Position numbers and translations under genes: made by a program
In this document: in pieces, positions 1 through 64,000 of the stretch
Layout: each line of letters starts with the position of its first letter
Position numbering within the stretch: the first letter of the stretch is position 1
From: Sinorhizobium garamanticum
Lineage (GTDB): Bacteria > Pseudomonadota > Alphaproteobacteria > Rhizobiales > Rhizobiaceae
Length of the DNA: 64,000 nt
NCBI RefSeq assembly: GCF_029892065.1
Contig: NZ_CP120373.1
Location: 2,611,001-2,675,000 of the forward strand
Reading direction: 5' to 3'
The notes under the pieces: generated by a model
Databases searched by the model: none
What the model saw: only the letters and a program-made list of their open reading frames with translations
Told to the model about the DNA's origin: nothing

Positions 1-362
1 CCGGGGCAGGCGCGGCGGTAGCGGGCGAGCAGGTCGGAGAGGACGTAGCCCGCGACAAGCGAGGTGACGCCGAGATTGAGCTTGCCTCCAAGTTCCTCGC
101 GGCTATCGGAAAAGCTGCGCCGCGCATCGGATACGTCGGCGAGGATCTTGGTCGCGTGGCGCAGGAACTGGTGACCGTTATGGGTGATAGACAGACCGCG
201 CGGGTGGCGGTCGAAGAGTTCGACACCGAGGTCTGTCTCGAGTTCCTTGATCGCTTCAGTAATGGAGGACTGCGAGATCGAAAGGTTCTGCGCCGCACGG
301 GTGACGGAGCCCTGTTCGGCGACGGCGATGAAATACTGCAATTGCCGGAGTGTGAATGCCAT
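1..362 (-). CDS. LysR-family transcriptional regulator, partial (3' end outside window)
   Basis: Reading the minus strand from the ATG at 362 gives an N-terminus beginning MAFTLRQLQYFIAVAEQGSV, followed by RAAQNLSISQSSITEAIKEL. This is a typical LysR winged-helix domain (about residues 1-60). A linker helix follows, and the substrate domain begins with KLNLGVTSLVAGYVLSDLLA before the window edge cuts the frame after about 120 codons. It is divergent from the esterase gene at 513 with about 150 bp between the starts, the usual layout for a LysR protein controlling its neighbour. That regulatory link is inferred. The effector is unknown because most of the sensing domain is missing. Confidence 0.9.
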   Translation of the reverse strand, partial: MAFTLRQLQYFIAVAEQGSVTRAAQNLSISQSSITEAIKELETDLGVELFDRHPRGLSITHNGHQFLRHATKILADVSDARRSFSDSREELGGKLNLGVTSLVAGYVLSDLLARYRRACP

Positions 363-471
363 CAACGGACTTAACACCGGGCAGGGATCCGATGGCAAGC
401 GAAGCAGCATGGCTGCGCCATGCCCTGCCGCATTTTGTCGTGCGCAGTAAGAGACCGATGGTAAGGTCTCA

Positions 472-502
472 ATCGGCTAAGGCTTAAGGAAACATGCAGT
501 AG
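472..502 (+). repeat. Partial RIME2-like repeat end
   Basis: The segment ending in AGGAAACATGCAGTAG matches the 3' half of the fuller elements near 35168-35278 and 58255-58357, which end in CATGCAG after GAGGA. It is a remnant of the same dispersed palindromic family, directly upstream of the esterase ribosome binding site. Confidence 0.5.
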
Positions 503-512
503 AGGGAGCAGG

Positions 513-1436
513 ATGGATTCGAAGACATCGCGACCGATGCCGACTGAGCCGGGTATCCTTGCCTTTCACGAACGCTGCGAGGCGTTCTATCCTGCGGATG
601 CGGTAAACGCCTCCATTGAGCAGCAGCGCCAATGGTACGATGCGCTTTGCGCCGAGTTCGATGCGCCATCGCCGGCGGGGCTGACACGGCGGGACGAGCA
701 GGTCGCTGGCCGCATACCGGTAAGGCACTATCGCCCGGCGGACGTTACGGCCGAGACCCGCATCTTCTACATCCATGGCGGCGGTTCCGTTGTCGGCTCG
801 CTTGAAAGCCATGACGCGATCTGCGCCGAGCTTGCGCATGACGCGGGGGCGGAGCTTGTCTCGGTCGATTACCGGCTTGCGCCCGAACATGTCTGGCCGG
901 CAGCATTCGATGATTGCTACGAGGTGTTGCAGAGCCTGCTCGCGGGAGGCCGCCCGATGGTCGTCGCCGGCGACAGTGCAGGTGGCAATCTCACGGCGGG
1001 CATCGTGCTCAAGGCAAAGTCTGAAGGGCTTTCCGGCATCATCGGTCAGGTGCTGATCTATCCGGCTCTCGGCGGCGATCTCGTCAGCGGCTCCTATGTG
1101 GAGATGGCGGAGGCGCCTGGTCTCACGACGGCGGACGTCGGCTATTACCGCGAGATGCTGAAGGCGCCGGCGGACAATCCTTTTGCCCATCCACTGAAGG
1201 CCAGTGATCTCTCTGGCTTGCCGCCGGCCTATGTCACCGCAGCGAATTTCGATCCGCTGCGCGATGACGCGCGGAATTATGCGGCGCGGCTCGCGCAGGC
1301 CGGCGTCGACGTCACCTACCGTGAAGAACCGCAGATGATCCATGCGTGGCTGAGAGCGCGGCACACGAGCCCGGGCGCTGAAGAAGGCTTTCGCCATCTC
1401 GTTCACGGCGTGGCGCGGCTGGTCGGGACGAGGTAA
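513..1436 (+). CDS. Alpha/beta hydrolase, HSL/acetyl-esterase family
   Basis: 307 aa, the usual length for hormone-sensitive-lipase type bacterial esterases. It has the oxyanion-hole motif HGGG at residues 88-91 and the nucleophile elbow GDSAGG at 153-158 (Ser155). An FDPLRDD segment near residue 250 supplies the acid and MIHAW near residue 277 supplies the His. There is no signal peptide, so it is probably a cytoplasmic carboxylesterase acting on short acyl esters; the real substrate is unknown. The start follows GAGGGAGCAGG. The ACT-domain gene follows within 11 bp, suggesting cotranscription, and the divergent LysR gene is the likely regulator. Confidence 0.88.
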   Translation: MDSKTSRPMPTEPGILAFHERCEAFYPADAVNASIEQQRQWYDALCAEFDAPSPAGLTRRDEQVAGRIPVRHYRPADVTAETRIFYIHGGGSVVGSLESHDAICAELAHDAGAELVSVDYRLAPEHVWPAAFDDCYEVLQSLLAGGRPMVVAGDSAGGNLTAGIVLKAKSEGLSGIIGQVLIYPALGGDLVSGSYVEMAEAPGLTTADVGYYREMLKAPADNPFAHPLKASDLSGLPPAYVTAANFDPLRDDARNYAARLAQAGVDVTYREEPQMIHAWLRARHTSPGAEEGFRHLVHGVARLVGTR

Positions 1437-1446
1437 GACGTCTCCT

Positions 1447-1845
1447 ATGAGCGGAGAGACCGACCTTGCCCGCCTGTTGGCGGAGATGAACCCGATCCTG
1501 CGGGAGGGCGAATATGTCTATTGCACCGTTCAGGGCGATACGGCGTCCAGGCTTGCGCTGGAGCCAATCGGCACCTTCCGCGAGGCAGAAGGCCTGACGC
1601 TCATTCTCGAACGATCGCAGGCGGACGCGGCCGGGCTTGCCTATGGGCCGGTGCTGCGGCTCATTACGCTCAGCGTGCACTCCGCGCTGGAAGCCGTGGG
1701 CTTAACGGCGGCGGTGTCGGCGGCGCTCACACGAGCCGGGATCAGCGCCAATGTCGTCGCGGCCTATTACCACGACCATATCCTCGTGCCGGCGGCGGAC
1801 GCCGACCGGGCGCTGGAGGCATTGCGGGGATTGAGCGGCGCATAG
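1447..1845 (+). CDS. ACT-domain protein (small, stand-alone)
   Basis: 132 aa. It resembles the small ACT_7-type proteins, with a conserved core GEYVYCTVQG near residue 20, an EGLTLILER strand, and a second repeat with LITLSVHSALEAVGLTAAVS and ANVVAAYYHDHILVP. These proteins are thought to bind amino acids or similar small ligands. No catalytic domain is attached. It starts 10 bp after the esterase stop, so it is likely cotranscribed with it. A RIME-like palindrome follows its stop. The family is recognised with fair confidence, but the physiological role is unknown. Confidence 0.78.
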   Translation: MSGETDLARLLAEMNPILREGEYVYCTVQGDTASRLALEPIGTFREAEGLTLILERSQADAAGLAYGPVLRLITLSVHSALEAVGLTAAVSAALTRAGISANVVAAYYHDHILVPAADADRALEALRGLSGA

Positions 1846-1863
1846 ATGGTGCGTGGCGGGTTT

Positions 1864-1922
1864 GCCCCTGACCCTAGCCCTCTCCGCGCGGGGAGAGGGT
1901 CGCGGCAGCGGGGATGAGGGGC
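1864..1922. repeat. RIME1-like palindromic intergenic element
   Basis: Contains CCCTAGCCCTCTCC and GGGGAGAGGGTCGCGGCAG followed by GATGAGGGG, the hallmark halves of the rhizobial mosaic palindromes. It lies between the convergent ACT-domain gene and the CocE-like hydrolase, so it could fold as a transcript end for either. Confidence 0.75.
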
Positions 1923-1950
1923 CGCACAGCCCCCGACGCGCGCCGGTCGC

Positions 1951-3948
1951 TCACATGAAATCTCGCCGAATACGCTTCTCAAAGGTCTTCTCGAAGATCT
2001 TCTCCTTGCCCTCGAATGCCTCGACCTTGGCCGAGGTGATCCACTCGGTTTCGGTGCAGCCAAGCCGGGAGGTCGAGACAGTCTTGATCGACTGATCGCC
2101 GCGCTGCGCAATGCAGGTCCAGGCGGAAAGGCCGGTCATCGAGTGCGGATCGTCCGGCGCGATCGACCAGGTTTCGTCGCGGATGTCCTGCGTCGCGTTG
2201 CCGGTGCCGGGATGCTCGACGAGGCCGGTATCCTCAAAGATCCGGTAGTGTGTCACACCTCTCGTCATGTCACGTTCGACCTTGCGGCGCGTTTGCGCCG
2301 GCGAATGCTCGATGTAGTGCGGCAGCGGATTGGGATTGGCCGGCTGTGGCACGACAATTTCGCGATGATCACCGAGGAGCGGCAGAGAGAGCGACAGGCT
2401 GGTGGTATCGATCGTCAAGCCCGGATCGGTTGGCGGCGGCAGGATCATTGGCCAGTAGGATGTCGACAACGACAAGCGGATGCGGTGCCCCGCCCGGAAG
2501 CGATAGCCACAGGCGTCGAGCACCAGCGTAACGCGCGTCTTACGGTTCTTCTCCATAGGCTGCGGCTTCGCATTGCCGTGGCGATGGGCGAGATTGAGCA
2601 CGCCGAATGCGACGCGCGTCGCGGTGCCGTCGGGATGGATATCGACGAGGCGTGCGACAAGGTTGGCGGTGTCGGCGCTGCTGGCGACCTCGAGACTGAG
2701 GACCGGCTGTCCGAGATAATCCTGCGCTTCAAGCAACGGCTGCGTTTCGAAGGTGAGCGATCCGGCGTCATCGATGCGCTGGTCGCCTGCCATTTCGGCA
2801 TCCGGTTTCAGCGTGAAATATTCGCCGGAGGCTGTGCCGGTATCGAGCGGCGAGCGGAGATAGACATCGCCGATGCCCTTCGCCGCCGAGACTCCAACGG
2901 TCAGGCTGCCGTCGCCGGCGATGGCAAACTTGCGCATTTCTGGCGTCGTCCAAACGTCCTTGGCGACCCACCGTCCCGGGTCTTCGTTTCGCCTGAGCGC
3001 TGGCCTCGGCCCGTCAAGGATATAGGCGCGCATCTGCGGCAGGTGTTCCGCGTCGTTTTTCTCGTCGCGAAGCCATCTGTTCCACCACCGGATCGCTTCG
3101 CTGTGGAAATCCGCGCGCGGCTTCGGCCAGGCGAAATGCGGATATTTGTGCACCCAGGGTCCAATCAGAGCCTTTGCCTTGCTGCCGAGACCCTCGACGG
3201 CCTTGATCGGCGTGTTGCGGTAACCGTCGGCCCATCCCGCGATCACCAGTGCGGGAATCGGGAAGCTCTCGAAGTCCTCGCAAATCGAGCCATGGCGCCA
3301 GAAATCGTCGCGGCGCTGATGCTCCAGCCATTCTTCCAGGAAGAAGGGTTCGTTCTCGAGCCGCTCCAGCCACATTTCCTTCCAGCGTTCGCCGACAAGC
3401 TCGGGATCGGGCGAGCGCGACTGATAGGCGAGCATGGTCGCCGCCCAGGAGAGTTGCGCCGACAGGTGGCAGCCGTTCTTGTAGTGGATATCGTCGTTGT
3501 AGCGATCGACGGTCGAGGCGATCGAGATAACGGCTTTAAGCGCCGGCGGCTTGAGAGCCGCGACCTGCAGGCAGTTGAAGCCGCCCCAGGAAATTCCCAT
3601 CATCCCTACTTTGCCGTTGGACCAGGGCTGCGATGCGATCCATTCGATGATCTCGCAGCCGTCGGAAAGCTCGCGGGGCGTATATTCCCCGTCGATCACG
3701 CCTTCGGATTCACCCGAGCCGCGGATGTCGACGCGCACGCCGGCAATGCCTGCAGCCGCAAAGACTGGATAGGTGGACTCATCGCGAGCGCACGTGCCGT
3801 CGCGCTTACGATAGGGCAGATATTCGAGAACGGCCGGCACCGGATTCTGCTCCGTACCCTCGGGCATCCAGATGCGCGCGGCAAGACGTGTCCCGTCCTT
3901 GAGCGTGATCCATTCGTTCTCGAGGACGGTAAAGTTGCGATCGGCCAT
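1951..3948 (-). CDS. CocE/NonD-family hydrolase (X-Pro dipeptidyl-peptidase S15-like)
   Basis: 665 aa. An alpha/beta hydrolase core carries VRVDIRGSGESEG and the nucleophile elbow GISWGG (Ser120). A cap region follows, and then the C-terminal PepX_C-type jelly-roll (about residues 340-560) with RIRLSLSTSYWP. Family members hydrolyse acylated or proline-containing peptides, esters such as cocaine, or cephalosporin-type amides. It lacks a signal peptide. The start is backed by GGGAGGT 5 bp upstream of the ATG. It lies directly downstream of a peptide-binding-protein gene on the same strand with about 80 bp between them. A role in processing an imported peptide or ester is therefore plausible but inferred. 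An extra C-terminal segment after residue 560 is not assigned. Confidence 0.88.
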   Translation of the reverse strand: MADRNFTVLENEWITLKDGTRLAARIWMPEGTEQNPVPAVLEYLPYRKRDGTCARDESTYPVFAAAGIAGVRVDIRGSGESEGVIDGEYTPRELSDGCEIIEWIASQPWSNGKVGMMGISWGGFNCLQVAALKPPALKAVISIASTVDRYNDDIHYKNGCHLSAQLSWAATMLAYQSRSPDPELVGERWKEMWLERLENEPFFLEEWLEHQRRDDFWRHGSICEDFESFPIPALVIAGWADGYRNTPIKAVEGLGSKAKALIGPWVHKYPHFAWPKPRADFHSEAIRWWNRWLRDEKNDAEHLPQMRAYILDGPRPALRRNEDPGRWVAKDVWTTPEMRKFAIAGDGSLTVGVSAAKGIGDVYLRSPLDTGTASGEYFTLKPDAEMAGDQRIDDAGSLTFETQPLLEAQDYLGQPVLSLEVASSADTANLVARLVDIHPDGTATRVAFGVLNLAHRHGNAKPQPMEKNRKTRVTLVLDACGYRFRAGHRIRLSLSTSYWPMILPPPTDPGLTIDTTSLSLSLPLLGDHREIVVPQPANPNPLPHYIEHSPAQTRRKVERDMTRGVTHYRIFEDTGLVEHPGTGNATQDIRDETWSIAPDDPHSMTGLSAWTCIAQRGDQSIKTVSTSRLGCTETEWITSAKVEAFEGKEKIFEKTFEKRIRRDFM

Positions 3949-4028
3949 TGTGTACCTCCCGATCCATACCTGATTATTGAGATGCAGGATGCGGGCGGAA
4001 AACCGCCCACACTTTTCCTCGTTCCGCT

Positions 4029-5612
4029 TTAGCTGTCGAACCAGACGCGGCTTCCGACATAGCCGTTCGAAAGATCGTTGCCGATGTCGTGCACGAAGCC
4101 CTTCAGCGAGGCGGAGGCGGCGTTCACGTAGTCGTTGAAGACGGGCAGGATCAGGCCGCCTTCGTCGCGCACCATGATCGCCATCGTATGATAGAGTTCC
4201 TTGCGCTTAGCCTCGTCAAGCTCGGAGCGCGCCTGCAACAGAAGTTTGTCAAAATCCTCCCGTTTGAAGCGCGTGTCGTTCCATTCCGCGCTCGAGAGAT
4301 AGGAGGTGGAATAGCGAGAGTCCTGCGTCGGGCGGCCGCCCCAGTAGGAGGCGCAGAACGGCTGGACGTTCCAGACATTCGTCCAGTAGCCGTCCTCCGG
4401 TTCACGCCGGACTTCGAGCTCGATGCCGGCCTTCCTGGCGCTTTCCTGGAAGAGAACCGCCGCGTCGACGGCGCCGGGGAAGGCGGCGTCGGAAGTGCGC
4501 AGCAGGATCGGTCGGTCATGACCGGATTTCTTGTAATGGAACGCGGCCTTGTCCGGGTCATAGACGCGCTGCTCGATTCCCTCCGGCGCGAGCGCGTAGT
4601 TCTCGTTGACCGGGTAATCGTTGCCGAGCTTGCCGTAGCCGCCGACGGCCCGATCAAGGATCGTCTGCCGATCGATCGCGTATTTCAGCGCCATCCTGAG
4701 GTCGTTGTTGTCGAAGGGCGCCGTGTCGCAGTGCATCAGGAAGCTGTAGAAGCCCTTGCCTGGCGTCTGGAGGATCTGAACGCGAGGGGCGCGCTTGAGA
4801 AGCGATACGGTTTTCGGATCCACGTTGTTGATGAAGTGCACTTGACCCGAGGAGAGGGCCGCGATGCGCGCCGAGTTGTCGTTCATGACGATGATCTCGA
4901 CGCTGTCGACATAGCCGCGGTCCGAGCGCCAGTCGGCTGCGTTCCTTTCGAAGGTCGCGCGGATGCCGGCCTCGTAGCTTACGAGCTTGTATGGACCCGT
5001 TCCGATCGGCGAGGCAGGATTTTCGACGCCGCCGCCCGGCTGGATGATCAGGTGGTAATCGGTGAGAAGCAGCGGCAGGTCGGCATTGCCTTCCGAGAGC
5101 GTCAGAACGAGATCGCCGGCCTTTTCCTCGATCGTCTTGATCGAGCGCATGAGGCCGAGCGCACCCGATTTCGAACCCTCGTCGGAATGGCGCTTCAGCG
5201 TCGCGACGACGTCGGCTACCGTCAGCTTGCTGCCGTCATGGAAGGCGATGTCGTTGCGGATCTTGAAGGTCCAGACCGAAGCATCCGCGGAAGGCTCCCA
5301 GGAGGAGGCGATCGAGGGCAGGGGCGCCCCGGTCACCGGATCGGACTCGACGAGCTTGTCGCCCCAGAGATGGCCGATCACGAAGGAGACGGAGCCGGTG
5401 TAGGCGGCCGGGTCGAGGGAATCGGTTGTCGCGCCGCCCTTGAGGCCGAACTTCAGGTGGCCACCGCGTTTCGGCTCCTGTGCCTGAGCTTTGCCCGGCA
5501 AGCTGCCGAGGCCGGCGGCGAGGCCGAGTGTCGCGGTACCCGCGAGGAAGCCGCGGCGGTTGATGCCGGCCGGAACGATAAGGCCGTCGGGACGCTTCGT
5601 GAATTCCGTCAT
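4029..5612 (-). CDS. ABC transporter periplasmic binding protein, family 5 (peptide/opine type)
   Basis: About 527 aa from the ATG at 5612, which has GAGGGA 7 bp upstream; in-frame ATGs further upstream lack this. A twin-arginine type leader (NRRGFLAGTATLGLAAG) ends before AQAQEPKRGG. The SBP_bac_5 body follows, with YKLVSYEAG, FMHCDTAPFDNNDLRMALKY and SYWGGRPTQD. It is highly similar along its whole length to the binding protein at 10189-11778, so the two are paralogues. It would deliver peptides or opine-like ligands to the permeases and ATPase at 6638-10186, since it has no permease genes of its own. It is divergent from the XRE-like regulator at 5738. Confidence 0.92.
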   Translation of the reverse strand: MTEFTKRPDGLIVPAGINRRGFLAGTATLGLAAGLGSLPGKAQAQEPKRGGHLKFGLKGGATTDSLDPAAYTGSVSFVIGHLWGDKLVESDPVTGAPLPSIASSWEPSADASVWTFKIRNDIAFHDGSKLTVADVVATLKRHSDEGSKSGALGLMRSIKTIEEKAGDLVLTLSEGNADLPLLLTDYHLIIQPGGGVENPASPIGTGPYKLVSYEAGIRATFERNAADWRSDRGYVDSVEIIVMNDNSARIAALSSGQVHFINNVDPKTVSLLKRAPRVQILQTPGKGFYSFLMHCDTAPFDNNDLRMALKYAIDRQTILDRAVGGYGKLGNDYPVNENYALAPEGIEQRVYDPDKAAFHYKKSGHDRPILLRTSDAAFPGAVDAAVLFQESARKAGIELEVRREPEDGYWTNVWNVQPFCASYWGGRPTQDSRYSTSYLSSAEWNDTRFKREDFDKLLLQARSELDEAKRKELYHTMAIMVRDEGGLILPVFNDYVNAASASLKGFVHDIGNDLSNGYVGSRVWFDS

Positions 5613-5681
5613 TTCAGTGTTCCCTCTACGTGTTGTTCGACAAGAACCTAGCGCCTGCGTGACGCGGCACAATTTCGCGAC

Positions 5682-5709
5682 TTGACGCTGATTTGCGCTA
5701 GTTTACGCT
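5682..5709. promoter_or_regulatory. Three phased 8-bp repeats in a divergent promoter
   Basis: TTGACGCT (5682), TTTGCGCT (5692) and TTTACGCT (5702) recur at exact 10-bp steps between the divergent binding-protein and XRE-regulator starts. Helical phasing suggests a cooperative operator, possibly for the adjacent XRE-like protein. The assignment is inferred from position and periodicity only. Confidence 0.45.
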
Positions 5710-5737
5710 CCTCGAAATCAACAGTTCGGAGCCCGAT

Positions 5738-6532
5738 GTGGAGCAGGACGATACATTCGTCACCAATTTGCGTTTCGCCTGCGCGACTCGGCGCTCGATC
5801 TCCCAGATTTGCCGCGAAATCGGTATCAATCGCCAGCAGTTCAACCGCTACATCAGCGGTGAGGCGCGACCGTCGGCGCACAATGTCGCGCGGATCGCGG
5901 CGTTTTTCGGCCTTTCGACGCAGGATTTTTCGCTCTCGCCGAAGCTGTTCGAAGCGCGGATGACGCGTCCCGGCCGCGACCGCTCGGAGGCGAGATTGCT
6001 GCTTGAAGGTTTTCCCGGCGACATTTCGGCTCTCAGGCGGCACATGGGCTATTACCAGACCTATCACATTTCGCCGTCATGGCCGGGCCTCGTCGTCTGC
6101 TCGTGTGCTCGGATATACGAGGACGGCGGCTCCGTCCGCGTGAAATCGATCGAGCGCATCCGCGATGCCGCGAACGAAATCCGACAGTTCTCGAAATATG
6201 TCGGTCTCGCAACCTTCTGGCGAAACCGTATCTTCATCATGGAGCGGAGCGTCGGTCGCGAGCCGATGCTTTCGCAAACGATCCTGATGCCATTCGAAGT
6301 GCATCAGCGCGTCTATCTGCGGGGCACCACCATGGGCGTCTCCTGGCGCAAGGAGAACCAGCCCTACGCATCGCGCATGATCTGGCGCCATATCGGACAG
6401 GAGCCGGATATCCGGCAGATGCTCTCCCGCTGCGGCGTGGTCGCCTTCAGCTCGCGGCAATTGCCGGCAACGGTGAGGAGCTTTCTCGATACGCCGGCGG
6501 CCGAAGTGCTGAGCGTGCCGACTGAATATTGA
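5738..6532 (+). CDS. XRE/Cro-like helix-turn-helix transcriptional regulator
   Basis: 264 aa from a GTG start; the overlapping ATG at 5736 is out of frame. Residues about 8-65 form a helix-turn-helix containing ISQICREIGINRQQFNRYIS, followed by SAHNVARIAAFFGLSTQDF, as in Cro/C1-type proteins. The remaining 190 residues form a conserved-looking but unnamed C-terminal domain with GYYQTYHISPSWPGLVVCS and HQRVYLRGTTMGVSW, probably a ligand-sensing module. It diverges from the peptide-binding-protein gene, and phased repeats lie between them. It probably regulates that uptake locus; the effector is unknown. Confidence 0.82.
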   Translation: MEQDDTFVTNLRFACATRRSISQICREIGINRQQFNRYISGEARPSAHNVARIAAFFGLSTQDFSLSPKLFEARMTRPGRDRSEARLLLEGFPGDISALRRHMGYYQTYHISPSWPGLVVCSCARIYEDGGSVRVKSIERIRDAANEIRQFSKYVGLATFWRNRIFIMERSVGREPMLSQTILMPFEVHQRVYLRGTTMGVSWRKENQPYASRMIWRHIGQEPDIRQMLSRCGVVAFSSRQLPATVRSFLDTPAAEVLSVPTEY

Positions 6533-6557
6533 GGCCGGTAGCGCGGTGCGATCAGAT

Positions 6558-6601
6558 CTGCAGCGAACTTTGCGCGTCTGATTAGACGCGCAGCGCTGTA
6601 G
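6558..6601. repeat. Partial RIME2-like palindrome
   Basis: TGCGCGTCTGATTAGACGCGCA forms a short perfect hairpin followed by GCGCTGTAG. It matches the stem type of the 35168 and 58255 elements. It sits between the convergent XRE-like gene and the transporter ATPase gene and may act as a transcript end. Confidence 0.5.
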
Positions 6602-6637
6602 GGGATCACCTCCCCGCGAGCGGGGAGAATTGATCGA

Positions 6638-8261
<1,624 letters not shown>

Positions 8262-8269
<8 letters not shown>

Positions 8270-9089
8270 CGCCGCGCCCTCCTTTCAGGCTCGAGGTCCG
8301 CTTCATCAGCCAGTCGACGACGAGGTTGACACAGATGGCGAGGGTCGCGATCGCCGCACCCGGGACGAGGGCGGCGGAAATGCCGAAGATGATGCCGTCC
8401 TTGTTGTCCTTGACCATGCCGCCCCAGTCTGCGGCGGGCGGCTGGATGCCGAGGCCGAGGAAGGAGAGGGTGGAGAGGAAGAGGATGGAAAAGGCGAACC
8501 GCAGGCCAAATTCGGCCAAGAGCGGCGACAGCGTGTTCGGCAGGATCTCGCGGAAGATGATCCAGAGCGAGCCTTCGCCGCGCAGCCGCGCCGCCTCGAC
8601 GAATTCCATCACCGCGACGTCGAGGGCGACGGCGCGGCCGATGCGGAAGACGCGGGTGGAGTCGAGCACCGCCATGACGAGGATCAGGATCCAGAGATGT
8701 TGCGGCAGTACCGCGAGAACGACGAGGGCGAAGATCAGCGTCGGGATCGCCATCATCAGGTCGTTGAAGCGCGAGAAGAACTGGTCGACGAAGCCGCCCA
8801 TGACAGCCGCGGCAAAGCTCAGGATCATGCCGAGCGAGAAGGACAGCACGGTTGCCGCCAGCGCCACGAAGATGGTGGTGCGGGCGCCATAGATCAGGCG
8901 CGAGAACAGGTCGCGCCCGAGATTGTCGGTGCCGAGCAGGAAATCGCCGCCGGCCGGTAGCCAGATGTCGCCGACGACATCGCGCTCGCCGTAGGGCGCG
9001 ATAACAGGCGCGAAAATCGCACAGAGGATGGTGATCGCGATGCCCGCGATGCCGATCCAGGCGCTCAGGGGGATAGATCTCAGGTTCAT
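8262..9089 (-). CDS. Peptide ABC transporter permease, DppC type
   Basis: 275 aa integral membrane protein. It has an N-terminal transmembrane segment (IGIAGIAITILCAIFAPVIA) and then about five more. The dipeptide-permease EAA-like loop contains EAARLRGEGSLWIIFREILPN, which contacts the ATPase. The LLGTDNLGRDLFSRLIYG segment is diagnostic of DppC/OppC. The gene overlaps its neighbours on both sides (4 bp with the DppB-type gene, 8 bp with the ATPase gene), indicating translational coupling. Confidence 0.93.
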
Positions 9090-10186
9090 CGCGGGTGCCT
9101 CAGTCTCGGGTTGGCGAGAATGGCGAGAATGTCAGCCGCCATGTTGAGGAAGATGTAGAAGGCCGCAAAGATCAGGCCGCAGGCCTGGACGACCGGCATG
9201 TCACGCACGGTCACCGCATCCACCATGTATTGCCCCATGCCCGGATAGACGAAGACCACTTCGACGACGACGACGCCGACGACCAAGTAGGCGAGATTCA
9301 GCGCGATGACGTTGATGACCGGGGCCACGGCATTGGGGGCGGCGTGGCGGGCGATGATGCGGAACATGCCGAGCCCTTTTAGCTCAGCGGTCTCGACATA
9401 GGCCGACGACATGACGTTGAGGATCGCCGCCCGCGTCATGCGCATCATATGGGCTAGAACGACGAGGACGAGGGTCGCAACCGGAAGCGCGATCGCCGAA
9501 AGCCGTTCGGTGAGGCTCATGCTTTCATAGACCGTCGCCGGGAAGGTGGCGACGCCCAATTTGACCGCGAAGAACATGATCAGCAGGTAGCCGATGAAGA
9601 ATTCCGGCAGCGAGATCGCCGCGAGCGATATCACGTTGATGATCTTGTCCGGCATTCGGTTGCGGAACTGCACAGCCAGCATGCCGAGCCCGACGGCGAG
9701 CGGCACGGAGATGAGCGCGGCGAAGAAGGCGAGGAACAACGAATTGCCGAGCCTATTGCCGATCTGTTCGCTGACCGAATTCTTGCTCGCCCAAGAGGTG
9801 CCGAAATCACCCTGCACGGCGCCGCCGAGCCAATTGAGGTAGCGTTCGCTCCAGGGCCGGTCGAGGCCGAGGTCCTTGCGGATGTTTTCGACCGCCTGCG
9901 GCGTCGCCGACTGGCCAAGATAGGTGGTGGCGAAATCGCCGGGCAAGGCTTCGATGCCGCCGAAGATCATCAGCGATACGGCGAAAAGCAATCCAACACT
10001 CAGGCCGAGGCGCTTAAGGATCAGCGCCGCGAGAGGACGGCGAAAGACGAAACGCCGCCAGAAGGTGCCACCGATCTCGCCGGTGGGGTTGGGTTTTGCT
10101 GGCATTCCGGAAAGATCGGCAGACCGCGGGGGCTCACCCGCGGTCCCATCCGTCAGAACCGGACCAGTCATTGGTCCGCTTTCCAT
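9086..10186 (-). CDS. Peptide ABC transporter permease, DppB type
   Basis: About 366 aa from the ATG at 10186, which lies 2 bp after the upstream stop and has GGAAG 7 bp before it. A GTG at 10204 would add six residues. After an unusual hydrophilic N-terminal extension of about 50 residues, the body shows the DppB/OppB pattern: FGGIEALPGDFATTYLG, DLGLDRPWSERYLNWLGG and six predicted membrane spans. The coupling loop contains YVETAELKGLGMFRIIARHA. It forms the translocation channel with the DppC-type protein. The extension before the first helix is the one odd feature. Confidence 0.92.
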   Translation of the reverse strand: MESGPMTGPVLTDGTAGEPPRSADLSGMPAKPNPTGEIGGTFWRRFVFRRPLAALILKRLGLSVGLLFAVSLMIFGGIEALPGDFATTYLGQSATPQAVENIRKDLGLDRPWSERYLNWLGGAVQGDFGTSWASKNSVSEQIGNRLGNSLFLAFFAALISVPLAVGLGMLAVQFRNRMPDKIINVISLAAISLPEFFIGYLLIMFFAVKLGVATFPATVYESMSLTERLSAIALPVATLVLVVLAHMMRMTRAAILNVMSSAYVETAELKGLGMFRIIARHAAPNAVAPVINVIALNLAYLVVGVVVVEVVFVYPGMGQYMVDAVTVRDMPVVQACGLIFAAFYIFLNMAADILAILANPRLRHPR

Positions 10187-10188
10187 CG

Positions 10189-11778
10189 TCAGGCTTCCAG
10201 CCACACTCGGGTTGCGACATAGCCGTTCGACATGTCGTTACCGATGTCGTGGACATAGCCCTTCACCTGCTTGGTGGACGCGTTCACGAAATCGTTGAAC
10301 ATCGGCAGGATCAGGCCGCCTTCGTCCCGCACCATCATTGCCATGGTACGATACATTTCCTTGCGCTTGGCCTCGTCGAGTTCGGATCGGGCCTCGAGCA
10401 GCAGCTTGTCGAACTCCGGACGCTGGAAGCGGGTGTCGTTCCAGTCGGCATTCGAGAGGTAGGCGGTCGAATACATCTGATCCTGGGTCGGGCGGCCGCC
10501 CCAGTAGGAGGTCGAGAAGGGCTGGACATTCCAGACGTTGGTCCAGTAACCGTCGCCCGGTTCACGCTTGACCTCGATCTCGATGCCGGCTTTTTTGGCA
10601 CTCTCCTGATAGAGAACGGCAGCGTCGACGGCGCCGGGGAAGGCAACGTCGGAGGTGCGCAGCAGCACCGGCCCGCTATGCCCGGACTTCTTGTAGTGGA
10701 AGGCGGCCTTGTCCGGATCATAGGCGCGTTGCTCGATCCCTTCCGGGAAGAGGGCGTAGGTGTCATTGATCGGGAAGTCGTTGCCGACTTTGCCGTAGCC
10801 GCCGAGGATGCGCTGGACCATCGTCTCGCGATCCATCGCGTATTTCAGCGCCATGCGCAGGTCGTTGTTGTCGAACGGCGCGGTGTTGCAATGCATGATG
10901 AAGACGTAGTGGCCGCGACCGGAGGTATTGAGGATCTCGACGGTCGGTGCCCTCTTCAAGAGGTTCACCGTCTTCGGATCGACGCGGTTGATGTAATGCA
11001 CCTGACCGGAGGAAAGGGCGGCGATGCGCGCCGTCGCGTCGTTCATGGCGATCAGTTCGATCGTATCCACGAAGCCTCTATCCGTCCGCCAATCGTCGGC
11101 ATTCTTTTCGAAGGTGGCGCGCACGCCCGGTTCGAAGCTGGCCACCTTGTACGGACCGGTACCGATCATCGCGTCGGGATTGTCGAGGCCGCCATTCGGC
11201 TGGATAATGAGGTGGTAGTCCGTCAGAAGCAGCGGCAGGTCGGCATTGCCTTCCGTCAGCGTCAGGACAAGCTTGTCGCCATCCGACTTGATTTCCTTGA
11301 TCGATTTCATCACGCCGAGCGCGCCAGACTCCGACTTGTCATCGGTGTGGCGCTGCAGAGTCTTGATCACGTCATCGACGGTCAATTCCTTGCCGTCATG
11401 GAACTTGACGCCCTTACGGATCGTAAATGTCCAGGTCGCTGCATCGGCGGAAGGCTCCCAGGATTCGGCGAGGGCCGGCACCGGTGCACCGGTCGTCGGA
11501 TGGCTCTCGACGAGCATGTCGCCCCAGTTGCGGCCGACGACAAACATGAACTGCGAGAGGGCCTTTGCCGGATCCTTCGAGTCGGTCGCGGCTGCGCCTT
11601 CGAGGCCGAGCTTCAGGTGCCCGCCGCGCTTCGGCTCCTGCGCCGCGGCACTGGTTGCGAACAGCGTGCTGGCGGTCGAGGCGGCGATGCCGAAAGCGGC
11701 CGCGCGTCCGAGAAACTCACGCCGGTTCATTTTGCCCAGCATAACCTGTCGTGTCAGATAGTCCTTGTAATCGCTCAT
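10189..11778 (-). CDS. ABC transporter periplasmic binding protein, family 5, second paralogue
   Basis: 529 aa. A long N-terminus carries a twin-arginine type motif (NRREFLGRAAAFGIAAST) and an Ala-rich cleavage region before AAAQEPKRGGHLKLG. The SBP_bac_5 body closely matches the protein at 4029-5612, for example in WNDTRF, RSELDEAKRKE and MVRDEGGLILP. It heads the operon with the DppB, DppC and DppDF-type genes, so it is the cognate ligand receptor of this importer. The second copy upstream of the peptidase gene probably broadens ligand range. The ligand is unknown; family members bind oligopeptides, opines or glycosides. Confidence 0.93.
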   Translation of the reverse strand: MSDYKDYLTRQVMLGKMNRREFLGRAAAFGIAASTASTLFATSAAAQEPKRGGHLKLGLEGAAATDSKDPAKALSQFMFVVGRNWGDMLVESHPTTGAPVPALAESWEPSADAATWTFTIRKGVKFHDGKELTVDDVIKTLQRHTDDKSESGALGVMKSIKEIKSDGDKLVLTLTEGNADLPLLLTDYHLIIQPNGGLDNPDAMIGTGPYKVASFEPGVRATFEKNADDWRTDRGFVDTIELIAMNDATARIAALSSGQVHYINRVDPKTVNLLKRAPTVEILNTSGRGHYVFIMHCNTAPFDNNDLRMALKYAMDRETMVQRILGGYGKVGNDFPINDTYALFPEGIEQRAYDPDKAAFHYKKSGHSGPVLLRTSDVAFPGAVDAAVLYQESAKKAGIEIEVKREPGDGYWTNVWNVQPFSTSYWGGRPTQDQMYSTAYLSNADWNDTRFQRPEFDKLLLEARSELDEAKRKEMYRTMAMMVRDEGGLILPMFNDFVNASTKQVKGYVHDIGNDMSNGYVATRVWLEA

Positions 11779-12110
11779 TCCCCTGTTCCCTTCTTTCAGT
11801 CGGCATTCGCCGTTCGTTGTGATTGGTAGAGACTGTTGCGTATCGTCCGAAATGGCTTCGAAGCTAACATGCCCGTTATGTCGTCTGGTTTCTCCTTCCT
11901 TTTGCGATCTACGGTGGCGATACAGGTATTCCGATCCATAAGGCTAGTCGTTCGGAACAGGCTTGTAACGTCCTAATTTATAAATCTTTTCCATAAGCAT
12001 GGCTTATGGACGATCACGTAGCACCGCGTGCGCCGATGCTCGCGGCGCCCCACGTTGAATGCCGGTTCTCGCCGGCTCGAAATCACGCGGCCATTGATGG
12101 CCGTATCGTC
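11779..12110. other. Intergenic region upstream of the peptide-uptake operon
   Basis: 332 bp without a credible gene. It should hold the promoter for the binding-protein operon starting at 11778. It is locally AT-rich around 11970-11990 and contains a 9-bp-arm palindrome at 11990-12010 and a further CCATAAGGC half-site near 11936. I could not assign -35 and -10 boxes with confidence. Confidence 0.5.
11990..12010. promoter_or_regulatory. Perfect inverted repeat, candidate operator
   Basis: TCCATAAGC, a 3-bp spacer and GCTTATGGA form a perfect 9-bp-arm palindrome about 210 bp upstream of the binding-protein start. A related half-site CCATAAGGC lies about 55 bp nearer that gene. There is no T-run, so it is more like a dimeric-regulator site than a terminator. 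The regulator is unknown. Confidence 0.4.
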
Positions 12111-12902
12111 TCAGCGCCCTTTCCAGACGGGATCGCGCTTCTCGGCGAACGCGCGGGCTCCTTCGAGCTGGTCTTCGCTCGAATAGAGCATATCGACCGT
12201 CTTGAACTGCCGGCGGGTGATCTTGTTCATCGTCGTCTGGAAATCGCGGCCTTCCGCCTCGCGCACCACTTCCTTGATCGCGGCGTAGACGAGCGGCGGT
12301 CCGCTTTCGAGCAGGCGCGCAAGCTCCCAGGCGCGTTCCATCAGCCGGTTGGCCGGCAGAATCTCATTGACGAAACCCCAGCGGTTCGCCTCGTTGACGT
12401 CGAGCCAGCGGCCGGTCAACAGCATGTCCATGGCGATATGGTAGGGGATGCGCTTTGGCAATTTGATCGACGCGGCATCGGCCACCGTGCCGGAGCGGAT
12501 TTCCGGCAGCGCGAAGGTCGCATGTTCGGCAGCAAGGATGATGTCGGTCGAAAGCGCGATCTCCAGCCCGCCGCCGCAACAAATGCCGTTGACGGCGGCG
12601 ATGATCGGCTTGTTGAGGTCGCGCAGTTCCTGGATTCCGCCGAAACCGCCGACGCCATAGTCGCCGTCGACGGCGTCACCATCGGCGGCAGCCTTGAGGT
12701 CCCAGCCGGGGCAGAAAAATCTTTCGCCCGCGCCGGTGACGATCGCCACGCGCAAGGCTGGGTCGTCGCGGAACTCGCGGAAGATTTCGCCCATGATCCG
12801 GCTGGTCTTCAGATCGATGGCATTGGCCTTCGGCCGGTCGATCGTGACTTCCAGAATGCCGCCTTCGCGGCGCGTGAGGATCGGTCCGGTCATAGGCGTC
12901 AT
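12111..12902 (-). CDS. caiD: Crotonobetainyl-CoA hydratase-like enoyl-CoA hydratase
   Basis: 263 aa crotonase-fold protein. It resembles E. coli CaiD as I remember it: an N-terminal DRPKANAIDLKTS stretch, VAIVTGAGERFF, GWDLKAAADG, the oxyanion segment NGICCGGGLE and the C-terminal end AFAEKRDPVWKGR, which recalls CaiD's own C-terminus. CaiD hydrates crotonobetainyl-CoA to L-carnitinyl-CoA. Context supports the assignment: it closes a minus-strand cluster with an acyl-CoA ligase, an acyl-CoA dehydrogenase and carnitine dehydrogenase. Its start overlaps the ligase stop by 4 bp. Another short-chain enoyl-CoA hydratase role remains possible. Confidence 0.85.
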   Translation of the reverse strand: MTPMTGPILTRREGGILEVTIDRPKANAIDLKTSRIMGEIFREFRDDPALRVAIVTGAGERFFCPGWDLKAAADGDAVDGDYGVGGFGGIQELRDLNKPIIAAVNGICCGGGLEIALSTDIILAAEHATFALPEIRSGTVADAASIKLPKRIPYHIAMDMLLTGRWLDVNEANRWGFVNEILPANRLMERAWELARLLESGPPLVYAAIKEVVREAEGRDFQTTMNKITRRQFKTVDMLYSSEDQLEGARAFAEKRDPVWKGR

Positions 12903-14962
12903 TTCCTCCGGCGGATCAAGGCGTCAACGGCGATGGCTCCTTGGCCCTCCGGTAACACCATAATAGGATTGATATCGAGTTCATCGAGTTTGGAAGCGTT
13001 TGCAACGACATAGGATGCCGCTGCAGCGACAGTTCTTGCCAAAGCGGCGACGTCTCCCTTCGGTCCTCCGCGGTAGCCGTCCAGCAGCTTCCTGATCTTG
13101 AGACTGTCGATCGCCTCCAAAATCGCCTTTTCGGTAGTCGGAAGCGTCAGGATCGCGGAATCATCCAGCAATTCCACGAGGATTCCGCCCGCGCCAATGG
13201 TGAGCACCGGGCCGGCAACGGGATCGCGCATCGCCCCGATGATGAGTTCCGCTACCGGCTTGGCGATCATCTTTTCCACAAGATAACCCGAAGCGACCGC
13301 GGCCATCGCCGTCGCGGCGGCGTAGACCTCGTCGCGACTCGCGAGGTTGAGCTTGACTGCGCCAGCTTCGGTCTTGTGGGCGACGCCGAGGCCTTTGAGC
13401 ACGACGGGGAAGCCGAGGGCTTCGGCGGTATCCGCCGCTTCCTCGGCGGTGGCGGCCGTTTCGCCTCGGGGGACCTCAACGCCAGCCTCCAGGAGCTCGG
13501 CCTTCGCCTCTGCCTCGGTCAGCGTAACGGCATCGCCCGCTTCGGCCCGGACCTTGAGGAGGGGTAGCGGGGCAGGTCTTGCCCAGGCGGCGCCGATCTC
13601 GGCCGCAGTCTCCGCGGCGGCGAGCGCTTCGTCGATGCCGTTGAAGGGCACCACGCCCGCCGCCATCAGCGAAAGGGCGGTTGCTTCCGGCATGTTCTCG
13701 CCGAGGCTCGCGACGATTCCCGCGACGGCGCCGGTCGCCTTCGCGGAAGCGATGACCGCCTCGCAGGTCGTCACCCAATCTTCGGCGTCGCAGCGGTCGA
13801 GACGCGGGAAGTCGAGCACGATGAGGTTCAGTGCGTAGTCGCCCTTCATCATCGCGGTAAACGCGGCTGTCTGCTTGTCGCGGTTGCCCCAGACGAACGT
13901 GTGGTAGTCGAGCGGATTGGCGATCGTCACCATCTCGCCGAGACTTTCCTTCAGCGGCTGGCGCTGCTCCTCGCGCAATGGTCGGAAGTTGACCATACGC
14001 CGGACACCCGCATCCGCCATCAATGAGGCCTCGCCGCCAGAGCAGCTCATCGAAGAGATGTCGGCGCTCTCAAGCGGGCCATGAAGATGCAGGAGCTTCA
14101 GCGTTTCGAGGAGCTCGGGCAGCGTGTCGACCCGGCCGATGCCGAGGCGGGCAAGCAGCGCCGACGAGACGCGGTCGTTGCCGGCGAGCGAGGCGGTGTG
14201 CGAGACGGTCGCGAGCCGTGCGGCCTCCGACTTGCCGACCTTCAGCGTCACGACGGGCTTGCGCAGTTCGCGCGCCCGGGTCGCCAGCCGCTCCAGCGCC
14301 TCGATGCTGTCGAAGCCCTCGATGTGCAGGCCAACGGTGGTGACGCGCGGGTCTTCGAGCACGGCGCAGGCTATGTCGGAGAGCCCGGTCTGCGCTTGGT
14401 TGCCAGCGGTCATGACGTAGGCGAGCGGCAGCCCGCGCGTCTGCATGGAGATGTTGCAGGCGATGTTCGAGGATTGGGTCAGGATTGCGACGCCGCGCTC
14501 GACGCTCAGCATGCCGTGCTGGTCGGGCCAGAGCAGCGCGCCGTCGAGCATGTTGATGAAGCCGTAGCAATTGGGCCCAACGATCGGCATGTCGCCGGCG
14601 GCGGCAACCAGCGCCTCCTGCATATCGTTGCCATCGGCGAGCTCGCTGGCCGCTTCGCGGAAGCCCGAGGCGTAGCAGACGGCGCCGCCGGCACCACGTG
14701 CCGCAAGGTCGCGGATGATCTCGATCGTCAGTGCCCGGTTGACGCCGACGAAAGACGCGTCCGGCGCATTCGGCAGGTCCGCCACCGAGCGGTAGCAGCG
14801 TCGGCCGAGAATTTGGTCTTCGCGCGGGTGGACAGGCCAGATCTCGCCGGCAAAGCCCATCTTGTCGCATTGTTCGATGACGCGGCGCGCCTCCTTGCCG
14901 CCGAAGACGGCGATGGAGCGCGGGCGTATCAGCCGGTCGAGGGAGCGGGGAGGGGTGGTCAT
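12899..14962 (-). CDS. ADP-forming acyl-CoA ligase (acetate-CoA ligase / succinyl-CoA synthetase-like, ATP-grasp)
   Basis: 687 aa. The order is that of single-chain NDP-forming acyl-CoA synthetases. An N-terminal CoA-binding domain starts with LIRPRSIAVFGG. A ligase-CoA domain carries GPNCYGFINM and the phosphohistidine-loop region KSEAARLATVSHTASLAGND. A C-terminal ATP-grasp domain (about residue 470 onward) contains GFPVVLKGLGVAHKTEAGAV and ELDINPIMVLPEG. It would activate a carboxylate to its CoA thioester. In this cluster the expected substrate is a trimethylammonium acid such as gamma-butyrobetaine or crotonobetaine, replacing the unrelated CaiC ligase and CaiB transferase of enteric bacteria. 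The substrate is inferred from context. Confidence 0.87.
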   Translation of the reverse strand: MTTPPRSLDRLIRPRSIAVFGGKEARRVIEQCDKMGFAGEIWPVHPREDQILGRRCYRSVADLPNAPDASFVGVNRALTIEIIRDLAARGAGGAVCYASGFREAASELADGNDMQEALVAAAGDMPIVGPNCYGFINMLDGALLWPDQHGMLSVERGVAILTQSSNIACNISMQTRGLPLAYVMTAGNQAQTGLSDIACAVLEDPRVTTVGLHIEGFDSIEALERLATRARELRKPVVTLKVGKSEAARLATVSHTASLAGNDRVSSALLARLGIGRVDTLPELLETLKLLHLHGPLESADISSMSCSGGEASLMADAGVRRMVNFRPLREEQRQPLKESLGEMVTIANPLDYHTFVWGNRDKQTAAFTAMMKGDYALNLIVLDFPRLDRCDAEDWVTTCEAVIASAKATGAVAGIVASLGENMPEATALSLMAAGVVPFNGIDEALAAAETAAEIGAAWARPAPLPLLKVRAEAGDAVTLTEAEAKAELLEAGVEVPRGETAATAEEAADTAEALGFPVVLKGLGVAHKTEAGAVKLNLASRDEVYAAATAMAAVASGYLVEKMIAKPVAELIIGAMRDPVAGPVLTIGAGGILVELLDDSAILTLPTTEKAILEAIDSLKIRKLLDGYRGGPKGDVAALARTVAAAASYVVANASKLDELDINPIMVLPEGQGAIAVDALIRRRK

Positions 14963-15007
14963 GCTGCGCCCTTGTTGAATGCATCAAGGGCGCGCGAGCC
15001 GCGGAAT

Positions 15008-15234
15008 ACCCCCCTCTGCCCTGCCGGGCATCTCCCCCACAAGGGGGGAGATTGGACGGGGCGCTGTCTTTGCCAGTCAGTGACCGTCGAGGAGTGGAGT
15101 GCTCTTAACGGACGATGGATTGCGGGAATGATGCGGCGGATGGCAGAGATGGGCCGTGGATCAAGAAGCTGGGTGGTCGCGTCTTGCCAATCTCCCCCCT
15201 TGTGGGGGAGATGCCCGGCAGGGCAGAGGGGGGT
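15008..15234. repeat. Inverted pair of identical 48-bp RIME-type repeats
   Basis: The 48 bp at 15008-15055 and the reverse complement of 15187-15234 are identical by eye, separated by about 130 bp of unique sequence. Each arm itself contains the hairpin CTCCCCCACAAGGGGGGAG. The pair lies within the run of cotranscribed-looking genes, between the acyl-CoA dehydrogenase and ligase genes, and could form a very large stem-loop in the mRNA. Confidence 0.85.
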
Positions 15235-15257
15235 GACTTGCGGGAACTCGCCCATCC

Positions 15258-16418
15258 TCAAGCCCCCAGCGGCCGCAGGAGGTCGCGGCTGATGATGTGG
15301 CGCTGGATTTCCGAAGTGCCGTCCCAGATGCGTTCGACGCGCGCGTCACGCCAGAAGCGGGCGAGCGGCAGGTCGTCCATCAGCCCCATGCCGCCATAGA
15401 TCTGGATGGCCTCGTCGGTGACGCGGGCGAGCATTTCCGTGGCAAAGACCTTGGCCGAGGCGATCTCGCGGTTCGACGGGAGGCCCTGGTCGAGCCGCCA
15501 GGCGGCCGACAGCGTCAGGAGGTCGGCGGCGTCGATCTCGGTGATCATGTCGGCAAGCTTGAACGAGACGCCCTGATTGGCACCGATCGGCTTGCCGAAC
15601 TGCTTGCGCTCGGCGGCGTAGGAAAGCGCATAGTCGAAGGCGCGCCGCGCCCGTCCGACCGAGGTGGCGGCGACCGTCAGGCGGGTCGCATAGAGCCACT
15701 CATTGGCGATGTCGAAACCCTTGTGCACCTCGCCGAGGATCTGCGCAGAGGGCAGCCGGCAATCGTCGAAGGTCAGGATGCAGTTCTTGTAGCCGCGATG
15801 CGAGACGGAATTGTAGCCGTCGCGGATCTGGAAGCCCGGCGTGCCGCGATCGACCAGGAAACAGGTGATCTTCTTCTTCGGGCCGCGCGGCGTCTGCTCC
15901 TCGCCGGTGGCGATGAAGACGATGACGAAATCGGCGATGTCGGCGTGGCTGATGAAGTGCTTCGTGCCATTGACGATCCAGTCGTCACCGTCCTGTCTGG
16001 CGAAGCATTTCATGCCGCGCACGTCGGAGCCGGCGTCGGGCTCGGTCATGGCGAGTGCATCGAACTTGTCGCCTCGGACGGCCGGCAGCAGGTAACGCTC
16101 GCGCTGCTCTTCGTTGCATGCCATCAGGATACCGGAGGGGCGGCCGAAGAATACGGTCAAGCCCATCGAGCCGCGGCCAAGCTCACGCTCGACGAGCGTA
16201 AACGTCAGGTGATCGAGCCCGGCGCCGCCGACTTCTTCCGGGAAATTGCAGCCGAAGAAGCCGAGCTCCTTGCACTTGCGGGCAATTTCCTGGCCGAGCT
16301 CACGCGGCACGATGCCGGTGCGCTCGACCTCGTTTTCATGTGGATAGATCTCGGTCTCGACGAAGCTGCGAACCGTGTCGACGATCATCTGCTGTTCTTC
16401 GGTCAGTGCGAAATTCAT
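15258..16418 (-). CDS. Acyl-CoA dehydrogenase (candidate gamma-butyrobetainyl-CoA dehydrogenase, CaiA-like role)
   Basis: 386 aa, the standard acyl-CoA dehydrogenase length. It has an all-alpha N-terminal domain, a beta domain with AMTEPDAGSD (FAD/substrate loop), and the C-terminal domain with ERKQFGKPI and QIYGGMGLMDD. The usual catalytic-base segment YEGTSEIQR reads IWDGTSEIQR, so Asp stands where most short and medium-chain enzymes have Glu. FAD-dependent oxidation of an acyl-CoA to the 2-enoyl-CoA is expected. With CaiD-like and carnitine genes alongside, oxidation of gamma-butyrobetainyl-CoA to crotonobetainyl-CoA is the likely job, inferred from context. Confidence 0.86.
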   Translation of the reverse strand: MNFALTEEQQMIVDTVRSFVETEIYPHENEVERTGIVPRELGQEIARKCKELGFFGCNFPEEVGGAGLDHLTFTLVERELGRGSMGLTVFFGRPSGILMACNEEQRERYLLPAVRGDKFDALAMTEPDAGSDVRGMKCFARQDGDDWIVNGTKHFISHADIADFVIVFIATGEEQTPRGPKKKITCFLVDRGTPGFQIRDGYNSVSHRGYKNCILTFDDCRLPSAQILGEVHKGFDIANEWLYATRLTVAATSVGRARRAFDYALSYAAERKQFGKPIGANQGVSFKLADMITEIDAADLLTLSAAWRLDQGLPSNREIASAKVFATEMLARVTDEAIQIYGGMGLMDDLPLARFWRDARVERIWDGTSEIQRHIISRDLLRPLGA

Positions 16419-16490
16419 TGTTCTCCCTCGTCAATTTTGGTCCGCCTGCTATTGGGCCGATCTCCCCATCGGCCCTTTGCTTGCTTGGCA

Positions 16491-16631
16491 CCCTAACCCT
16501 CTCCTCGCGCGCGGGGAGGGGGACGCTCTTGCTGCCCGCTCCCCGCCGCGACGGAAGAGGGGGCGCCAGTGGTTGCCGCGAGTCCCTTCTCCCCGCCTAC
16601 GGGGAGAAGGCGCCGGCAGGCGGATGAGGGG
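16491..16631. repeat. RIME1-like palindromic element
   Basis: Begins with CCCTAACCCTCTCC, contains two hairpins (around GCGCGGGGAGG and CTCCCCGCCTACGGGGAG) and ends GGCGGATGAGGGG. It separates the acyl-CoA dehydrogenase from the carnitine dehydrogenase gene on the same strand, so it may trim or attenuate that transcript. Confidence 0.8.
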
Positions 16632-16653
16632 CAATCATCCGCCATGATCAACT

Positions 16654-18144
16654 TCAGCGTTTCTGCCCCACATGCCGCCCGGCGCCTTCCGGCACCTCAA
16701 GCTTCGCATGCCCTTCCGCGATCGGCTTCAACTTCGCCAGCACTTCCGCCGGCGCCGGAACCGACTTGCCGGCCTTGGCGTCGACGTGCAGCATCATCTG
16801 CTCGGCGGTCGCGATCACCTCGCCCGATGCGGCGTCGTGGATCCTGGTGAAGAATTGAATCCGCTTCTCGTCCGAGGCGAGAAGCTGCAGCGTTGTGTAG
16901 AGCGCCTGGCCGAGCTTCGCTTCTCCGAGATGGCGGATGTGGGTTTCCACAGTGTAGTAGCTGTGGCCCGCTTCGACATAGGCGAAATCGACGCCGATCA
17001 GCCGCAGCAGCGCATCGGAGGTGTCGCCGAAGAGCTGCAGGTAGCGGTGCTCGGTCATGTGACCGTTGTAATCGACCCAGGCGGCGTTGACCTTGGTCTC
17101 GACGAGGTGCAGCGGGCCGGAGGCGTCATAGGTTTTCGCCTGATTGCAGCCCTTCACCCAAAGGCGCTTCTCGAAATCGGCGAGCAGCTTGCCGGCGCCC
17201 CAGCCTTCGCCGCCATTGCCGGCTTTGAGCGCATGCATGATGCCGACGAGGTTTTCGTCGCGGATGCGCTCGAGTTCGCGGATCGAGCGGCCGGCGGCTT
17301 GCGCGTCCGACTGCGCGCCGATCTTTTCGACGAGCGCATCGTCGAGGTCGACGACGTCGGTGAACTTCGTCCAGGGCCATTTGAGGCAAGGGCCAAACTG
17401 GGCGAGGAAGTGGCGCATGCCGGCTTCGCCGCCAGCGATCCGATAGGTCTCGAACAGGCCCATCTGCGCCCAGCGCATGCCGAAGGAATAGCGCATGACG
17501 TTGTCGAGCGTCTCGGTATCGCAGATGTCGTCCTGGATCAGCCAGAGCGCTTCGCGCCAGAGCGCCTCGAGCAGACGGTCGCCGACGAAGGCCTCGATCT
17601 CCTTGGCTATGACGACGCCCTTCATGCCGATTTCGGCAACACCTTCCTCGGCCCGCTTGATCGTTGCCGCGGAGGTCATCCTGCCGCCGACGAGCTCGAC
17701 CAGCGGTAGGAGATAGACCGGGTTATAGGGATGCGCCACGAACATGCGTTCGGGGTATTTCATGTCGGCCTGAAGGTCCGAGGGGAGGAGGCCCGAGGTT
17801 GATGAGCCGATGAGCGCGTCGGGGCGGGCGAAAGCATCGATTTCGGTGATGACGCCGCGCTTCAGCTCCAGCCGCTCGGGGACGCTTTCCTGAATCCAGT
17901 CAACGCCTTCGACTGCCTGCTCAATGCTCTTGCAGAAGGTGAGTTTGCCGCGCGGCGGCAGCGGCGCCATGGTCAGCATGCCGTAGGCCTTCTCGGCATT
18001 GGTCATGACCTCGCCGATGATGCGCTCGGCTTCCGGATGCGGATCGAAGATCTTGACGTCGATGCCGGCAAGCGCGAAACGCGCCGCCCAGGCCCCGCCG
18101 ATGACGCCGCCGCCGATGCAGGCGGCCTTGGTGATGATGCTCAT
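16654..18144 (-). CDS. L-carnitine dehydrogenase fused to a 4HBT-type thioesterase
   Basis: 496 aa. Residues about 1-320 form a 3-hydroxyacyl-CoA dehydrogenase-type NAD enzyme with the Rossmann motif GGGVIGGAWAARFALAG (from residue 11) and VAHPYNPVYLLPLVELVGG. Residues about 345-480 form a hot-dog thioesterase with AAWVDYNGHMTEHRYLQLFG and SYYTVETHIRHLGEAKLG. Pseudomonas encodes these as separate CdhA and CdhB; the fused form is known from rhizobia. The reaction is L-carnitine + NAD to 3-dehydrocarnitine, with the thioesterase likely releasing glycine betaine from betainyl-CoA. The neighbouring cleavage-enzyme gene supplies the middle step, which supports this reading. Confidence 0.9.
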   Translation of the reverse strand: MSIITKAACIGGGVIGGAWAARFALAGIDVKIFDPHPEAERIIGEVMTNAEKAYGMLTMAPLPPRGKLTFCKSIEQAVEGVDWIQESVPERLELKRGVITEIDAFARPDALIGSSTSGLLPSDLQADMKYPERMFVAHPYNPVYLLPLVELVGGRMTSAATIKRAEEGVAEIGMKGVVIAKEIEAFVGDRLLEALWREALWLIQDDICDTETLDNVMRYSFGMRWAQMGLFETYRIAGGEAGMRHFLAQFGPCLKWPWTKFTDVVDLDDALVEKIGAQSDAQAAGRSIRELERIRDENLVGIMHALKAGNGGEGWGAGKLLADFEKRLWVKGCNQAKTYDASGPLHLVETKVNAAWVDYNGHMTEHRYLQLFGDTSDALLRLIGVDFAYVEAGHSYYTVETHIRHLGEAKLGQALYTTLQLLASDEKRIQFFTRIHDAASGEVIATAEQMMLHVDAKAGKSVPAPAEVLAKLKPIAEGHAKLEVPEGAGRHVGQKR

Positions 18145-18177
18145 TCCCTCTCCTCGATTCCTTGAAATCTCAGTCTG

Positions 18178-18286
18178 CCCTCACCCTAGCCCTCTCCCCG
18201 CAGGCGGGGACAGGGGACTGGGCGCCTACGGCTGCGTCCTTCTCCCGGTCTCGACGGGGAGAAGGTGCCGGCAGGCGGATGAGGGG
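18178..18286. repeat. RIME1-like palindromic element
   Basis: Starts CCTCACCCTAGCCCTCTCCC, carries the inner hairpin of CCCCGCAGGCGGGG, and ends GCCGGCAGGCGGATGAGGGG. It lies between the carnitine dehydrogenase and dehydrocarnitine-cleavage genes of the same strand. Confidence 0.8.
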
Positions 18287-18298
18287 CCGAACTCGCTC

Positions 18299-19201
18299 TT
18301 ACCGCTTCGTCAACTTCAGCGTCTCGCGAACCTCTGCCGGTCCGATGATCTTCGCGCCCATGCCCTCGATGACCGAGACCGCCTTTTCGACGAGCTGGCC
18401 ATTGGTCGCGAGTTGGCCCTTGCCGACATAAAGGTTGTCTTCAAGGCCGACACGGACGTTGCCGCCGGCAAGGATCGCCGCGGCCGGATAGGCGAGCGCA
18501 TTGCGACCGATCGAGAAGGCAGAGAAGGTCCAGTTCGCGGGCACGTTGTTGACCATCGCCATGAAGGTGTTGAGGTCGTCCGGCGCTCCCCACGGAATGC
18601 CCATGCAGAGCTGGATCAGCACCGGATCCTCGATCAGGCCTTCCTCGACGAGCTGCTTGGCGAACCAGAGATGGCCGGTGTCGAAGGCCTCGATCTCGGG
18701 GCGCACGCCAAGGGCGGTCATCTGGCGGGCCATCTCGCGCAGCATCGACGGCGTGTTGGTCATGACATAGTCGCCGAGCGAGAAGTTCATGGTGCCGCAG
18801 TCTAGCGTGCAGATCTCGGGCAGGCATTCGGCAACATGGGCGACGCGCTCGGTGGCACCGGCCATGTCGGTGCCCTTCTCGTTGACCGGGAGGGGGCTTT
18901 CGACATTGCCGAAAACGAGATCCCCACCCATGCCGGCCGTGAGGTTGAGCACAACATCGATGTCGGCGGAACGGATGCGGTCGGTCACCTCCTTGTAGAG
19001 GTCGAGGCGGCGGGCCGGTGCGCCGGTCTCCGGATCGCGGACGTGGCAGTGGACGATCGCCGCACCCGCCTTGGCGGCCTCGACCGCCGCTTCGGCGATC
19101 TGCTTCGGCGTGATCGGGACGTGGCTGGATTTGGAAACGGTGTCTCCCGAACCGGTAACGGCGCAGGTGATGAATACCTCGCGGTTCATGCTGAGCGGCA
19201 T
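18299..19201 (-). CDS. Beta-keto acid cleavage enzyme (BKACE/DUF849), dehydrocarnitine-cleaving
   Basis: 300 aa TIM-barrel family member. It shows the metal-binding signature AAIVHCHVRDPETG near residue 50, NLTAGMGGD and GGNVRVGLEDNLYVGKGQLA near the C-terminus. BKACE enzymes condense a beta-keto acid with acetyl-CoA to give acetoacetate and a new acyl-CoA. The CdhC-type members act on 3-dehydrocarnitine and give betainyl-CoA. The adjacent carnitine dehydrogenase-thioesterase and divergent CdhR-like regulator make that substrate likely. The ATG at 19201 has AGGGAGA 7 bp upstream; a second ATG at 19189 is possible. Confidence 0.9.
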   Translation of the reverse strand: MPLSMNREVFITCAVTGSGDTVSKSSHVPITPKQIAEAAVEAAKAGAAIVHCHVRDPETGAPARRLDLYKEVTDRIRSADIDVVLNLTAGMGGDLVFGNVESPLPVNEKGTDMAGATERVAHVAECLPEICTLDCGTMNFSLGDYVMTNTPSMLREMARQMTALGVRPEIEAFDTGHLWFAKQLVEEGLIEDPVLIQLCMGIPWGAPDDLNTFMAMVNNVPANWTFSAFSIGRNALAYPAAAILAGGNVRVGLEDNLYVGKGQLATNGQLVEKAVSVIEGMGAKIIGPAEVRETLKLTKR

Positions 19202-19257
19202 TGCTGTCTCCCTTTTGTTGGGAGCTATTACGAGCCAGAAAGGTTGGATCTGCTTTT

Positions 19258-19287
19258 CATTATCGGTTGTATCCTATACATTATCGG
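19258..19287. promoter_or_regulatory. Direct repeats CATTATCGG, candidate CdhR operator
   Basis: CATTATCGG occurs at 19258-19266 and 19279-19287, 21 bp apart (two helical turns), within the 109-bp divergent region between the dehydrocarnitine-cleavage gene and the AraC-type regulator gene. Tandem same-face repeats are the usual AraC-family site architecture. Binding by the neighbouring regulator is inferred. Confidence 0.6.
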
Positions 19288-19310
19288 CAGTATGGAGAGG
19301 AAGTTTTGGC

Positions 19311-20282
19311 ATGGACCAGATCGTTTCGCAGGTGCAGCACATCGATTTGCTGGTCCTGCCGGAGACGAACCTGATCCTCGTCGCTTCTGTCGTCGAGCCG
19401 CTGCGCGCCGCCAACCGCATTGCCGGGCGGGCGCTCTATACCTGGACGATCTTCAGCCCGAACGGCGAGGCGATCGAGACCAAGAGCGGCATTCCCATTC
19501 CTGTTTCCGGTCCCTTCCGGCCTCAACGCGAGACGGCGCCGCTCTTCGTGCTTTCGAGCTACAACTGGGAGCGCAGTGCCACCTCGCAGTTGAAGATGCT
19601 CCTGTCGCAGACGGCGCGGCATCGGGATGTCATGGCGGGGATCGAATCCGGCTCGTGGCTGCTTGCCGAGACCAGCCTGCTCGACAATTTTTCGGCCACC
19701 ACCCATTGGGAGGATTTTGAGGATTTCGCCGCCGCCTATCCACAGGTGACCATGGTGCGCGAGCGTTTCGTCATCGATGGCAAACGCATCACCACCGGCG
19801 GGTCGCTGCCGACGCTCGACCTGATGCTGGAACTGATCCGCCGGGCGCATGGCTATTCACTGGCGCTCGAGGTCTCGCGCCTCTTTATTTACGAGCAGGA
19901 GCGCACGCGTGGCGACCTGCTGCAGGTGCCCGCGATCGGCAACATGCGCATTCTTGATGCGCGCGTCGGCGCAGCGGTAAGGCTGATGGAGGAGACGGTC
20001 GAGGCGCCGCTGACGCTCGCGCGCCTCGCACGCCGCGTCGGCGTCAGCGCCCGGCATCTGCAGGATCTCTTCAAGGACACGATGGGCGTTGCCCCGCATG
20101 AGCATTATCTCGCTCTCCGTCTGAATGCCGCGCGTCGAAAGGTGATCGAGACGCGAATGGAGTTCGCCGATATCGCCGCCATCGCCGGCTTCAACTCCTC
20201 GTCCTCGTTTTCGCGCAGCTACCGCGCGCATTACCGCGAAAGCCCCAGCGAAACGCGTCGGCGGCTGAAGCTCAAGAGCTGA
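19311..20282 (+). CDS. GlxA/CdhR-type AraC-family regulator (GATase1-like domain + AraC HTH)
   Basis: 323 aa from the ATG at 19311, preceded by GAGAGGAAG. Upstream in-frame codons run into the divergent gene. Residues about 10-180 form a DJ-1/PfpI-like amidotransferase fold (IDLLVLPETNLILVASVVEP, GIESGSWLLAETSLLD) without evident enzyme use. Residues about 215-320 hold two AraC helix-turn-helices (LARLARRVGVSARHLQDLFK, FADIAAIAGFNSSSSFSRSY). This is the architecture of CdhR, GbdR and related sensors of carnitine, betaine and similar quaternary amines. It is divergent from the carnitine genes and presumably activates them. Confidence 0.9.
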   Translation: MDQIVSQVQHIDLLVLPETNLILVASVVEPLRAANRIAGRALYTWTIFSPNGEAIETKSGIPIPVSGPFRPQRETAPLFVLSSYNWERSATSQLKMLLSQTARHRDVMAGIESGSWLLAETSLLDNFSATTHWEDFEDFAAAYPQVTMVRERFVIDGKRITTGGSLPTLDLMLELIRRAHGYSLALEVSRLFIYEQERTRGDLLQVPAIGNMRILDARVGAAVRLMEETVEAPLTLARLARRVGVSARHLQDLFKDTMGVAPHEHYLALRLNAARRKVIETRMEFADIAAIAGFNSSSSFSRSYRAHYRESPSETRRRLKLKS

Positions 20283-20304
20283 TTCAAGAGCTTCAGATCG
20301 CAAT

Positions 20305-21549
20305 TCAGCCGGCGGCGAATTGGCGAACCGAGACAGCGGCTTGGTGCTGCATCGTCAGAAGGCGATTCAGGTCCGCGCCGCTCCGGTCTTCATCATTCTG
20401 AACATGGCTTCGCCGGCCTGGGCCCAAAGGGCTTTTCTTGGCCATACCAGCGTCAAGGACTGTCTGTACTGGGGCGCGAGGCGGATCATCGCCGGTGGGC
20501 GATGGACGCGGGCAAGCGAGCTTTCCGGCAAATATCGAGAGATAGCCGTGGTGGCTGACGAGATTGATGATCACCGGGATCGAGTCCACTTCGATCAGGG
20601 TGACGCGCCGCCGCTCACTTTCGCTGAGCGTATCTTCCAGAAAACGCGTCGCCTCGCGCCTCAGCCCACTCTTGGCACTCGGCACGGCGATCGGGGAGGT
20701 GCAGAGCAGGCGGGCGAAGTCACCGTCCATTTCGGAAAGTGTCGCCGCGGCGCCGGCGAGCGCCAGGGGCGTTTCCGATACGAGCCGGCCATCGAACTCG
20801 TTGGGAAAGTCGGCGACGTCGAGGAGTGCGGCGTCAAAGCGCCGGCTCTTCAGCCCGGCGATGAGTTCGTCCGCCGTCGTGCTCGAAACGAAGAGGTGCT
20901 GGCGGGGGCGCGCCGCATGCCAGGCGGCCGTCAGCGCCGCAAGCATGCGCGCGATCTCGCTCTCGGGGCCGAGCGGCATCACCGCACCGAGACGCCATGT
21001 CGTCGCGTCGCGGCGAAAGCGGTCGTCCGATGCACGCGTCAGGCGTCCCCAGCATTGAAGCAGTTTTTCCGCAAGCGGAATGGCGGCTAGTGCCTCCTCG
21101 GTGCAGGCCACCCCGTGATAAGCGCGCTCGAACAGCCGATATCCGAGATGGCGTTCGAGGCCTGCCATCTGACGCGTAAGCTGGGGCTGGCCGAGGCCGA
21201 GCGTCCGCGCGACGGAGCGTATGCTGCCGTTGCGGGCGATCCTCACGAAACGGTCGAGCGCAGCCAGGCTGACGGGAGGTATCGAGCCTGACGCTGGGCT
21301 CCCGGGGCGGCTGGCGAGAAGCGTTGCGGTGTCGGCTGCCTCCGCTATGTCCGCAATGCGCGCCTGCGCCTCGAGCGTCGGCACGAGCATGGCGCCCTCG
21401 CGGCGAAGCAGCGGCACGGAAATCGTCTGCTCGAAGCGCCTGACGGCGGCGCTGACACTCGACGGCGGGCGCCCGCTGAGCTTTGCCGCGCGCCGTATGC
21501 CGCCTTCACGCAGCGTCGCGTCGACAAGGACGATCGTTGCAATATCCAC
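20305..21549 (-). CDS. LysR-type regulator with two N-terminal HTH domains; C-terminal frameshift
   Basis: Two LysR-type DNA-binding domains lie in tandem. The first has AAKLSGRPPSSVSAAVRRFE. The second, about 90 residues later, has VARTLGLGQPQLTRQMAGLE and LFERAYHGV. A substrate-binding-like domain follows. The open frame runs to 20305, but its last 70 or so residues are not LysR-like. After IVINLVSHHGYLSI homology moves to another frame beginning LPESSLARVHRPPAMIRLAP, with a stop at 20367-20369. One extra base in the AAA run at 20530-20532 would explain it. The start is uncertain: GTG 21549 fits the LysR N-terminus, but ATGs at 21633 and beyond are possible. It is divergent from the ammonia-lyase homologue and probably regulates it. 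Confidence 0.8.
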   Translation of the reverse strand: MDIATIVLVDATLREGGIRRAAKLSGRPPSSVSAAVRRFEQTISVPLLRREGAMLVPTLEAQARIADIAEAADTATLLASRPGSPASGSIPPVSLAALDRFVRIARNGSIRSVARTLGLGQPQLTRQMAGLERHLGYRLFERAYHGVACTEEALAAIPLAEKLLQCWGRLTRASDDRFRRDATTWRLGAVMPLGPESEIARMLAALTAAWHAARPRQHLFVSSTTADELIAGLKSRRFDAALLDVADFPNEFDGRLVSETPLALAGAAATLSEMDGDFARLLCTSPIAVPSAKSGLRREATRFLEDTLSESERRRVTLIEVDSIPVIINLVSHHGYLSIFAGKLACPRPSPTGDDPPRAPVQTVLDAGMAKKSPLGPGRRSHVQNDEDRSGADLNRLLTMQHQAAVSVRQFAAG

Positions 21550-21606
21550 GATATCTACCCGCGCCTCGAACAGCGACGTCGATCCGATCGTTCGGATTTC
21601 GGCATC

Positions 21607-21619
21607 ATTCGTTCCGAAT
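21607..21619. promoter_or_regulatory. Short palindrome in divergent promoter
   Basis: ATTCG-TTC-CGAAT lies about 60 bp upstream of the LysR GTG start and 65 bp upstream of the ammonia-lyase-like start. It is a plausible LysR-dimer half-operator, but 5-bp arms are short. The assignment is positional. Confidence 0.3.
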
Positions 21620-21683
21620 TTGGGATATACCATGCATCGGCACTGTGCGCATAGCATGCTCGCAAAAGAGGTTTCATTTCAGC

Positions 21684-23222
21684 ATGCTGCAATCGGTTAA
21701 AACCATCGTACTTTGCGGAAAACCGCTCGACTTCGGGGTACTCGAAGAAATCGGCTCGGGGCTGGCGCGACCCGTCGCGGATGATGCCGGCATGGAGCGG
21801 GTGGCCGCTGCCCACAAGGTGATTGCCGACCGCGTCGCCATGGGCCTGCCGGTTTACGGCTCCAACACCGGGGTCGGCTCGATGAAGGACCGTCTCTGGA
21901 CGGCGGACGATCTCCCCGAATTCAACGCGTCGCTCGTACGCGCCCATCACTTCGGCACCGGCGAATTCTTTGCCGCTCCGATCATCCGCAAGGCGATCGC
22001 CATCCGCGTCAACACCGCGATGCGTGGACATACCGGCTGCAGCCCGGAACTTATCAACGCCTTCGTTGCGCTCCTCGAGCGTGGCATCATCCCGGCCGTG
22101 CGCCGTCATGGCTCGATGGGCTGCGCCGATATCGGACTGATGGGCCAGGTGGCCTCCGTGCTGACCGGCGTCGGCGACGCCTATTATAACGGCCAACTGA
22201 TGACAGCGGAGTCGGCGCTGAGGGAGGCCGGGCTGACCCCCTTCGTCATGCGGCCGCGCGATGCGCTCGCCGCTCTCAGCGTCAATGCAATCTCCTACGC
22301 GGCGGCGGGCGACGTCCTGCGCGAGGCGGCGGCGGCGATTCGTGTCCTGCTCGTCACCGGCGTGATGTCGTCCCGGTCGCTCGGCGCCTCGGCCGATCCG
22401 TGGCTCGTTGCGGCGACGCTTTCGACGCGTGGCGAAGCGCTCGTCGGCTCCTGGCTCTACGGCCAGTCGGGCATTGCCGACTGGCCCTTGCCGACGGCGA
22501 TCCACGATCCGCTGAGCCTTCGCATGACCGCCCAGGTCTTCGGCGCGGTGGTCGACACCCTGCTGGTGGCCGCGGGCCGGCTGGTCGAGGCGACCTATCT
22601 CTCGGACGACAATCCCGTAGTGCTCGGCGGCCAGGTGCATTCATCCGGCGCGTCGCTGCCGCTGACGACGACGCTCTATGTCGAGGCGGCGCAGATCGCC
22701 TTTTCGCATGTGGCGCGCAATGTGTTGAATCGCTGCATCCTGCTTTCGAACGGCGGGCGGCGCAACCTGTCGGTCAATCTCGTCGCGCCCGGAGAGATCG
22801 CCACGGGGCTCGGGCCGCTGATGAAGCTCGCGGTCGAGCTCTACATGCGTGTCCAGTCGCTTGCCGTACCCTTGTCGGCGCAATCGATCGTCGTTGCTGG
22901 CGGATTGGAAGAGGAGGCGACCTTCCTGCCGCTGATCGTCGAACGCATGGAGGCGCAGGTTCGCGACCTCCGCCAGCTGGCTGCGATCGAGGCGATGCTA
23001 TCGGCGCAGGCGATCGATCTCGTCGGCGACGAACCGAAGGGCGTCGTCAGGCTTGCCTATGACCGCACCCGCTCGGTCAGCCCGTTCTATCTCAAGGACC
23101 GCCCGCTCTCGAAGGAGATCGAAGCGCTCCAGGCGGCGTTCACCGATCACGACCTGTTGCGCGCCTTCGTCGAGACGGCGCCCATGCCGGAATTCGACGA
23201 CTTCTTCGCGCTGGCCAAATGA
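21684..23222 (+). CDS. Ammonia-lyase (HAL/PAL) family protein lacking the MIO triad; candidate ergothionase
   Basis: 512 aa from the ATG at 21684. The fold is that of histidine/phenylalanine ammonia-lyases: GLPVYGSNTGVG (Tyr58 region), RGHTGCSPELI, and a C-terminal helical half. Where active HAL/PAL carry GSVGASGDLAP, whose Ala-Ser-Gly cyclises to the MIO cofactor, this protein reads GSMGCADIGLM (residues 143-153). The Ser is Ala and the Gly appears deleted. Ergothionases, which eliminate trimethylamine from ergothioneine, are known MIO-independent members of this family. The cluster downstream (urocanase-like, hydantoinase, carbamoylase) fits that pathway. Substrate assignment is inferred. 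Confidence 0.82.
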   Translation: MLQSVKTIVLCGKPLDFGVLEEIGSGLARPVADDAGMERVAAAHKVIADRVAMGLPVYGSNTGVGSMKDRLWTADDLPEFNASLVRAHHFGTGEFFAAPIIRKAIAIRVNTAMRGHTGCSPELINAFVALLERGIIPAVRRHGSMGCADIGLMGQVASVLTGVGDAYYNGQLMTAESALREAGLTPFVMRPRDALAALSVNAISYAAAGDVLREAAAAIRVLLVTGVMSSRSLGASADPWLVAATLSTRGEALVGSWLYGQSGIADWPLPTAIHDPLSLRMTAQVFGAVVDTLLVAAGRLVEATYLSDDNPVVLGGQVHSSGASLPLTTTLYVEAAQIAFSHVARNVLNRCILLSNGGRRNLSVNLVAPGEIATGLGPLMKLAVELYMRVQSLAVPLSAQSIVVAGGLEEEATFLPLIVERMEAQVRDLRQLAAIEAMLSAQAIDLVGDEPKGVVRLAYDRTRSVSPFYLKDRPLSKEIEALQAAFTDHDLLRAFVETAPMPEFDDFFALAK

Positions 23223-23253
23223 ACTGGCAAAGTGAACGGGAAGGATAAGCGCT

Positions 23254-24636
23254 ATGTCCGATTTCGATCTCGTTCTGAAGGGCACTGTCGTCCTGCCGCA
23301 TCGCATCGTCGAAGGCGGCCACGTGGCGGTGCGAGACGGCAAGGTGGCGCATGTCGGGCAGAGAGCAGCCCCGTCGGCGCGCGAAAGGCACGAGCTCGGC
23401 AAGGCGCTGATTCTTCCCGGCGCGATCGACGCCCAGGTACATTCGCTGTCGCAGAAAAACCAGGAGGATTTCATCTGGTCGACTCGCTCGGCCGCCGCCG
23501 GCGGCGTGACGACGATCGTCGACATGCCCTACGACGAGGGCAATCTCGTCTCATCGGCGGAGGCGGTCCGACGCAAGGTCGCCCATGCCGGTCCGCAGGC
23601 CCGCGTCGACTTTGCGCTCTATGGCACGATCGATCCCGCAGAGGGGCCGTCGCGGATTGGTGAGATGGTGGAGGCGGGTGTTGCCGCCTTCAAGTTCTCG
23701 ACATTTGGAACGGACCCGAAACGGTTCCCGCGAATTCCCGCCGCGCTATTGGAAGAGTGCTTCCGGGCCATCGCCCCGACGGGACTGGCGGCCGGCGTTC
23801 ACAATGAGGATGACGAGGCGGTGCGGGCCGCAATCGATAAGGTCAAGGCCGCCGGAATCAGCGACTATCGGGCACATGGTCTTTCGCGTCCGCCGCTGAC
23901 CGAGCTTCTAGCCACCATCCAGATCTATGAGACGGGTGCGGCAACAGGCTGCCCGGCGCATGTGGTGCATTGCTCGCTCGGTCGCGGCTATGAAATCGCC
24001 GCCGCCTATCGGGCACAGGGTCATGCCGCGACGATCGAGTGCTGTATCCACTATCTCACTTTGGACGAGGAGAACGACGTGCGCCGCCTCGGCGGCAAGG
24101 CCAAGATCAACCCGCCGATCCGCCCGCGCGCAGAGGTCGAAAAACTCTGGCGGCATGTGGCTGGCGGGAATGTGACGCTGGTATCGACCGATCATGTCAG
24201 CTGGTCGGAGGATCGCAAGACCAATCCGGATATGCTGGCCAACGCCTCCGGCGTGCCAGGCCTTGAAGTGATGGTGCCGCTTTTCGTCAAGGGTGCGCTT
24301 GAGCGCAGCATCCCGCTGACGCGCGCGGCCGAGTTGATGGCGCTCAACCCCGCACGGCATTTCCGGCTCGACCATTGCAAGGGCGCGCTCGAAGCCGGCA
24401 AGGACGCCGATATCATCGTCATGACGCCGGAATCCTATGTCTATGATGCGGCGACAAGCGGCAACAATGTCGTCGGCTGGTCGCCCTATAACGGTATTCG
24501 CCTGCCGTGGCGGGTCACCGCCACGTATCTGCGCGGGCGGCTTGCCTTCGACGGTCGCCGCGTGGTCGCGGAGCCGGGCACCGGCGCCTTCGTGCGGCCG
24601 TTGCCGAGCCTGCCGATTCGGGAGCCGCGGCAATGA
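23254..24636 (+). CDS. Hydantoinase/dihydropyrimidinase-type cyclic amidohydrolase
   Basis: 460 aa amidohydrolase-superfamily protein. The first metal motif reads LPGAIDAQVHSLSQ, with Gln in place of the first His of DxHxH, a variant also seen in some rhizobial dihydroorotase-like proteins. The carbamylated-lysine strand is VAAFKFSTFGTDPK. His ligands lie in PAHVVHCS and IECCIHYL, and an Asp ligand lies in VSTDHVSWS. It would open a cyclic ureide ring. In this cluster hydantoin-5-propionate to N-carbamoylglutamate is the natural proposal. The start follows GGGAAGGA 7 bp upstream. Its last 4 bp overlap the carbamoylase gene. Confidence 0.85.
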   Translation: MSDFDLVLKGTVVLPHRIVEGGHVAVRDGKVAHVGQRAAPSARERHELGKALILPGAIDAQVHSLSQKNQEDFIWSTRSAAAGGVTTIVDMPYDEGNLVSSAEAVRRKVAHAGPQARVDFALYGTIDPAEGPSRIGEMVEAGVAAFKFSTFGTDPKRFPRIPAALLEECFRAIAPTGLAAGVHNEDDEAVRAAIDKVKAAGISDYRAHGLSRPPLTELLATIQIYETGAATGCPAHVVHCSLGRGYEIAAAYRAQGHAATIECCIHYLTLDEENDVRRLGGKAKINPPIRPRAEVEKLWRHVAGGNVTLVSTDHVSWSEDRKTNPDMLANASGVPGLEVMVPLFVKGALERSIPLTRAAELMALNPARHFRLDHCKGALEAGKDADIIVMTPESYVYDAATSGNNVVGWSPYNGIRLPWRVTATYLRGRLAFDGRRVVAEPGTGAFVRPLPSLPIREPRQ

Positions 24637-25901
24637 TCGCAACGCAAACCAATCTACCGGTCGATGCAGGCCGCATCGCCGATATCGTCAAGGGGCTGGC
24701 ACGCATCACCGAGCCCGACCGCCCCTACACCCGCCGCGCCTTCACGCCGCTCTTCCTCGAAGGTCGCGCCTTCCTCGAAGAACGGTTCAGGGCCGCGGGC
24801 CTCGATACGAGGATCGACGCGGCCGGCAACCTCATCGGCCGGCGCAAGGGGCGCAAGCCGGCGCTCGGCACGATCATGCTCGGCTCGCATTCCGACACGG
24901 TGCCGGAAGGCGGCCGCTTCGACGGGATCGCCGGCGTTGCGGCCGCGCTCGAAGTGGCGCGGTCTCTTTCCGACGCCGGCATCGAGCTCGACCATGATCT
25001 CGAGATCGTCGATTTCCTTGCCGAGGAGGTGTCGATCTTTGGCGTCTCCTGCGTCGGCAGCCGCGGCATGGCCGGCCTTCTTCCGGATGGCTGGCTGAGC
25101 CGCACACACGACGAGCTGACGCTCCGCCAGGGTATCGTCGAGGCCGGTGGTGATCCTTCCCGTCTGCCTTCGTCTAAGCGCTCCGACGTCAAGGCATTCT
25201 TGGAGCTGCATATCGAGCAGGGGCCGGTGCTCGAGACCGAGCGCCTGGATATTGGCGTCGTGACGGCGATCTCCGGGATCACGCGGATCGAGATCGTCGT
25301 CGAGGGACAGGCGGATCATGCGGGCACGACGCCGATGGGGCGCCGTCGCGACGCGCTTGTTGTCGCCTCGCGCCTTGTGCTGGAGATCGAGAAGCTGGGC
25401 TTTGCCCATGCGGCAGGTGAGGGGCACTTCACCGCGACCGTCGGCGAATTCGAAATAGAACCCAATGCCGCCAATGTCGTGCCCTCGCGGGCACGGCTCT
25501 TGATCGATGCCCGTGCGGAGCGGCGGCCGCAGATGGAGGTGTTCATCACCGAGGTGGAGGCGCTTACCGCCCGCATCGCCGAGGAGACCGGCGTCGCGAT
25601 CACGCCGCCGAAAGTAATCTCCGACAATCACCCGACACCCGGCGATCCCTTGGTTCTTGCCACGCTGGAAGCGGCCTGCGGGCGCGTCGGCGCGCGTCAC
25701 CGGCTGATGGCGTCAGGGGCGGGGCACGACACGGCCTGGATGGGCCGGATAACGAAAGCCGCTATGATCTTCATTCCCTGTCGCGATGGCCGGTCGCATG
25801 CGTCCGAGGAATGGGCGGAAAACGACGATATCGCGCTTGGCGCGGCGGTGCTGCTCGAGGCCGTGCGACGGCTCGACGGACAATTGCAGGAGAAGAAGTA
25901 G
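24633..25901 (+). CDS. M20-family N-carbamoyl-L-amino acid amidohydrolase / allantoate amidohydrolase type
   Basis: 422 aa. The start is the ATG of an ATGA overlap with the hydantoinase stop. Metal and catalytic motifs of the L-carbamoylase/AllC branch are present: LGSHSDTVPEGGRFDG, DFLAEEVSIFG, LELHIEQGPVLE, a dimerisation domain with DHAGTTPMGRRRDA, and the C-terminal ASGAGHDTAWM. It would hydrolyse N-carbamoylglutamate (or a similar carbamoyl amino acid) to the amino acid, CO2 and ammonia. Directly coupled to the hydantoinase, it forms the classical two-step hydantoin utilisation module. The stereochemistry and side chain are inferred. Confidence 0.88.
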   Translation: MIATQTNLPVDAGRIADIVKGLARITEPDRPYTRRAFTPLFLEGRAFLEERFRAAGLDTRIDAAGNLIGRRKGRKPALGTIMLGSHSDTVPEGGRFDGIAGVAAALEVARSLSDAGIELDHDLEIVDFLAEEVSIFGVSCVGSRGMAGLLPDGWLSRTHDELTLRQGIVEAGGDPSRLPSSKRSDVKAFLELHIEQGPVLETERLDIGVVTAISGITRIEIVVEGQADHAGTTPMGRRRDALVVASRLVLEIEKLGFAHAAGEGHFTATVGEFEIEPNAANVVPSRARLLIDARAERRPQMEVFITEVEALTARIAEETGVAITPPKVISDNHPTPGDPLVLATLEAACGRVGARHRLMASGAGHDTAWMGRITKAAMIFIPCRDGRSHASEEWAENDDIALGAAVLLEAVRRLDGQLQEKK

Positions 25902-26999
25902 ATGGGCCGGATATTGACGGAAAAGGATGTCGAGGCGGCGGTCAAGGGCGGCTCCGTCTATGCGGCGGGCGGCGGCGGCTGGGCGGATCACGGGCGCATG
26001 CTGGGGCTTGCGGCCGTCTCGATCGGCAAGCCGGAGCTGGTTTCGATCAACGAGCTGGAGCCGGACGACTGGGTGGCGACCGCCGCTGCAATCGGCGCGC
26101 CGGCCTCGACGACGCCGTGGGAGATGCGTGGAGTCGATTACGTGAAGGCGGTTGAACTGCTGCAGGAGGCGCTCGGTGAAAAGCTTACGGGCCTGATCAT
26201 CGGGCAGAACGGCAAATCCTCGACGCTGAATGGGTGGCTGCCATCGGCGATCCTCGGCACCAAGGTTGTCGATGCCGTCGGCGATATCCGTGCTCATCCC
26301 ACAGGCGACATGGGATCGATTGGCCTTGCCGGTTTGCCCGAGCCGATGATCCAGACGGCAGTCGGTGGAAACCGCGAGGAGAACCGCTATATCGAGCTCG
26401 TGGTCCGGGGTGCGACGGCCAAGGTGTCGCCGATCCTGAGGACCGCGGCGGACATGTCGGGCGGCTTCATCGCCTCCTGCCGCAATCCCGTCCACGCGTC
26501 CTACGTCAAGGCCAATGCCGCGCTTGGCGGCATCTCCATGGCGCTGACTCTGGGAGAGGCGATTATCGCAGCGGAAGGCAAGGGCGGCAGTGCCGTCATC
26601 GATGCCATCACAAATACCACCAATGGCTCCATTCTTGCCGAGGGAACGATCACCGATAAATCCGTGGCTTATACCAAGGAGGCCTTCGACATCGGCACGG
26701 TCACGCTTGGGAAGGGCGATGACTCAACGATACTCCATGTAATGAACGAATACATGGCCGTGGAAACGGCTGACGGTGCGCGCCTTGCCACGTTCCCGGA
26801 TGTCATCACCACGCTGTCGCCGGAAGGCGAACCTTTAAGCGTCGGGCAGTTGCAGGTAGGCATGACGGTCTTCGTGCTGCATGTACCGAAGTCGGTGATC
26901 CCGCTCGCTTCCAGCGTGCTTGACCCGTCCGTCTATCCGCCGGTCGAAAAGGCGATGGGGATCGAGATTGCGCGCTATGCCTTAGCCGGGAAGCGTTGA
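25902..26999 (+). CDS. DUF917-family protein (candidate thiohydantoin-processing enzyme)
   Basis: 365 aa. Recognisable as a DUF917 member by its N-terminal Gly-rich AAGGGGWADHGRMLGL, LVSINELEPDDWVATAAAIGAP, and a C-terminal PDVITTLSPEGEPLSVGQLQ domain. The family is often found with hydantoin-utilisation genes, and no reaction can be read from the sequence alone. The gene starts immediately after the carbamoylase stop, so it is translationally coupled. In an ergothioneine pathway one step is otherwise unassigned here, desulfhydration of the 2-thiohydantoin propionate to hydantoin propionate, which makes this protein the candidate by elimination. Confidence 0.8.
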   Translation: MGRILTEKDVEAAVKGGSVYAAGGGGWADHGRMLGLAAVSIGKPELVSINELEPDDWVATAAAIGAPASTTPWEMRGVDYVKAVELLQEALGEKLTGLIIGQNGKSSTLNGWLPSAILGTKVVDAVGDIRAHPTGDMGSIGLAGLPEPMIQTAVGGNREENRYIELVVRGATAKVSPILRTAADMSGGFIASCRNPVHASYVKANAALGGISMALTLGEAIIAAEGKGGSAVIDAITNTTNGSILAEGTITDKSVAYTKEAFDIGTVTLGKGDDSTILHVMNEYMAVETADGARLATFPDVITTLSPEGEPLSVGQLQVGMTVFVLHVPKSVIPLASSVLDPSVYPPVEKAMGIEIARYALAGKR

Positions 27000-27011
27000 C
27001 GGGAGGACGAT

Positions 27012-27341
27012 GTGGCGCGCGATACCGGGCTTGAGGAACTGGTGAGGCAAGACCTCGGCAATCAGCCGGGGCTTTCGGAAAAGCCGATGTTCGGTGGTTT
27101 GGCCTTTCTTCTGAACGGCAATTTGCTCTGCGGCGCACGAGAGGATGGAATGCTGGTGCGGCTTGGCAAGGGCAATGACCATTGGGCCTTGGCGCTGCCC
27201 GGCATCGTGCAGATGGTGATGGGCGAGCGCCGAATGCACGGCTGGGTGCGCGCCGGCGCGGAGGTCTATGGCGATGACGCCTTGCGCCAGCGCCTGCTGG
27301 ATGCGGCGCTCAGCTACGTGTTTTCGCTGCCGTCGAAGTGA
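27012..27341 (+). CDS. TfoX N-terminal-domain protein
   Basis: 109 aa from a GTG start behind GGGAGGAC. The core motif KPMFGGLAFLLNGNLLCGA is typical of TfoX/Sxy N-terminal domains, and the C-terminal TfoX domain is absent. These stand-alone forms occur widely in alphaproteobacteria and have no established function. It follows the DUF917 gene by 12 bp, so it is cotranscribed, but its link to the pathway is unclear and it may be a passenger. Confidence 0.82.
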   Translation: MARDTGLEELVRQDLGNQPGLSEKPMFGGLAFLLNGNLLCGAREDGMLVRLGKGNDHWALALPGIVQMVMGERRMHGWVRAGAEVYGDDALRQRLLDAALSYVFSLPSK

Positions 27342-27362
27342 ATGATGGGCGGCGTGGGTTGC

Positions 27363-27469
27363 CGCTCATCCGCCTGCCGGCACCTTCTCCCCGCAGGCGG
27401 GGAGAAGGAATATGCCGCGCCTTCCCAGTGCCCTCTCGCCGCCTGCGGGGAGAGGGTTAGGGTGGGGGG
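27363..27469. repeat. RIME1-like palindromic element
   Basis: Starts CGCTCATCCGCCTGCCGGC and ends GGGGAGAGGGTTAGGGTGG, the reverse orientation of the 1864 and 18178 copies. It carries two GC-rich hairpins and separates the TfoX-domain gene from the urocanase-like gene. Confidence 0.8.
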
Positions 27470-27504
27470 CAGATTCGACATCCGCGTAACAAAGGACGAC
27501 CACC

Positions 27505-29163
27505 ATGCCCAAACCCAATCCCCGTCACCCGAACTTTCCCATTCCCGGGGGGCCGGAGCTGCGTGCCAAGGGTTGGCGGCAGGAGGCGCTGCTGCGGTTG
27601 CTCGAAAACGTGCTTTCCGTTGGCGAGGATCCGGACAATCTCGTCGTCTACGCGGCCCTGGGGAAGGCCGCGCGCAACTGGCCGTCCCATCGGGCAATCG
27701 TCAAGACGCTCACCGAGATGGACGAGGACCAGACGCTGGTCATCCAGTCCGGCAAGCCCGTCGGCCTGTTGAAGACCCATGCCAGGGCGCCGCTCGTCAT
27801 CATGGCCAATTGCAACATCGTCGGCCAATGGGCGAAGGCCGAGGTCTTTTACGAGCTGCAGCGAAAGGGTCTGATCTGCTGGGGCGGGCTGACGGCCGGC
27901 GCTTGGCAATATATCGGCAGCCAGGGGGTGATCCAGGGCACCTACGAGATCTTCATGCGGATTGCTGAGCGGCGTTTCGGCGGAGATCTTTCCGGACGTT
28001 TCGTGCTGACCGCCGGGCTCGGCGGCATGGGTGGCGCCCAGCCGCTTGCCGGCCGCATGGCGGGGGCCGCCATCCTCTGCATCGACATCGATCCCGAACG
28101 GGCGAAGAAGCGCCAGCAGGTCGGCTATCTCCAGGAGATCGCGCCTGATCTCGACGCGGCGCTCGCGATGATTGACGCGGCAGTCAAGGAGAGGCGGGCG
28201 CTTTCCGTGGGCCTCGTCGGCAACGCAGCCGAAATCTATCCGGAGATCGCCCGGCGCGGCATCGTTCCGGATGTGGTGACAGACCAGACCTCTGCGCATG
28301 ATCTCGTCTACGGCTATGTGCCGAAGGGCATGAGCCTCGACCAGGTGCGCTCGCTGCGCGAAGATGGGCAGGGCCAGTTGATGGCCGCAAGCCGCGCCTC
28401 GATCGTCGAGCATGTGAAGGCCATGCTCGACTTCCAGAAAAAGGGAGCGGAGGTCTTCGACAACGGCAACCTGATCCGCACGCAGGCGCGGGAAGGGGGC
28501 GTTGCCAACGCCTTCGACATTCCGATCTTCACCGAAGCCTATCTGCGGCCGCTTTTTGCCCGCGCCATCGGCCCGTTCCGCTGGATGGCGCTTTCCGGCG
28601 AAGAGAGCGACATCGCCCTGATCGACGACCTGCTCCTCGAAATGTTCCCGGACAATCGGATCATCACCAACTGGATGCGGCTCGCGCGCCAGCACATTCC
28701 CTTCGAGGGCCTGCCGGCGCGCATCGCTTGGCTCGGCCACGGCGAACGCACGGCGCTCGCCCGGCGCGTCAATCAATTGGTCGCCAGCGGCGGGCTCAAG
28801 GGGCCGGTCGCCTTCTCACGCGATCATCTCGATGCCGGCGCGATGGCGCATCCGAACATCATGACGGAGCGGATGAAGGACGGTTCCGACGCGATCGCCG
28901 ACTGGCCGCTGCTTGACGCCATGCTGCTTTGCTGCTCGATGGCCGACCTCGTCGTCGTCCATTCGGGTGGGGGAGGTTATGCCGGTTACATGACGAGCTG
29001 CGGGGTGACCGTCGTTGCTGACGGCACGAAGGCCGCCGACGAGCGGCTCGACCATGCGCTGACCAACGACACTTCGCTCGGCGTTATCCGCTATGCGGAC
29101 GCGGGGTATGAAGAATCCTTCGAGGAGATCGCTGCAAAGGGCATCGCGCACGTGAAGGTTTGA
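27505..29163 (+). CDS. Urocanase (HutU)-family protein with active-site Cys replaced; candidate thiourocanate hydratase
   Basis: 552 aa, full urocanase length. The NAD-binding core VLTAGLGGMGGAQPLAG, the segment TAGAWQYIGSQGV and DQTSAHDLVYGY are conserved. Two active-site regions diverge: the usual PARICW segment reads PARIAW (Ala408, where I recall the conserved Cys near 410), and the usual HHGGGVGMG loop reads HSGGGGYAG. Canonical urocanase hydrates urocanate to imidazolone propionate. These changes and the MIO-less lyase upstream suggest an altered imidazole substrate such as 2-thiourocanate. It ends the plus-strand catabolic run; convergent genes follow after 12 bp. Confidence 0.85.
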   Translation: MPKPNPRHPNFPIPGGPELRAKGWRQEALLRLLENVLSVGEDPDNLVVYAALGKAARNWPSHRAIVKTLTEMDEDQTLVIQSGKPVGLLKTHARAPLVIMANCNIVGQWAKAEVFYELQRKGLICWGGLTAGAWQYIGSQGVIQGTYEIFMRIAERRFGGDLSGRFVLTAGLGGMGGAQPLAGRMAGAAILCIDIDPERAKKRQQVGYLQEIAPDLDAALAMIDAAVKERRALSVGLVGNAAEIYPEIARRGIVPDVVTDQTSAHDLVYGYVPKGMSLDQVRSLREDGQGQLMAASRASIVEHVKAMLDFQKKGAEVFDNGNLIRTQAREGGVANAFDIPIFTEAYLRPLFARAIGPFRWMALSGEESDIALIDDLLLEMFPDNRIITNWMRLARQHIPFEGLPARIAWLGHGERTALARRVNQLVASGGLKGPVAFSRDHLDAGAMAHPNIMTERMKDGSDAIADWPLLDAMLLCCSMADLVVVHSGGGGYAGYMTSCGVTVVADGTKAADERLDHALTNDTSLGVIRYADAGYEESFEEIAAKGIAHVKV

Positions 29164-29175
29164 TGGCGCGGCGTA

Positions 29176-29937
29176 TCAGACGACCGTCTCCCCGCCATCG
29201 ACCACAAGTATCTGCCCGGTCATGTAGGAAGAACGGTCGGAGACGAGGAAGAGGATCGACTCGGCGATTTCGTCGACGCTTGCCCAGCGGCCGAGCGGAA
29301 CCTTCTCGCGGATATAAGCCTCGATGGCCCCGCGGCCGCCCATTTGCGCAATGAAGGGCTCGTTGAAGGGCGTATTCACCCAGCCGGGGCAGAGCGCGTT
29401 CACCCTGATGCCATATTTCGCATAGTCGCCCGCCATCTGGCGGGTCATGGCGATGACGGCGTGTTTCGTCGTGGTGTAGGCGATCATCTCGCGATCGTAG
29501 AGTACGCCGGAGGACGAGGAGGTATTGAGGATGACGCCGCGGCCCGCCGCCTTCATCGACGGCATGACCAGGCGGGCGGCCATGAAATGGGCGCGGACAT
29601 TGAGGTTCCAGGAGCGGTCGAAGCCCGCCACTTCGACACCTTCCAGATCGCCGGCGACCTGCGCGCCGGCGTGATTGTGCAGGATGTCGATGCGGCCGTG
29701 CCGATAAAGGATATCGGCGATCCCGTCCGAGAGCGCATCGTCGTCGGTGACGTCGATGGCGAGCGCCTCGGCGCTGCCGCCCCTGGCGGCGATGACTGCC
29801 ACCGTCTCTTCCGCGGCCTTCCGGCTGCGGTCGATGACAATGACATGGGCGCCTTCGCACGCCATGATGGCGGCGCCTGCCTGACCGATCCCGGAGCCTG
29901 CTCCGGTGACGATCGCGATCCGGTCTTTCAGGATCAT
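29176..29937 (-). CDS. Short-chain dehydrogenase/reductase (SDR)
   Basis: 253 aa classical SDR. It has the NAD(P)-binding TGAGSGIGQAG near residue 12, and NHAG where NNAG is usual. The catalytic Ser lies in NTSSSSGVLYD and the Tyr-Lys pair in YTTTKHAV. It ends with the typical MTGQILVVDGGETV. The nucleotide segment near the end of strand 2 (VIDRSRKAAEE) has Asp, which favours NAD over NADP. It is the last gene of the minus-strand Pot-type transporter operon, 4 bp after the permease stop, and would oxidise an alcohol derived from the imported compound. The substrate is unknown. Confidence 0.88.
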   Translation of the reverse strand: MILKDRIAIVTGAGSGIGQAGAAIMACEGAHVIVIDRSRKAAEETVAVIAARGGSAEALAIDVTDDDALSDGIADILYRHGRIDILHNHAGAQVAGDLEGVEVAGFDRSWNLNVRAHFMAARLVMPSMKAAGRGVILNTSSSSGVLYDREMIAYTTTKHAVIAMTRQMAGDYAKYGIRVNALCPGWVNTPFNEPFIAQMGGRGAIEAYIREKVPLGRWASVDEIAESILFLVSDRSSYMTGQILVVDGGETVV

Positions 29938-29941
29938 TGTT

Positions 29942-30760
29942 TCACTCCCCGGATTTGCTTTTCTTTTCGCGCATGAGCACGCGCGCTGTGAGGATCAGGA
30001 GCAGCGAGGCGACCAGAACCAGGGTCGCGATCGCGTTGATCTCCGGCGTCACGCCACGGCGGATCGAGGCGAAGACGTAGATCGGCAGGGTCGTCTTCGA
30101 GCCGGCGACGAAGAAGGCGATGATGAAATCGTCGAACGAGAAGGTGAAGGCGAGCAGGAAGCCGGCGAGGATCGACGGCAGGATTTGCGGCAGCACGATC
30201 AGGCGGAAGGTGGTGAGCGGCGTCGCGTAAAGATCGCTCGACGCCTCGACGATGTCGCGGCCGAGGCTCGCGATCCGCGCCTTGACGATCATCGTCACCA
30301 GCGCCATCGAGAAGAGGCCGTGGGCGGCAATGATCGAACCATAACCCAGGCCGAGCTGCGGCGGCTGGTCGCCCGGCCAGATCGTCGCGAGCGCCGGATT
30401 GACAAAGGAGAAGACGGCGACGAGCGCGACCAGCGTGGCAATGCCGATGACGACGCCGGGCACAACGATCGCTGCAGCGAACAGGGCATCGAAGACGGCG
30501 CGCGTGCGCGTGCCAAGCCGCTCCATGCCGAGTGCGGCCATGGTGCCGAAGATGGCGGCGAGCGCAGCACTCGTAAAGGCGATCATCAGGCTGTTCTCGA
30601 GCGCCGCGACGAGGAACGTATTGCCGAGCGCCTTACCGTACCAGGCGGTCGAAAAGCCGGTGAACTCGCTCGCGCTGCGGCCTGCATTGAACGAGAACAG
30701 CACGACCAACGCTATCGGCGCGTAGAGGAAGAGATAGACGGAGGAGATGAAGACGCGCAT
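29942..30760 (-). CDS. ABC transporter permease, PotC type
   Basis: 272 aa inner-membrane protein of the spermidine/putrescine permease group. Six membrane spans are predicted, starting VYLFLYAPIALVVLFSFNAG. The EAA loop reads IVEASSDLYATPLTTFRLIVLPQILPS, and FSFDDFIIAFFVAG is typical of PotC. The ATG overlaps the PotB-type stop (TGATG), so the two permeases are coupled. It pairs with the permease at 30760-31626. Confidence 0.92.
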   Translation of the reverse strand: MRVFISSVYLFLYAPIALVVLFSFNAGRSASEFTGFSTAWYGKALGNTFLVAALENSLMIAFTSAALAAIFGTMAALGMERLGTRTRAVFDALFAAAIVVPGVVIGIATLVALVAVFSFVNPALATIWPGDQPPQLGLGYGSIIAAHGLFSMALVTMIVKARIASLGRDIVEASSDLYATPLTTFRLIVLPQILPSILAGFLLAFTFSFDDFIIAFFVAGSKTTLPIYVFASIRRGVTPEINAIATLVLVASLLLILTARVLMREKKSKSGE

Positions 30761-31626
30761 CAGACGAGATCCACCTGTCTTGTTCCGGCGACTTTCCAGG
30801 CGATCCGCATCGCCACCATCAGCACCACGACGACCACCGCGACGAGGGTGACGGCAATCGCCGAGCCGAACGGCCAGTTGCGCGACTGCAGGAAGAGGTC
30901 GACCAGCGCGTTGCCGATGAAGAAGACCTTGCCGCCGCCGAGAAGCTGCGGGATCAGGTACTCGCCGAGGAGCAGGATGGTGACGAGCGCGACGCCGGTC
31001 ATCACACCCGGCAGCGACAGCGGCAAGGTGACGCCGAAGAAGGTGGAGACCGGCTTCGCGCCGAGATCGGCCGAGGCCTCCAGCAGGCGCCGGTCGAGCT
31101 TTTCCAAGCTCACATAGATCGGCATGATCATCAGCGGCAGATAGCCGTAGACGATGCCGAGCAGCACCGCCCCAGGCGTGTTCAGCATACGAACATCCTC
31201 AATGCCGATCATCGCGAGCAGATTGGGAATGCCTCGTGAACCAAGGATATACATCCAGGCGTAGGTGCGCACGAGCAGGCTCGTCCAGAACGGCACGACT
31301 ACCAGCGAAACGAGGATGAGGCGATAACGCGGGTTCGCTTTGACGGCGAGATAATAGGCGACCGGATAGGCGACCAGCAGGCAGAGCAGGGCGCCGGCGG
31401 GCGCAAGCACGAGTGTATTCCAGAATGCTGCCGCCCGCGTCGGCAGGTTGGCGAACTGGGCGAAGGTGAAGGCGGCCTGATATCCGCCCTCCGGCGCGCG
31501 TTCACCGAAGGCAAAGACGAGCATGGCGATGAAGGGGAGAACCAGGAAGACTGTGAGCCATGCGGCTGCCGGCGCCACCAGCGCCGCCGTCACCAGATTC
31601 CTCTTCGTCTTCATTGCCGCTTGCAT
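30760..31626 (-). CDS. ABC transporter permease, PotB type
   Basis: 288 aa from the ATG at 31626, which has GGTGGGA 8 bp upstream. A longer open frame back to 31836 runs through a RIME repeat and is rejected. It has an N-terminal span AALVAPAAAWLTVFLVLPFIA and then five more. The coupling loop reads LLEASADLGAKPVSTFFGVTLP, as in PotB. It forms the heterodimeric channel with the PotC-type protein that follows. Confidence 0.9.
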   Translation of the reverse strand: MQAAMKTKRNLVTAALVAPAAAWLTVFLVLPFIAMLVFAFGERAPEGGYQAAFTFAQFANLPTRAAAFWNTLVLAPAGALLCLLVAYPVAYYLAVKANPRYRLILVSLVVVPFWTSLLVRTYAWMYILGSRGIPNLLAMIGIEDVRMLNTPGAVLLGIVYGYLPLMIMPIYVSLEKLDRRLLEASADLGAKPVSTFFGVTLPLSLPGVMTGVALVTILLLGEYLIPQLLGGGKVFFIGNALVDLFLQSRNWPFGSAIAVTLVAVVVVVLMVAMRIAWKVAGTRQVDLV

Positions 31627-31663
31627 GGAAGTCGTCCCACCAGAAGGTGCACTTTGAATGAGG

Positions 31664-31829
31664 CCGCTCATCCGGCCTGTCGGCCACCTTCTCCCCGCAA
31701 GCGGGGCGAAGGGGAGTCGTGGCGCCCGCTCTGTCCTCTCGATAGCGTGAAGAGAGGAGTGGGGGCGTTTGCGGCTTGTCCCTTCTCCCCGTGCGAACGG
31801 GGAGAAGGTCGCGGCAGCGGGATGAGGGG
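31664..31829. repeat. RIME1-like palindromic element
   Basis: Begins CCGCTCATCCGGCCTGTCGG and ends GCGGCAGCGGGATGAGGGG, with two hairpins (CCCCGCAAGCGGGG and CTCCCCGTGCGAACGGGGAG). It lies between the binding-protein and permease genes of one operon, a position where hairpins often protect the upstream mRNA. Confidence 0.8.
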
Positions 31830-31849
31830 CAAACACGCCATATTCTCGC

Positions 31850-33010
31850 TCACGCCGACTTGAAGCGCGCCATCAGCTCGGCGCGGCCGGGGTCGGTCAG
31901 TGTCACGGCGGCGCCGAATTCGAGCGGCGTGAGAGCCGCTTCGTCCGGATAGACGATCTTGTTCGAGGTGACCTCGGCCGGCAGCAGCTTCAGGACGCGG
32001 CTGTCGGTCGTCGGCGCGCCGTTGACGATGTGTTCCTTGACGGCGTTTTCCGGTGTCATCAGGTAGTTGAGCAGCGCATAGCCGGCCGCCTTGTTGGCCG
32101 CACTTTTCGGGATGGCGTAGAAATCCGACCAGATCTCGCCGCCGTCCTTGCCGAGCACGAACTGGATTTCCGGCATGTCGCGGTTGAGCTGGGCGCCGTC
32201 ATTGGTCCAACACATGGTCATCCAGGCGTCGGTGGCGCGCATCGAGGGCTGGTAATCGCTGTTTATCGCATAAAGATGCGGCTTCACCTTGATCAGCAGT
32301 TCCTCGGCCTTGGCAAGTTCGTCCGGCTTGACGGAGTTGAAGGAGTAGCCGAGCGAGACGAGCGCATTACCGATGGTGGTGAGCTGGTAGTCGTGCACCA
32401 TGGCGCGGCCATCCGCCTCGGTCATCGCCACGTCGAAGAACTCCTTCCAGCTCGTAACCGGCGCCTTTATCTTGCTGGAGTTCACGGCGATGCCGGTCGT
32501 GCCCCAGTTCTTCGGCACGGCATAGGTCTTGCCGTCGACGATGCCCTCGTTGGTGAAGCGCGCGGTCTCGGTCGAGCCGTCGTAGTTCGGCAGCTTCGAC
32601 ATATCGAGCTCGTCGATCAGGCCGAGCTTCACATAAGTGGAAATCGTGTAATTGGTGGGCACGAAGAGGTCCCAGCCGGTGCCGCCCGCCTGCAGCTTTG
32701 CCAGCATTTCCTCGTTCGAGCCGAAGACATTGACCTCGACGGCAACGCCCGTTGCGGCGGTAAAGGCCTCGAAGGTGGCGGGATCGTGGTAGTTCGGCCA
32801 GGTCGCGATCGACATCTGCGTGCCGAGATCGCCGGCGAAGGCGGTGGAACTGAAGAGGCCGGGCTGGCGCGAGAGGACGGCGGTCGCAAGGCCAAGGCCG
32901 GTAACGCCGAGGAAGTGGCGGCGCGTGACCGAGCCGCGCTTCAGGCGCATCAGCTCGTCGGCAAGCTTGTCGGCGGTAATCGGGGCATTCTCTCTGTACC
33001 ACTTGGTCAT
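31850..33010 (-). CDS. ABC transporter periplasmic binding protein, PotD-like
   Basis: 386 aa. It carries a long N-terminal leader with a twin-arginine motif (TRRHFLGVTGLGLATAVLS) ending near residue 55. The mature part is a spermidine/putrescine-type (SBP_bac family) fold with MSIATWPNYHDPATFEAFTA, VNVFGSNEEMLAKLQAGGTG, and a hinge DLFVPTNYT. Ligands of relatives include polyamines and other cationic organic compounds. It sits inside the Pot-type operon between the ATPase gene and permeases. Confidence 0.9.
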   Translation of the reverse strand: MTKWYRENAPITADKLADELMRLKRGSVTRRHFLGVTGLGLATAVLSRQPGLFSSTAFAGDLGTQMSIATWPNYHDPATFEAFTAATGVAVEVNVFGSNEEMLAKLQAGGTGWDLFVPTNYTISTYVKLGLIDELDMSKLPNYDGSTETARFTNEGIVDGKTYAVPKNWGTTGIAVNSSKIKAPVTSWKEFFDVAMTEADGRAMVHDYQLTTIGNALVSLGYSFNSVKPDELAKAEELLIKVKPHLYAINSDYQPSMRATDAWMTMCWTNDGAQLNRDMPEIQFVLGKDGGEIWSDFYAIPKSAANKAAGYALLNYLMTPENAVKEHIVNGAPTTDSRVLKLLPAEVTSNKIVYPDEAALTPLEFGAAVTLTDPGRAELMARFKSA

Positions 33011-33061
33011 GATGCTGTTCCCTTATCGTTGACGTGCAGTGATGGCAGCAGATCCGGCGGT

Positions 33062-34141
33062 TCAGGCCGGAAAGACGTGAAGCGCGTTGGGATCGAAAGA
33101 GAGCCCGATTCTTTCGCCGGGCTCCGCGAGATCGCTTTCGTTGAGACTCCGGCGGTCGGCGGTTACCAGAAAGTCGCCGAGGCCATCGACCTCGACCGAA
33201 TATTCGACCGACGACCCCAAGAAGATGCGGTGCGTCACGGTGCCCTGAAGCGTCGCGGCGCCGTTGCGGACGAGGCTGATCGCTTCCGGGCGGAGTGCAA
33301 CCATGGCCGCGACGAGCGTGCCGTTGGCGCTCGCGGGCTTCGCAAGGCCGACGCCGTTCGCCAGCCGGATCGAATTCGTGCCCGCGTCGACGGTGGCGGC
33401 GATACGGTTGGTCTTGCCCACGAAATCGGCGACGAAGAGGGTGGCCGGGCGGTCGTAGATTTCCTGCGGCGGGCCGACCTGGACGATGCGGCCGGTGCTC
33501 ATGACGCAGACGAGATCGCTCATCGACAGTGCCTCTTCCTGGTCGTGGGTGACGAGCACGAAGGTGATGCCGAGTTCGCGCTGCAGGCTCTGGAGCTCGA
33601 TCTGCATGGCGGTGCGCAGCTTCTTGTCGAGAGCGGCAAGCGGCTCGTCGAGAAGCAGCACCTTCGGCTTGTTGACGATCGCGCGGGCGAGCGCCACGCG
33701 CTGCTGCTGTCCGCCTGACATTTCGTGAATGCGGCGCTTGGCGAAGCCGCTAAGGCGAACCATCTCCAGCGCCTCCTGCGTCCGGCGGGCGATTTCCGCG
33801 GCAGCGATACGCGGGCGCATCTGCTTCAAGCCATAGGCGACGTTCTGCTCGACATCGAGGTGCGGGAACAGCGCATATTGCTGGAACACCATGTTGACTG
33901 GCCGGCGATAGGCGGGCACGCCGTTCATCGGCTGGCCGCCGACATAGACCGTGCCCTCGCTCGGTTGCTCAAAGCCGCCGATCATGCGCAGGCAGGTGGT
34001 CTTGCCGCAGCCGGAAGGGCCAAGCAGCGCTACGAAGGCGCCTTTGGGCACCGCGAGGTTGATGTCCGAGACTGCCGTCACGCTGCCATAGCGTTTGGCG
34101 ACCGAACGGAATTCGATGTCGTTCGTCGAAGCGGATGTCAC
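33062..34141 (-). CDS. ABC transporter ATP-binding protein, PotA type
   Basis: About 359 aa from a GTG at 34141 with AGGGAA 5 bp upstream; an ATG at 34204 or TTG at 34210 would add about 21-23 residues. Walker A is GPSGCGKTT, Q-loop VFQQYALFPHL, signature MSGGQQQRVALARA, Walker B VLLLDEPLAALD. A C-terminal TOBE domain (about residues 270-355) has VALRPEAISLV. It is the first gene of the operon and energises the PotB/PotC-type permeases. Confidence 0.92.
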   Translation of the reverse strand: MTSASTNDIEFRSVAKRYGSVTAVSDINLAVPKGAFVALLGPSGCGKTTCLRMIGGFEQPSEGTVYVGGQPMNGVPAYRRPVNMVFQQYALFPHLDVEQNVAYGLKQMRPRIAAAEIARRTQEALEMVRLSGFAKRRIHEMSGGQQQRVALARAIVNKPKVLLLDEPLAALDKKLRTAMQIELQSLQRELGITFVLVTHDQEEALSMSDLVCVMSTGRIVQVGPPQEIYDRPATLFVADFVGKTNRIAATVDAGTNSIRLANGVGLAKPASANGTLVAAMVALRPEAISLVRNGAATLQGTVTHRIFLGSSVEYSVEVDGLGDFLVTADRRSLNESDLAEPGERIGLSFDPNALHVFPA

Positions 34142-34240
34142 GTCTGTTCCCTGCGGTTGTTCTTCGAAGATGCGGCACTCCCAGGCCCCATCTTCCACCG
34201 TCATTGCCAAGCAGCCTAGTCAAATGCCGTGGCGCTGGTA

Positions 34241-34297
34241 TATACCCCAAGAGAGGTATTTCAACCCCAATTGCCCTGCGGAAGGAGTATACCCCGA
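34241..34297. promoter_or_regulatory. Direct repeats TATACCCC(A/G)A upstream of LuxR gene
   Basis: TATACCCCAA at 34241-34250 and TATACCCCGA at 34288-34297, with a weaker TCAACCCCAA at 34261-34270, lie in the divergent region between the transporter operon and the LuxR-type gene. Repeated sites in a divergent promoter suggest regulator binding; the binding protein is unknown. Confidence 0.4.
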
Positions 34298-34325
34298 AGC
34301 GGGAAAATCGGGCGGGGAGCGCGGT

Positions 34326-35129
34326 TTGAGTATCGACCTCGATGGACTTTTTCGGGCGCTCGCGCCCCTGGTCGACGGTGTACCGATGGAGGATCAGGCC
34401 GTCGGCGGCGCATTTCGTCGGCTGATGTCGACCCTGATGAACTTCGATTATGTCGTCGTTTTCGCCTATCGCGGCAAGGAACGCCCGATCGATCTCTACA
34501 GCACCTTCGACGCGAAGGATCACGTTCTCTTCGTCAGCCTCTATCAGGCAGGGCCCTATCTGCTCGACCCCTTTTACCACGCCGCATGCGCGCCGAAGCC
34601 CGGCGTCTGGCGGATGCGGGAGCTGGCGCCCGATCGTTTCTTTTCGAGCGAGTATTACCGCACCTATTACGTCCAGACCGGGCTTGCGGAGGAGGTGGGC
34701 TTCTTTGTGCCGATCAGCGGCGAGATCACGGTGGTCCTTTCGCTGATGCGGCGCGAGGCGACCGGTACGTTCAGCGCGGCGGAATTCGCTCTGCTCAAGA
34801 AGGTGGAGCCGCTGGTGGCGGCGCTGGTGCGCCATCACTGGGCCGATCTCGGCCGCCGCTTCGACGCGGCGTTGGCGAAAACGGGACGGAGCCGCCGCAA
34901 GGCGGCGCATCCGCCCGCCGATGGCGTCTGGCAACATCTGAACCTGACGGAAAGGGAGGCGGCGATCATCGAATTGGTGCTTCAGGGGCATTCGTCGGAG
35001 TCGATCGGCCTCAAGCTCGGCATCTCGACAGGCACCGTCAAGGTTCACCGGCGCAACGTGTATCGCAAGCTCGGCATCTCGTCTCAGACCCAGCTTCTTT
35101 CGCTCTACCTCAAGAATCTCGGCCAGTAA
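34326..35129 (+). CDS. LuxR-family transcriptional regulator
   Basis: About 267 aa from a TTG start at 34326 with GGGAG 6 bp upstream; an ATG at 34224 would add 34 residues of low-complexity sequence. The N-terminal 190 residues are an unassigned sensor region without the autoinducer-binding signature I would expect. The C-terminal 60 residues form a LuxR helix-turn-helix (LNLTEREAAIIELVLQGHSS, LGISTGTVKVHRRNVYRKLG). It is divergent from the Pot-type importer operon and is its probable regulator. Confidence 0.85.
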   Translation: MSIDLDGLFRALAPLVDGVPMEDQAVGGAFRRLMSTLMNFDYVVVFAYRGKERPIDLYSTFDAKDHVLFVSLYQAGPYLLDPFYHAACAPKPGVWRMRELAPDRFFSSEYYRTYYVQTGLAEEVGFFVPISGEITVVLSLMRREATGTFSAAEFALLKKVEPLVAALVRHHWADLGRRFDAALAKTGRSRRKAAHPPADGVWQHLNLTEREAAIIELVLQGHSSESIGLKLGISTGTVKVHRRNVYRKLGISSQTQLLSLYLKNLGQ

Positions 35130-35167
35130 GGGGCGCGACGATGACTGGCAAGCGTGTGGTGATGTCG

Positions 35168-35278
35168 CTACAGCGTCCTTTGCGCGTTTTATCAGACGCG
35201 CAAAGGACGCTGTAGCACTTTGAATTGCTGCATGTTTTTATCCTTAAATCGGCGACGATTTGAGGATACATGCAGTAG
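35168..35278. repeat. RIME2-like palindromic element
   Basis: A perfect 19-bp-arm hairpin (35168-35186 with 35197-35215) begins CTACAGCGTCC. A second imperfect hairpin from CTGCATG to CATGCAG follows at about 35229-35275. The arrangement recurs at 58255-58357. It follows the LuxR gene stop and may also terminate its transcript. Confidence 0.8.
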
Positions 35279-35365
35279 TGGCTTCGTTTCAAAGGTGCGG
35301 CCTTGACTGTTTTCCGCTGAATCTTTGAGGATGCTCGCATTGCCTCGAAGAGCAGGAGCGCTTCA

Positions 35366-36643
35366 ATGTCCGAGATCCCGCCATCCAAGCCGCATTCGGT
35401 TGCTCATCATGTTTCGAGGATGACGGGACGCGATCCGCATGAGGGGCATCGCGTAGCCACGCCGCTGGAACTCCTCTTCGACCTGACTTTCGTCATCGCC
35501 TTCAGTCTTGCTGCCGCGCAACTCGCTCACCTCCTGGCCGAGGGACACTTCAAGGCCGGGCTCATCGGCTTCGGCTTCGCGAGCTTCGCGATCTGCTGGG
35601 CCTGGGTGAATTTCTCCTGGTTCGCTTCCGCCTACGATACCGACGACTGGGTGTTTCGTTGCGTGACGATGGTGCAGATGGTTGGCGTGCTTATTCTCGC
35701 CATCGGCCTGCCGCCGATGTTCGAGTCGGTCGACAAGGGTGAAGATCTCAACAACGGCATCATGGTGCTCGGTTACGTGGTGATGCGGGTCGCCATGGTG
35801 TTCCAATGGCTCAGAGCGGCGCGACAGGATCCGCTCCGCAGCAAGGCTTGCACGACCTATGCCATAGCGATCTCCATTGCGCAGATCGGCTGGATCGTGC
35901 TGATCTTCATCGATTTCTCCCTGCTCGTGACGCTTGCCTTCGTCGTCGTACTGACCCTGGTCGAAATGGCCGGGCCGGTGATCGCGGAGTCGCTGCAGGG
36001 TGGTACCCCCTGGCACGCGCACCATATCGCTGAGCGCTACGGCCTCCTTGCGATCATCGCACTTGGTGAGGGCGTGGTTGGAACGGTGGCCTCCGTGACA
36101 GCGGTCGTCGAGGGGCGCGGCTGGAACCTTGACGTGGTGCTTGTCTGCATCGCAGGCACCGGGCTGACCTTCGGCATGTGGTGGATCTACTTCACGCTCC
36201 CGAGCGCGGAAATCCTTCACAGGTTTCGCAAGCGCGCCTTCGTCTGGGGTTATGGGCAAATGGCGATCTTCGCCGCCATCGTTGCGACGGGCGCGGGTCT
36301 GCACGTCGCTGCCTACTACATCGAGCACAAGGCGCATATCTCGTCCGTCGCGGCGGTGCTGACCGTCGCCGTGCCCGTCGCGGTCTATGTGGGCTCGATC
36401 TACGCCATGTACGTCTATCTGGTCAGGGCGATGGAGCGCCGGCACATCTGGCAGTTCTGCGCCACGGTCCTGGTGCTGGCCGCGTCCGTTGGCGCGGCGA
36501 TGGTGGGAATCGACATGGCGGTCTGCCTCATCATTCTGATGTTCGCGCCGGTCATCACCGTCATCGGTTATGAACGCGCCGGCCATCGCCACAAGGCACG
36601 GTCGCTCGAACGCGTGCTCGGGGGCGAGCAGAGCGCGCATTGA
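35366..36643 (+). CDS. Low-temperature-requirement A (LtrA)-like membrane protein
   Basis: 425 aa polytopic membrane protein. The LtrA signature VTPLELLFDLTFVIAFS-like segment appears as VATPLELLFDLTFVIAF near residue 32. HHIAERYGLLAIIALGEGVV lies near the middle, and about 10-12 hydrophobic spans are predicted. Members of this family have no firmly established biochemical role; the name comes from a Listeria low-temperature phenotype. It stands alone between a RIME2-like element and a convergent TonB receptor gene. The start follows AGGAGCGCTTCA. Confidence 0.88.
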   Translation: MSEIPPSKPHSVAHHVSRMTGRDPHEGHRVATPLELLFDLTFVIAFSLAAAQLAHLLAEGHFKAGLIGFGFASFAICWAWVNFSWFASAYDTDDWVFRCVTMVQMVGVLILAIGLPPMFESVDKGEDLNNGIMVLGYVVMRVAMVFQWLRAARQDPLRSKACTTYAIAISIAQIGWIVLIFIDFSLLVTLAFVVVLTLVEMAGPVIAESLQGGTPWHAHHIAERYGLLAIIALGEGVVGTVASVTAVVEGRGWNLDVVLVCIAGTGLTFGMWWIYFTLPSAEILHRFRKRAFVWGYGQMAIFAAIVATGAGLHVAAYYIEHKAHISSVAAVLTVAVPVAVYVGSIYAMYVYLVRAMERRHIWQFCATVLVLAASVGAAMVGIDMAVCLIILMFAPVITVIGYERAGHRHKARSLERVLGGEQSAH

Positions 36644-36733
36644 AGTCTTGCTTAGGCGCGAGTCAAATCAAGGCTTTGCGTGAGGCGCCTGATGACCCGC
36701 TTCAGGCGCTTCACGAAGTGATTCAGGAGCCGC

Positions 36734-38959
36734 TCACCACGTCTTGCTGAGCTTCAGCGTGAAAGTCCGGCTTTCACCGTAGCCGCAGGTCAAGAGCCCC
36801 TGGCATCCCTTGACATATTCCTTGTCGAAGAGATTGGCGACGTTGAGGGAGGCGGCCCAGTCGTTCTTCTCGTAGCGTATGGCGGCATCGACGAGCGCGG
36901 CGTCCGGAACCTTCTTCGTATTTTCCGCATCGGCCCAAGATTCGCCCTGGTAACGGACGCCTGCGCCAAGGCTCATGCCTTCGAAAGCGCCGCTGGTCAC
37001 CGTGTAGTCGAGCCACAGCGCAGCCTGCGTTTCGGGTATGAGATAGGGCGACTTGCCGAGCAGCGACGGGTTGGTGTCTTCCGTGATCTCGAGATCGGTA
37101 TAGCTGAAAGCGGAGATGACCTTCCAGTTTTCATCAAGGTTGACCTTGCCTTCAAGCTCGACCCCGCGGGAGCGCACCTCGCCGAGCTGGGTGGAGAGCC
37201 CAAGGACGGGCTCATTCACCTGGACGTTCTGCTTGGTTATCTCGAAGATGGAGGCGGTGAACAATCCGTCGATAAACGTCGGCTCGTATTTGATTCCGGC
37301 TTCGTACTGGTAGCCTTCTTCGGGCTTCAGGGGCACCAAAGTCGTGACCGCGGGATCAGGGTTCGAGTCGCGTGAGCCCACGAGAGGGTTGAAGAAGGTC
37401 GCGACGCTTACATAGGGCGTGAAGCCGTTGTCGAACTCGTAAGCGAGGCCGGCCCGGCCGCTGAGCGCGCCGTCATCATATCCGAAGTCGGAAGCTCCGG
37501 CCCAGGCCGTAGCGACGTTCTTGAGGTCGGTATCGACATAGTCGTAGCGCCCATTGAGCGTTACGAGCCAACCGTCGCCGAAGCGCACCTGATCCTGGGC
37601 ATAGATGCCGATCTGCTGCTGTGTGAAGATCTGGTTGACATAGACGGCCGTCGGTCCCTGGGGCACACCATAGACCGGATCGGTGGGGCTGATCGGCGTT
37701 GCGCCTCCCGACGCCCCTATATGGTCGAGGCGGTAGTATTTGTAGTCGAGGCCAACGAGAAAAGTGTGATTCGTGGCGCCGAGATCGAAATCCGTCTCCG
37801 CCCGGTTGTCGATCGAGAAGCTGTCGACCTTCGACGTCGCCTCGAAGCCGATGCGATTCAGAAGGTAGTCCGGACCGATGGGCTCCACATTGCCAAAGCC
37901 GGGGCCGACATAGCCGTAGGGGTATGGGTACCGCTCGTGCTTGTGTAGATGGGCGTAGCGGGCGTTCTGGCTAAAGGTCCAGCCGTTGTCGAAATCGTGC
38001 TTGAACTCATAGCCGAGCATCTGCTGGGCGTAGGTTCCCTCATCGATATCGGGTTCGCCGAAGTAGGCATCCCGGTCGATCTTGCCGAAGGGGGCGTCGA
38101 CCACCGTTCCGACATAGGGCAGGAAGCCGTTGCCGACATGGACCTGGTCGAGCCCTTGCAGCAGGCCGTAGACGGTCAGGCTGGTTGTGTCGTCCGGGGC
38201 ATAGGTGACTTGCGGAAGGATGAAGCCCCGCAGGTCTTCGGAGAAATCCGAGTAATTGTCGCCGCCGGCGATCTTGCCGGTCAGACGGTAGCGAACCGTA
38301 CCGTCTTCGGTCAGCCCGTCGTTGACATCGAAGCCGGTGAAGGCGTTGCCATCGCTGTTGATACCGATTTCCGTGTAGTAGAGCGGCTCGTCAAGCGGCC
38401 GCTTGCTGATCAGATTGATGATGCCGCCCGGATTGGCGCCGCCATAGAGCACGGAGGCCGGCCCCCTCAGCACCTCGATCCGCTCCAGCATGAAGGGGTC
38501 TATCTGGAAATTGCCGAAGGCGTAGCTGAAGAGGGAGAGGCCGTCGAGAAAAACGCCGGTCTGCGCCGCGTCGAAGCCGCGGATATAGAACCAGTCCGTA
38601 TCGGCGTCGACGCCGAAGGGCGCGGCCATGACGCCGGGCGTATAGCGCAAGGCTTCATCGACCTTGTTGACCACGGCGCGATCGTCCAGCTCCTCGCGAC
38701 CGACGACGGAGACAGACTGGGGGATTTCGCTCAGCGGTGTGGCGGTCTTCGACCCCGTTGTGGTTGCCTTGGCCACGTAGCCGTCAACCGGGCCGGTGGC
38801 GCTGCCGTTCGCCGACGCTCCGCCTTCGACCACCAGCCGTTCAAGCTGGGTGGCGCTGCCATCCTGCGCCTGCGCCGCACCGGCGACCAGCAGTGCCGCG
38901 AATGCCACTCCGCCCGCCAATACATCCCTCACGCGCACCCCGTTGCCATTGCTCTGCAT
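36734..38959 (-). CDS. TonB-dependent siderophore receptor (ferric hydroxamate type)
   Basis: About 741 aa from the ATG at 38959, giving a clean signal peptide (VLAGGVAFAALLVAGAAQAQ). Upstream in-frame codons would bury it. The plug domain carries IPQSVSVVGREELDD, ALRYTPGV, DWFYIRGFDA and RIEVLRGPASVLYGGANPGG. The 22-strand barrel follows, ending TFTLKLSKTW with terminal aromatic residue. This matches FhuA/FoxA/FcuA-like outer-membrane receptors for ferric siderophores. The gene is directly downstream of an AraC-type regulator on the same strand. No periplasmic or inner-membrane iron transporter lies nearby, so it must use one encoded elsewhere. Confidence 0.93.
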   Translation of the reverse strand: MQSNGNGVRVRDVLAGGVAFAALLVAGAAQAQDGSATQLERLVVEGGASANGSATGPVDGYVAKATTTGSKTATPLSEIPQSVSVVGREELDDRAVVNKVDEALRYTPGVMAAPFGVDADTDWFYIRGFDAAQTGVFLDGLSLFSYAFGNFQIDPFMLERIEVLRGPASVLYGGANPGGIINLISKRPLDEPLYYTEIGINSDGNAFTGFDVNDGLTEDGTVRYRLTGKIAGGDNYSDFSEDLRGFILPQVTYAPDDTTSLTVYGLLQGLDQVHVGNGFLPYVGTVVDAPFGKIDRDAYFGEPDIDEGTYAQQMLGYEFKHDFDNGWTFSQNARYAHLHKHERYPYPYGYVGPGFGNVEPIGPDYLLNRIGFEATSKVDSFSIDNRAETDFDLGATNHTFLVGLDYKYYRLDHIGASGGATPISPTDPVYGVPQGPTAVYVNQIFTQQQIGIYAQDQVRFGDGWLVTLNGRYDYVDTDLKNVATAWAGASDFGYDDGALSGRAGLAYEFDNGFTPYVSVATFFNPLVGSRDSNPDPAVTTLVPLKPEEGYQYEAGIKYEPTFIDGLFTASIFEITKQNVQVNEPVLGLSTQLGEVRSRGVELEGKVNLDENWKVISAFSYTDLEITEDTNPSLLGKSPYLIPETQAALWLDYTVTSGAFEGMSLGAGVRYQGESWADAENTKKVPDAALVDAAIRYEKNDWAASLNVANLFDKEYVKGCQGLLTCGYGESRTFTLKLSKTW

Positions 38960-39146
38960 CGTATCTCTGCCCCGCAATCGGCCATGCCGCGCTCCATCCC
39001 CCCCGGAGAACGCGACCTGGCCAGTCGTCCTGTCGATAAGATGAGCGTTTATCTCAAGTATATCGGCCGGGCTTGTCCGGATCCGTGAAAATTGAACGAT
39101 CCTGGGCAAATTTGCGCACTGCACCAAAAGGTCGGCTGAGCCGCTT

Positions 39147-40031
39147 TCAGGAGAGACGGCTCTTTTTCCAGAGCGCCGGCGTCGTGCCGACCGTCTTGCG
39201 GAACACGCGGGTGAAGTGCGCCTGATCGGCGAAACCTGTTTCCGCCGCCACTGTGGTTAGCGATGCGTTGTTCTCAAGCAACATCTCTTTTGCGCGCTCG
39301 ATCCGGGCCTTTGTCTGCCACTGGTGCGGCGCCATGCCGGTCGATGCCTTGAAGGCGTGGCTGAAATGCGATTGCGACAGCCCGGTGAGGTTCGCCAACT
39401 CTTCGAGCCGGACATTGCGGGCGACATTTTCCCCGATGTAGTCCACCGCGCGGCGCAGTTGCCAGGCTGCCAACTGGCTGCGTTTGCGGCTCACGCTCCG
39501 GTTGATCTTCATCAGATCGATGAACAGCGCCAGCGTCAGTCCATCGCCGTAGAGGTCGTGTAGCGGCTGCGGATTGAGGCATTCGGCGGCGATCAGCTCG
39601 GCAAGCTGGAGAAACCGAGGGTCCTGAAACATCAGCCGAGGCGTCTCGATCGCGCTGGGGTCAAGGTCTTCCATCAGACGGCGGCTGAGCACATCGACAT
39701 CGAAATGCAGGTCGAGATGCCGCAGGTACCGGATATCGACGACATCGGTCCAGAGCTCCACGCCGGCCGGTATGTAGGAAAGGGCCTGCCGATGATAGTT
39801 CTGGACGGTGCTTCTGCCGTTCGAGGCCAGCTTGACGCGGCAATTTCCTCCGCCCTTAGCATCGAGTACGATGAACATGCGCGGGTCCGCCGCGACGTAG
39901 TAGCCGCCGGCGTGAGGAATGCACTCGACGTCCCACACATCCGCAACGACACCGTTCCAATGACGCCGGTGCAGTCCGCCTATGACAGAGAAACCGCTGA
40001 TCTTGTTTTGCATGCGCGGCTGAAATGTCAT
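39147..40031 (-). CDS. AraC-family transcriptional regulator of the adjacent siderophore receptor
   Basis: 294 aa. The N-terminal 185 residues form an unassigned sensor region (cupin-like length, no clear motif). The C-terminal 100 residues hold the two AraC helix-turn-helices, with VRLEELANLTGLSQSHFSHA and SLTTVAAETGFADQAHFTRV. Same-strand position upstream of the TonB receptor gene suggests it senses the ferri-siderophore and activates the receptor, as in PchR/RhrA-type pairs. That role is inferred. Confidence 0.88.
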   Translation of the reverse strand: MTFQPRMQNKISGFSVIGGLHRRHWNGVVADVWDVECIPHAGGYYVAADPRMFIVLDAKGGGNCRVKLASNGRSTVQNYHRQALSYIPAGVELWTDVVDIRYLRHLDLHFDVDVLSRRLMEDLDPSAIETPRLMFQDPRFLQLAELIAAECLNPQPLHDLYGDGLTLALFIDLMKINRSVSRKRSQLAAWQLRRAVDYIGENVARNVRLEELANLTGLSQSHFSHAFKASTGMAPHQWQTKARIERAKEMLLENNASLTTVAAETGFADQAHFTRVFRKTVGTTPALWKKSRLS

Positions 40032-40349
40032 CGTCGCATTCCTTGGGCGGGTGCCCCTGCCCAGCCTATTCCTTCATATTTTAGTCAAGTTTACTAGCGC
40101 AGTCCGCTGGAACTTTCAATGGCTGTCGCAAATGCGCGACGTGACCGATACGCTGGCACGAATCCGCTTGATCGCGACAGGGTTTTGAGTTGGCGACGAT
40201 TGCCCCTCACCCCGCAAGCGGGGAGAGGGGACTGAGCTTGCCGCCAGCGCCACGCTTACACGCGAGACAGGAGGGCCGAGTGGGTCCGCTTATGCCTTCG
40301 CCCCGCATGCGGGCAGAAGGTGCCGGAAGGCGGATGAGGGGCGCCCTGG
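40032..40349. other. Intergenic region between ribH and the AraC-type gene
   Basis: 318 bp without a gene. The left part (40032-40200) is AT-richer and should hold the AraC-type gene's promoter. The right part is filled by a RIME1-like element. No further structure was recognised. Confidence 0.6.
40202..40341. repeat. RIME1-like palindromic element
   Basis: Starts CCCCTCACCCCGCAAGCGGG and ends GCCGGAAGGCGGATGAGGGG, with the paired hairpins typical of the family. It directly follows the ribH stop and could terminate that transcript. Confidence 0.78.
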
Positions 40350-41070
<721 letters not shown>

Positions 41071-41183
41071 GACTATATAGGCCGGCAGGGTGCGGTCAAA
41101 CGCGCACTGCGACGGAAAAACGGGAAATCGCGACAGATTTTTCCAACAACGGCGCTTCATCGGAACAGACCGTTCAAAGGCAC

Positions 41184-42245
41184 CTATTCACGAATGACGA
41201 GCAGGTCCTTGGCGGCGAAGCGCAGCGTGACGTTTTCGCCGGAGACCGGCGGGGTGAGGCCGGGATCGTTGAACGTGTCGAAGGAGATGATGTCGCTGCC
41301 GACACGCAGTTTTGTCCGGATGACCGAACCGAGGAAGCTTGTGGAGACGACCTCGCCGATAAGCGCGGTATCGCCTTTGGCACTTTCGACGATCGAGCCC
41401 GCTTCCGGGCGCAGGGCGAGCGAGATGCTGTCGCCGCCCTTCAGACCGGCGATCGGCGCTTTCAGCGAAATCCTCTGGTCGCCAATGGTGACGGCGCCGG
41501 CAGAGGGGTCCGCGACCTTGCCCTCGATGATGTTCAGCGTGCCGACGAAGGAGGCGACGAAACGGGTTGCCGGCGTGTTGTAAATCTCGAAGGGGGTACC
41601 GATCTGGTCGGCGTGTCCCGCATTCATGACGACGATCCGGTCGGAGATCGACAGCGCTTCCTCCTGGTCATGCGTCACGAAGACGGTGGTAATGCCGAGT
41701 TGCTGCTGGATCTGCCGGATCTCCTCGCGCAGCGAGACGCGGATCTTCGCGTCGAGTGCGGAGAGGGGCTCGTCGAGTAACAATACCTGCGGCTTGACGG
41801 CGAGCGCGCGGGCGAGCGCCACGCGCTGCTGTTGGCCGCCGGACAATTGATAGGGGAAGCGGTCCGCCAGGTGCTCGAGCTTGATCAGCCCGAGCATCTG
41901 CTTCACCCGTTGATCAACTTCCGTTTTCTGAGCGCCGGCGACCTTGAGGCCGAAGGCGACATTGTCGTGAACGTTCATGTTCGGGAAAAGCGCATAGGCC
42001 TGGAATACCATGCCGATGTTGCGCTGGTTGGGCTTCAATGCACCCTGGTCCTTGCCGTCGATGACGATGGAGCCGCCCGAGGGGGTCTCGAAGCCGGCGA
42101 TCATGCGCAGGATCGTGGTCTTGCCGCAACCCGAGGGGCCGAGGAACGAAACGAACTCGCCCTTGTCGATGCCCATGTTGAAGTTGTGCACGACCTGAAC
42201 CGGGCCGAAGGACTTCTGGATGTTGGTCAGTGTCAGGAATGCCAT
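41184..42245 (-). CDS. ABC transporter ATP-binding protein (Pot/Fbp type)
   Basis: 353 aa from the ATG at 42245; the open frame continues upstream into the permease gene and that extension is rejected. Walker A GPSGCGKTT, VFQAYALFPNM Q-loop, signature LSGGQQQRVALARA and Walker B VLLLDEPLSALD are all present. A C-terminal TOBE domain contains SLALRPEAGSIV. It is the last gene of a minus-strand operon SBP-permease-permease-ATPase and starts 4 bp after the second permease stop. Confidence 0.92.
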   Translation of the reverse strand: MAFLTLTNIQKSFGPVQVVHNFNMGIDKGEFVSFLGPSGCGKTTILRMIAGFETPSGGSIVIDGKDQGALKPNQRNIGMVFQAYALFPNMNVHDNVAFGLKVAGAQKTEVDQRVKQMLGLIKLEHLADRFPYQLSGGQQQRVALARALAVKPQVLLLDEPLSALDAKIRVSLREEIRQIQQQLGITTVFVTHDQEEALSISDRIVVMNAGHADQIGTPFEIYNTPATRFVASFVGTLNIIEGKVADPSAGAVTIGDQRISLKAPIAGLKGGDSISLALRPEAGSIVESAKGDTALIGEVVSTSFLGSVIRTKLRVGSDIISFDTFNDPGLTPPVSGENVTLRFAAKDLLVIRE

Positions 42246-42249
42246 GTGA

Positions 42250-43038
42250 TCAAGCCTTGGCCGGAGCGGATTTCTGGAAGCGGGAGACGAGCTGGATAAG
42301 ACCCATGCTGAGCCAGGTGATGGCGAATGCGATGACGGCGAGCGCCGAAGGTTCATAGGCCTTGTTGGCGCCGACGAGCTGCAGGTAGGGGCCGAAGGCG
42401 GGCCGGTTGAGGAGCGCGGCCATGGTGAATTCGCCCATCACGATCGCGAAGGTGATGAAGGCGCCGGACAGCACGCCGCTCATCACATTCGGGAAAATGC
42501 AGCGGAAGAGGATCGTCGGCCATTTGGCGCCGAGGCTCTCGGCCGCTTCCGTCAGCGTCCGGACGTCGATCGCCCGCATGGCGGTATCGACGGCGCGATA
42601 CATGTAGGGGAGCGACAGCGTCATATAGGAGAACATCAGGAGCGCGGTTGTCCCGGAAGTCGAGCCGGTCAGCGGCAGCACCGAGGAGGAGTTATAAAGG
42701 CGCAGATAGCCGAAGACGATGACGATCGCCGGAATGACGAGCGGCAGCAGCGTGATGAACTCGACGACCGGCCGCACCTGCGGCAGGCGCAGCCGCACCC
42801 AGTAGGCGGTCGGCACGACAAGCAGCATGCCGAAGATGATGGTCAACAGCGCCATCAGCATCGAATAGCCGAAGGTCTCGCGGAACTGGATATCGGCAAA
42901 GACCGACTGGTAGGCATCGAAGGAATATTCGCCGCGGCGCATGCGCAGCGAGAATTCCAGGGTCCCCAGCAGCGGAATGATGAAATAGCTCGCTCCGATG
43001 GCGATGGCGATCCAGGCGCCGAGGCGTTGTGCTTTCAT
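42250..43038 (-). CDS. ABC transporter permease, second subunit
   Basis: 262 aa from the ATG at 43038, which overlaps the previous permease stop as ATGA. Six spans are predicted, starting AWIAIAIGASYFIIPLLGTL. The coupling loop reads LTEAAESLGAKWPTILFRCIFP. It resembles PotC/PhnV-like permeases. Longer in-frame extension into the upstream permease is a reading-frame shadow. Confidence 0.9.
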   Translation of the reverse strand: MKAQRLGAWIAIAIGASYFIIPLLGTLEFSLRMRRGEYSFDAYQSVFADIQFRETFGYSMLMALLTIIFGMLLVVPTAYWVRLRLPQVRPVVEFITLLPLVIPAIVIVFGYLRLYNSSSVLPLTGSTSGTTALLMFSYMTLSLPYMYRAVDTAMRAIDVRTLTEAAESLGAKWPTILFRCIFPNVMSGVLSGAFITFAIVMGEFTMAALLNRPAFGPYLQLVGANKAYEPSALAVIAFAITWLSMGLIQLVSRFQKSAPAKA

Positions 43039-43916
43039 TTCTGCCACCGTTCGGCGCGCATCCGCAGCCAGATATAAAGAATGTTGGAAATGCCGGTGAT
43101 GACGATCATGCCGAGCGCCAGGGCGTAACCGAGGTTGGGGTTGTGCAGCACGTCGCCGCGGATCTGCGCATAAAGCAGGATCGGAACGATGTTGAGCGAA
43201 CTGCCGGTCAGCGCGTAGGCCGTGGCGATCGCGCCGAAAGCGTTGGCGAAAAGCAGAAGGGTCGTGCCGAGCAGGCTCGGCCAGAGGATCGGCAGCGCCA
43301 CCATGCGCCAGTATTGCCAGGTCGAGGCGCCGAGGATCTCGGATGCCTCGCGCCATTCCTTCTTCATGCCGTCGAGCGCCGGCGTCAGGATCAGCACCAT
43401 CAGCGGGATCTGAAAATACATGTAGGTGATGGTGAGGCCGAAGAAACTCAGGAGGTTGAAGCCGGTCGAGTAGAGATTGAAACCGAACCAGTCGCGCAGG
43501 AAAACCGTCACGAGGCCGGTGCGTCCAAGGGTTGCGAGAAACGCGAATGCCAGCGGCACGCCGGCGAAATTCGAAGCGACGCCGGAGAAGGTGAGGAGGC
43601 CGGAGCGGACCCAGGTCGGCACGCCGCCGAGCACGATCGCCCAGGCGAGGAAGAAACCGATCAGCGCGCCGCCGAGCGAGGAGGCGACCGAGACCCGGAT
43701 GGAGATCCAATAGGCGGAGAGAATCGAGGGCGTGAAGAGATCGGCGATGTTCTTGAAAGTGAGCTCGCCCTCTGGCGTCAAAAACGCGCCGGTCACGAGA
43801 TAGAGCGTCGGGACGATCAGGAACATCAGCGCGAAAATCATGAACGGCGCGATGCCGAGCCAATCGATAATCGCCCGTTTGCTGATCAAAGGTACTGCGG
43901 CTGTTGTCGTGGTCAT
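43035..43916 (-). CDS. ABC transporter permease, first subunit
   Basis: 293 aa. Hydrophobic spans begin with IAPFMIFALMFLIVPTLYLV. The coupling loop is WREASEILGASTWQYWRMVALP, typical of the Pot/Fbp/Phn group. It follows the binding-protein gene by about 70 bp, a gap occupied by a strong hairpin. Confidence 0.91.
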   Translation of the reverse strand: MTTTTAAVPLISKRAIIDWLGIAPFMIFALMFLIVPTLYLVTGAFLTPEGELTFKNIADLFTPSILSAYWISIRVSVASSLGGALIGFFLAWAIVLGGVPTWVRSGLLTFSGVASNFAGVPLAFAFLATLGRTGLVTVFLRDWFGFNLYSTGFNLLSFFGLTITYMYFQIPLMVLILTPALDGMKKEWREASEILGASTWQYWRMVALPILWPSLLGTTLLLFANAFGAIATAYALTGSSLNIVPILLYAQIRGDVLHNPNLGYALALGMIVITGISNILYIWLRMRAERWQK

Positions 43917-43946
43917 CGCGTTTCGGCTGTCCCGGCGTCAAAGGAA

Positions 43947-43976
43947 GCCTCCCCGCCGCGCGTGCGGAGGGGAGGC
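43947..43976 (-). terminator. Hairpin between binding-protein and permease genes (attenuator or mRNA stabiliser)
   Basis: GCCTCCCC and GGGGAGGC form a perfect 8-bp stem around a 14-nt GC-rich loop. There is no T-run on either side, so it is not a classical terminator. In this position it may stabilise the binding-protein mRNA and lower permease expression. Confidence 0.55.
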
Positions 43977-43987
43977 CGATCTTGCGA

Positions 43988-45091
43988 TTACTGTACGTTG
44001 GCGCCGACGACGCTATCCCACTTGGTGGTGATTGCCGTCTTGCCGGCTTCCTGCTCTTCAAGCGTCGGGAAGACAGCCTTTTCATAGGCTGCTGCCGGCG
44101 GCAGCTTGTCGAGCATTTCCTGCGGGATCTTGCCGTTCTTGGCGAGATCGTTGAAGCGGATCGGGTGGCAATAGCCCTTCAGCCAGCCGAGCTGGCCCTC
44201 GTCCGAATAGAGGTATTCCATCCAGAGCTTGGCAGCGTTCGGATGCGGAGCGAAAGCCGAGATCGCCTGCACGTAAACACCGGCCACGACGCCCGAATTC
44301 GGAACGACGACTTCGACCGGCGGGTTGCCGTTCAGGCTGTCGCGCCAGGAGAGGCCGTTATAGTCCCAGGCGATGATGATCGGGGTGGAGCCCTGTGCAA
44401 GCGAGGCGGACTTGCCGATCACCGGAACGAAGTTGCCAGCCTTGTTGACTTCGGCGAAGAAGCCGAGACCGGCTTCGCCGGCCTTGGCGGCATCCTTCTC
44501 ACCGGCAGCGAGGCCGGCCGCATAGACCGCCTGGACGGCCTGGTTGGACGCACGCGGATCGCCAGCGAGCGCGACCGAGTTCGCGTAGTCCGGCTTCTTG
44601 AGGTCGGCCCAGTCCTTCGGCACGTCCTTGACGATGTCGGTGTTCACCACGAAGGAGAGAACGCCGTAATAGTCGCCGTACCAGAAGCCGTCGGCGTCCT
44701 TGGCGCTATCCGGGATCGTGTCCCAGGTCGAGACCTTGTAGGGCTGGATCAGGCCTTCGGCCTTCGCCGACGGACCGAAGGAGAGACCGACGTCGATCAC
44801 GTCGGGAGCCTGCGGGCCGGTGTTGCCCTTGTTGGCCTTGATGGCTTCGATTTCGTCGCCCGAACCTGCGTCCGGGTTCAGTTCGTTGACTTCGATGCCG
44901 TACTTGGCCTTGAAGCCGGCAATGACGTCGCCGTAACCGCACCAGTTGTGCGGAAGCGCGATCGTGGTCAGCGTGCCTTCCTTCTTGGCGGCGGCGATAA
45001 GCTCCTCACTCGGCTCGGCGACGGCGATCGCCGACGTTGCGAGCAGAATGGCGGTGGAAAGCGAGAGCAGGCGTTGAGTCTTTGAAATCAC
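43988..45091 (-). CDS. ABC transporter periplasmic binding protein (family 1, Fe/aminoalkylphosphonate/polyamine-like)
   Basis: 367 aa from a GTG with AAGGAG 7 bp upstream. The Sec signal peptide is RLLSLSTAILLATSAIAVAE. The mature protein has LTTIALPHNWCGYGDVIAGF, a Gly-rich DVIDVGLSFGPSAKAEGL and a conserved FVVNTDIVKDVPKDWADL. It belongs to the class of binding proteins paired with Pot/Fbp/Phn permeases. The ligand cannot be read from sequence. The RpiR-type gene just upstream is the likely regulator. Confidence 0.88.
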   Translation of the reverse strand: MISKTQRLLSLSTAILLATSAIAVAEPSEELIAAAKKEGTLTTIALPHNWCGYGDVIAGFKAKYGIEVNELNPDAGSGDEIEAIKANKGNTGPQAPDVIDVGLSFGPSAKAEGLIQPYKVSTWDTIPDSAKDADGFWYGDYYGVLSFVVNTDIVKDVPKDWADLKKPDYANSVALAGDPRASNQAVQAVYAAGLAAGEKDAAKAGEAGLGFFAEVNKAGNFVPVIGKSASLAQGSTPIIIAWDYNGLSWRDSLNGNPPVEVVVPNSGVVAGVYVQAISAFAPHPNAAKLWMEYLYSDEGQLGWLKGYCHPIRFNDLAKNGKIPQEMLDKLPPAAAYEKAVFPTLEEQEAGKTAITTKWDSVVGANVQ

Positions 45092-45292
45092 TGACGTTCT
45101 CCTTATGTGCTTTCAACTGAAATCGTTCGTTGTAAGTTCGGCGATGCTGTTAATGAGACGCGATGAAGCCTGTGTGACAGGCTCTGTCTCGTTCACGCCA
45201 TACGTGTCGGTCGCGGGACGGCGGTCGCCCGATTTGCGCAACTGTCGCTGGTATCTTGCGAAGCTTGGTCCATAGACACAGCCGATTCCTCC

Positions 45293-46171
45293 CTAGACCG
45301 GCCTGCGGAAGATGCGCGTCGAATCGAACAGGCCTTCAAGCATCTTCATCCGGTCCCGTGTCTCGTCCCAGTTCATGTTCTGCACCGCTTCGATCAGCGC
45401 CTCGACGAGAAAGAGCAGCATGACCGAACTATCCCAGGCCGAGGGCGCTTCGATCTGCACGCGAAAGACCTTGGAAGAGGATTTGGCGACCGGCGAACCC
45501 CACTGGTCCGTGAAGAGAACGATTTCGACGCCACGATCGCGGGCGAAACGGGCAAGCGTTTCCATCTCCTGTTCGTATCGGCGGATATCGAACAGGATCA
45601 GGACATCGCCCTGCTTCATATCCAAGACGTAATGCGGCCAGGAGCTGGGGTTGGCGGCGATCTGCGTGACGCCGGTGCGGATGACCTGGAGATGGGTGAA
45701 GAAGTAATCAGCCACCGAGCGGGTGATACGACCGCCGGCAAGATAGATATTGCGCTTGCGATCGGCGATTAGGGTGGCGGTTTGGTCGAATTCGCGCGGT
45801 TCTATCTGGGACAGCGTCTGGCGCATGTTTCCCATGACCGCATCGGCGAACCGGTTGAGTGTGTGCGTGCCGGGGGCGCTGGCAGCCCAGCGATCATGCT
45901 TGGCGATCGGATTGGAAATCGTCGCCTCGAGCTCCTGGTGCAGCCTTGACTGAAAGTCCGGAAATCCGCGGAAACCCAGCTTCTGGACCATGCGCGCCAC
46001 GGTTGGCGTCGAAACGCCGGCGTTCTCGGCGACCGTCGTGATCGAACCGAGCCCGGAGACTGGATAGTTGTCGAGGAGTGTCTCCGCCAATCGCCTCTCG
46101 GCGCGCGTCAGCGCCGCGAAATGTGCGTTGATCACATCCGACACCGTCATGGATGCCGCTTTGCTGGTCAA
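45293..46171 (-). CDS. MurR/RpiR-family transcriptional regulator
   Basis: 292 aa. The N-terminal HTH_6 domain (about residues 15-90) has SITTVAENAGVSTPTVARMV and KLGFRGFPDFQSRL. A SIS domain (about 130-265) has IYLAGGRITRSVADYFFTHL and QGDVLILFDIRRYEQE. SIS domains bind phosphosugars in many members, though others sense different ligands. It precedes the ABC importer genes on the same strand by about 200 bp and is divergent from the amidohydrolase operon at 46332, so it could control either or both. Confidence 0.9.
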   Translation of the reverse strand: MTSKAASMTVSDVINAHFAALTRAERRLAETLLDNYPVSGLGSITTVAENAGVSTPTVARMVQKLGFRGFPDFQSRLHQELEATISNPIAKHDRWAASAPGTHTLNRFADAVMGNMRQTLSQIEPREFDQTATLIADRKRNIYLAGGRITRSVADYFFTHLQVIRTGVTQIAANPSSWPHYVLDMKQGDVLILFDIRRYEQEMETLARFARDRGVEIVLFTDQWGSPVAKSSSKVFRVQIEAPSAWDSSVMLLFLVEALIEAVQNMNWDETRDRMKMLEGLFDSTRIFRRPV

Positions 46172-46331
46172 TGTCGTGCCCCTGAACTGGTCTACTGCCA
46201 GCTTGTGACGAATTAAACATCGCTGTCACAATCGGAGTCAATCAGCTTTTTGAAGAGATCGTTTCAGATTTTCGTTGACACTCCCTGATTCGTGAAGAAT
46301 TCTTTTCATTAAGATCGTCTGACGAGGCAAT

Positions 46332-47120
46332 TTGGGGGTGCCGGTTTTGACGGGACTTTTGACGCAGGCAGAGGGCGATCCGGTCGCCATCGACAATGCC
46401 GACGGGAGGGGAGAGTTCCTCTTCGTCTGCGAGCACGCGTCGCGCCGCCTGCCGGAGCGCCTAGGGACGCTCGGCCTTTCAAAAGATGCACTCGAGAGCC
46501 ACATCGCCTGGGACCCCGGCGCGCTGGCGGTCGCCAGGCATCTTGCCGAGAGGTTCGATGGCACGCTCATCCATCAACGCTTTTCGCGCCTTGCCTATGA
46601 CTGCAATCGGCCGCCCGAGTCCGATGCGGCGATGCCGGCCGTCAGCGAAATTTACGAGGTGCCGGGCAACAGGGCGATGTCGGCCGCAGAAAGGCGGGCG
46701 AGGGTGGAGGAGATCTACCTGCCGTTTCGTGATGCCGTGGCGCGGTTCGTGTCCGAGCGCAGGGCTGCCGGGCGGCGTCTCATCCTTGTCACCATGCACA
46801 GTTTCACGCCCGTCTATTTCGGCAACCCGCGCACCGTCGAAATCGGCATCCTGCACGATGCCGACAGCCGGCTTGCCGACCGCATGCTTAAGATCGCTAC
46901 GGACGGAGAGGTCGCCTACGATATCCGCCGGAATGAGCCCTACGGGCCGGCGGACGGCGTTACGCACAGTCTGGTGGAGTACGGCGTGCGAAACGGACTG
47001 CCGAACGTGATGATTGAGATCAGAAACGATCTCATTCGCGACGAGATTAGCCAGAGGGTCATGGCTGATTATCTGGAGGGGCTGCTCGCAAAGAGCGCGG
47101 CCGCCCTTCCGGCACGATAA
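46332..47120 (+). CDS. N-formylglutamate amidohydrolase-family protein
   Basis: 262 aa from a TTG at 46332, or 260 from the GTG at 46338. It matches the FGase family: LFVCEHASRRLP near residue 30, HIAWDPGALAVARHLAE, IHQRFSRLAYDCNRP, and LVTMHSFTPVYFG in the C-terminal half. Family enzymes hydrolyse N-formylglutamate, but members outside hut operons act on other N-acyl or amide compounds. Here it leads a plus-strand run with a permease, a glutamine-synthetase-like ligase and two dehydrogenases. Hydrolysis of a gamma-glutamyl or N-acyl intermediate is therefore possible. That role is inferred. Confidence 0.85.
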   Translation: MGVPVLTGLLTQAEGDPVAIDNADGRGEFLFVCEHASRRLPERLGTLGLSKDALESHIAWDPGALAVARHLAERFDGTLIHQRFSRLAYDCNRPPESDAAMPAVSEIYEVPGNRAMSAAERRARVEEIYLPFRDAVARFVSERRAAGRRLILVTMHSFTPVYFGNPRTVEIGILHDADSRLADRMLKIATDGEVAYDIRRNEPYGPADGVTHSLVEYGVRNGLPNVMIEIRNDLIRDEISQRVMADYLEGLLAKSAAALPAR

Positions 47121-47225
47121 GAAGACCCTGGGGAGCGGCATAGCCGCGGTTCCGTTCCGATGGGAACGGGTGTGATGGGGCCTCCTGCAATGGCGCGCGA
47201 GGTCATGGAGAAACAGGGGAAGAAG

Positions 47226-48773
47226 ATGTCAGACTATACCGATGTCGATAAGAAGCAGGACATGCAGGTCCTGCATTCGATGGGCTACGCCCAGGAGCTC
47301 GAGCGGCGCATGAGCCAGTTCTCGAACTTCGCCGTGTCATTCTCGATCATTTGCATTCTTTCAGGCGGTATCAACTCGCTGGCGCAGGCGACATCCGGTG
47401 CGGGTGGCGCGGCGATCGGCATCGGCTGGCCGCTCGGATGCTTTATCTCGCTCGTCTTCGCTGTCGCCATGGCGCAGATCGGCTCCGCCTATCCGACTGC
47501 CGGCGGCCTCTATCACTGGGGCTCGATCCTCGGCAACCGCTTCACCGGCTGGCTGACGGCCTGGTTCAATCTCCTCGGGCTGGTGACCGTCCTCGGCGCG
47601 ATCAACGTTGGCACCTATTACTTCTTCATGGGCTCCTTCGGCGCGCCGTATTTCGGATTGGAAGACACCACGACCACCCGCATCGTCTTCCTGGCGATCA
47701 TCACCGGCGCGCAGGCACTGGTAAACCATATGGGTATCGGGCTGACGGCGAAGCTTACAGACTTTTCCGGTTACCTGATCTTCGCCACATCGATTCTGCT
47801 GGCCGTCGTTTGCCTTGCGGTCGCCGATACCTACGAGATCGGCAGGCTCTTCACCTTCTCGAACTATTCTGGGGAAGCCGGCGGTAGCGTCTGGCCGCAG
47901 ACGTCCGGGACCTGGGTCTTCCTGCTCGGCCTCCTGTTGCCGATCTACACGATCACCGGCTACGACGCCTCGGCGCATACGTCGGAGGAAACGGTCAAGG
48001 CGGCGCATTCCGTGCCACGCGGCATGGTCTCGTCTGTGCTGTGGTCGGCGCTATTCGGCTACATCATGCTGTGCGCCTTCGTGTTGATGATCCCGAACAT
48101 GGACGAAGCCGCGAAGCAGGGTTGGAACGTGTTCTTCTGGGCGATGGACACGCAGGTGAACCCGGTCATCAAGGATATTCTCTATCTCGCCATTTTCGTC
48201 AGCCAGTGGCTGTGCGGCCTGGCGACGGTGACTTCGGTCTCGCGCATGATCTTCGCCTTCTCGCGCGACGGCGGTTTGCCGGCCTCGAAGGCGCTCGCCA
48301 AGGTCAGCCCGACCTATCGTACGCCCGTTGCGGCGATCTGGACCGGGTCGATCCTTGCCGTGCTCTTCGTCTGGGGCTCGTCGCTCGTCTCGATCGGCGA
48401 TACGCCGGTCTACACCATCGTCGTCTCGTGCACGGTCATCTTCCTTTTCTTCTCCTTCGCAATCCCGATCACGCTCGGCTTTTTCGCCTGGGGGACGTCG
48501 AAGTGGGACAAGATGGGTCCGTGGGATCTCGGCGAGGGCACATTCAAGCTCTTCGCCATCCTGTCGATCATCGCGATGGTGCTGATCTTCGTGCTCGGCA
48601 TTCAGCCGCCGAACGATTGGGCGCTCTACATCACCGTCGGCTTCCTGATCGTGACCGGCATCGTCTGGTTCGGTTTCGAGAGCCGCCGGTTCCGTGGGCC
48701 GCCGATCGGCGACGAAGTTGCGCGCCGCCAGGCCGAAATCGCCGCGGCCGAAAAAGCCGTCGGGGAAGCCTGA
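47226..48773 (+). CDS. APC-superfamily amino acid/amine permease
   Basis: 515 aa from the ATG at 47226 behind GGGGAAGAAG; upstream in-frame starts lack this. About 12 membrane spans are predicted. The N-terminal signature AVSFSIICILSGG and FAVAMAQIGSAYPTAGGLYH are those of the amino acid/choline transporter (GABA permease/BAT1) branch, and ITGYDASAHTSEET is the conserved family motif. It should import an amine, amino alcohol or amino acid for the enzymes encoded next. It lies about 105 bp after the amidohydrolase gene. Confidence 0.9.
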   Translation: MSDYTDVDKKQDMQVLHSMGYAQELERRMSQFSNFAVSFSIICILSGGINSLAQATSGAGGAAIGIGWPLGCFISLVFAVAMAQIGSAYPTAGGLYHWGSILGNRFTGWLTAWFNLLGLVTVLGAINVGTYYFFMGSFGAPYFGLEDTTTTRIVFLAIITGAQALVNHMGIGLTAKLTDFSGYLIFATSILLAVVCLAVADTYEIGRLFTFSNYSGEAGGSVWPQTSGTWVFLLGLLLPIYTITGYDASAHTSEETVKAAHSVPRGMVSSVLWSALFGYIMLCAFVLMIPNMDEAAKQGWNVFFWAMDTQVNPVIKDILYLAIFVSQWLCGLATVTSVSRMIFAFSRDGGLPASKALAKVSPTYRTPVAAIWTGSILAVLFVWGSSLVSIGDTPVYTIVVSCTVIFLFFSFAIPITLGFFAWGTSKWDKMGPWDLGEGTFKLFAILSIIAMVLIFVLGIQPPNDWALYITVGFLIVTGIVWFGFESRRFRGPPIGDEVARRQAEIAAAEKAVGEA

Positions 48774-48867
48774 TCAAACAACAAGAGGGCGGGGCCGCGA
48801 CTGCGGTTTCCGCCCCACTTTTTGCGGCGACGGGAACGGCCGTACCGAAACATGGGATGATACTTTC

Positions 48868-50232
48868 ATGAGCTATTCGTTCGATGAACTGAAAGAGGAT
48901 GTAGCCGCCGGCCGCATCGACACGGTGCTCGTCTGCCAGGTGGACATGCAGGGCCGCCTGATGGGCAAGCGCTTCCACGCGGAATATTTCGTCGAAAGCG
49001 CGTGGAAGGAAACGCATAGCTGCAACTATCTGCTTGCGACCGACATCGAGATGGAGACGGTCTCCGGCTACAAGGCGACGAGCTGGGAGAAGGGCTACGG
49101 CGACTATACGATGAAGCCGGATCTTGCGACGCTCGGGCGCATTCCGTGGCTCGAAGGCACGGCGCTGGTGCTCTGCGACGTGCTCGACCACCACACGCAC
49201 GAAGAGGTGCCACATTCGCCCCGGGCGATCCTCAAGAAGCAGATCGCGCGTCTCGAGGCGATGGGCCTCAAGGCCTTCATGGCGAGCGAGCTGGAGTTCT
49301 TCCTCTTCGACCAATCCTACGACGATGCGCGCCAGTCCGGCTATCGCGACCTGCAACTCGCGAGCGGCTACAACGAGGACTACCACATCTTCCAGACGAC
49401 CAAGGAAGAGGACGTGATGCGGGCGATCCGCAACGGCCTTCAGGGGGCCGGGATCCCGGTCGAAAATTCCAAGGGCGAGGCCTCCGCCGGCCAGGAGGAA
49501 ATCAACGTCCGCTATGCCGATGCGCTGACCATGGCCGACCGCCATGCGATCATCAAGAACGGCTGCAAGGAAATCGCCTGGCAGCGCGGCAAGGCCATCA
49601 CCTTCCTTGCCAAGTGGAATTACTCGGCTGCCGGCTCCTCCTCGCATATCCACCAGTCGCTTTGGAGTGCCGATGGCGAGACGCCGCTCTTCTTCGACAA
49701 GAACGCGCGTTACGGCATGTCCGAGCTGATGCGGCACTACGTGGCCGGACTTCTGACCCATGCGAGCGAGATCACCTATTTCCTTGCGCCTTACATCAAC
49801 TCCTACAAGCGCTTCATGGCCGGCACCTTCGCGCCCACCAAGGCGATCTGGAGCAAGGACAACCGTACCGCCGGCTATCGCCTCTGCGGCGAGGACACCA
49901 AGGCGATCCGCATCGAATGCCGCGTCGGCGGCTCCGACCTCAACCCATACCTAGCCTTTGCCGCCTTGATCGCCGCCGGCATATCCGGCATCGAAGGCAA
50001 GATGGAACTCGAAGCGCCGTTCGTCGGCGATGCCTATCATGGCAAGGACATACGCGAGATCCCGCACACGCTGCGGGATGCGACCGAGGCACTGACCGGC
50101 TCTGAGATGTTGCGCGCCGCCTTCGGCGATGACGTCATCGACCACTATACGCGCGCGGCACGCTGGGAGCAGGAGGAATATGACCGGCGCGTGACCGACT
50201 GGGAGGTCGCGCGCGGTTTCGAAAGGGCGTAA
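48868..50232 (+). CDS. Glutamine synthetase-family gamma-glutamyl ligase (PuuA/GlnT-like)
   Basis: 454 aa from the ATG at 48868. Catalytic motifs of the fold are present: FMASELEFFLF (metal Glu), AGQEEINV, KWNYSAAGSSSHIHQSLW (ATP/ammonia-site His), NRTAGYRLCG and RIECRVGGSDLNPYLA. The adenylylation-site and oligomer loops of GlnA are not evident. Relatives glutamylate amines (putrescine, ethanolamine, isopropylamine) instead of ammonia. The neighbouring permease, aldehyde dehydrogenase and alcohol dehydrogenase point to glutamylation of an imported amine or amino alcohol. The exact substrate is unknown. Confidence 0.9.
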   Translation: MSYSFDELKEDVAAGRIDTVLVCQVDMQGRLMGKRFHAEYFVESAWKETHSCNYLLATDIEMETVSGYKATSWEKGYGDYTMKPDLATLGRIPWLEGTALVLCDVLDHHTHEEVPHSPRAILKKQIARLEAMGLKAFMASELEFFLFDQSYDDARQSGYRDLQLASGYNEDYHIFQTTKEEDVMRAIRNGLQGAGIPVENSKGEASAGQEEINVRYADALTMADRHAIIKNGCKEIAWQRGKAITFLAKWNYSAAGSSSHIHQSLWSADGETPLFFDKNARYGMSELMRHYVAGLLTHASEITYFLAPYINSYKRFMAGTFAPTKAIWSKDNRTAGYRLCGEDTKAIRIECRVGGSDLNPYLAFAALIAAGISGIEGKMELEAPFVGDAYHGKDIREIPHTLRDATEALTGSEMLRAAFGDDVIDHYTRAARWEQEEYDRRVTDWEVARGFERA

Positions 50233-50242
50233 GAATTCCGCT

Positions 50243-50395
50243 CCCCCCTCCCCACAAGGGGAGGGGCTTCCCCGCGGCGGCCGCCTCTTGCTCGCCTGAG
50301 CCGTCGCCAAATGTGGAGACATTGGGTTGGACGAGGTGATGCCGCCCGCAAGCCCCTTCCCGCTTGTGGCGAGGTGTTGGGAGGGGGAAATGGGG
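50243..50395. repeat. GC-rich palindromic intergenic repeat
   Basis: CTCCCCACAAGGGGAGGGGC and a later CCCTTCCCGCTTGTGGCGAG mark a mosaic element unlike the RIME1 copies but of the same general type. It occupies most of the gap between the ligase and aldehyde dehydrogenase genes. Confidence 0.55.
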
Positions 50396-50426
50396 GAAGG
50401 TAAATTCAATTGAAAGCAAAAGCAGG

Positions 50427-51817
<1,391 letters not shown>

Positions 51818-51821
<4 letters not shown>

Positions 51822-52963
51822 CGATCACCGCCAACTGGAGCTACCCGACCGCCGTCAAGTTCGGCGCCGGCCGGATCAAGGAGCTTGCCGACCATTGCAA
51901 GGCGCTCGGCATGAAAAGGCCGCTGCTCGTAACCGACCGTGGCCTTGCGCCGATGGCGATCACGCAGAACGCTCTCGATATCCTGGAAGCGGGCGGCCTT
52001 GGCCGCGCCATCTTCGCCGATGTCGATCCGAACCCGAACGACAAGAACCTGGAAGCCGGCGTGAAGGCGTTCAGGCACGGCGGCCATGACGGCGTCGTCG
52101 CCTTCGGCGGTGGCTCCGGCCTTGATCTCGGCAAATGCGTCGCCTTCATGGTCGGCCAGACGCGGCCGGTCTGGGATTTTGAGGATATCGGCGACTGGTG
52201 GACGCGCGCGAGCGTCGAAGGCATTGCGCCGATCGTGGCTGTGCCTACGACCGCCGGCACCGGTTCGGAGGTAGGGCGTGCCAGCGTCATCACCAATTCG
52301 GCAAGTCACGTGAAGAAGGTGATCTTCCACCCGAAGTTCCTGCCGGGGGTAACGATCTGCGATCCAGAGCTGACGGTCGGCATGCCGAAGGTTATCACCG
52401 CCGGCACGGGCATGGATGCCTTCGCCCATTGCCTGGAGGCCTATTCCTCGCCCTTCTATCATCCAATGTCGGCGGGCATTGCGCTCGAAGGCATGCGTCT
52501 CGTCAAGGAACACCTGCCGCGCGCCTACAAGGACGGCGCGGATATCGAAGCGCGCGCGAACATGATGAGTGCCGCGGCGATGGGTGCAGTCGCATTCCAG
52601 AAGGGACTCGGCGCAATCCATTCGCTCTCCCATCCGGTCGGCGCGATCTACAACACGCATCACGGCATGACCAATGCCGTCGTGATGCCGCCGGTGCTGC
52701 GCTTCAACCGTTCCGCGATCGAGGACAAGATCGCGCGGGCTGCGGGCTATCTCGGCATCGCCGGCGGTTTCGACGGTTTCTACGACTACGTGTTGAAGCT
52801 GCGCGAGGAACTTGGCGTGCCGGACAAGCTTTCCGCGCTCGGCGTCGGCACCGATCGTATCGATGAAATGGCGGAAATGGCGATCGTCGACCCGACAGCT
52901 GGCGGCAACCCGGTCGAACTGACCGTCGAAGCGGCGAAAAAACTGTTCAGAGAATGCATCTGA
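51818..52963 (+). CDS. Iron-containing alcohol dehydrogenase
   Basis: 381 aa, group III ADH. The NAD-binding DGVVAFGGGSGLDLGKCVAF is present, as is the metal region GTGMDAFAHCLEAYSSPFYH with FQKGLGAIHSLSHPVGAIYN and HHGMTNAVVMPPVL supplying the His ligands. It converts a primary alcohol to an aldehyde. Translationally coupled to the aldehyde dehydrogenase, it forms an alcohol-to-acid pair. A rho-independent terminator follows, ending the operon. Confidence 0.92.
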
Positions 52964-52987
52964 GCCGAATCGTGTTAATTTTTCTGA

Positions 52988-53019
52988 GGCCCGGAGACCT
53001 TGGTTTTCCGGGCCTTTTT
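52988..53019 (+). terminator. Rho-independent terminator after the alcohol dehydrogenase operon
   Basis: GGCCCGG and CCGGGCC form a 7-bp GC stem around a loop, followed directly by TTTTT. It lies 25 bp past the alcohol dehydrogenase stop on the plus strand. Confidence 0.88.
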
Positions 53020-53170
53020 AATCCGTCGCCGTTGACAGCCGGGCGTGCGGGTTAATCTTTGCCCGCCAAAATTTCCATTTCGTTAACCATGTTCTGAAAG
53101 GCTCTGTTAAGGGCGCCGCCTGCTGACGCATCGGTCGGAGCCTCGAAACAATGATGGAATGAGGTGGAAG

Positions 53171-53890
53171 ATGGCGGTCATCACATTTGCCAACGCAAAA
53201 GGCGGCGCCGGCAAGACGACGGCGGCATTGATTCTGTCGACGGAACTGGCGAGACAGGGCAACAGGGTGGTGGTGCTCGACGCGGATCCACAGCGATGGA
53301 TTACGCGCTGGTCGGAAGTTTCCGGCCATGTCGCCAATCTCGAAGTGATTTCGCACATCACGCCGGCTTCGCTGCCCTGTCATATCCGCGAACTGAAAGA
53401 CGATGTCGATTTCATCGTGATCGACCTCGCCGGCGCGAAGGATGCAATCGTCGCGCTGGCACTCGGCCTGTCCGATCAGGTGCTGATCCCGGTCCAGGGG
53501 TGCGCGATGGACGCGCAGGGCGCCGTGCAGATTCTGGAACTGATCCGCCATATCGAACAAAAGGCGACGGTTCGCATCAAGCATTCCGTGGTGCTCACGC
53601 GCGTCAACTCGCTGGTGACGACGCGTGCGCTCCAGACGATCAAGACGCTCCTTGCGTCGCGCGGTGTTGCAATGCTCGAAACGCCAATCGTCGAACGCGC
53701 CGCCTATCGCGAGATTTTCGAATGCGGCGGAACGCTGCAGACGATGGACGCGGGCCGTGTCAGCAATCTCGACAAGGCGCGCGAGAATGCACTTGCGCTT
53801 GCCCAAGAGGTCCAGGCGCTTTTGCCTGCTCGCCCGCAGCGCTCCTGGGCTTCGCGGGTGCCGTCCTGGGCGCAACTGCGCGCCGCATAG
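53171..53890 (+). CDS. ParA-family ATPase (VirC1/MinD-like), no ParB partner
   Basis: 239 aa from the ATG at 53171 with GAGGTGG upstream; a second ATG at 53159 would add four residues. The deviant Walker A NAKGGAGKTTAAL (residues 8-20), VVVLDADPQRWITRW and FIVIDLAGAKDAIV are those of ParA/Soj-type ATPases. The spacing and DADxQ..TRW pattern recalls VirC1. ParA proteins position DNA or protein complexes. No parB, parS cluster, or conjugation gene lies nearby, so it is an orphan and its cargo is unknown. Confidence 0.88.
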   Translation: MAVITFANAKGGAGKTTAALILSTELARQGNRVVVLDADPQRWITRWSEVSGHVANLEVISHITPASLPCHIRELKDDVDFIVIDLAGAKDAIVALALGLSDQVLIPVQGCAMDAQGAVQILELIRHIEQKATVRIKHSVVLTRVNSLVTTRALQTIKTLLASRGVAMLETPIVERAAYREIFECGGTLQTMDAGRVSNLDKARENALALAQEVQALLPARPQRSWASRVPSWAQLRAA

Positions 53891-54088
53891 TCGCGTCCGG
53901 GCCAACTCGATCATCATCTTTCTGCGGACCGGAATTGACGTTCGTCAGTTCCGATTGAACTTTTTGTTGTACCTGCACCGAATGGCTGTCACGCCACGCG
54001 CGGACGCGCCGCGGCCGGGTCCCTCTGGCGAGTACAGGGGTGACGGGAGCGCAGAGATCGCCGCTCGGTGAGACGCCGGGAGGAATGA

Positions 54089-55378
54089 CTAAAAACGCCG
54101 ATCGACGAAGTGCTTTGCCTGCGCGCCGGCTTGATAGAACGCGGACTTCACGGTCCGCCACGGATCCGGCGTGATCGGTGTTTCTGAAAGCGGGATTGCC
54201 GAGGCGTCGCCCATGACGTGTTGGGCGAGCGCACGGCCGAAGACGGTTCCGGGCGCAATGCCGCGGCCATTGTAGCCGCTCACCGAAACGACATTCGGCG
54301 CGAGCACGTGCATGGCGGGCAGGTTGTTGGTCGTCATGCCGATGTTGCCGTCCCACCAGTACTCGAAGTGAAAATCGCCGATATAGGGAAAGAGCTTGCG
54401 CAGCGAGCGGGCCGCGAAGGCGCGATGTGTGCCCTCGGCCATGGCGTCGAGGCGGCCGATCGAACCGAAGATCATACGGTTCTGCTGGTCCATGCGGAAC
54501 GAGGTCATCACGAGTCCGGTATCCCAAGCGCCCTGACGCTCCGGCAGGATTCGCGATGCCACCTTTCCGGGAAGCGGATTGGTCGCGAACTGGAAATAGG
54601 GGAGGATCGTCAGTTCCTGGGTATGCGCCTTCCACGGCGCGTCGGGAACGAGGCCACCATAGGCGTTGGTCGCCAGAATGACATGGCGGGTGGTAATTCT
54701 GCCCCGGCCGGCCTTCAGCTTCCATAGATCGCCCTGGCGCTCGGCGGCAAGGAGAGGTGTGTCGGTAAATATCCTGACGCCGGCGGCGAGGGCGGCGTGC
54801 GCCAGCCCTCTTGCGTAGGCGAGTGGCTGGATTGTTCCGGCGCGACGGTCGAGCAACGCACCGGCAAAACCCTCGGCGCCTGACAACGCGTGCGCCTTGT
54901 CGGCCGAGAGCACTTCGACCGGTGCGCCGCGCTTCTTCCACTGCGCCTCGCGATCCTGGATGTCCTTAAGGCCATCGGCGCCGACAGCCATGTGGAGCGT
55001 GCCATTGCGCACCGCTTCGCACTGCATACCGTGTTTCGCAACGAGATCGTAAACAAGCGACGGACCGTCGCCGAGCTCCTTCAACAAGCGGTTTCCTGCG
55101 TCGGCGCCGAGGGTTGCCACGAGATCGTCCGGTTTTACCCACATGCCGGCATTGACGAGACCGACATTGCGCCCGGAGCCGCCGAAACCGATCATCCGCG
55201 CTTCGACCACGGTTGCCTTCACGCCCTTTTCCGCAAGGTGCAGCGCGGCGGAGAGGCCGGTAAAACCGCCGCCGATGATGGCTACGTCGGTGGCGAGCTC
55301 GCCTGCGAGCGGACCGGTTTCAGGCGCGGCCGGTGCCGTCGCATGCCAGAGGTTGGGGAGAGCACGCTCCGTTGCCAT
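54089..55378 (-). CDS. FAD-dependent amine/amino-acid oxidase (DAO family, OrdL/PuuB-like)
   Basis: 429 aa from the ATG at 55378, with AAAGGA upstream. The FAD-binding VAIIGGGFTGLSAALHLAEK starts near residue 30, with VVEARMIGFGGSGRNVGLVN and a C-terminal GYNGRGIAPGTVFGRALAQH. This is the D-amino-acid/glycine oxidase fold; OrdL and PuuB act on gamma-glutamylputrescine-type amines. It is on the opposite strand from the amine-utilisation operon ending at 52963. A functional link to the gamma-glutamyl ligase there is possible but unproven. Confidence 0.88.
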   Translation of the reverse strand: MATERALPNLWHATAPAAPETGPLAGELATDVAIIGGGFTGLSAALHLAEKGVKATVVEARMIGFGGSGRNVGLVNAGMWVKPDDLVATLGADAGNRLLKELGDGPSLVYDLVAKHGMQCEAVRNGTLHMAVGADGLKDIQDREAQWKKRGAPVEVLSADKAHALSGAEGFAGALLDRRAGTIQPLAYARGLAHAALAAGVRIFTDTPLLAAERQGDLWKLKAGRGRITTRHVILATNAYGGLVPDAPWKAHTQELTILPYFQFATNPLPGKVASRILPERQGAWDTGLVMTSFRMDQQNRMIFGSIGRLDAMAEGTHRAFAARSLRKLFPYIGDFHFEYWWDGNIGMTTNNLPAMHVLAPNVVSVSGYNGRGIAPGTVFGRALAQHVMGDASAIPLSETPITPDPWRTVKSAFYQAGAQAKHFVDRRF

Positions 55379-55657
55379 TGCGGACATTCCTTTGTCTTCG
55401 AAGCGGGACAAGGAAGGCGGAAACGCCCATCTTTATCCTGCGCCGATTGATCGTGATGGAAAACTCTTCGTCAGTGATAGAACCATTGCCGCAGAGTTTT
55501 TCATGACAATGTTTCATGAGGTCATGAAGACGTGCAATGCCGGGTGGCCGCCGCAAATGCGAGCAGGAAATCGCCTGCGCACGCACTTTTGGAGAGCCGG
55601 TTCCGGGTGGGCTCACCGGAGAAAGAGAACGTCCCCTTCGCCGGGCGCGCTACATGA

Positions 55658-57043
55658 TCAATCGACGAACTCGACCGTCACGCCCTTGCTCACCATCTTG
55701 CCGAGTTCAGTGGCATCCCAGTTGGTCAGGCGGATGCAGCCGTGGCTCTGGGTCTTGCCAATCTTCGACGGATCCGGCGTGCCGTGAATACCGTAAGTCG
55801 GCTTCGACAGTGCGATCCAGACGGTGCCGACGGGACCGTTCGGACCGGGCTGCAGCGTCAGAATCTTGTCGTTCGCGCCCTGCTGGAAGTTGATCCTCGG
55901 ATTGTAGGTGTAGCCCGGATCGAAGGCGATCCGCTCGACCGACACGATGCCGGACGGGGAGGGCGTGTCCGACGAGCCGATCGTAGAAGGATAAGCGGCA
56001 ATGAGCTTATCGGTCGCATCGTAGGCGAGCACCTGCTTGCGACCCTTGTCGGCCACGATCCGCGCGACCTTGCCCGCCTTGTTCGGACCTGGATTGATGA
56101 CTTTGATGATCGTACCCGGAATGGAAAAATCGACGCCAGGATTGAGTTCGCGCAGGTAGTTCTCGTCCATGTGGAATTTCTCGCCGAGCATCTCGACCGT
56201 GGACGTGAAGGAAAGATGCGGGAGCATCGCCTTGTGGGCGTAGTCCTCGGGAATCGCGGCGACGAAGGGCCCGGCCGCGTCGGCAGCCGTGATCGTGTAG
56301 GTGGTGATCGGCAGCCCGCCGTTGAAACGCAAGCGTTCGAGAATGTCTTCGGTGTTGTTCGGATCGAGCGTCTCGCCGGTCGCCTGCTGCCAGGCTTCGA
56401 TGGCCTTGGTAACGTTCGAGCCCATCTTGCCGTCGATCACACCCGGGGAGAAGCCCTCGCGGTCGAGAAACACCTGCAGTGCCGTGATTTCCGCACGCGA
56501 TTTGCCCTTCACCGACATCGCCGGCGGCATCGGCTGCCTAAGCGGGTCGTCATATTGGGGATCGTAGGCCGCCTGCTCGCTGCCATCCATCAAGCCCGGC
56601 AGGTTGTCCCGCAACTCCTCGCGCTCGACCGGGGCCCGTTCGCGGTAGTCCGGGACCGTGCCCGTAAACTCGCCGGGCTCGGAATAGCCGTAGCCGCGGT
56701 CGCCGTAGTCAGCATAGCCGTCGTTCGAATAGACGTCGACGTCGCTTTGCCGGCGGCGGGCTCTGCCGTAGCCGTCCGACGGCATCACTGTCGCGACAAC
56801 ATTGCCCCATGGATCGACGAGAACGGTGCGGCCGCGGTGGTCCCGCATCGCGCGGACCTCGTCCTGTCCCGGCATGTAGTCGAGAATTTCGCCGTTGGGG
56901 GTAACCAGGATGACATCGCCGCCGCCGCGGTAATAGCCTTCCTGCGCGGCGGCAGGTGTAAGCTCCACGGCCAAAAGGCCGGCTACGGCGAGAAGCGAGA
57001 GGCCGGTGCGGGTCGCAGTCGTCACGATAGAACCTGTTTTCAT
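55658..57043 (-). CDS. L,D-transpeptidase with peptidoglycan-binding domain
   Basis: 461 aa. The N-terminal signal peptide LSLLAVAGLLAVELTPAAAQ is followed by a Gly/Tyr/Asp-rich linker of about 130 residues. A PG_binding_1 domain (ALQVFLDREGFSPGVIDGKM) comes next, then a LysM-like segment (MDENYLRELNPGVDFSIPG) and the YkuD catalytic domain. That domain ends with GIHGTPDPSKIGKTQSHGCI, with catalytic Cys436, and RLTNWD. It forms 3-3 cross-links or anchors proteins to peptidoglycan in the periplasm. Confidence 0.93.
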   Translation of the reverse strand: MKTGSIVTTATRTGLSLLAVAGLLAVELTPAAAQEGYYRGGGDVILVTPNGEILDYMPGQDEVRAMRDHRGRTVLVDPWGNVVATVMPSDGYGRARRRQSDVDVYSNDGYADYGDRGYGYSEPGEFTGTVPDYRERAPVEREELRDNLPGLMDGSEQAAYDPQYDDPLRQPMPPAMSVKGKSRAEITALQVFLDREGFSPGVIDGKMGSNVTKAIEAWQQATGETLDPNNTEDILERLRFNGGLPITTYTITAADAAGPFVAAIPEDYAHKAMLPHLSFTSTVEMLGEKFHMDENYLRELNPGVDFSIPGTIIKVINPGPNKAGKVARIVADKGRKQVLAYDATDKLIAAYPSTIGSSDTPSPSGIVSVERIAFDPGYTYNPRINFQQGANDKILTLQPGPNGPVGTVWIALSKPTYGIHGTPDPSKIGKTQSHGCIRLTNWDATELGKMVSKGVTVEFVD

Positions 57044-57358
57044 GATGATTGATCCGGGCGGTACATGCCGATTTGGACGTTAATGTGAAAAAAGTGAATC
57101 CATCGTGAACGGTTGGTTAAAATTCATCATGACCGATCGGTTAACCGTAGTAGATCGGTATGGCGTCTGTTTCAACCGCGGAGAATGGGTGGGTCAGGGA
57201 CTGAAAGCGATCCTCACCCTGCATTCCCCCGCCGTCTATGCCACTAACGCTCGCGAACCCCGATTGTTCAGTCGGAAATTATCATGTTCGGGGCGTTTTG
57301 CTTTGCTTTATCATGCGTTTGCACCTGCGCGATTCGCGTGTGCCAGCCGGAGCAACCT
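57044..57358. other. Divergent intergenic region
   Basis: 315 bp between the L,D-transpeptidase and DUF4432 starts. It contains two GGTTAA boxes 24 bp apart (57115 and 57139; the second extends to the palindrome GGTTAACC). These may be regulator sites for the transpeptidase gene. A 89-codon frame here has no start signal or recognisable features and was not called. Confidence 0.5.
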
Positions 57359-58201
57359 ATGGAAGCGACCTTGACCAGCACACGTGACGGCGTCCCTGGC
57401 CACCTCCTGTTCGACCGCTTGTCGGCGCTCGACATTGCCGCCTTCGTGGTCGATGGCACGGACCTTTCTCCAGGTTCGGCCATTCCGTCCGATGGTGACC
57501 CGCGGATCGACCATGCGCTCGCCGGCTTTCTCTTTACCTGCGGTCCCGATCACATCCGCCATCCCGAACCCGTCGAAGGCTGCGATGAAGGGAGGCGCTA
57601 CCCTCTGCACGGTTCGCTTGCAGGCACGACCGTCACCCGGGCGAAGATGTCCGCCGACGACACTCGTTGCGAGGCCCTGACCGAGGTGGATCTCGCCTGT
57701 GGCGGCAAGGCGGCCGTCGAGCGTCGGTGGTACGTTAGCGAAAACGGGCAAAGCGTGATGCTTGAGGACCGCGTAACGAACATCGGCCAATCGGCCTTCG
57801 CGCCGATGATGATGTACCACATGAATATCGGTGGCCGGCTGCTCGGCCCCGAAACGCATATTGTCAGTCCTTCGATCGAAGGCGGATCGCTCGGCTGGCA
57901 GTTCGGCGAGGGCGAGAGCGCCCATTTCTGTATTCCGGCGGTTGGCGAGGAAGGCTGGTCGGAGGTTTTGCTCGCGCCGTTGCCGGGGCTTGGCGGGCGG
58001 CGGCTTGCCGTTCGGTTTCGCGTGGACACGCTGCCATTCCTGCAGATGTGGCGCTGCCAGCGCGGCGGCGCCAATGTCATCAGCATCGAGCCGGCGTCGC
58101 ATCGCCTGGCAAAGCGGGGGGAACTGGCCGCATCGGGCGAACTCGGCGCCATCGAGCCCGGCCAGTCGCACGGCTATGCGCTCGGCTTCGCAGTGTCCTG
58201 A
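57359..58201 (+). CDS. DUF4432 / aldose 1-epimerase-like protein
   Basis: 280 aa from the ATG at 57359 with CCGGAGC upstream. The fold is galactose-mutarotase-like: DHIRHPEPVEGCDEGRRYPL, a strand with RRWYVSENGQSVMLEDRVTN, and MMMYHMNIGGRLLGPETH near the likely active-site His. DUF4432 proteins probably bind or epimerise a sugar, but the substrate is unknown. It is a single gene, followed by a RIME2-like element. Confidence 0.82.
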   Translation: MEATLTSTRDGVPGHLLFDRLSALDIAAFVVDGTDLSPGSAIPSDGDPRIDHALAGFLFTCGPDHIRHPEPVEGCDEGRRYPLHGSLAGTTVTRAKMSADDTRCEALTEVDLACGGKAAVERRWYVSENGQSVMLEDRVTNIGQSAFAPMMMYHMNIGGRLLGPETHIVSPSIEGGSLGWQFGEGESAHFCIPAVGEEGWSEVLLAPLPGLGGRRLAVRFRVDTLPFLQMWRCQRGGANVISIEPASHRLAKRGELAASGELGAIEPGQSHGYALGFAVS

Positions 58202-58254
58202 CCGATCGCAATTGCCAGAGCGGGCTGTGAGCGGAAACCCTTCTTCTCCCCGCA

Positions 58255-58357
58255 CTACAGCGCCGTGCGTCCTTTCAGACGCACAAAGGTCGCCGTAGCA
58301 CCTTGAATTGCTGCATGTTTTTGTCCGTAAATCGGCTTCGATTGAGGAAACATGCAG
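58255..58357. repeat. RIME2-like palindromic element
   Basis: CTACAGCGCCGTGCGTCC opens a hairpin closing with CGCCGTAG, followed by CTTGAATTGCTGCATG and closing AAACATGCAG. It is the same two-hairpin layout as at 35168-35278. Confidence 0.8.
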
Positions 58358-58421
58358 CGGCGATTGACGCCGCCTGACGCGAGGCCTAAATCAAGGCAAC
58401 ACCGTCAGAGGAAGCATCATC

Positions 58422-58760
58422 ATGGACATTCGCCAGATCAACGATGAATACTCGGTCTCCGGCCAGATCACGGTCGAGGACCTCGACGAGATCAAGGCGC
58501 TCGGGTTCAAGTCCATCGTCTGCCACCGCCCGGATTTCGAGACCCCTGATCAGCCGACGTTCGATGCGATCGCCGCGCGCGCCGCCGAGCTGGGCCTGGA
58601 AATCACGCATATTCCTGTGGGTCCGATGGGCGTGACCGCCGATGCGGTGACCCGCATGGTCGATGCACTCGACGAGTTCCAGCGCCCGATGCTCGGCTAC
58701 TGCCGTTCCGGCGCCCGCTCTACTGCAGTTTATCAGCAGACACAGCATATCCGCAGCTGA
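58422..58760 (+). CDS. DUF442/TIGR01244-family phosphatase-like protein
   Basis: 112 aa. The N-terminus MDIRQINDEYSVSGQITVED and the C-terminal loop LGYCRSGARSTAVYQQTQ match the small stand-alone domain found in beta-lactamase-hydrolase-like (Blh) proteins. The CRSGARS loop resembles a tyrosine-phosphatase P-loop. The family has been linked to sulfide or stress metabolism in rhizobia, but the reaction is uncertain. It follows a RIME2-like repeat and stands alone, convergent with the TPP enzyme gene. Confidence 0.87.
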   Translation: MDIRQINDEYSVSGQITVEDLDEIKALGFKSIVCHRPDFETPDQPTFDAIAARAAELGLEITHIPVGPMGVTADAVTRMVDALDEFQRPMLGYCRSGARSTAVYQQTQHIRS

Positions 58761-58818
58761 CGGGACCGGTTTGGCGCCCGCCAGGTGCAAGGCGCCAGGG
58801 TTCGGCTCTTGTCTCCCC

Positions 58819-60468
58819 TCAACCGTTGCGAATTTCGCTGAGCGTTCGCGTGGGCGTGATCGCTTCCGGGTCGAGCTTGATTTCGATGATGGCCGGCTTG
58901 CCGCTGGCGCGGGCTCTGAGGAACGCATCCGCGAATTCTTCGGTCCGCACCACGGTTTCGCCGTGGCCGCCATAGGCGCGTGCAAGTGCTGCAAAATCCG
59001 GGTTGGTGAGGTCCGTGGCGCTGACGCGGCCGGGATATTCGCGCTCCTGGTGCATGCGGATCGTGCCGTAGATGCCATTGTTGATGACGAGCACGATGAT
59101 CGGTAGCTGATAGCGGATGGCGGTCGCGAACTCCTGCCCGTGCATGAGGAAGCAGCCGTCGCCGGCAAAGCAGACGACTTCCCGCTCCGGGTGGAGTTGC
59201 TTGGCCGCGACGGCCGCCGGCAGGCCATAACCCATCGAGCCTGAAGCGGGAGCTGCCTGGGTTCCATAACGGCGGAAGCGGTGGAAGCGGTGCAGCCAGG
59301 TGGCGTAGTTGCCGGCGCCGTTGGTAAAGATCGTGTCGGGCGCGGTATTCGCCTCGATCCAGTTCATGATCGGCCCCATCTGTACGTCGCCGGGCCCCTT
59401 CTCGGGCGGCGTCGACCATTTGAGATAGGCTTCATGCATCGCGGCGGTGCGAGCGGACCAAGCGGGTTCGCCGCCCGCAGGCCTGACGTCATCGAGTGCC
59501 GCCACGAAATCGCGCGGGCTTGCGGCGATCGCCAGATCCGGGCGGTAGACGCGGCCGAGTTCCGCGGGATCGGGATGGACATGGACCAGCGTCTGCCTGG
59601 GGTAGGGGACGTCGAGCAGCGTGTAGCTGGAAGAGGGCATCTCGGAAAAACGGCCTCCGACGAGCAGAACGAGGTCGGCCTCCTTGATTTCCTTCGCCAG
59701 CGCGGGGTTGATGCCGATGCCGACATCGCCGGCGTAGACCGGATTCACGTGATCGAAGAGCATCTGGCGGCGGAAGGAGCAGCCGACCGGCAGCCTCCAG
59801 CGCTCCGCGAAACGCCGGAACGCGGCCACGCTTTCGGCAGACCAGCGCGTACCGCCAAGGATGGCGATCGGTCGCTCGGCCGCGGCAAGCAGTTCCTCGA
59901 ACCGGGCGATCTGGCTCGGGCCCGGATGGCTCTCGACCGGCTGGTAGGCACGGGCCAGAGGGGCCTCGGTGCTCTCCGTCAGCATGTCCTCGGGAAGTGT
60001 CAGCACCACCGGGCCGGGCCGGCCGGAGGTCGCCACGGCAAAGGCGCGGGTCACGAATTCGGGGATGCGCGCCGGATCGTCGATTTCCCCCACCCATTTC
60101 GCAACCTCGGTAAAGGCGCGGCGATACTCGATCTCCTGGAAGGCCTCGCGCTCGCGCGCTTCGCGCTGCACCTGGCCGATGAAGAGGATCATCGGGATCG
60201 AATCCTGTCTGGCGACATGAAGGCCGGCGGAGGCGTTGGTGGCGCCTGGGCCGCGGGTCACCATGCAGACGCCCGGCTCGCCTGTGAGCCGTCCCCAGCA
60301 ATCCGCCATCATTGCCGCGCCGCCTTCCTGGCGGCAGACGATGACGTCGATGTCGGTGTCGTGGAGCGCATCCAGTACGGCAAGATAGCTTTCTCCCGGC
60401 ACGCACGAGATGCGCTTGACGCCGTTTGCGACCAGCGCCTCGACAATCAGTTGACCACCCGTTTTCAT
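58819..60468 (-). CDS. Thiamine-pyrophosphate-dependent enzyme (acetolactate-synthase-like)
   Basis: 549 aa from the ATG at 60468 with GGGAGGTG upstream. The Pyr domain contains VCRQEGGAAMMADCWGR with the conserved Glu. A central domain follows, and the PP domain has VVCFAGDGCFLMHGQEFATA, starting the GDG-(X)n-NN cofactor motif, which ends VINNGIYG. Relatives include acetolactate synthase large subunits, oxalyl-CoA decarboxylase and sulfoacetaldehyde acetyltransferase. No regulatory small-subunit gene is next to it, so a catabolic decarboxylase or ligase is more likely than isoleucine/valine synthesis. A DMT-family exporter follows upstream on the same strand. Confidence 0.87.
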   Translation of the reverse strand: MKTGGQLIVEALVANGVKRISCVPGESYLAVLDALHDTDIDVIVCRQEGGAAMMADCWGRLTGEPGVCMVTRGPGATNASAGLHVARQDSIPMILFIGQVQREAREREAFQEIEYRRAFTEVAKWVGEIDDPARIPEFVTRAFAVATSGRPGPVVLTLPEDMLTESTEAPLARAYQPVESHPGPSQIARFEELLAAAERPIAILGGTRWSAESVAAFRRFAERWRLPVGCSFRRQMLFDHVNPVYAGDVGIGINPALAKEIKEADLVLLVGGRFSEMPSSSYTLLDVPYPRQTLVHVHPDPAELGRVYRPDLAIAASPRDFVAALDDVRPAGGEPAWSARTAAMHEAYLKWSTPPEKGPGDVQMGPIMNWIEANTAPDTIFTNGAGNYATWLHRFHRFRRYGTQAAPASGSMGYGLPAAVAAKQLHPEREVVCFAGDGCFLMHGQEFATAIRYQLPIIVLVINNGIYGTIRMHQEREYPGRVSATDLTNPDFAALARAYGGHGETVVRTEEFADAFLRARASGKPAIIEIKLDPEAITPTRTLSEIRNG

Positions 60469-60531
60469 CCACACACCTCCCAATGCCATTTCATTCTATC
60501 CGCTTGCGGATTTGTTCATTTTACGGACGCC

Positions 60532-61485
60532 TCAGATCGCCGGCGAGACCGGTGCGATGCTTGCCGTCTTCTCGACATTGCGCTCGCGCCAGATAATATA
60601 GAGACCCGAGCCGATGATGATCGCGATGCCCAGCCACTTCAGTGCGTCCGGCAGATCGCCGAAGACGAGCCAGCCGAAGATCGTCGCCGAGACGATTTCG
60701 AGATATTGCAGCGGCGCGAGAACCGAGGCCGGGGCGGCGCGATAGGCATAGACACCAAGCACGCCCGAGATCGTCGCGCTGACGCCGACGCCGAGTAGAT
60801 AGAGCCAGGCGTTGCCCTCCGGCCAGACGGGATCGAACACGCTCGAGCCGCTGCCCTCACCGAGCGAGAGCAGGACGAAGCAGAAGAGGCCGCCCCAGAT
60901 GCCCGCGTGGAACTGCATCGACCAGGGGTCCTCGTTCTGCGCAACCATGCGCGTGACGAGCAGAAAGACGGCGAGCCCGAAGGCGGAGACAATCGGGAGA
61001 AGCGCGATCAAGCCTACCTCCTGCATGCTCGGCTGGATGACGAGCAGCGCACCGAAGAATCCGACGGCGCAGGCGGTGTAGCGCCGCCAGCCGATCGTTT
61101 CCTTGAGGAAGATGCTGCCGAGAATCGTGAGGATGATCGGCTCGACGAAGAAGATGGCGATCGCGTCGGCCACTTCCATCACCTTCAGCGTGGTGATGAA
61201 GGAGAGCATGGTCAGCACCAGAAGCCCGCCGCGCAGTGCATGCAGCGCGCTCTTGCGCCAGGTGAGATCGAAGAGGGTGCGGCGGATAAGCACGACCGGC
61301 AGGATGAAGACGACCTGCAGCAGGAAGCGGACGGCGGTGATCTCGGCCGACGGAACCGTGGCGATCGCAAGCTTGGAGAAAATGTCGATCAGCGGCGAAA
61401 TCAGAACGGCGATGACCATCAGCGTCAGGCCATAGGAAACGCGGTCGTGAGCGGCAGCGATTTTGGGCAGGGAGAGGTCGGTCAT
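60532..61485 (-). CDS. EamA/DMT-family transporter
   Basis: 317 aa with ten predicted membrane helices arranged as two five-helix EamA repeats. The first starts YGLTLMVIAVLISPLIDIFS, the second near EVGLIALLPIVSAFGLAVFL. Members export metabolites or take up nucleotide-like compounds. It precedes the TPP-enzyme gene on the same strand by about 60 bp and follows the hydrolase gene, possibly one transcript. The substrate is unknown. Confidence 0.88.
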   Translation of the reverse strand: MTDLSLPKIAAAHDRVSYGLTLMVIAVLISPLIDIFSKLAIATVPSAEITAVRFLLQVVFILPVVLIRRTLFDLTWRKSALHALRGGLLVLTMLSFITTLKVMEVADAIAIFFVEPIILTILGSIFLKETIGWRRYTACAVGFFGALLVIQPSMQEVGLIALLPIVSAFGLAVFLLVTRMVAQNEDPWSMQFHAGIWGGLFCFVLLSLGEGSGSSVFDPVWPEGNAWLYLLGVGVSATISGVLGVYAYRAAPASVLAPLQYLEIVSATIFGWLVFGDLPDALKWLGIAIIIGSGLYIIWRERNVEKTASIAPVSPAI

Positions 61486-61499
61486 GGTCTTCCGTCTCG

Positions 61500-62435
61500 T
61501 CAGCGCTTCCTATCGACCGCCTTCTGGCACCAGGCGGCGAAGTCTTCGATTGCCTTCTCGCGGCCGATCTCGTTGAGCGTCTCGTGGCGCATGCCGTCAT
61601 GGATGGTAACGGTCACGTCGGTCATGCCGCGTGCCTTCATTCGCCCGGCGAGCCAGCGAATGGCGGCGCCGTTGGATGTCGAAGGATCGGCGCTGCCACC
61701 GACCAGATGGACCGGCAGATTGGCGGGCAACCGCGCCAGCCGGTCCACACGGGCGCCGGCGAAGGCGAATTTGAACACGTCGATCCAAAGTGAAACCGTC
61801 GCATCGAAACCGCAGAGAGGATCGGCCACATATTTGGCGACTTCGCTTTCGTCGCGCGACAGCCAGTCGAAATCGGTCTTCCGATCGGCAATCGCCTTGC
61901 TCCATGCGCCGAAGGTGAGCTTCGTCAGCAGCGGACTCGGCACGTCCGAACCTTTCAGCATCCTCTCGATCGCCAGTATCGCCTGGCCGCCTCGGCCGGC
62001 AATGCCGGGGCGGAAATTGGAGTTCCAGACGGCGAGCGCGTCATAAAGCTCGGGATCGGTTTCTGCGGCGTTGAGCGCGATGAGGCCGCCCATCGAATGG
62101 CCGAAGAGGATAATCGGCAGCCCTGGATGGCCGGCGGCGGCCACGTCGCGCATCGCCCGCACGTCCGCTATGACCTTCGCCGCCCCGTCGCGGTGTGCGA
62201 AGGTCGCCAGCGGGGCATCCGGCGCCCGGCTTGCGCCATGGCCGCGATGGTCATGCGCATAGACGTGGAAGCCACGTTTCGCCATCGCCTCGGCGAAGCG
62301 CGCGTAGCGGCCGGAATGCTCGGCAAGCCCATGGCTGACGATGAGAATGCCCCGCGGCTCGATCGAGGCGGCGAAGTGCCGCCAGCCGAGCGCAGCACCC
62401 GTCGGGCTTTGATGCGTCCTCACCTGCCCGAACAT
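61500..62435 (-). CDS. Alpha/beta hydrolase (monoacylglycerol lipase/lysophospholipase-like)
   Basis: 311 aa from the ATG at 62435 with GGGGG about 7 bp upstream; a TTG at 62453 would add six residues. The lid-less core shows GILIVSHGLAEHSGRYARFA, HVYAHDHRGHGASRAPDAPL, the nucleophile elbow ILFGHSMGGLIAL and the C-terminal His near VTIHDGMRHETLNE. This pattern is typical of lysophospholipase L2/monoglyceride lipase (PldB-like). It starts the minus-strand group with the DMT transporter 15 bp downstream. Confidence 0.89.
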   Translation of the reverse strand: MFGQVRTHQSPTGAALGWRHFAASIEPRGILIVSHGLAEHSGRYARFAEAMAKRGFHVYAHDHRGHGASRAPDAPLATFAHRDGAAKVIADVRAMRDVAAAGHPGLPIILFGHSMGGLIALNAAETDPELYDALAVWNSNFRPGIAGRGGQAILAIERMLKGSDVPSPLLTKLTFGAWSKAIADRKTDFDWLSRDESEVAKYVADPLCGFDATVSLWIDVFKFAFAGARVDRLARLPANLPVHLVGGSADPSTSNGAAIRWLAGRMKARGMTDVTVTIHDGMRHETLNEIGREKAIEDFAAWCQKAVDRKR

Positions 62436-62512
62436 GCCATGCCCCCGGAACAATCGTCAGACTCTCGCGTGCGGGTTGCCAACGGAGCGTCCGTTGCGCG
62501 AACCGGAAACAC

Positions 62513-62548
62513 TTTCCAGCGGAAAATGCGCTTCTCAGCGGAAAATGC
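62513..62548. promoter_or_regulatory. Repeated CAGCGGAAAATGC boxes
   Basis: A 13-bp direct repeat at 62517-62529 and 62536-62548, starts 19 bp apart, overlaps a TTTCC-AGC-GGAAA palindrome at 62513-62525. It lies between the divergent hydrolase and RNase T2 genes. It is a candidate operator only. Confidence 0.4.
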
Positions 62549-62714
62549 ACTCCGGCCGATATCAAATCGATTTGCGCCGCAAAGGCAATCGCTGCTTGTT
62601 GCTTGTTGCGCATGAGGTCACAACGAATCCGGAAATGAAGATTAGGGGTTGCAATTTTCGCGCTTTTGTCGATATTTGTTCTCGTTTTGTTTTCCTGTTG
62701 GAGGCTATTTGAAA

Positions 62715-63488
62715 ATGCGGGCGAGGGTGAAAACGAATCTTGCGAGAGTTGCAACGCTCATTCTGGGGCTGGGACTATCCTCCTTTGCTGTAGCCGAGGA
62801 AGTGTCGACGGACGAAGCGACGGGCGTGGCAAGCTCCGGCAAGACGCAATATGTGCTGGCGGTCAGCTGGCAGCCGGGATTTTGCGAAACGCGGCCGAAC
62901 CGCAACGAATGCGCGGACCAGACGGCAGACCGCTATGATGCTACGCACTTTTCGCTTCATGGCCTCTGGCCGCTGAAGAAAAGCTATTGCGGCGTCGAGG
63001 CGGAGCTCAAGGCGCGCGATCGGAAGGGCGATTGGCTGGAGTTGCCGAAGCTTGCCATGTCCGACGAGACCGCTGCGCGTCTGCTTGTCGCCATGCCGGG
63101 CGTCAAATCAGGCCTCGATCGCCACCAATGGCTCCAGAGCGGCACGTGCCAGACGGCAAAGGCCGAGGATTACTTCAAGCAGCAACTGCGTCTTCTCGAC
63201 GAACTGAACTCGTCCCCCGTGCAGACCCTCTTTGCCGACAAACTTGGTTCGGAGATCGGCGAAAGTGAGATCAAGCAGGCTTTTGACCGGAGCTTCGGCG
63301 CCGGTGCTGGTGACCGGGTGCGCATGCGTTGCCAGACGGTCAACGGCCGCAGCGTCATCACCGGCCTCACCATCGGACTTTCCGGGGATCTCGCAGGCAA
63401 GGACGACCTTAAAAGCCTGATCCAGGCGGCCGGGACGACCGAGTTCAAGTGCGCCAAAGGGATCGCCGACGCTGCCGGGCGCAGCTGA
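62715..63488 (+). CDS. Ribonuclease T2-family protein, secreted
   Basis: 257 aa from the ATG at 62715 with GGAGG 10 bp upstream. The signal peptide is LARVATLILGLGLSSFAVAE. The first catalytic segment is ATHFSLHGLWPLKK (His82 region). The second is SGLDRHQWLQSGTC. These are CAS I and CAS II, with the second reading HQW in place of HEW. Six or more Cys suggest disulfides. It would cleave RNA without base specificity in the periplasm or outside the cell, supplying phosphate or nucleotides. Confidence 0.9.
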   Translation: MRARVKTNLARVATLILGLGLSSFAVAEEVSTDEATGVASSGKTQYVLAVSWQPGFCETRPNRNECADQTADRYDATHFSLHGLWPLKKSYCGVEAELKARDRKGDWLELPKLAMSDETAARLLVAMPGVKSGLDRHQWLQSGTCQTAKAEDYFKQQLRLLDELNSSPVQTLFADKLGSEIGESEIKQAFDRSFGAGAGDRVRMRCQTVNGRSVITGLTIGLSGDLAGKDDLKSLIQAAGTTEFKCAKGIADAAGRS

Positions 63489-63605
63489 TCCGCGACGGTT
63501 CTTGCCGGAAGGGATTGGCGTGGGCAGGCCCTTGGCGGATTGCCCCGCCACCATAATTCGCCTACATAGCGGGCAAATTTCCCTTCCGATGCGGAGCATT
63601 CCCTT

Positions 63606-64000
63606 ATGGCACGTCAGTTCATCTATCACATGGCCGGGCTCAACAAGGCCTATGGCAACAAGAAGGTCCTGGAGAACATCCATCTTTCGTTCTACCCGGA
63701 CGCGAAGATCGGTATTCTCGGCCCCAACGGCGCCGGTAAGTCGACGGTCCTTAGGATCATGGCGGGCCTCGACCATGAATATACCGGCGAAGCCTGGGTC
63801 GCCGAGGGCGCAACCGTCGGCTTTCTGCAGCAGGAACCGCAGCTCAATCCCGCAAAGACCGTGCTCGAGAACGTCATGGAAGGCGTTGCCACCAAGAAGG
63901 CGATCCTCGATCGCTACAACGAGCTGATGATGAACTATTCCGACGAGACGGCGGAAGAGGGTGCCAAGCTCCAGGACATCATCGACAGCCAGAACCTCTG
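63606..64000 (+). CDS. ettA: Energy-dependent translational throttle protein EttA, partial (5' part)
   Basis: The frame from the ATG at 63606 starts MARQFIYHMAGLNKAYGNKK. It contains Walker A GILGPNGAGKSTVLRIMAG and GFLQQEPQLNPAKTVLENV, followed by the ABC-F arm region, and runs off the right edge after 131 codons. ABC-F proteins of this type bind the ribosomal E site and gate translation by ADP/ATP ratio. The N-terminus is distinctive enough for ettA rather than other ABC-F members. Confidence 0.93.
   Translation, partial: MARQFIYHMAGLNKAYGNKKVLENIHLSFYPDAKIGILGPNGAGKSTVLRIMAGLDHEYTGEAWVAEGATVGFLQQEPQLNPAKTVLENVMEGVATKKAILDRYNELMMNYSDETAEEGAKLQDIIDSQNL

Follow-up and report, generated by a model that had tools for sequence, protein, structure and literature searches.

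Five genes in the 64,000-nucleotide stretch of the genome of the soil rhizobium Sinorhizobium garamanticum analysed here (the window) very probably form a catabolic operon that would degrade ergothioneine, an antioxidant of fungi, to glutamate (positions 21684-29163), and we assign this reading a probability of roughly 0.92. It is based on the fact that four of the five encoded enzymes score above the cut-offs of the pathway equivalog models, together with the ergothionase pattern in the remaining one, the lyase. The pathway itself is already known and the operon joins it: a five-step bacterial ergothioneine catabolism was reportedly described by Beliaeva, Leisinger and Seebeck in 2021 (ACS Chem Biol 16:397). 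In comparison to this scheme, all five enzyme types are present in the window, including a desulfurase of the DUF917 type, and the window differs by an additional TfoX_N gene, by a carnitine gene set linked to the operon and by its tandem-HTH LysR regulator (Table 1).

Table 1. Features of the ergothioneine (ert) region; positions refer to the window, scores are given in bits.
Feature	Position	Strand	Basis
Carnitine gene set adjoining the operon	12899..20282	.	NF005716 928.7, cut-off 592 (for 16654-18144)
LysR-type regulator, divergent from the operon	20305..21549	-	Pfam HTH_1 x2 + LysR_substrate
Second HTH_1 of the regulator	21091..21261	-	PF00126 56.0, cut-off 26.6
First (N-terminal) HTH_1 of the regulator	21367..21531	-	PF00126 40.4, cut-off 26.6
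Operator-like element TTTGGGATATACCA, regulator/lyase intergenic	21619..21632	+	exact 14-mer; shared TTGGGATAT motif
Step 1, putative ergothionase, MIO-less lyase	21684..23222	+	PDB 6s7j best by sequence and fold; residues; tree
Step 4, ErtD, hydantoin-5-propionate amidohydrolase	23254..24636	+	NF058538 792.5, cut-off 600
Step 5, ErtE, N-carbamyl-L-glutamate amidohydrolase	24633..25901	+	NF058540 606.4, cut-off 520
Step 3, thiohydantoin desulfurase (DUF917 protein), sulfide release predicted	25902..26999	+	NF058529 598.4, cut-off 440
Small TfoX_N-domain protein, 109 aa	27012..27341	+	PF04993 40.7, cut-off 30.1
Step 2, thiourocanate hydratase	27505..29163	+	NF058530 1058.7, cut-off 930
Short-chain dehydrogenase, convergent neighbour	29176..29937	-	PF13561, PF00106
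PotABCD-like ABC importer: two permeases, binding protein, ATPase	29942..34210	-	NCBIfam, Pfam

Operon layout and predicted reactions

The sequence-only reading of this DNA had listed five head-to-tail genes on the plus strand, all of which we recovered at their coordinates. Their spacing is 31 bp between lyase and ErtD, a 4-bp overlap of ErtD and ErtE, 0 bp between ErtE and the DUF917 gene and 505 bp between the latter and the hydratase gene; the gene list had missed the TfoX_N gene situated in this last gap. It had also placed the family types in the published pathway order, which has to be corrected, as lyase, hydantoinase, carbamoylase, desulfurase and hydratase correspond to steps 1-4-5-3-2. 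The ert cluster genes have a third-codon-position GC of 0.77-0.82, and all five have a top family match with an E value between 3e-75 and 0, so that chance matches are not an issue. A scan of 20200-29400 for sigma-70 promoters and terminators found neither kind of site. The ert genes are predicted to form one transcript.

Judged by the known functions of their families, the five enzymes would act as follows: i) the MIO-less lyase would convert ergothioneine, presumably taken up from outside the cell, to thiourocanate and trimethylamine, ii) the urocanase homologue would hydrate thiourocanate to thiohydantoin propionate, iii) the DUF917 protein would swap the sulfur of this compound for oxygen and release sulfide, iv) ErtD would open the hydantoin ring and v) ErtE would convert N-carbamyl-glutamate to L-glutamate with loss of CO2 and ammonia.

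The conservation of this arrangement was followed in two sets of loci. The order-sampled set comprises 30 stretches from the 32 genomes of the order above the desulfurase cut-off, leaving out the own genome and one genome with a 6-kb contig (G355), and the lyase-anchored set comprises 57 loci, namely 59 minus two distant ones (L121, L122). Since the sets overlap at least once (L058/L108) and many loci are closely related, counts over the joint total of 87 do not represent independent genomes. The complete five-gene ert set was found in 77 of these loci (21/30 order-sampled, 56/57 lyase-anchored), and the TfoX_N gene in 37/87, or 39 with looser limits. The first metal-ligand histidine is replaced by glutamine in all 83 ErtD proteins, and the six metal-site residues of the M20 family are conserved in 81-82 of 82 ErtE proteins. 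On ErtE of the window, the general Zn-hydrolase equivalog NF009531 outscores the pathway model (681.1 bits, cut-off 486).

Lyase, hydratase and desulfurase point to ergothioneine as the probable substrate

The lyase, whose start is an ATG within a longer ORF, has the fold of aromatic amino acid lyases (PF00221, 254 bits). It had been described as an ammonia-lyase homologue without MIO, in agreement with the alignment, in which the Ala-Ser-Gly triad is absent and GSMG-CAD takes the place of GSVGASGD in HAL. No NCBIfam model names the protein in the profile search. Its closest PDB entry is the ergothionase 6s7j from Treponema denticola (193.6 bits; best HAL 135.6), which also ranks first among the structural matches of the lyase model (TM 0.87-0.91), with HALs close behind (TM 0.80-0.86). 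With the T. denticola structures (6s7j, 6s7q) it has in common the fold, the loss of the MIO triad and a loop that is one residue shorter; the loop reads GCAD in the window and GEGD in T. denticola. Overall identity is about 28% to the T. denticola ergothionase and 27% to the HAL of the own genome.

All 12 compared residues are identical to those of the T. denticola ergothionase and likewise to those of seven of its relatives. At seven of them the own-genome HAL differs, while five are common in ordinary HALs; Asp308 occurs in 0/20 and Lys381 in 2/20 other lyases. The 12 residues are conserved with few exceptions in 79 lyases from the 87 loci. In a phylogenetic tree with the root assumed among the other lyases, the T. 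denticola type (8 rows) and the window type (17) group together against 20 other lyases with an UFBoot of 96, after exclusion of a mis-extracted row of 38 residues (L127) and with a different rate model; the earlier tree including this row gave the same grouping a support of only 78. Within this group, the window type forms a clade separate from the T. denticola ergothionase (UFBoot 100). A grouping with MIO-type enzymes, named beforehand as the outcome that would speak against the ergothioneine reading, was thus not seen. Taken together, these data support the view that the lyase carries the ergothionase residue pattern and probably acts accordingly. Among the matches listed, those of its relatives that bear a name are annotated as histidine ammonia-lyase or as aromatic amino acid (ammonia-)lyase, so that the first step of the pathway is hidden by annotation.

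The alignments proposed at the outset turned out in favour of ergothioneine on both sides, as the urocanase homologue passes the thiourocanate hydratase model NF058530 and the lyase shares the full set of compared ergothionase residues. The label "divergent" given to the urocanase is likewise justified: at positions that discriminate PDB 7ned from two agreeing ordinary urocanases, the protein sides 67 times with 7ned and 24 times with the urocanases. For the desulfhydrase, said to have no obvious counterpart in the cluster, the DUF917 protein emerges as the desulfurase by its score on NF058529. In the literature search we found no text combining ergothioneine with DUF917, and a search on thiohydantoin desulfurase and like terms gave nothing on the ergothioneine pathway among the matches listed.

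These family assignments also bear on other substrates. A second histidine-utilisation (hut) route, with histidine as the substrate of the lyase and urocanate as that of the urocanase, is suggested by the homology of the enzymes at steps 1 and 2, since the lyase belongs to Lyase_aromatic and the hydratase to the Urocanase family, the latter even passing the hutU model (690.7 bits, cut-off 375). However, the hydratase reaches 1059 bits on the thiourocanate model, the lyase lacks the MIO triad and remains far below the cut-off of the hutH model (196.9 versus 539), and neither hutI nor hutG is found among the five genes. Moreover, a canonical hut set consisting of HutH (with ASG), HutU, HutI and N-formylglutamate deformylase is located on another contig; imidazolonepropionase and an N-formylglutamate hydrolase are therefore missing from the cluster and not from the genome. 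On family scores and MIO loss we rejected the canonical hut reading, which we consider extremely unlikely.

The sequence-only reading had left the choice between ergothioneine and histidine betaine. The sulfur-free betaine (hercynine) might suit the lyase, as an MIO-less elimination would need just a trimethylammonium leaving group, but its product urocanate would not suit the hydratase and the desulfurase. Since both are of the thio-specific kind, histidine betaine is a very improbable substrate and ergothioneine, backed by the four equivalogs and the lyase pattern, is retained. The same two enzymes match the S-methyl NCBIfam models as well (NF058531 and NF058532; 741 bits for the hydratase, 283.7 bits for the desulfurase), as a route from S-methyl-ergothioneine or a methylated histidine derivative via the S-methyl branch would demand. 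Both scores are below the respective cut-offs (880 and 450), whereas those of the non-methylated models (930 and 440) are exceeded, and the S-methyl branch, highly unlikely on these family scores, was rejected. Finally, the true substrate could be a close relative such as selenoneine or oxidised forms, with ergothioneine being just one of several. Sulfur and selenium substrates are indistinguishable by sequence, and ergothioneine sulfonic acid is reportedly another substrate of the T. denticola ergothionase. On the other hand, ergothioneine is the abundant natural compound and none of our findings points to selenium, and we regard such a relative as an improbable main substrate.

A LysR-type regulator with two HTH modules

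LysR-type regulators usually have a single N-terminal HTH. The divergently encoded regulator of the ert operon possesses the HTH_1 and the LysR substrate-binding domain of this family and departs from the usual architecture by a second HTH_1, both being above the Pfam cut-off. Double-HTH regulators are present at 72 of the 87 ert loci, including L054 with a weak first HTH and L044 with an odd spacing (323), while a tandem HTH_1 occurs at 1 of 88 HTH_1 places in the S. garamanticum genome. Near its 3' end, the regulator gene of the window changes frame compared to all nine relatives checked. The solved relatives 1ixc and 7w06 also have an HTH_1, a linker helix and the LysR substrate domain; their alignment to the regulator begins at the second HTH (query residues 97 onward). 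Unlike these, the model of a related regulator (L079) has two complete modules of HTH_1 and linker helix in tandem. Full-text literature searches retrieved no description of such a double-headed LysR architecture.

The intergenic region of about 130 bp between regulator and lyase contains an operator-like 14-mer, which is found once in the 6.83-Mb genome, and no further site with one mismatch was detected there. The shared motif TTGGGATAT is present in 62 of the 72 divergent regions of double-HTH loci and nowhere else within these loci; beyond them, it occurs at L046:14357 and L051:14426, in both cases away from the lyase. When the motif was extended to 17 bases on the basis of the relatives, the site in the window fell outside the tolerance of 2 mismatches, and one site was obtained elsewhere. 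The tandem-HTH protein would control the operon via the TTGGGATAT element. We consider it rather likely that ert operons in Hyphomicrobiales are switched by a dedicated LysR subfamily with tandem modules, which would bind a GGGATAT(A/C)CC-like palindromic operator and sense ergothioneine or an intermediate.

Neighbouring genes and distribution

The PotABCD-like transporter downstream is a possible importer for the ergothioneine pathway. The best NCBIfam matches of its genes are PotC, PotB, PotD and PotA, none above an equivalog cut-off, and the ATPase exceeds the potA subfamily cut-off (361.7 versus 355.6). Tying it to the pathway failed due to sparse co-occurrence, with a PotD-like gene in 15/57 lyase-anchored and 0/30 order-sampled stretches, many of which end before its position, and due to the best solved relatives of the PotD-like protein, mostly polyamine binders. 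An OpuAC-type binding protein, as in EgtUV/OpuAC-type importers, was not found among the operon genes of the window; eight OpuAC matches exist elsewhere in the genome, and at one related locus (L053) an OsmF-type protein sits between lyase and ErtD. On the other side, the carnitine set includes CoA ligase, acyl-CoA dehydrogenase, carnitine 3-dehydrogenase/thioesterase, BKACE and a GbdR-like regulator, which scores below the GbdR cut-off. Carnitine dehydrogenase accompanies 55 and BKACE 56 of the 57 lyase-anchored loci.

The ert gene set is unevenly spread among rhizobia: of 394 Rhizobiaceae genomes, 62 have a thiourocanate hydratase above the cut-off, as do two of the eight genomes listed for the same genus. 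Ergothioneine synthesis in the same host was rejected, as EgtD has no match in the S. garamanticum genome. According to the abstract of PMC7653990, fungi as well as some bacteria produce ergothioneine, which animals obtain via food. How much of it is available may depend in part on which organisms destroy it in soil and around roots. Besides, two DNA-binding modules in one LysR protein would be of interest to students of that family, and the tandem-HTH regulator together with its motif would offer a direct handle on how the ergothioneine pathway is switched.

Enzyme assignments in the operon

Judged by sequence, the operon is predicted to be a complete ergothioneine-degradation set of an already known pathway; new here are the architecture of the regulator, its putative motif and a substitution in ErtD. 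The five genes proposed by the sequence-only reading are all present with unchanged coordinates, and the operon runs in the order lyase, ErtD, ErtE, desulfurase, TfoX_N protein and hydratase. NCBIfam holds equivalog models made for this pathway, and four of the five enzymes score above their cut-offs (see the table), although for ErtE the general Zn-hydrolase equivalog NF009531 outscores the ErtE model (681.1, cut-off 486). A desulfhydrase had been called absent, but the DUF917 protein is the thiohydantoin desulfurase and this pathway step is therefore present. Together with the active-site pattern of the lyase, these four equivalogs bear out the proposed degradation of ergothioneine.

Features of the operon and its regulator (window positions; scores in bits)
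Feature	Position	Strand	Evidence
LysR-type regulator, divergent from operon	20305-21549	minus	two HTH_1 domains
ErtD, hydantoin-5-propionate amidohydrolase	23254-24636		NCBIfam 792.5, cut-off 600
ErtE, N-carbamyl-L-glutamate amidohydrolase			NCBIfam 606.4, cut-off 520
Thiohydantoin desulfurase (DUF917 protein)			NCBIfam 598.4, cut-off 440
TfoX_N-domain protein, 109 aa, within operon	27012-27341		present in 37 of 87 loci
Thiourocanate hydratase			NCBIfam 1058.7, cut-off 930

Canonical histidine utilisation (hut) was rejected as a function of the operon, since the genome possesses a separate hut set, with HutH (746.6 bits), HutU (967.7), HutI (431.6) and N-formylglutamate deformylase (380.7) all above cut-off, and since the hydratase is of the thio type. 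The HutH of this separate set retains Ala-Ser-Gly. The divergence of the urocanase noted earlier was confirmed by alignment at discriminating positions, defined as those where two ordinary urocanases share a residue that 7ned lacks: the hydratase sides with 7ned at 67 of them and with the urocanases at 24. The PDB title of 7ned is 'Urocanate hydratase'; we take it to be the Paenibacillus thiourocanate hydratase.

Active sites of the lyase and ErtD

The lyase matched no NCBIfam ergothionase model, and its named relatives, among the matches listed, are labelled histidine ammonia-lyase (HAL) or aromatic amino acid lyase. The top solved structure in the sequence comparison is the Treponema denticola ergothionase with 193.6 bits, compared to 135.6 for the best HAL. 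In a fold comparison using an AlphaFold2 model (mean pLDDT 87.7), this ergothionase (6s7j) again came first with a TM score of 0.87-0.91, followed by HALs with 0.80-0.86, which is so close to the ergothionase that the fold by itself is not decisive.

What decides for a predicted ergothionase is the active-site pattern. As the sequence-only reading had stated, the lyase lacks MIO, the Ala-Ser-Gly-derived group of ordinary HALs (GSMG-CAD in the window and SSIG-EGD in T. denticola versus GSVGASGD), and in both proteins the loop at the lost triad is one residue shorter. Twelve residues are identical in the window lyase, the T. denticola ergothionase and seven relatives of the latter. Five of them (Y58, H88, D275, R280, E409) are also frequent in other lyases (18-20 of 20), while the remaining seven differ from the HAL of the same genome and occur in few of the 20 (D308 in 0, N201 and K381 in 2 each, K68 and A202 in 3 each, L277 in 5, D69 in 8). 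Across the 79 lyases from 87 loci, H88, N201, D275, R280, D308, K381 and E409 are invariant, Y58 and D69 are each kept in 78 (one gap), A202 in 78 and K68 in 76 (R in two, one gap). Phylogenetically, the 17 rows of the window type and the 8 of the T. denticola type group together, apart from the 20 other lyases, with a UFBoot value of 96; a first tree gave this grouping a support of 78.

A third lyase of the genome (L151:9402-10964; G000:C1:2016485-2017858) likewise has no MIO triad, reading GSVGYLTH there, and belongs to a gene set that includes HutC and a ProX/OpuAC-type binding protein. Two further lyases, in L143 (G385:C7) and L144 (G294:C60), have an MIO loop shortened by one residue (GAADL and GAGDL, respectively) and share the Lys of K381, the rest of the compared residues differing in part; they are possible candidates for acting on other betaines.

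In ErtD, Gln61 replaces the first His in the HxH motif of the D-hydantoinase 1nfg (DAQVH vs DVHTH), the other compared positions being kept; we assume all of these to be metal ligands. Gln occupies this position in all 83 ErtD proteins identified across the 87 loci, and our guess would be a one-metal hydantoinase.

The two-headed regulator and its putative motif

The genome contains 89 HTH_1 matches at 88 places, and the ert-side regulator is the only gene with two (150 of 230 candidates scored). Using a profile built from seven HTH pieces of ert-side regulators, we found a two-HTH LysR-type ORF adjoining the ert genes in 72 of the 87 loci, a one-HTH ORF in 5 and none in 10; five LysR-type ORFs farther off in the same stretches each have one HTH. 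The two-headed form is retained even at five clusters without lyase (L042, L044, L047, L049, L057). A model of the L079 regulator (pLDDT 86.3) has two complete modules, each of three helices, wing and linker helix, whose relative placement is not fixed given a pTM of 0.52. Near its 3' end (20305-20540), the window regulator changes frame relative to 9/9 relatives checked, reflecting either a real frameshift or an assembly error. Full-text searches, covering few subscription papers, turned up no description of a double-HTH LysR protein; passages in papers that these searches listed concern other families.

TTGGGATAT occurs in the divergent region, set at 290 bp per locus, in 62 of the 72 loci with this regulator and nowhere in their remaining 1,465,623 bp, although such counts are not independent because the loci are related. 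It is absent from this region in L033, L034, L044, L047, L049, L057, L059, L063, L118 and L120. Six of these ten have the core GGGATAT, which is present in 68/72 regions, yet also occurs 57 times outside. In the 6.83-Mb own genome the 14-mer TTTGGGATATACCA is found once, with zero one-mismatch sites; at up to two mismatches, motif and reversed control both give 8 sites and therefore the exact match alone counts. Among loci lacking an adjacent two-headed regulator, L045, L046 and L050 have the palindrome TTTGGGATATCCCA about 50 to 170 bp ahead of the lyase start, and L048 and L051 lack it there; in L046 and L051, TTGGGATAT additionally occurs at sites distant from the lyase. We infer that the two-headed regulator binds the motif.

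Distribution, neighbourhood and substrate supply

Of 397 genomes from the order, 32 have a desulfurase above its cut-off; for the hydratase, the count is 62 of 394 in the family and, among the same-genus genomes listed, 2 of 8. Closest named relatives, among the matches listed, are Ensifer/Sinorhizobium, with a lyase identity of 95-96%. An ergothionase is also reported for Agrobacterium radiobacter in a review (PMC7653990). All five genes occur together in 21/30 order-sampled stretches and in 56/57 lyase-anchored loci, the sole exception being a 10.6-kb contig (L087). The lyase-anchored loci come almost entirely from Rhizobiaceae, and in them the operon adjoins a carnitine gene set (carnitine 3-dehydrogenase 55/57, BKACE 56/57, GbdR-like 56/57); the corresponding numbers in the 30 order-sampled stretches are 0, 0 and 1. 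A further stretch of the window (41184-52963), not counted with the ergothioneine operon, has genes for a second Pot-like ATPase, a glutamine-synthetase-like protein, an aldehyde dehydrogenase and an iron-type alcohol dehydrogenase, a content suggestive of the breakdown of amines or polyamines.

In L053 (2846-6781), lyase and ErtD are separated by the genes of a complete ABC importer, whose binding protein is of the OsmF type (490.7 bits, cut-off 400); this importer is a candidate for ergothioneine uptake. Other loci have ABC ATPase matches at the equivalent position. Five clusters (L037, L042, L047, L049, L057) have the desulfurase with no lyase nearby, and all save L037 also the hydratase. 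In whole-genome searches, a window-type lyase was not found in G226, G207, G294 and G236, G367 has only lyase fragments not assigned to a type, and G282, G288 and G359 carry the enzyme elsewhere in the genome. Such lyase-less clusters perhaps serve the use of thiourocanate produced by other organisms. As the own genome has no EgtD match, ergothioneine is presumably supplied from outside the cell.
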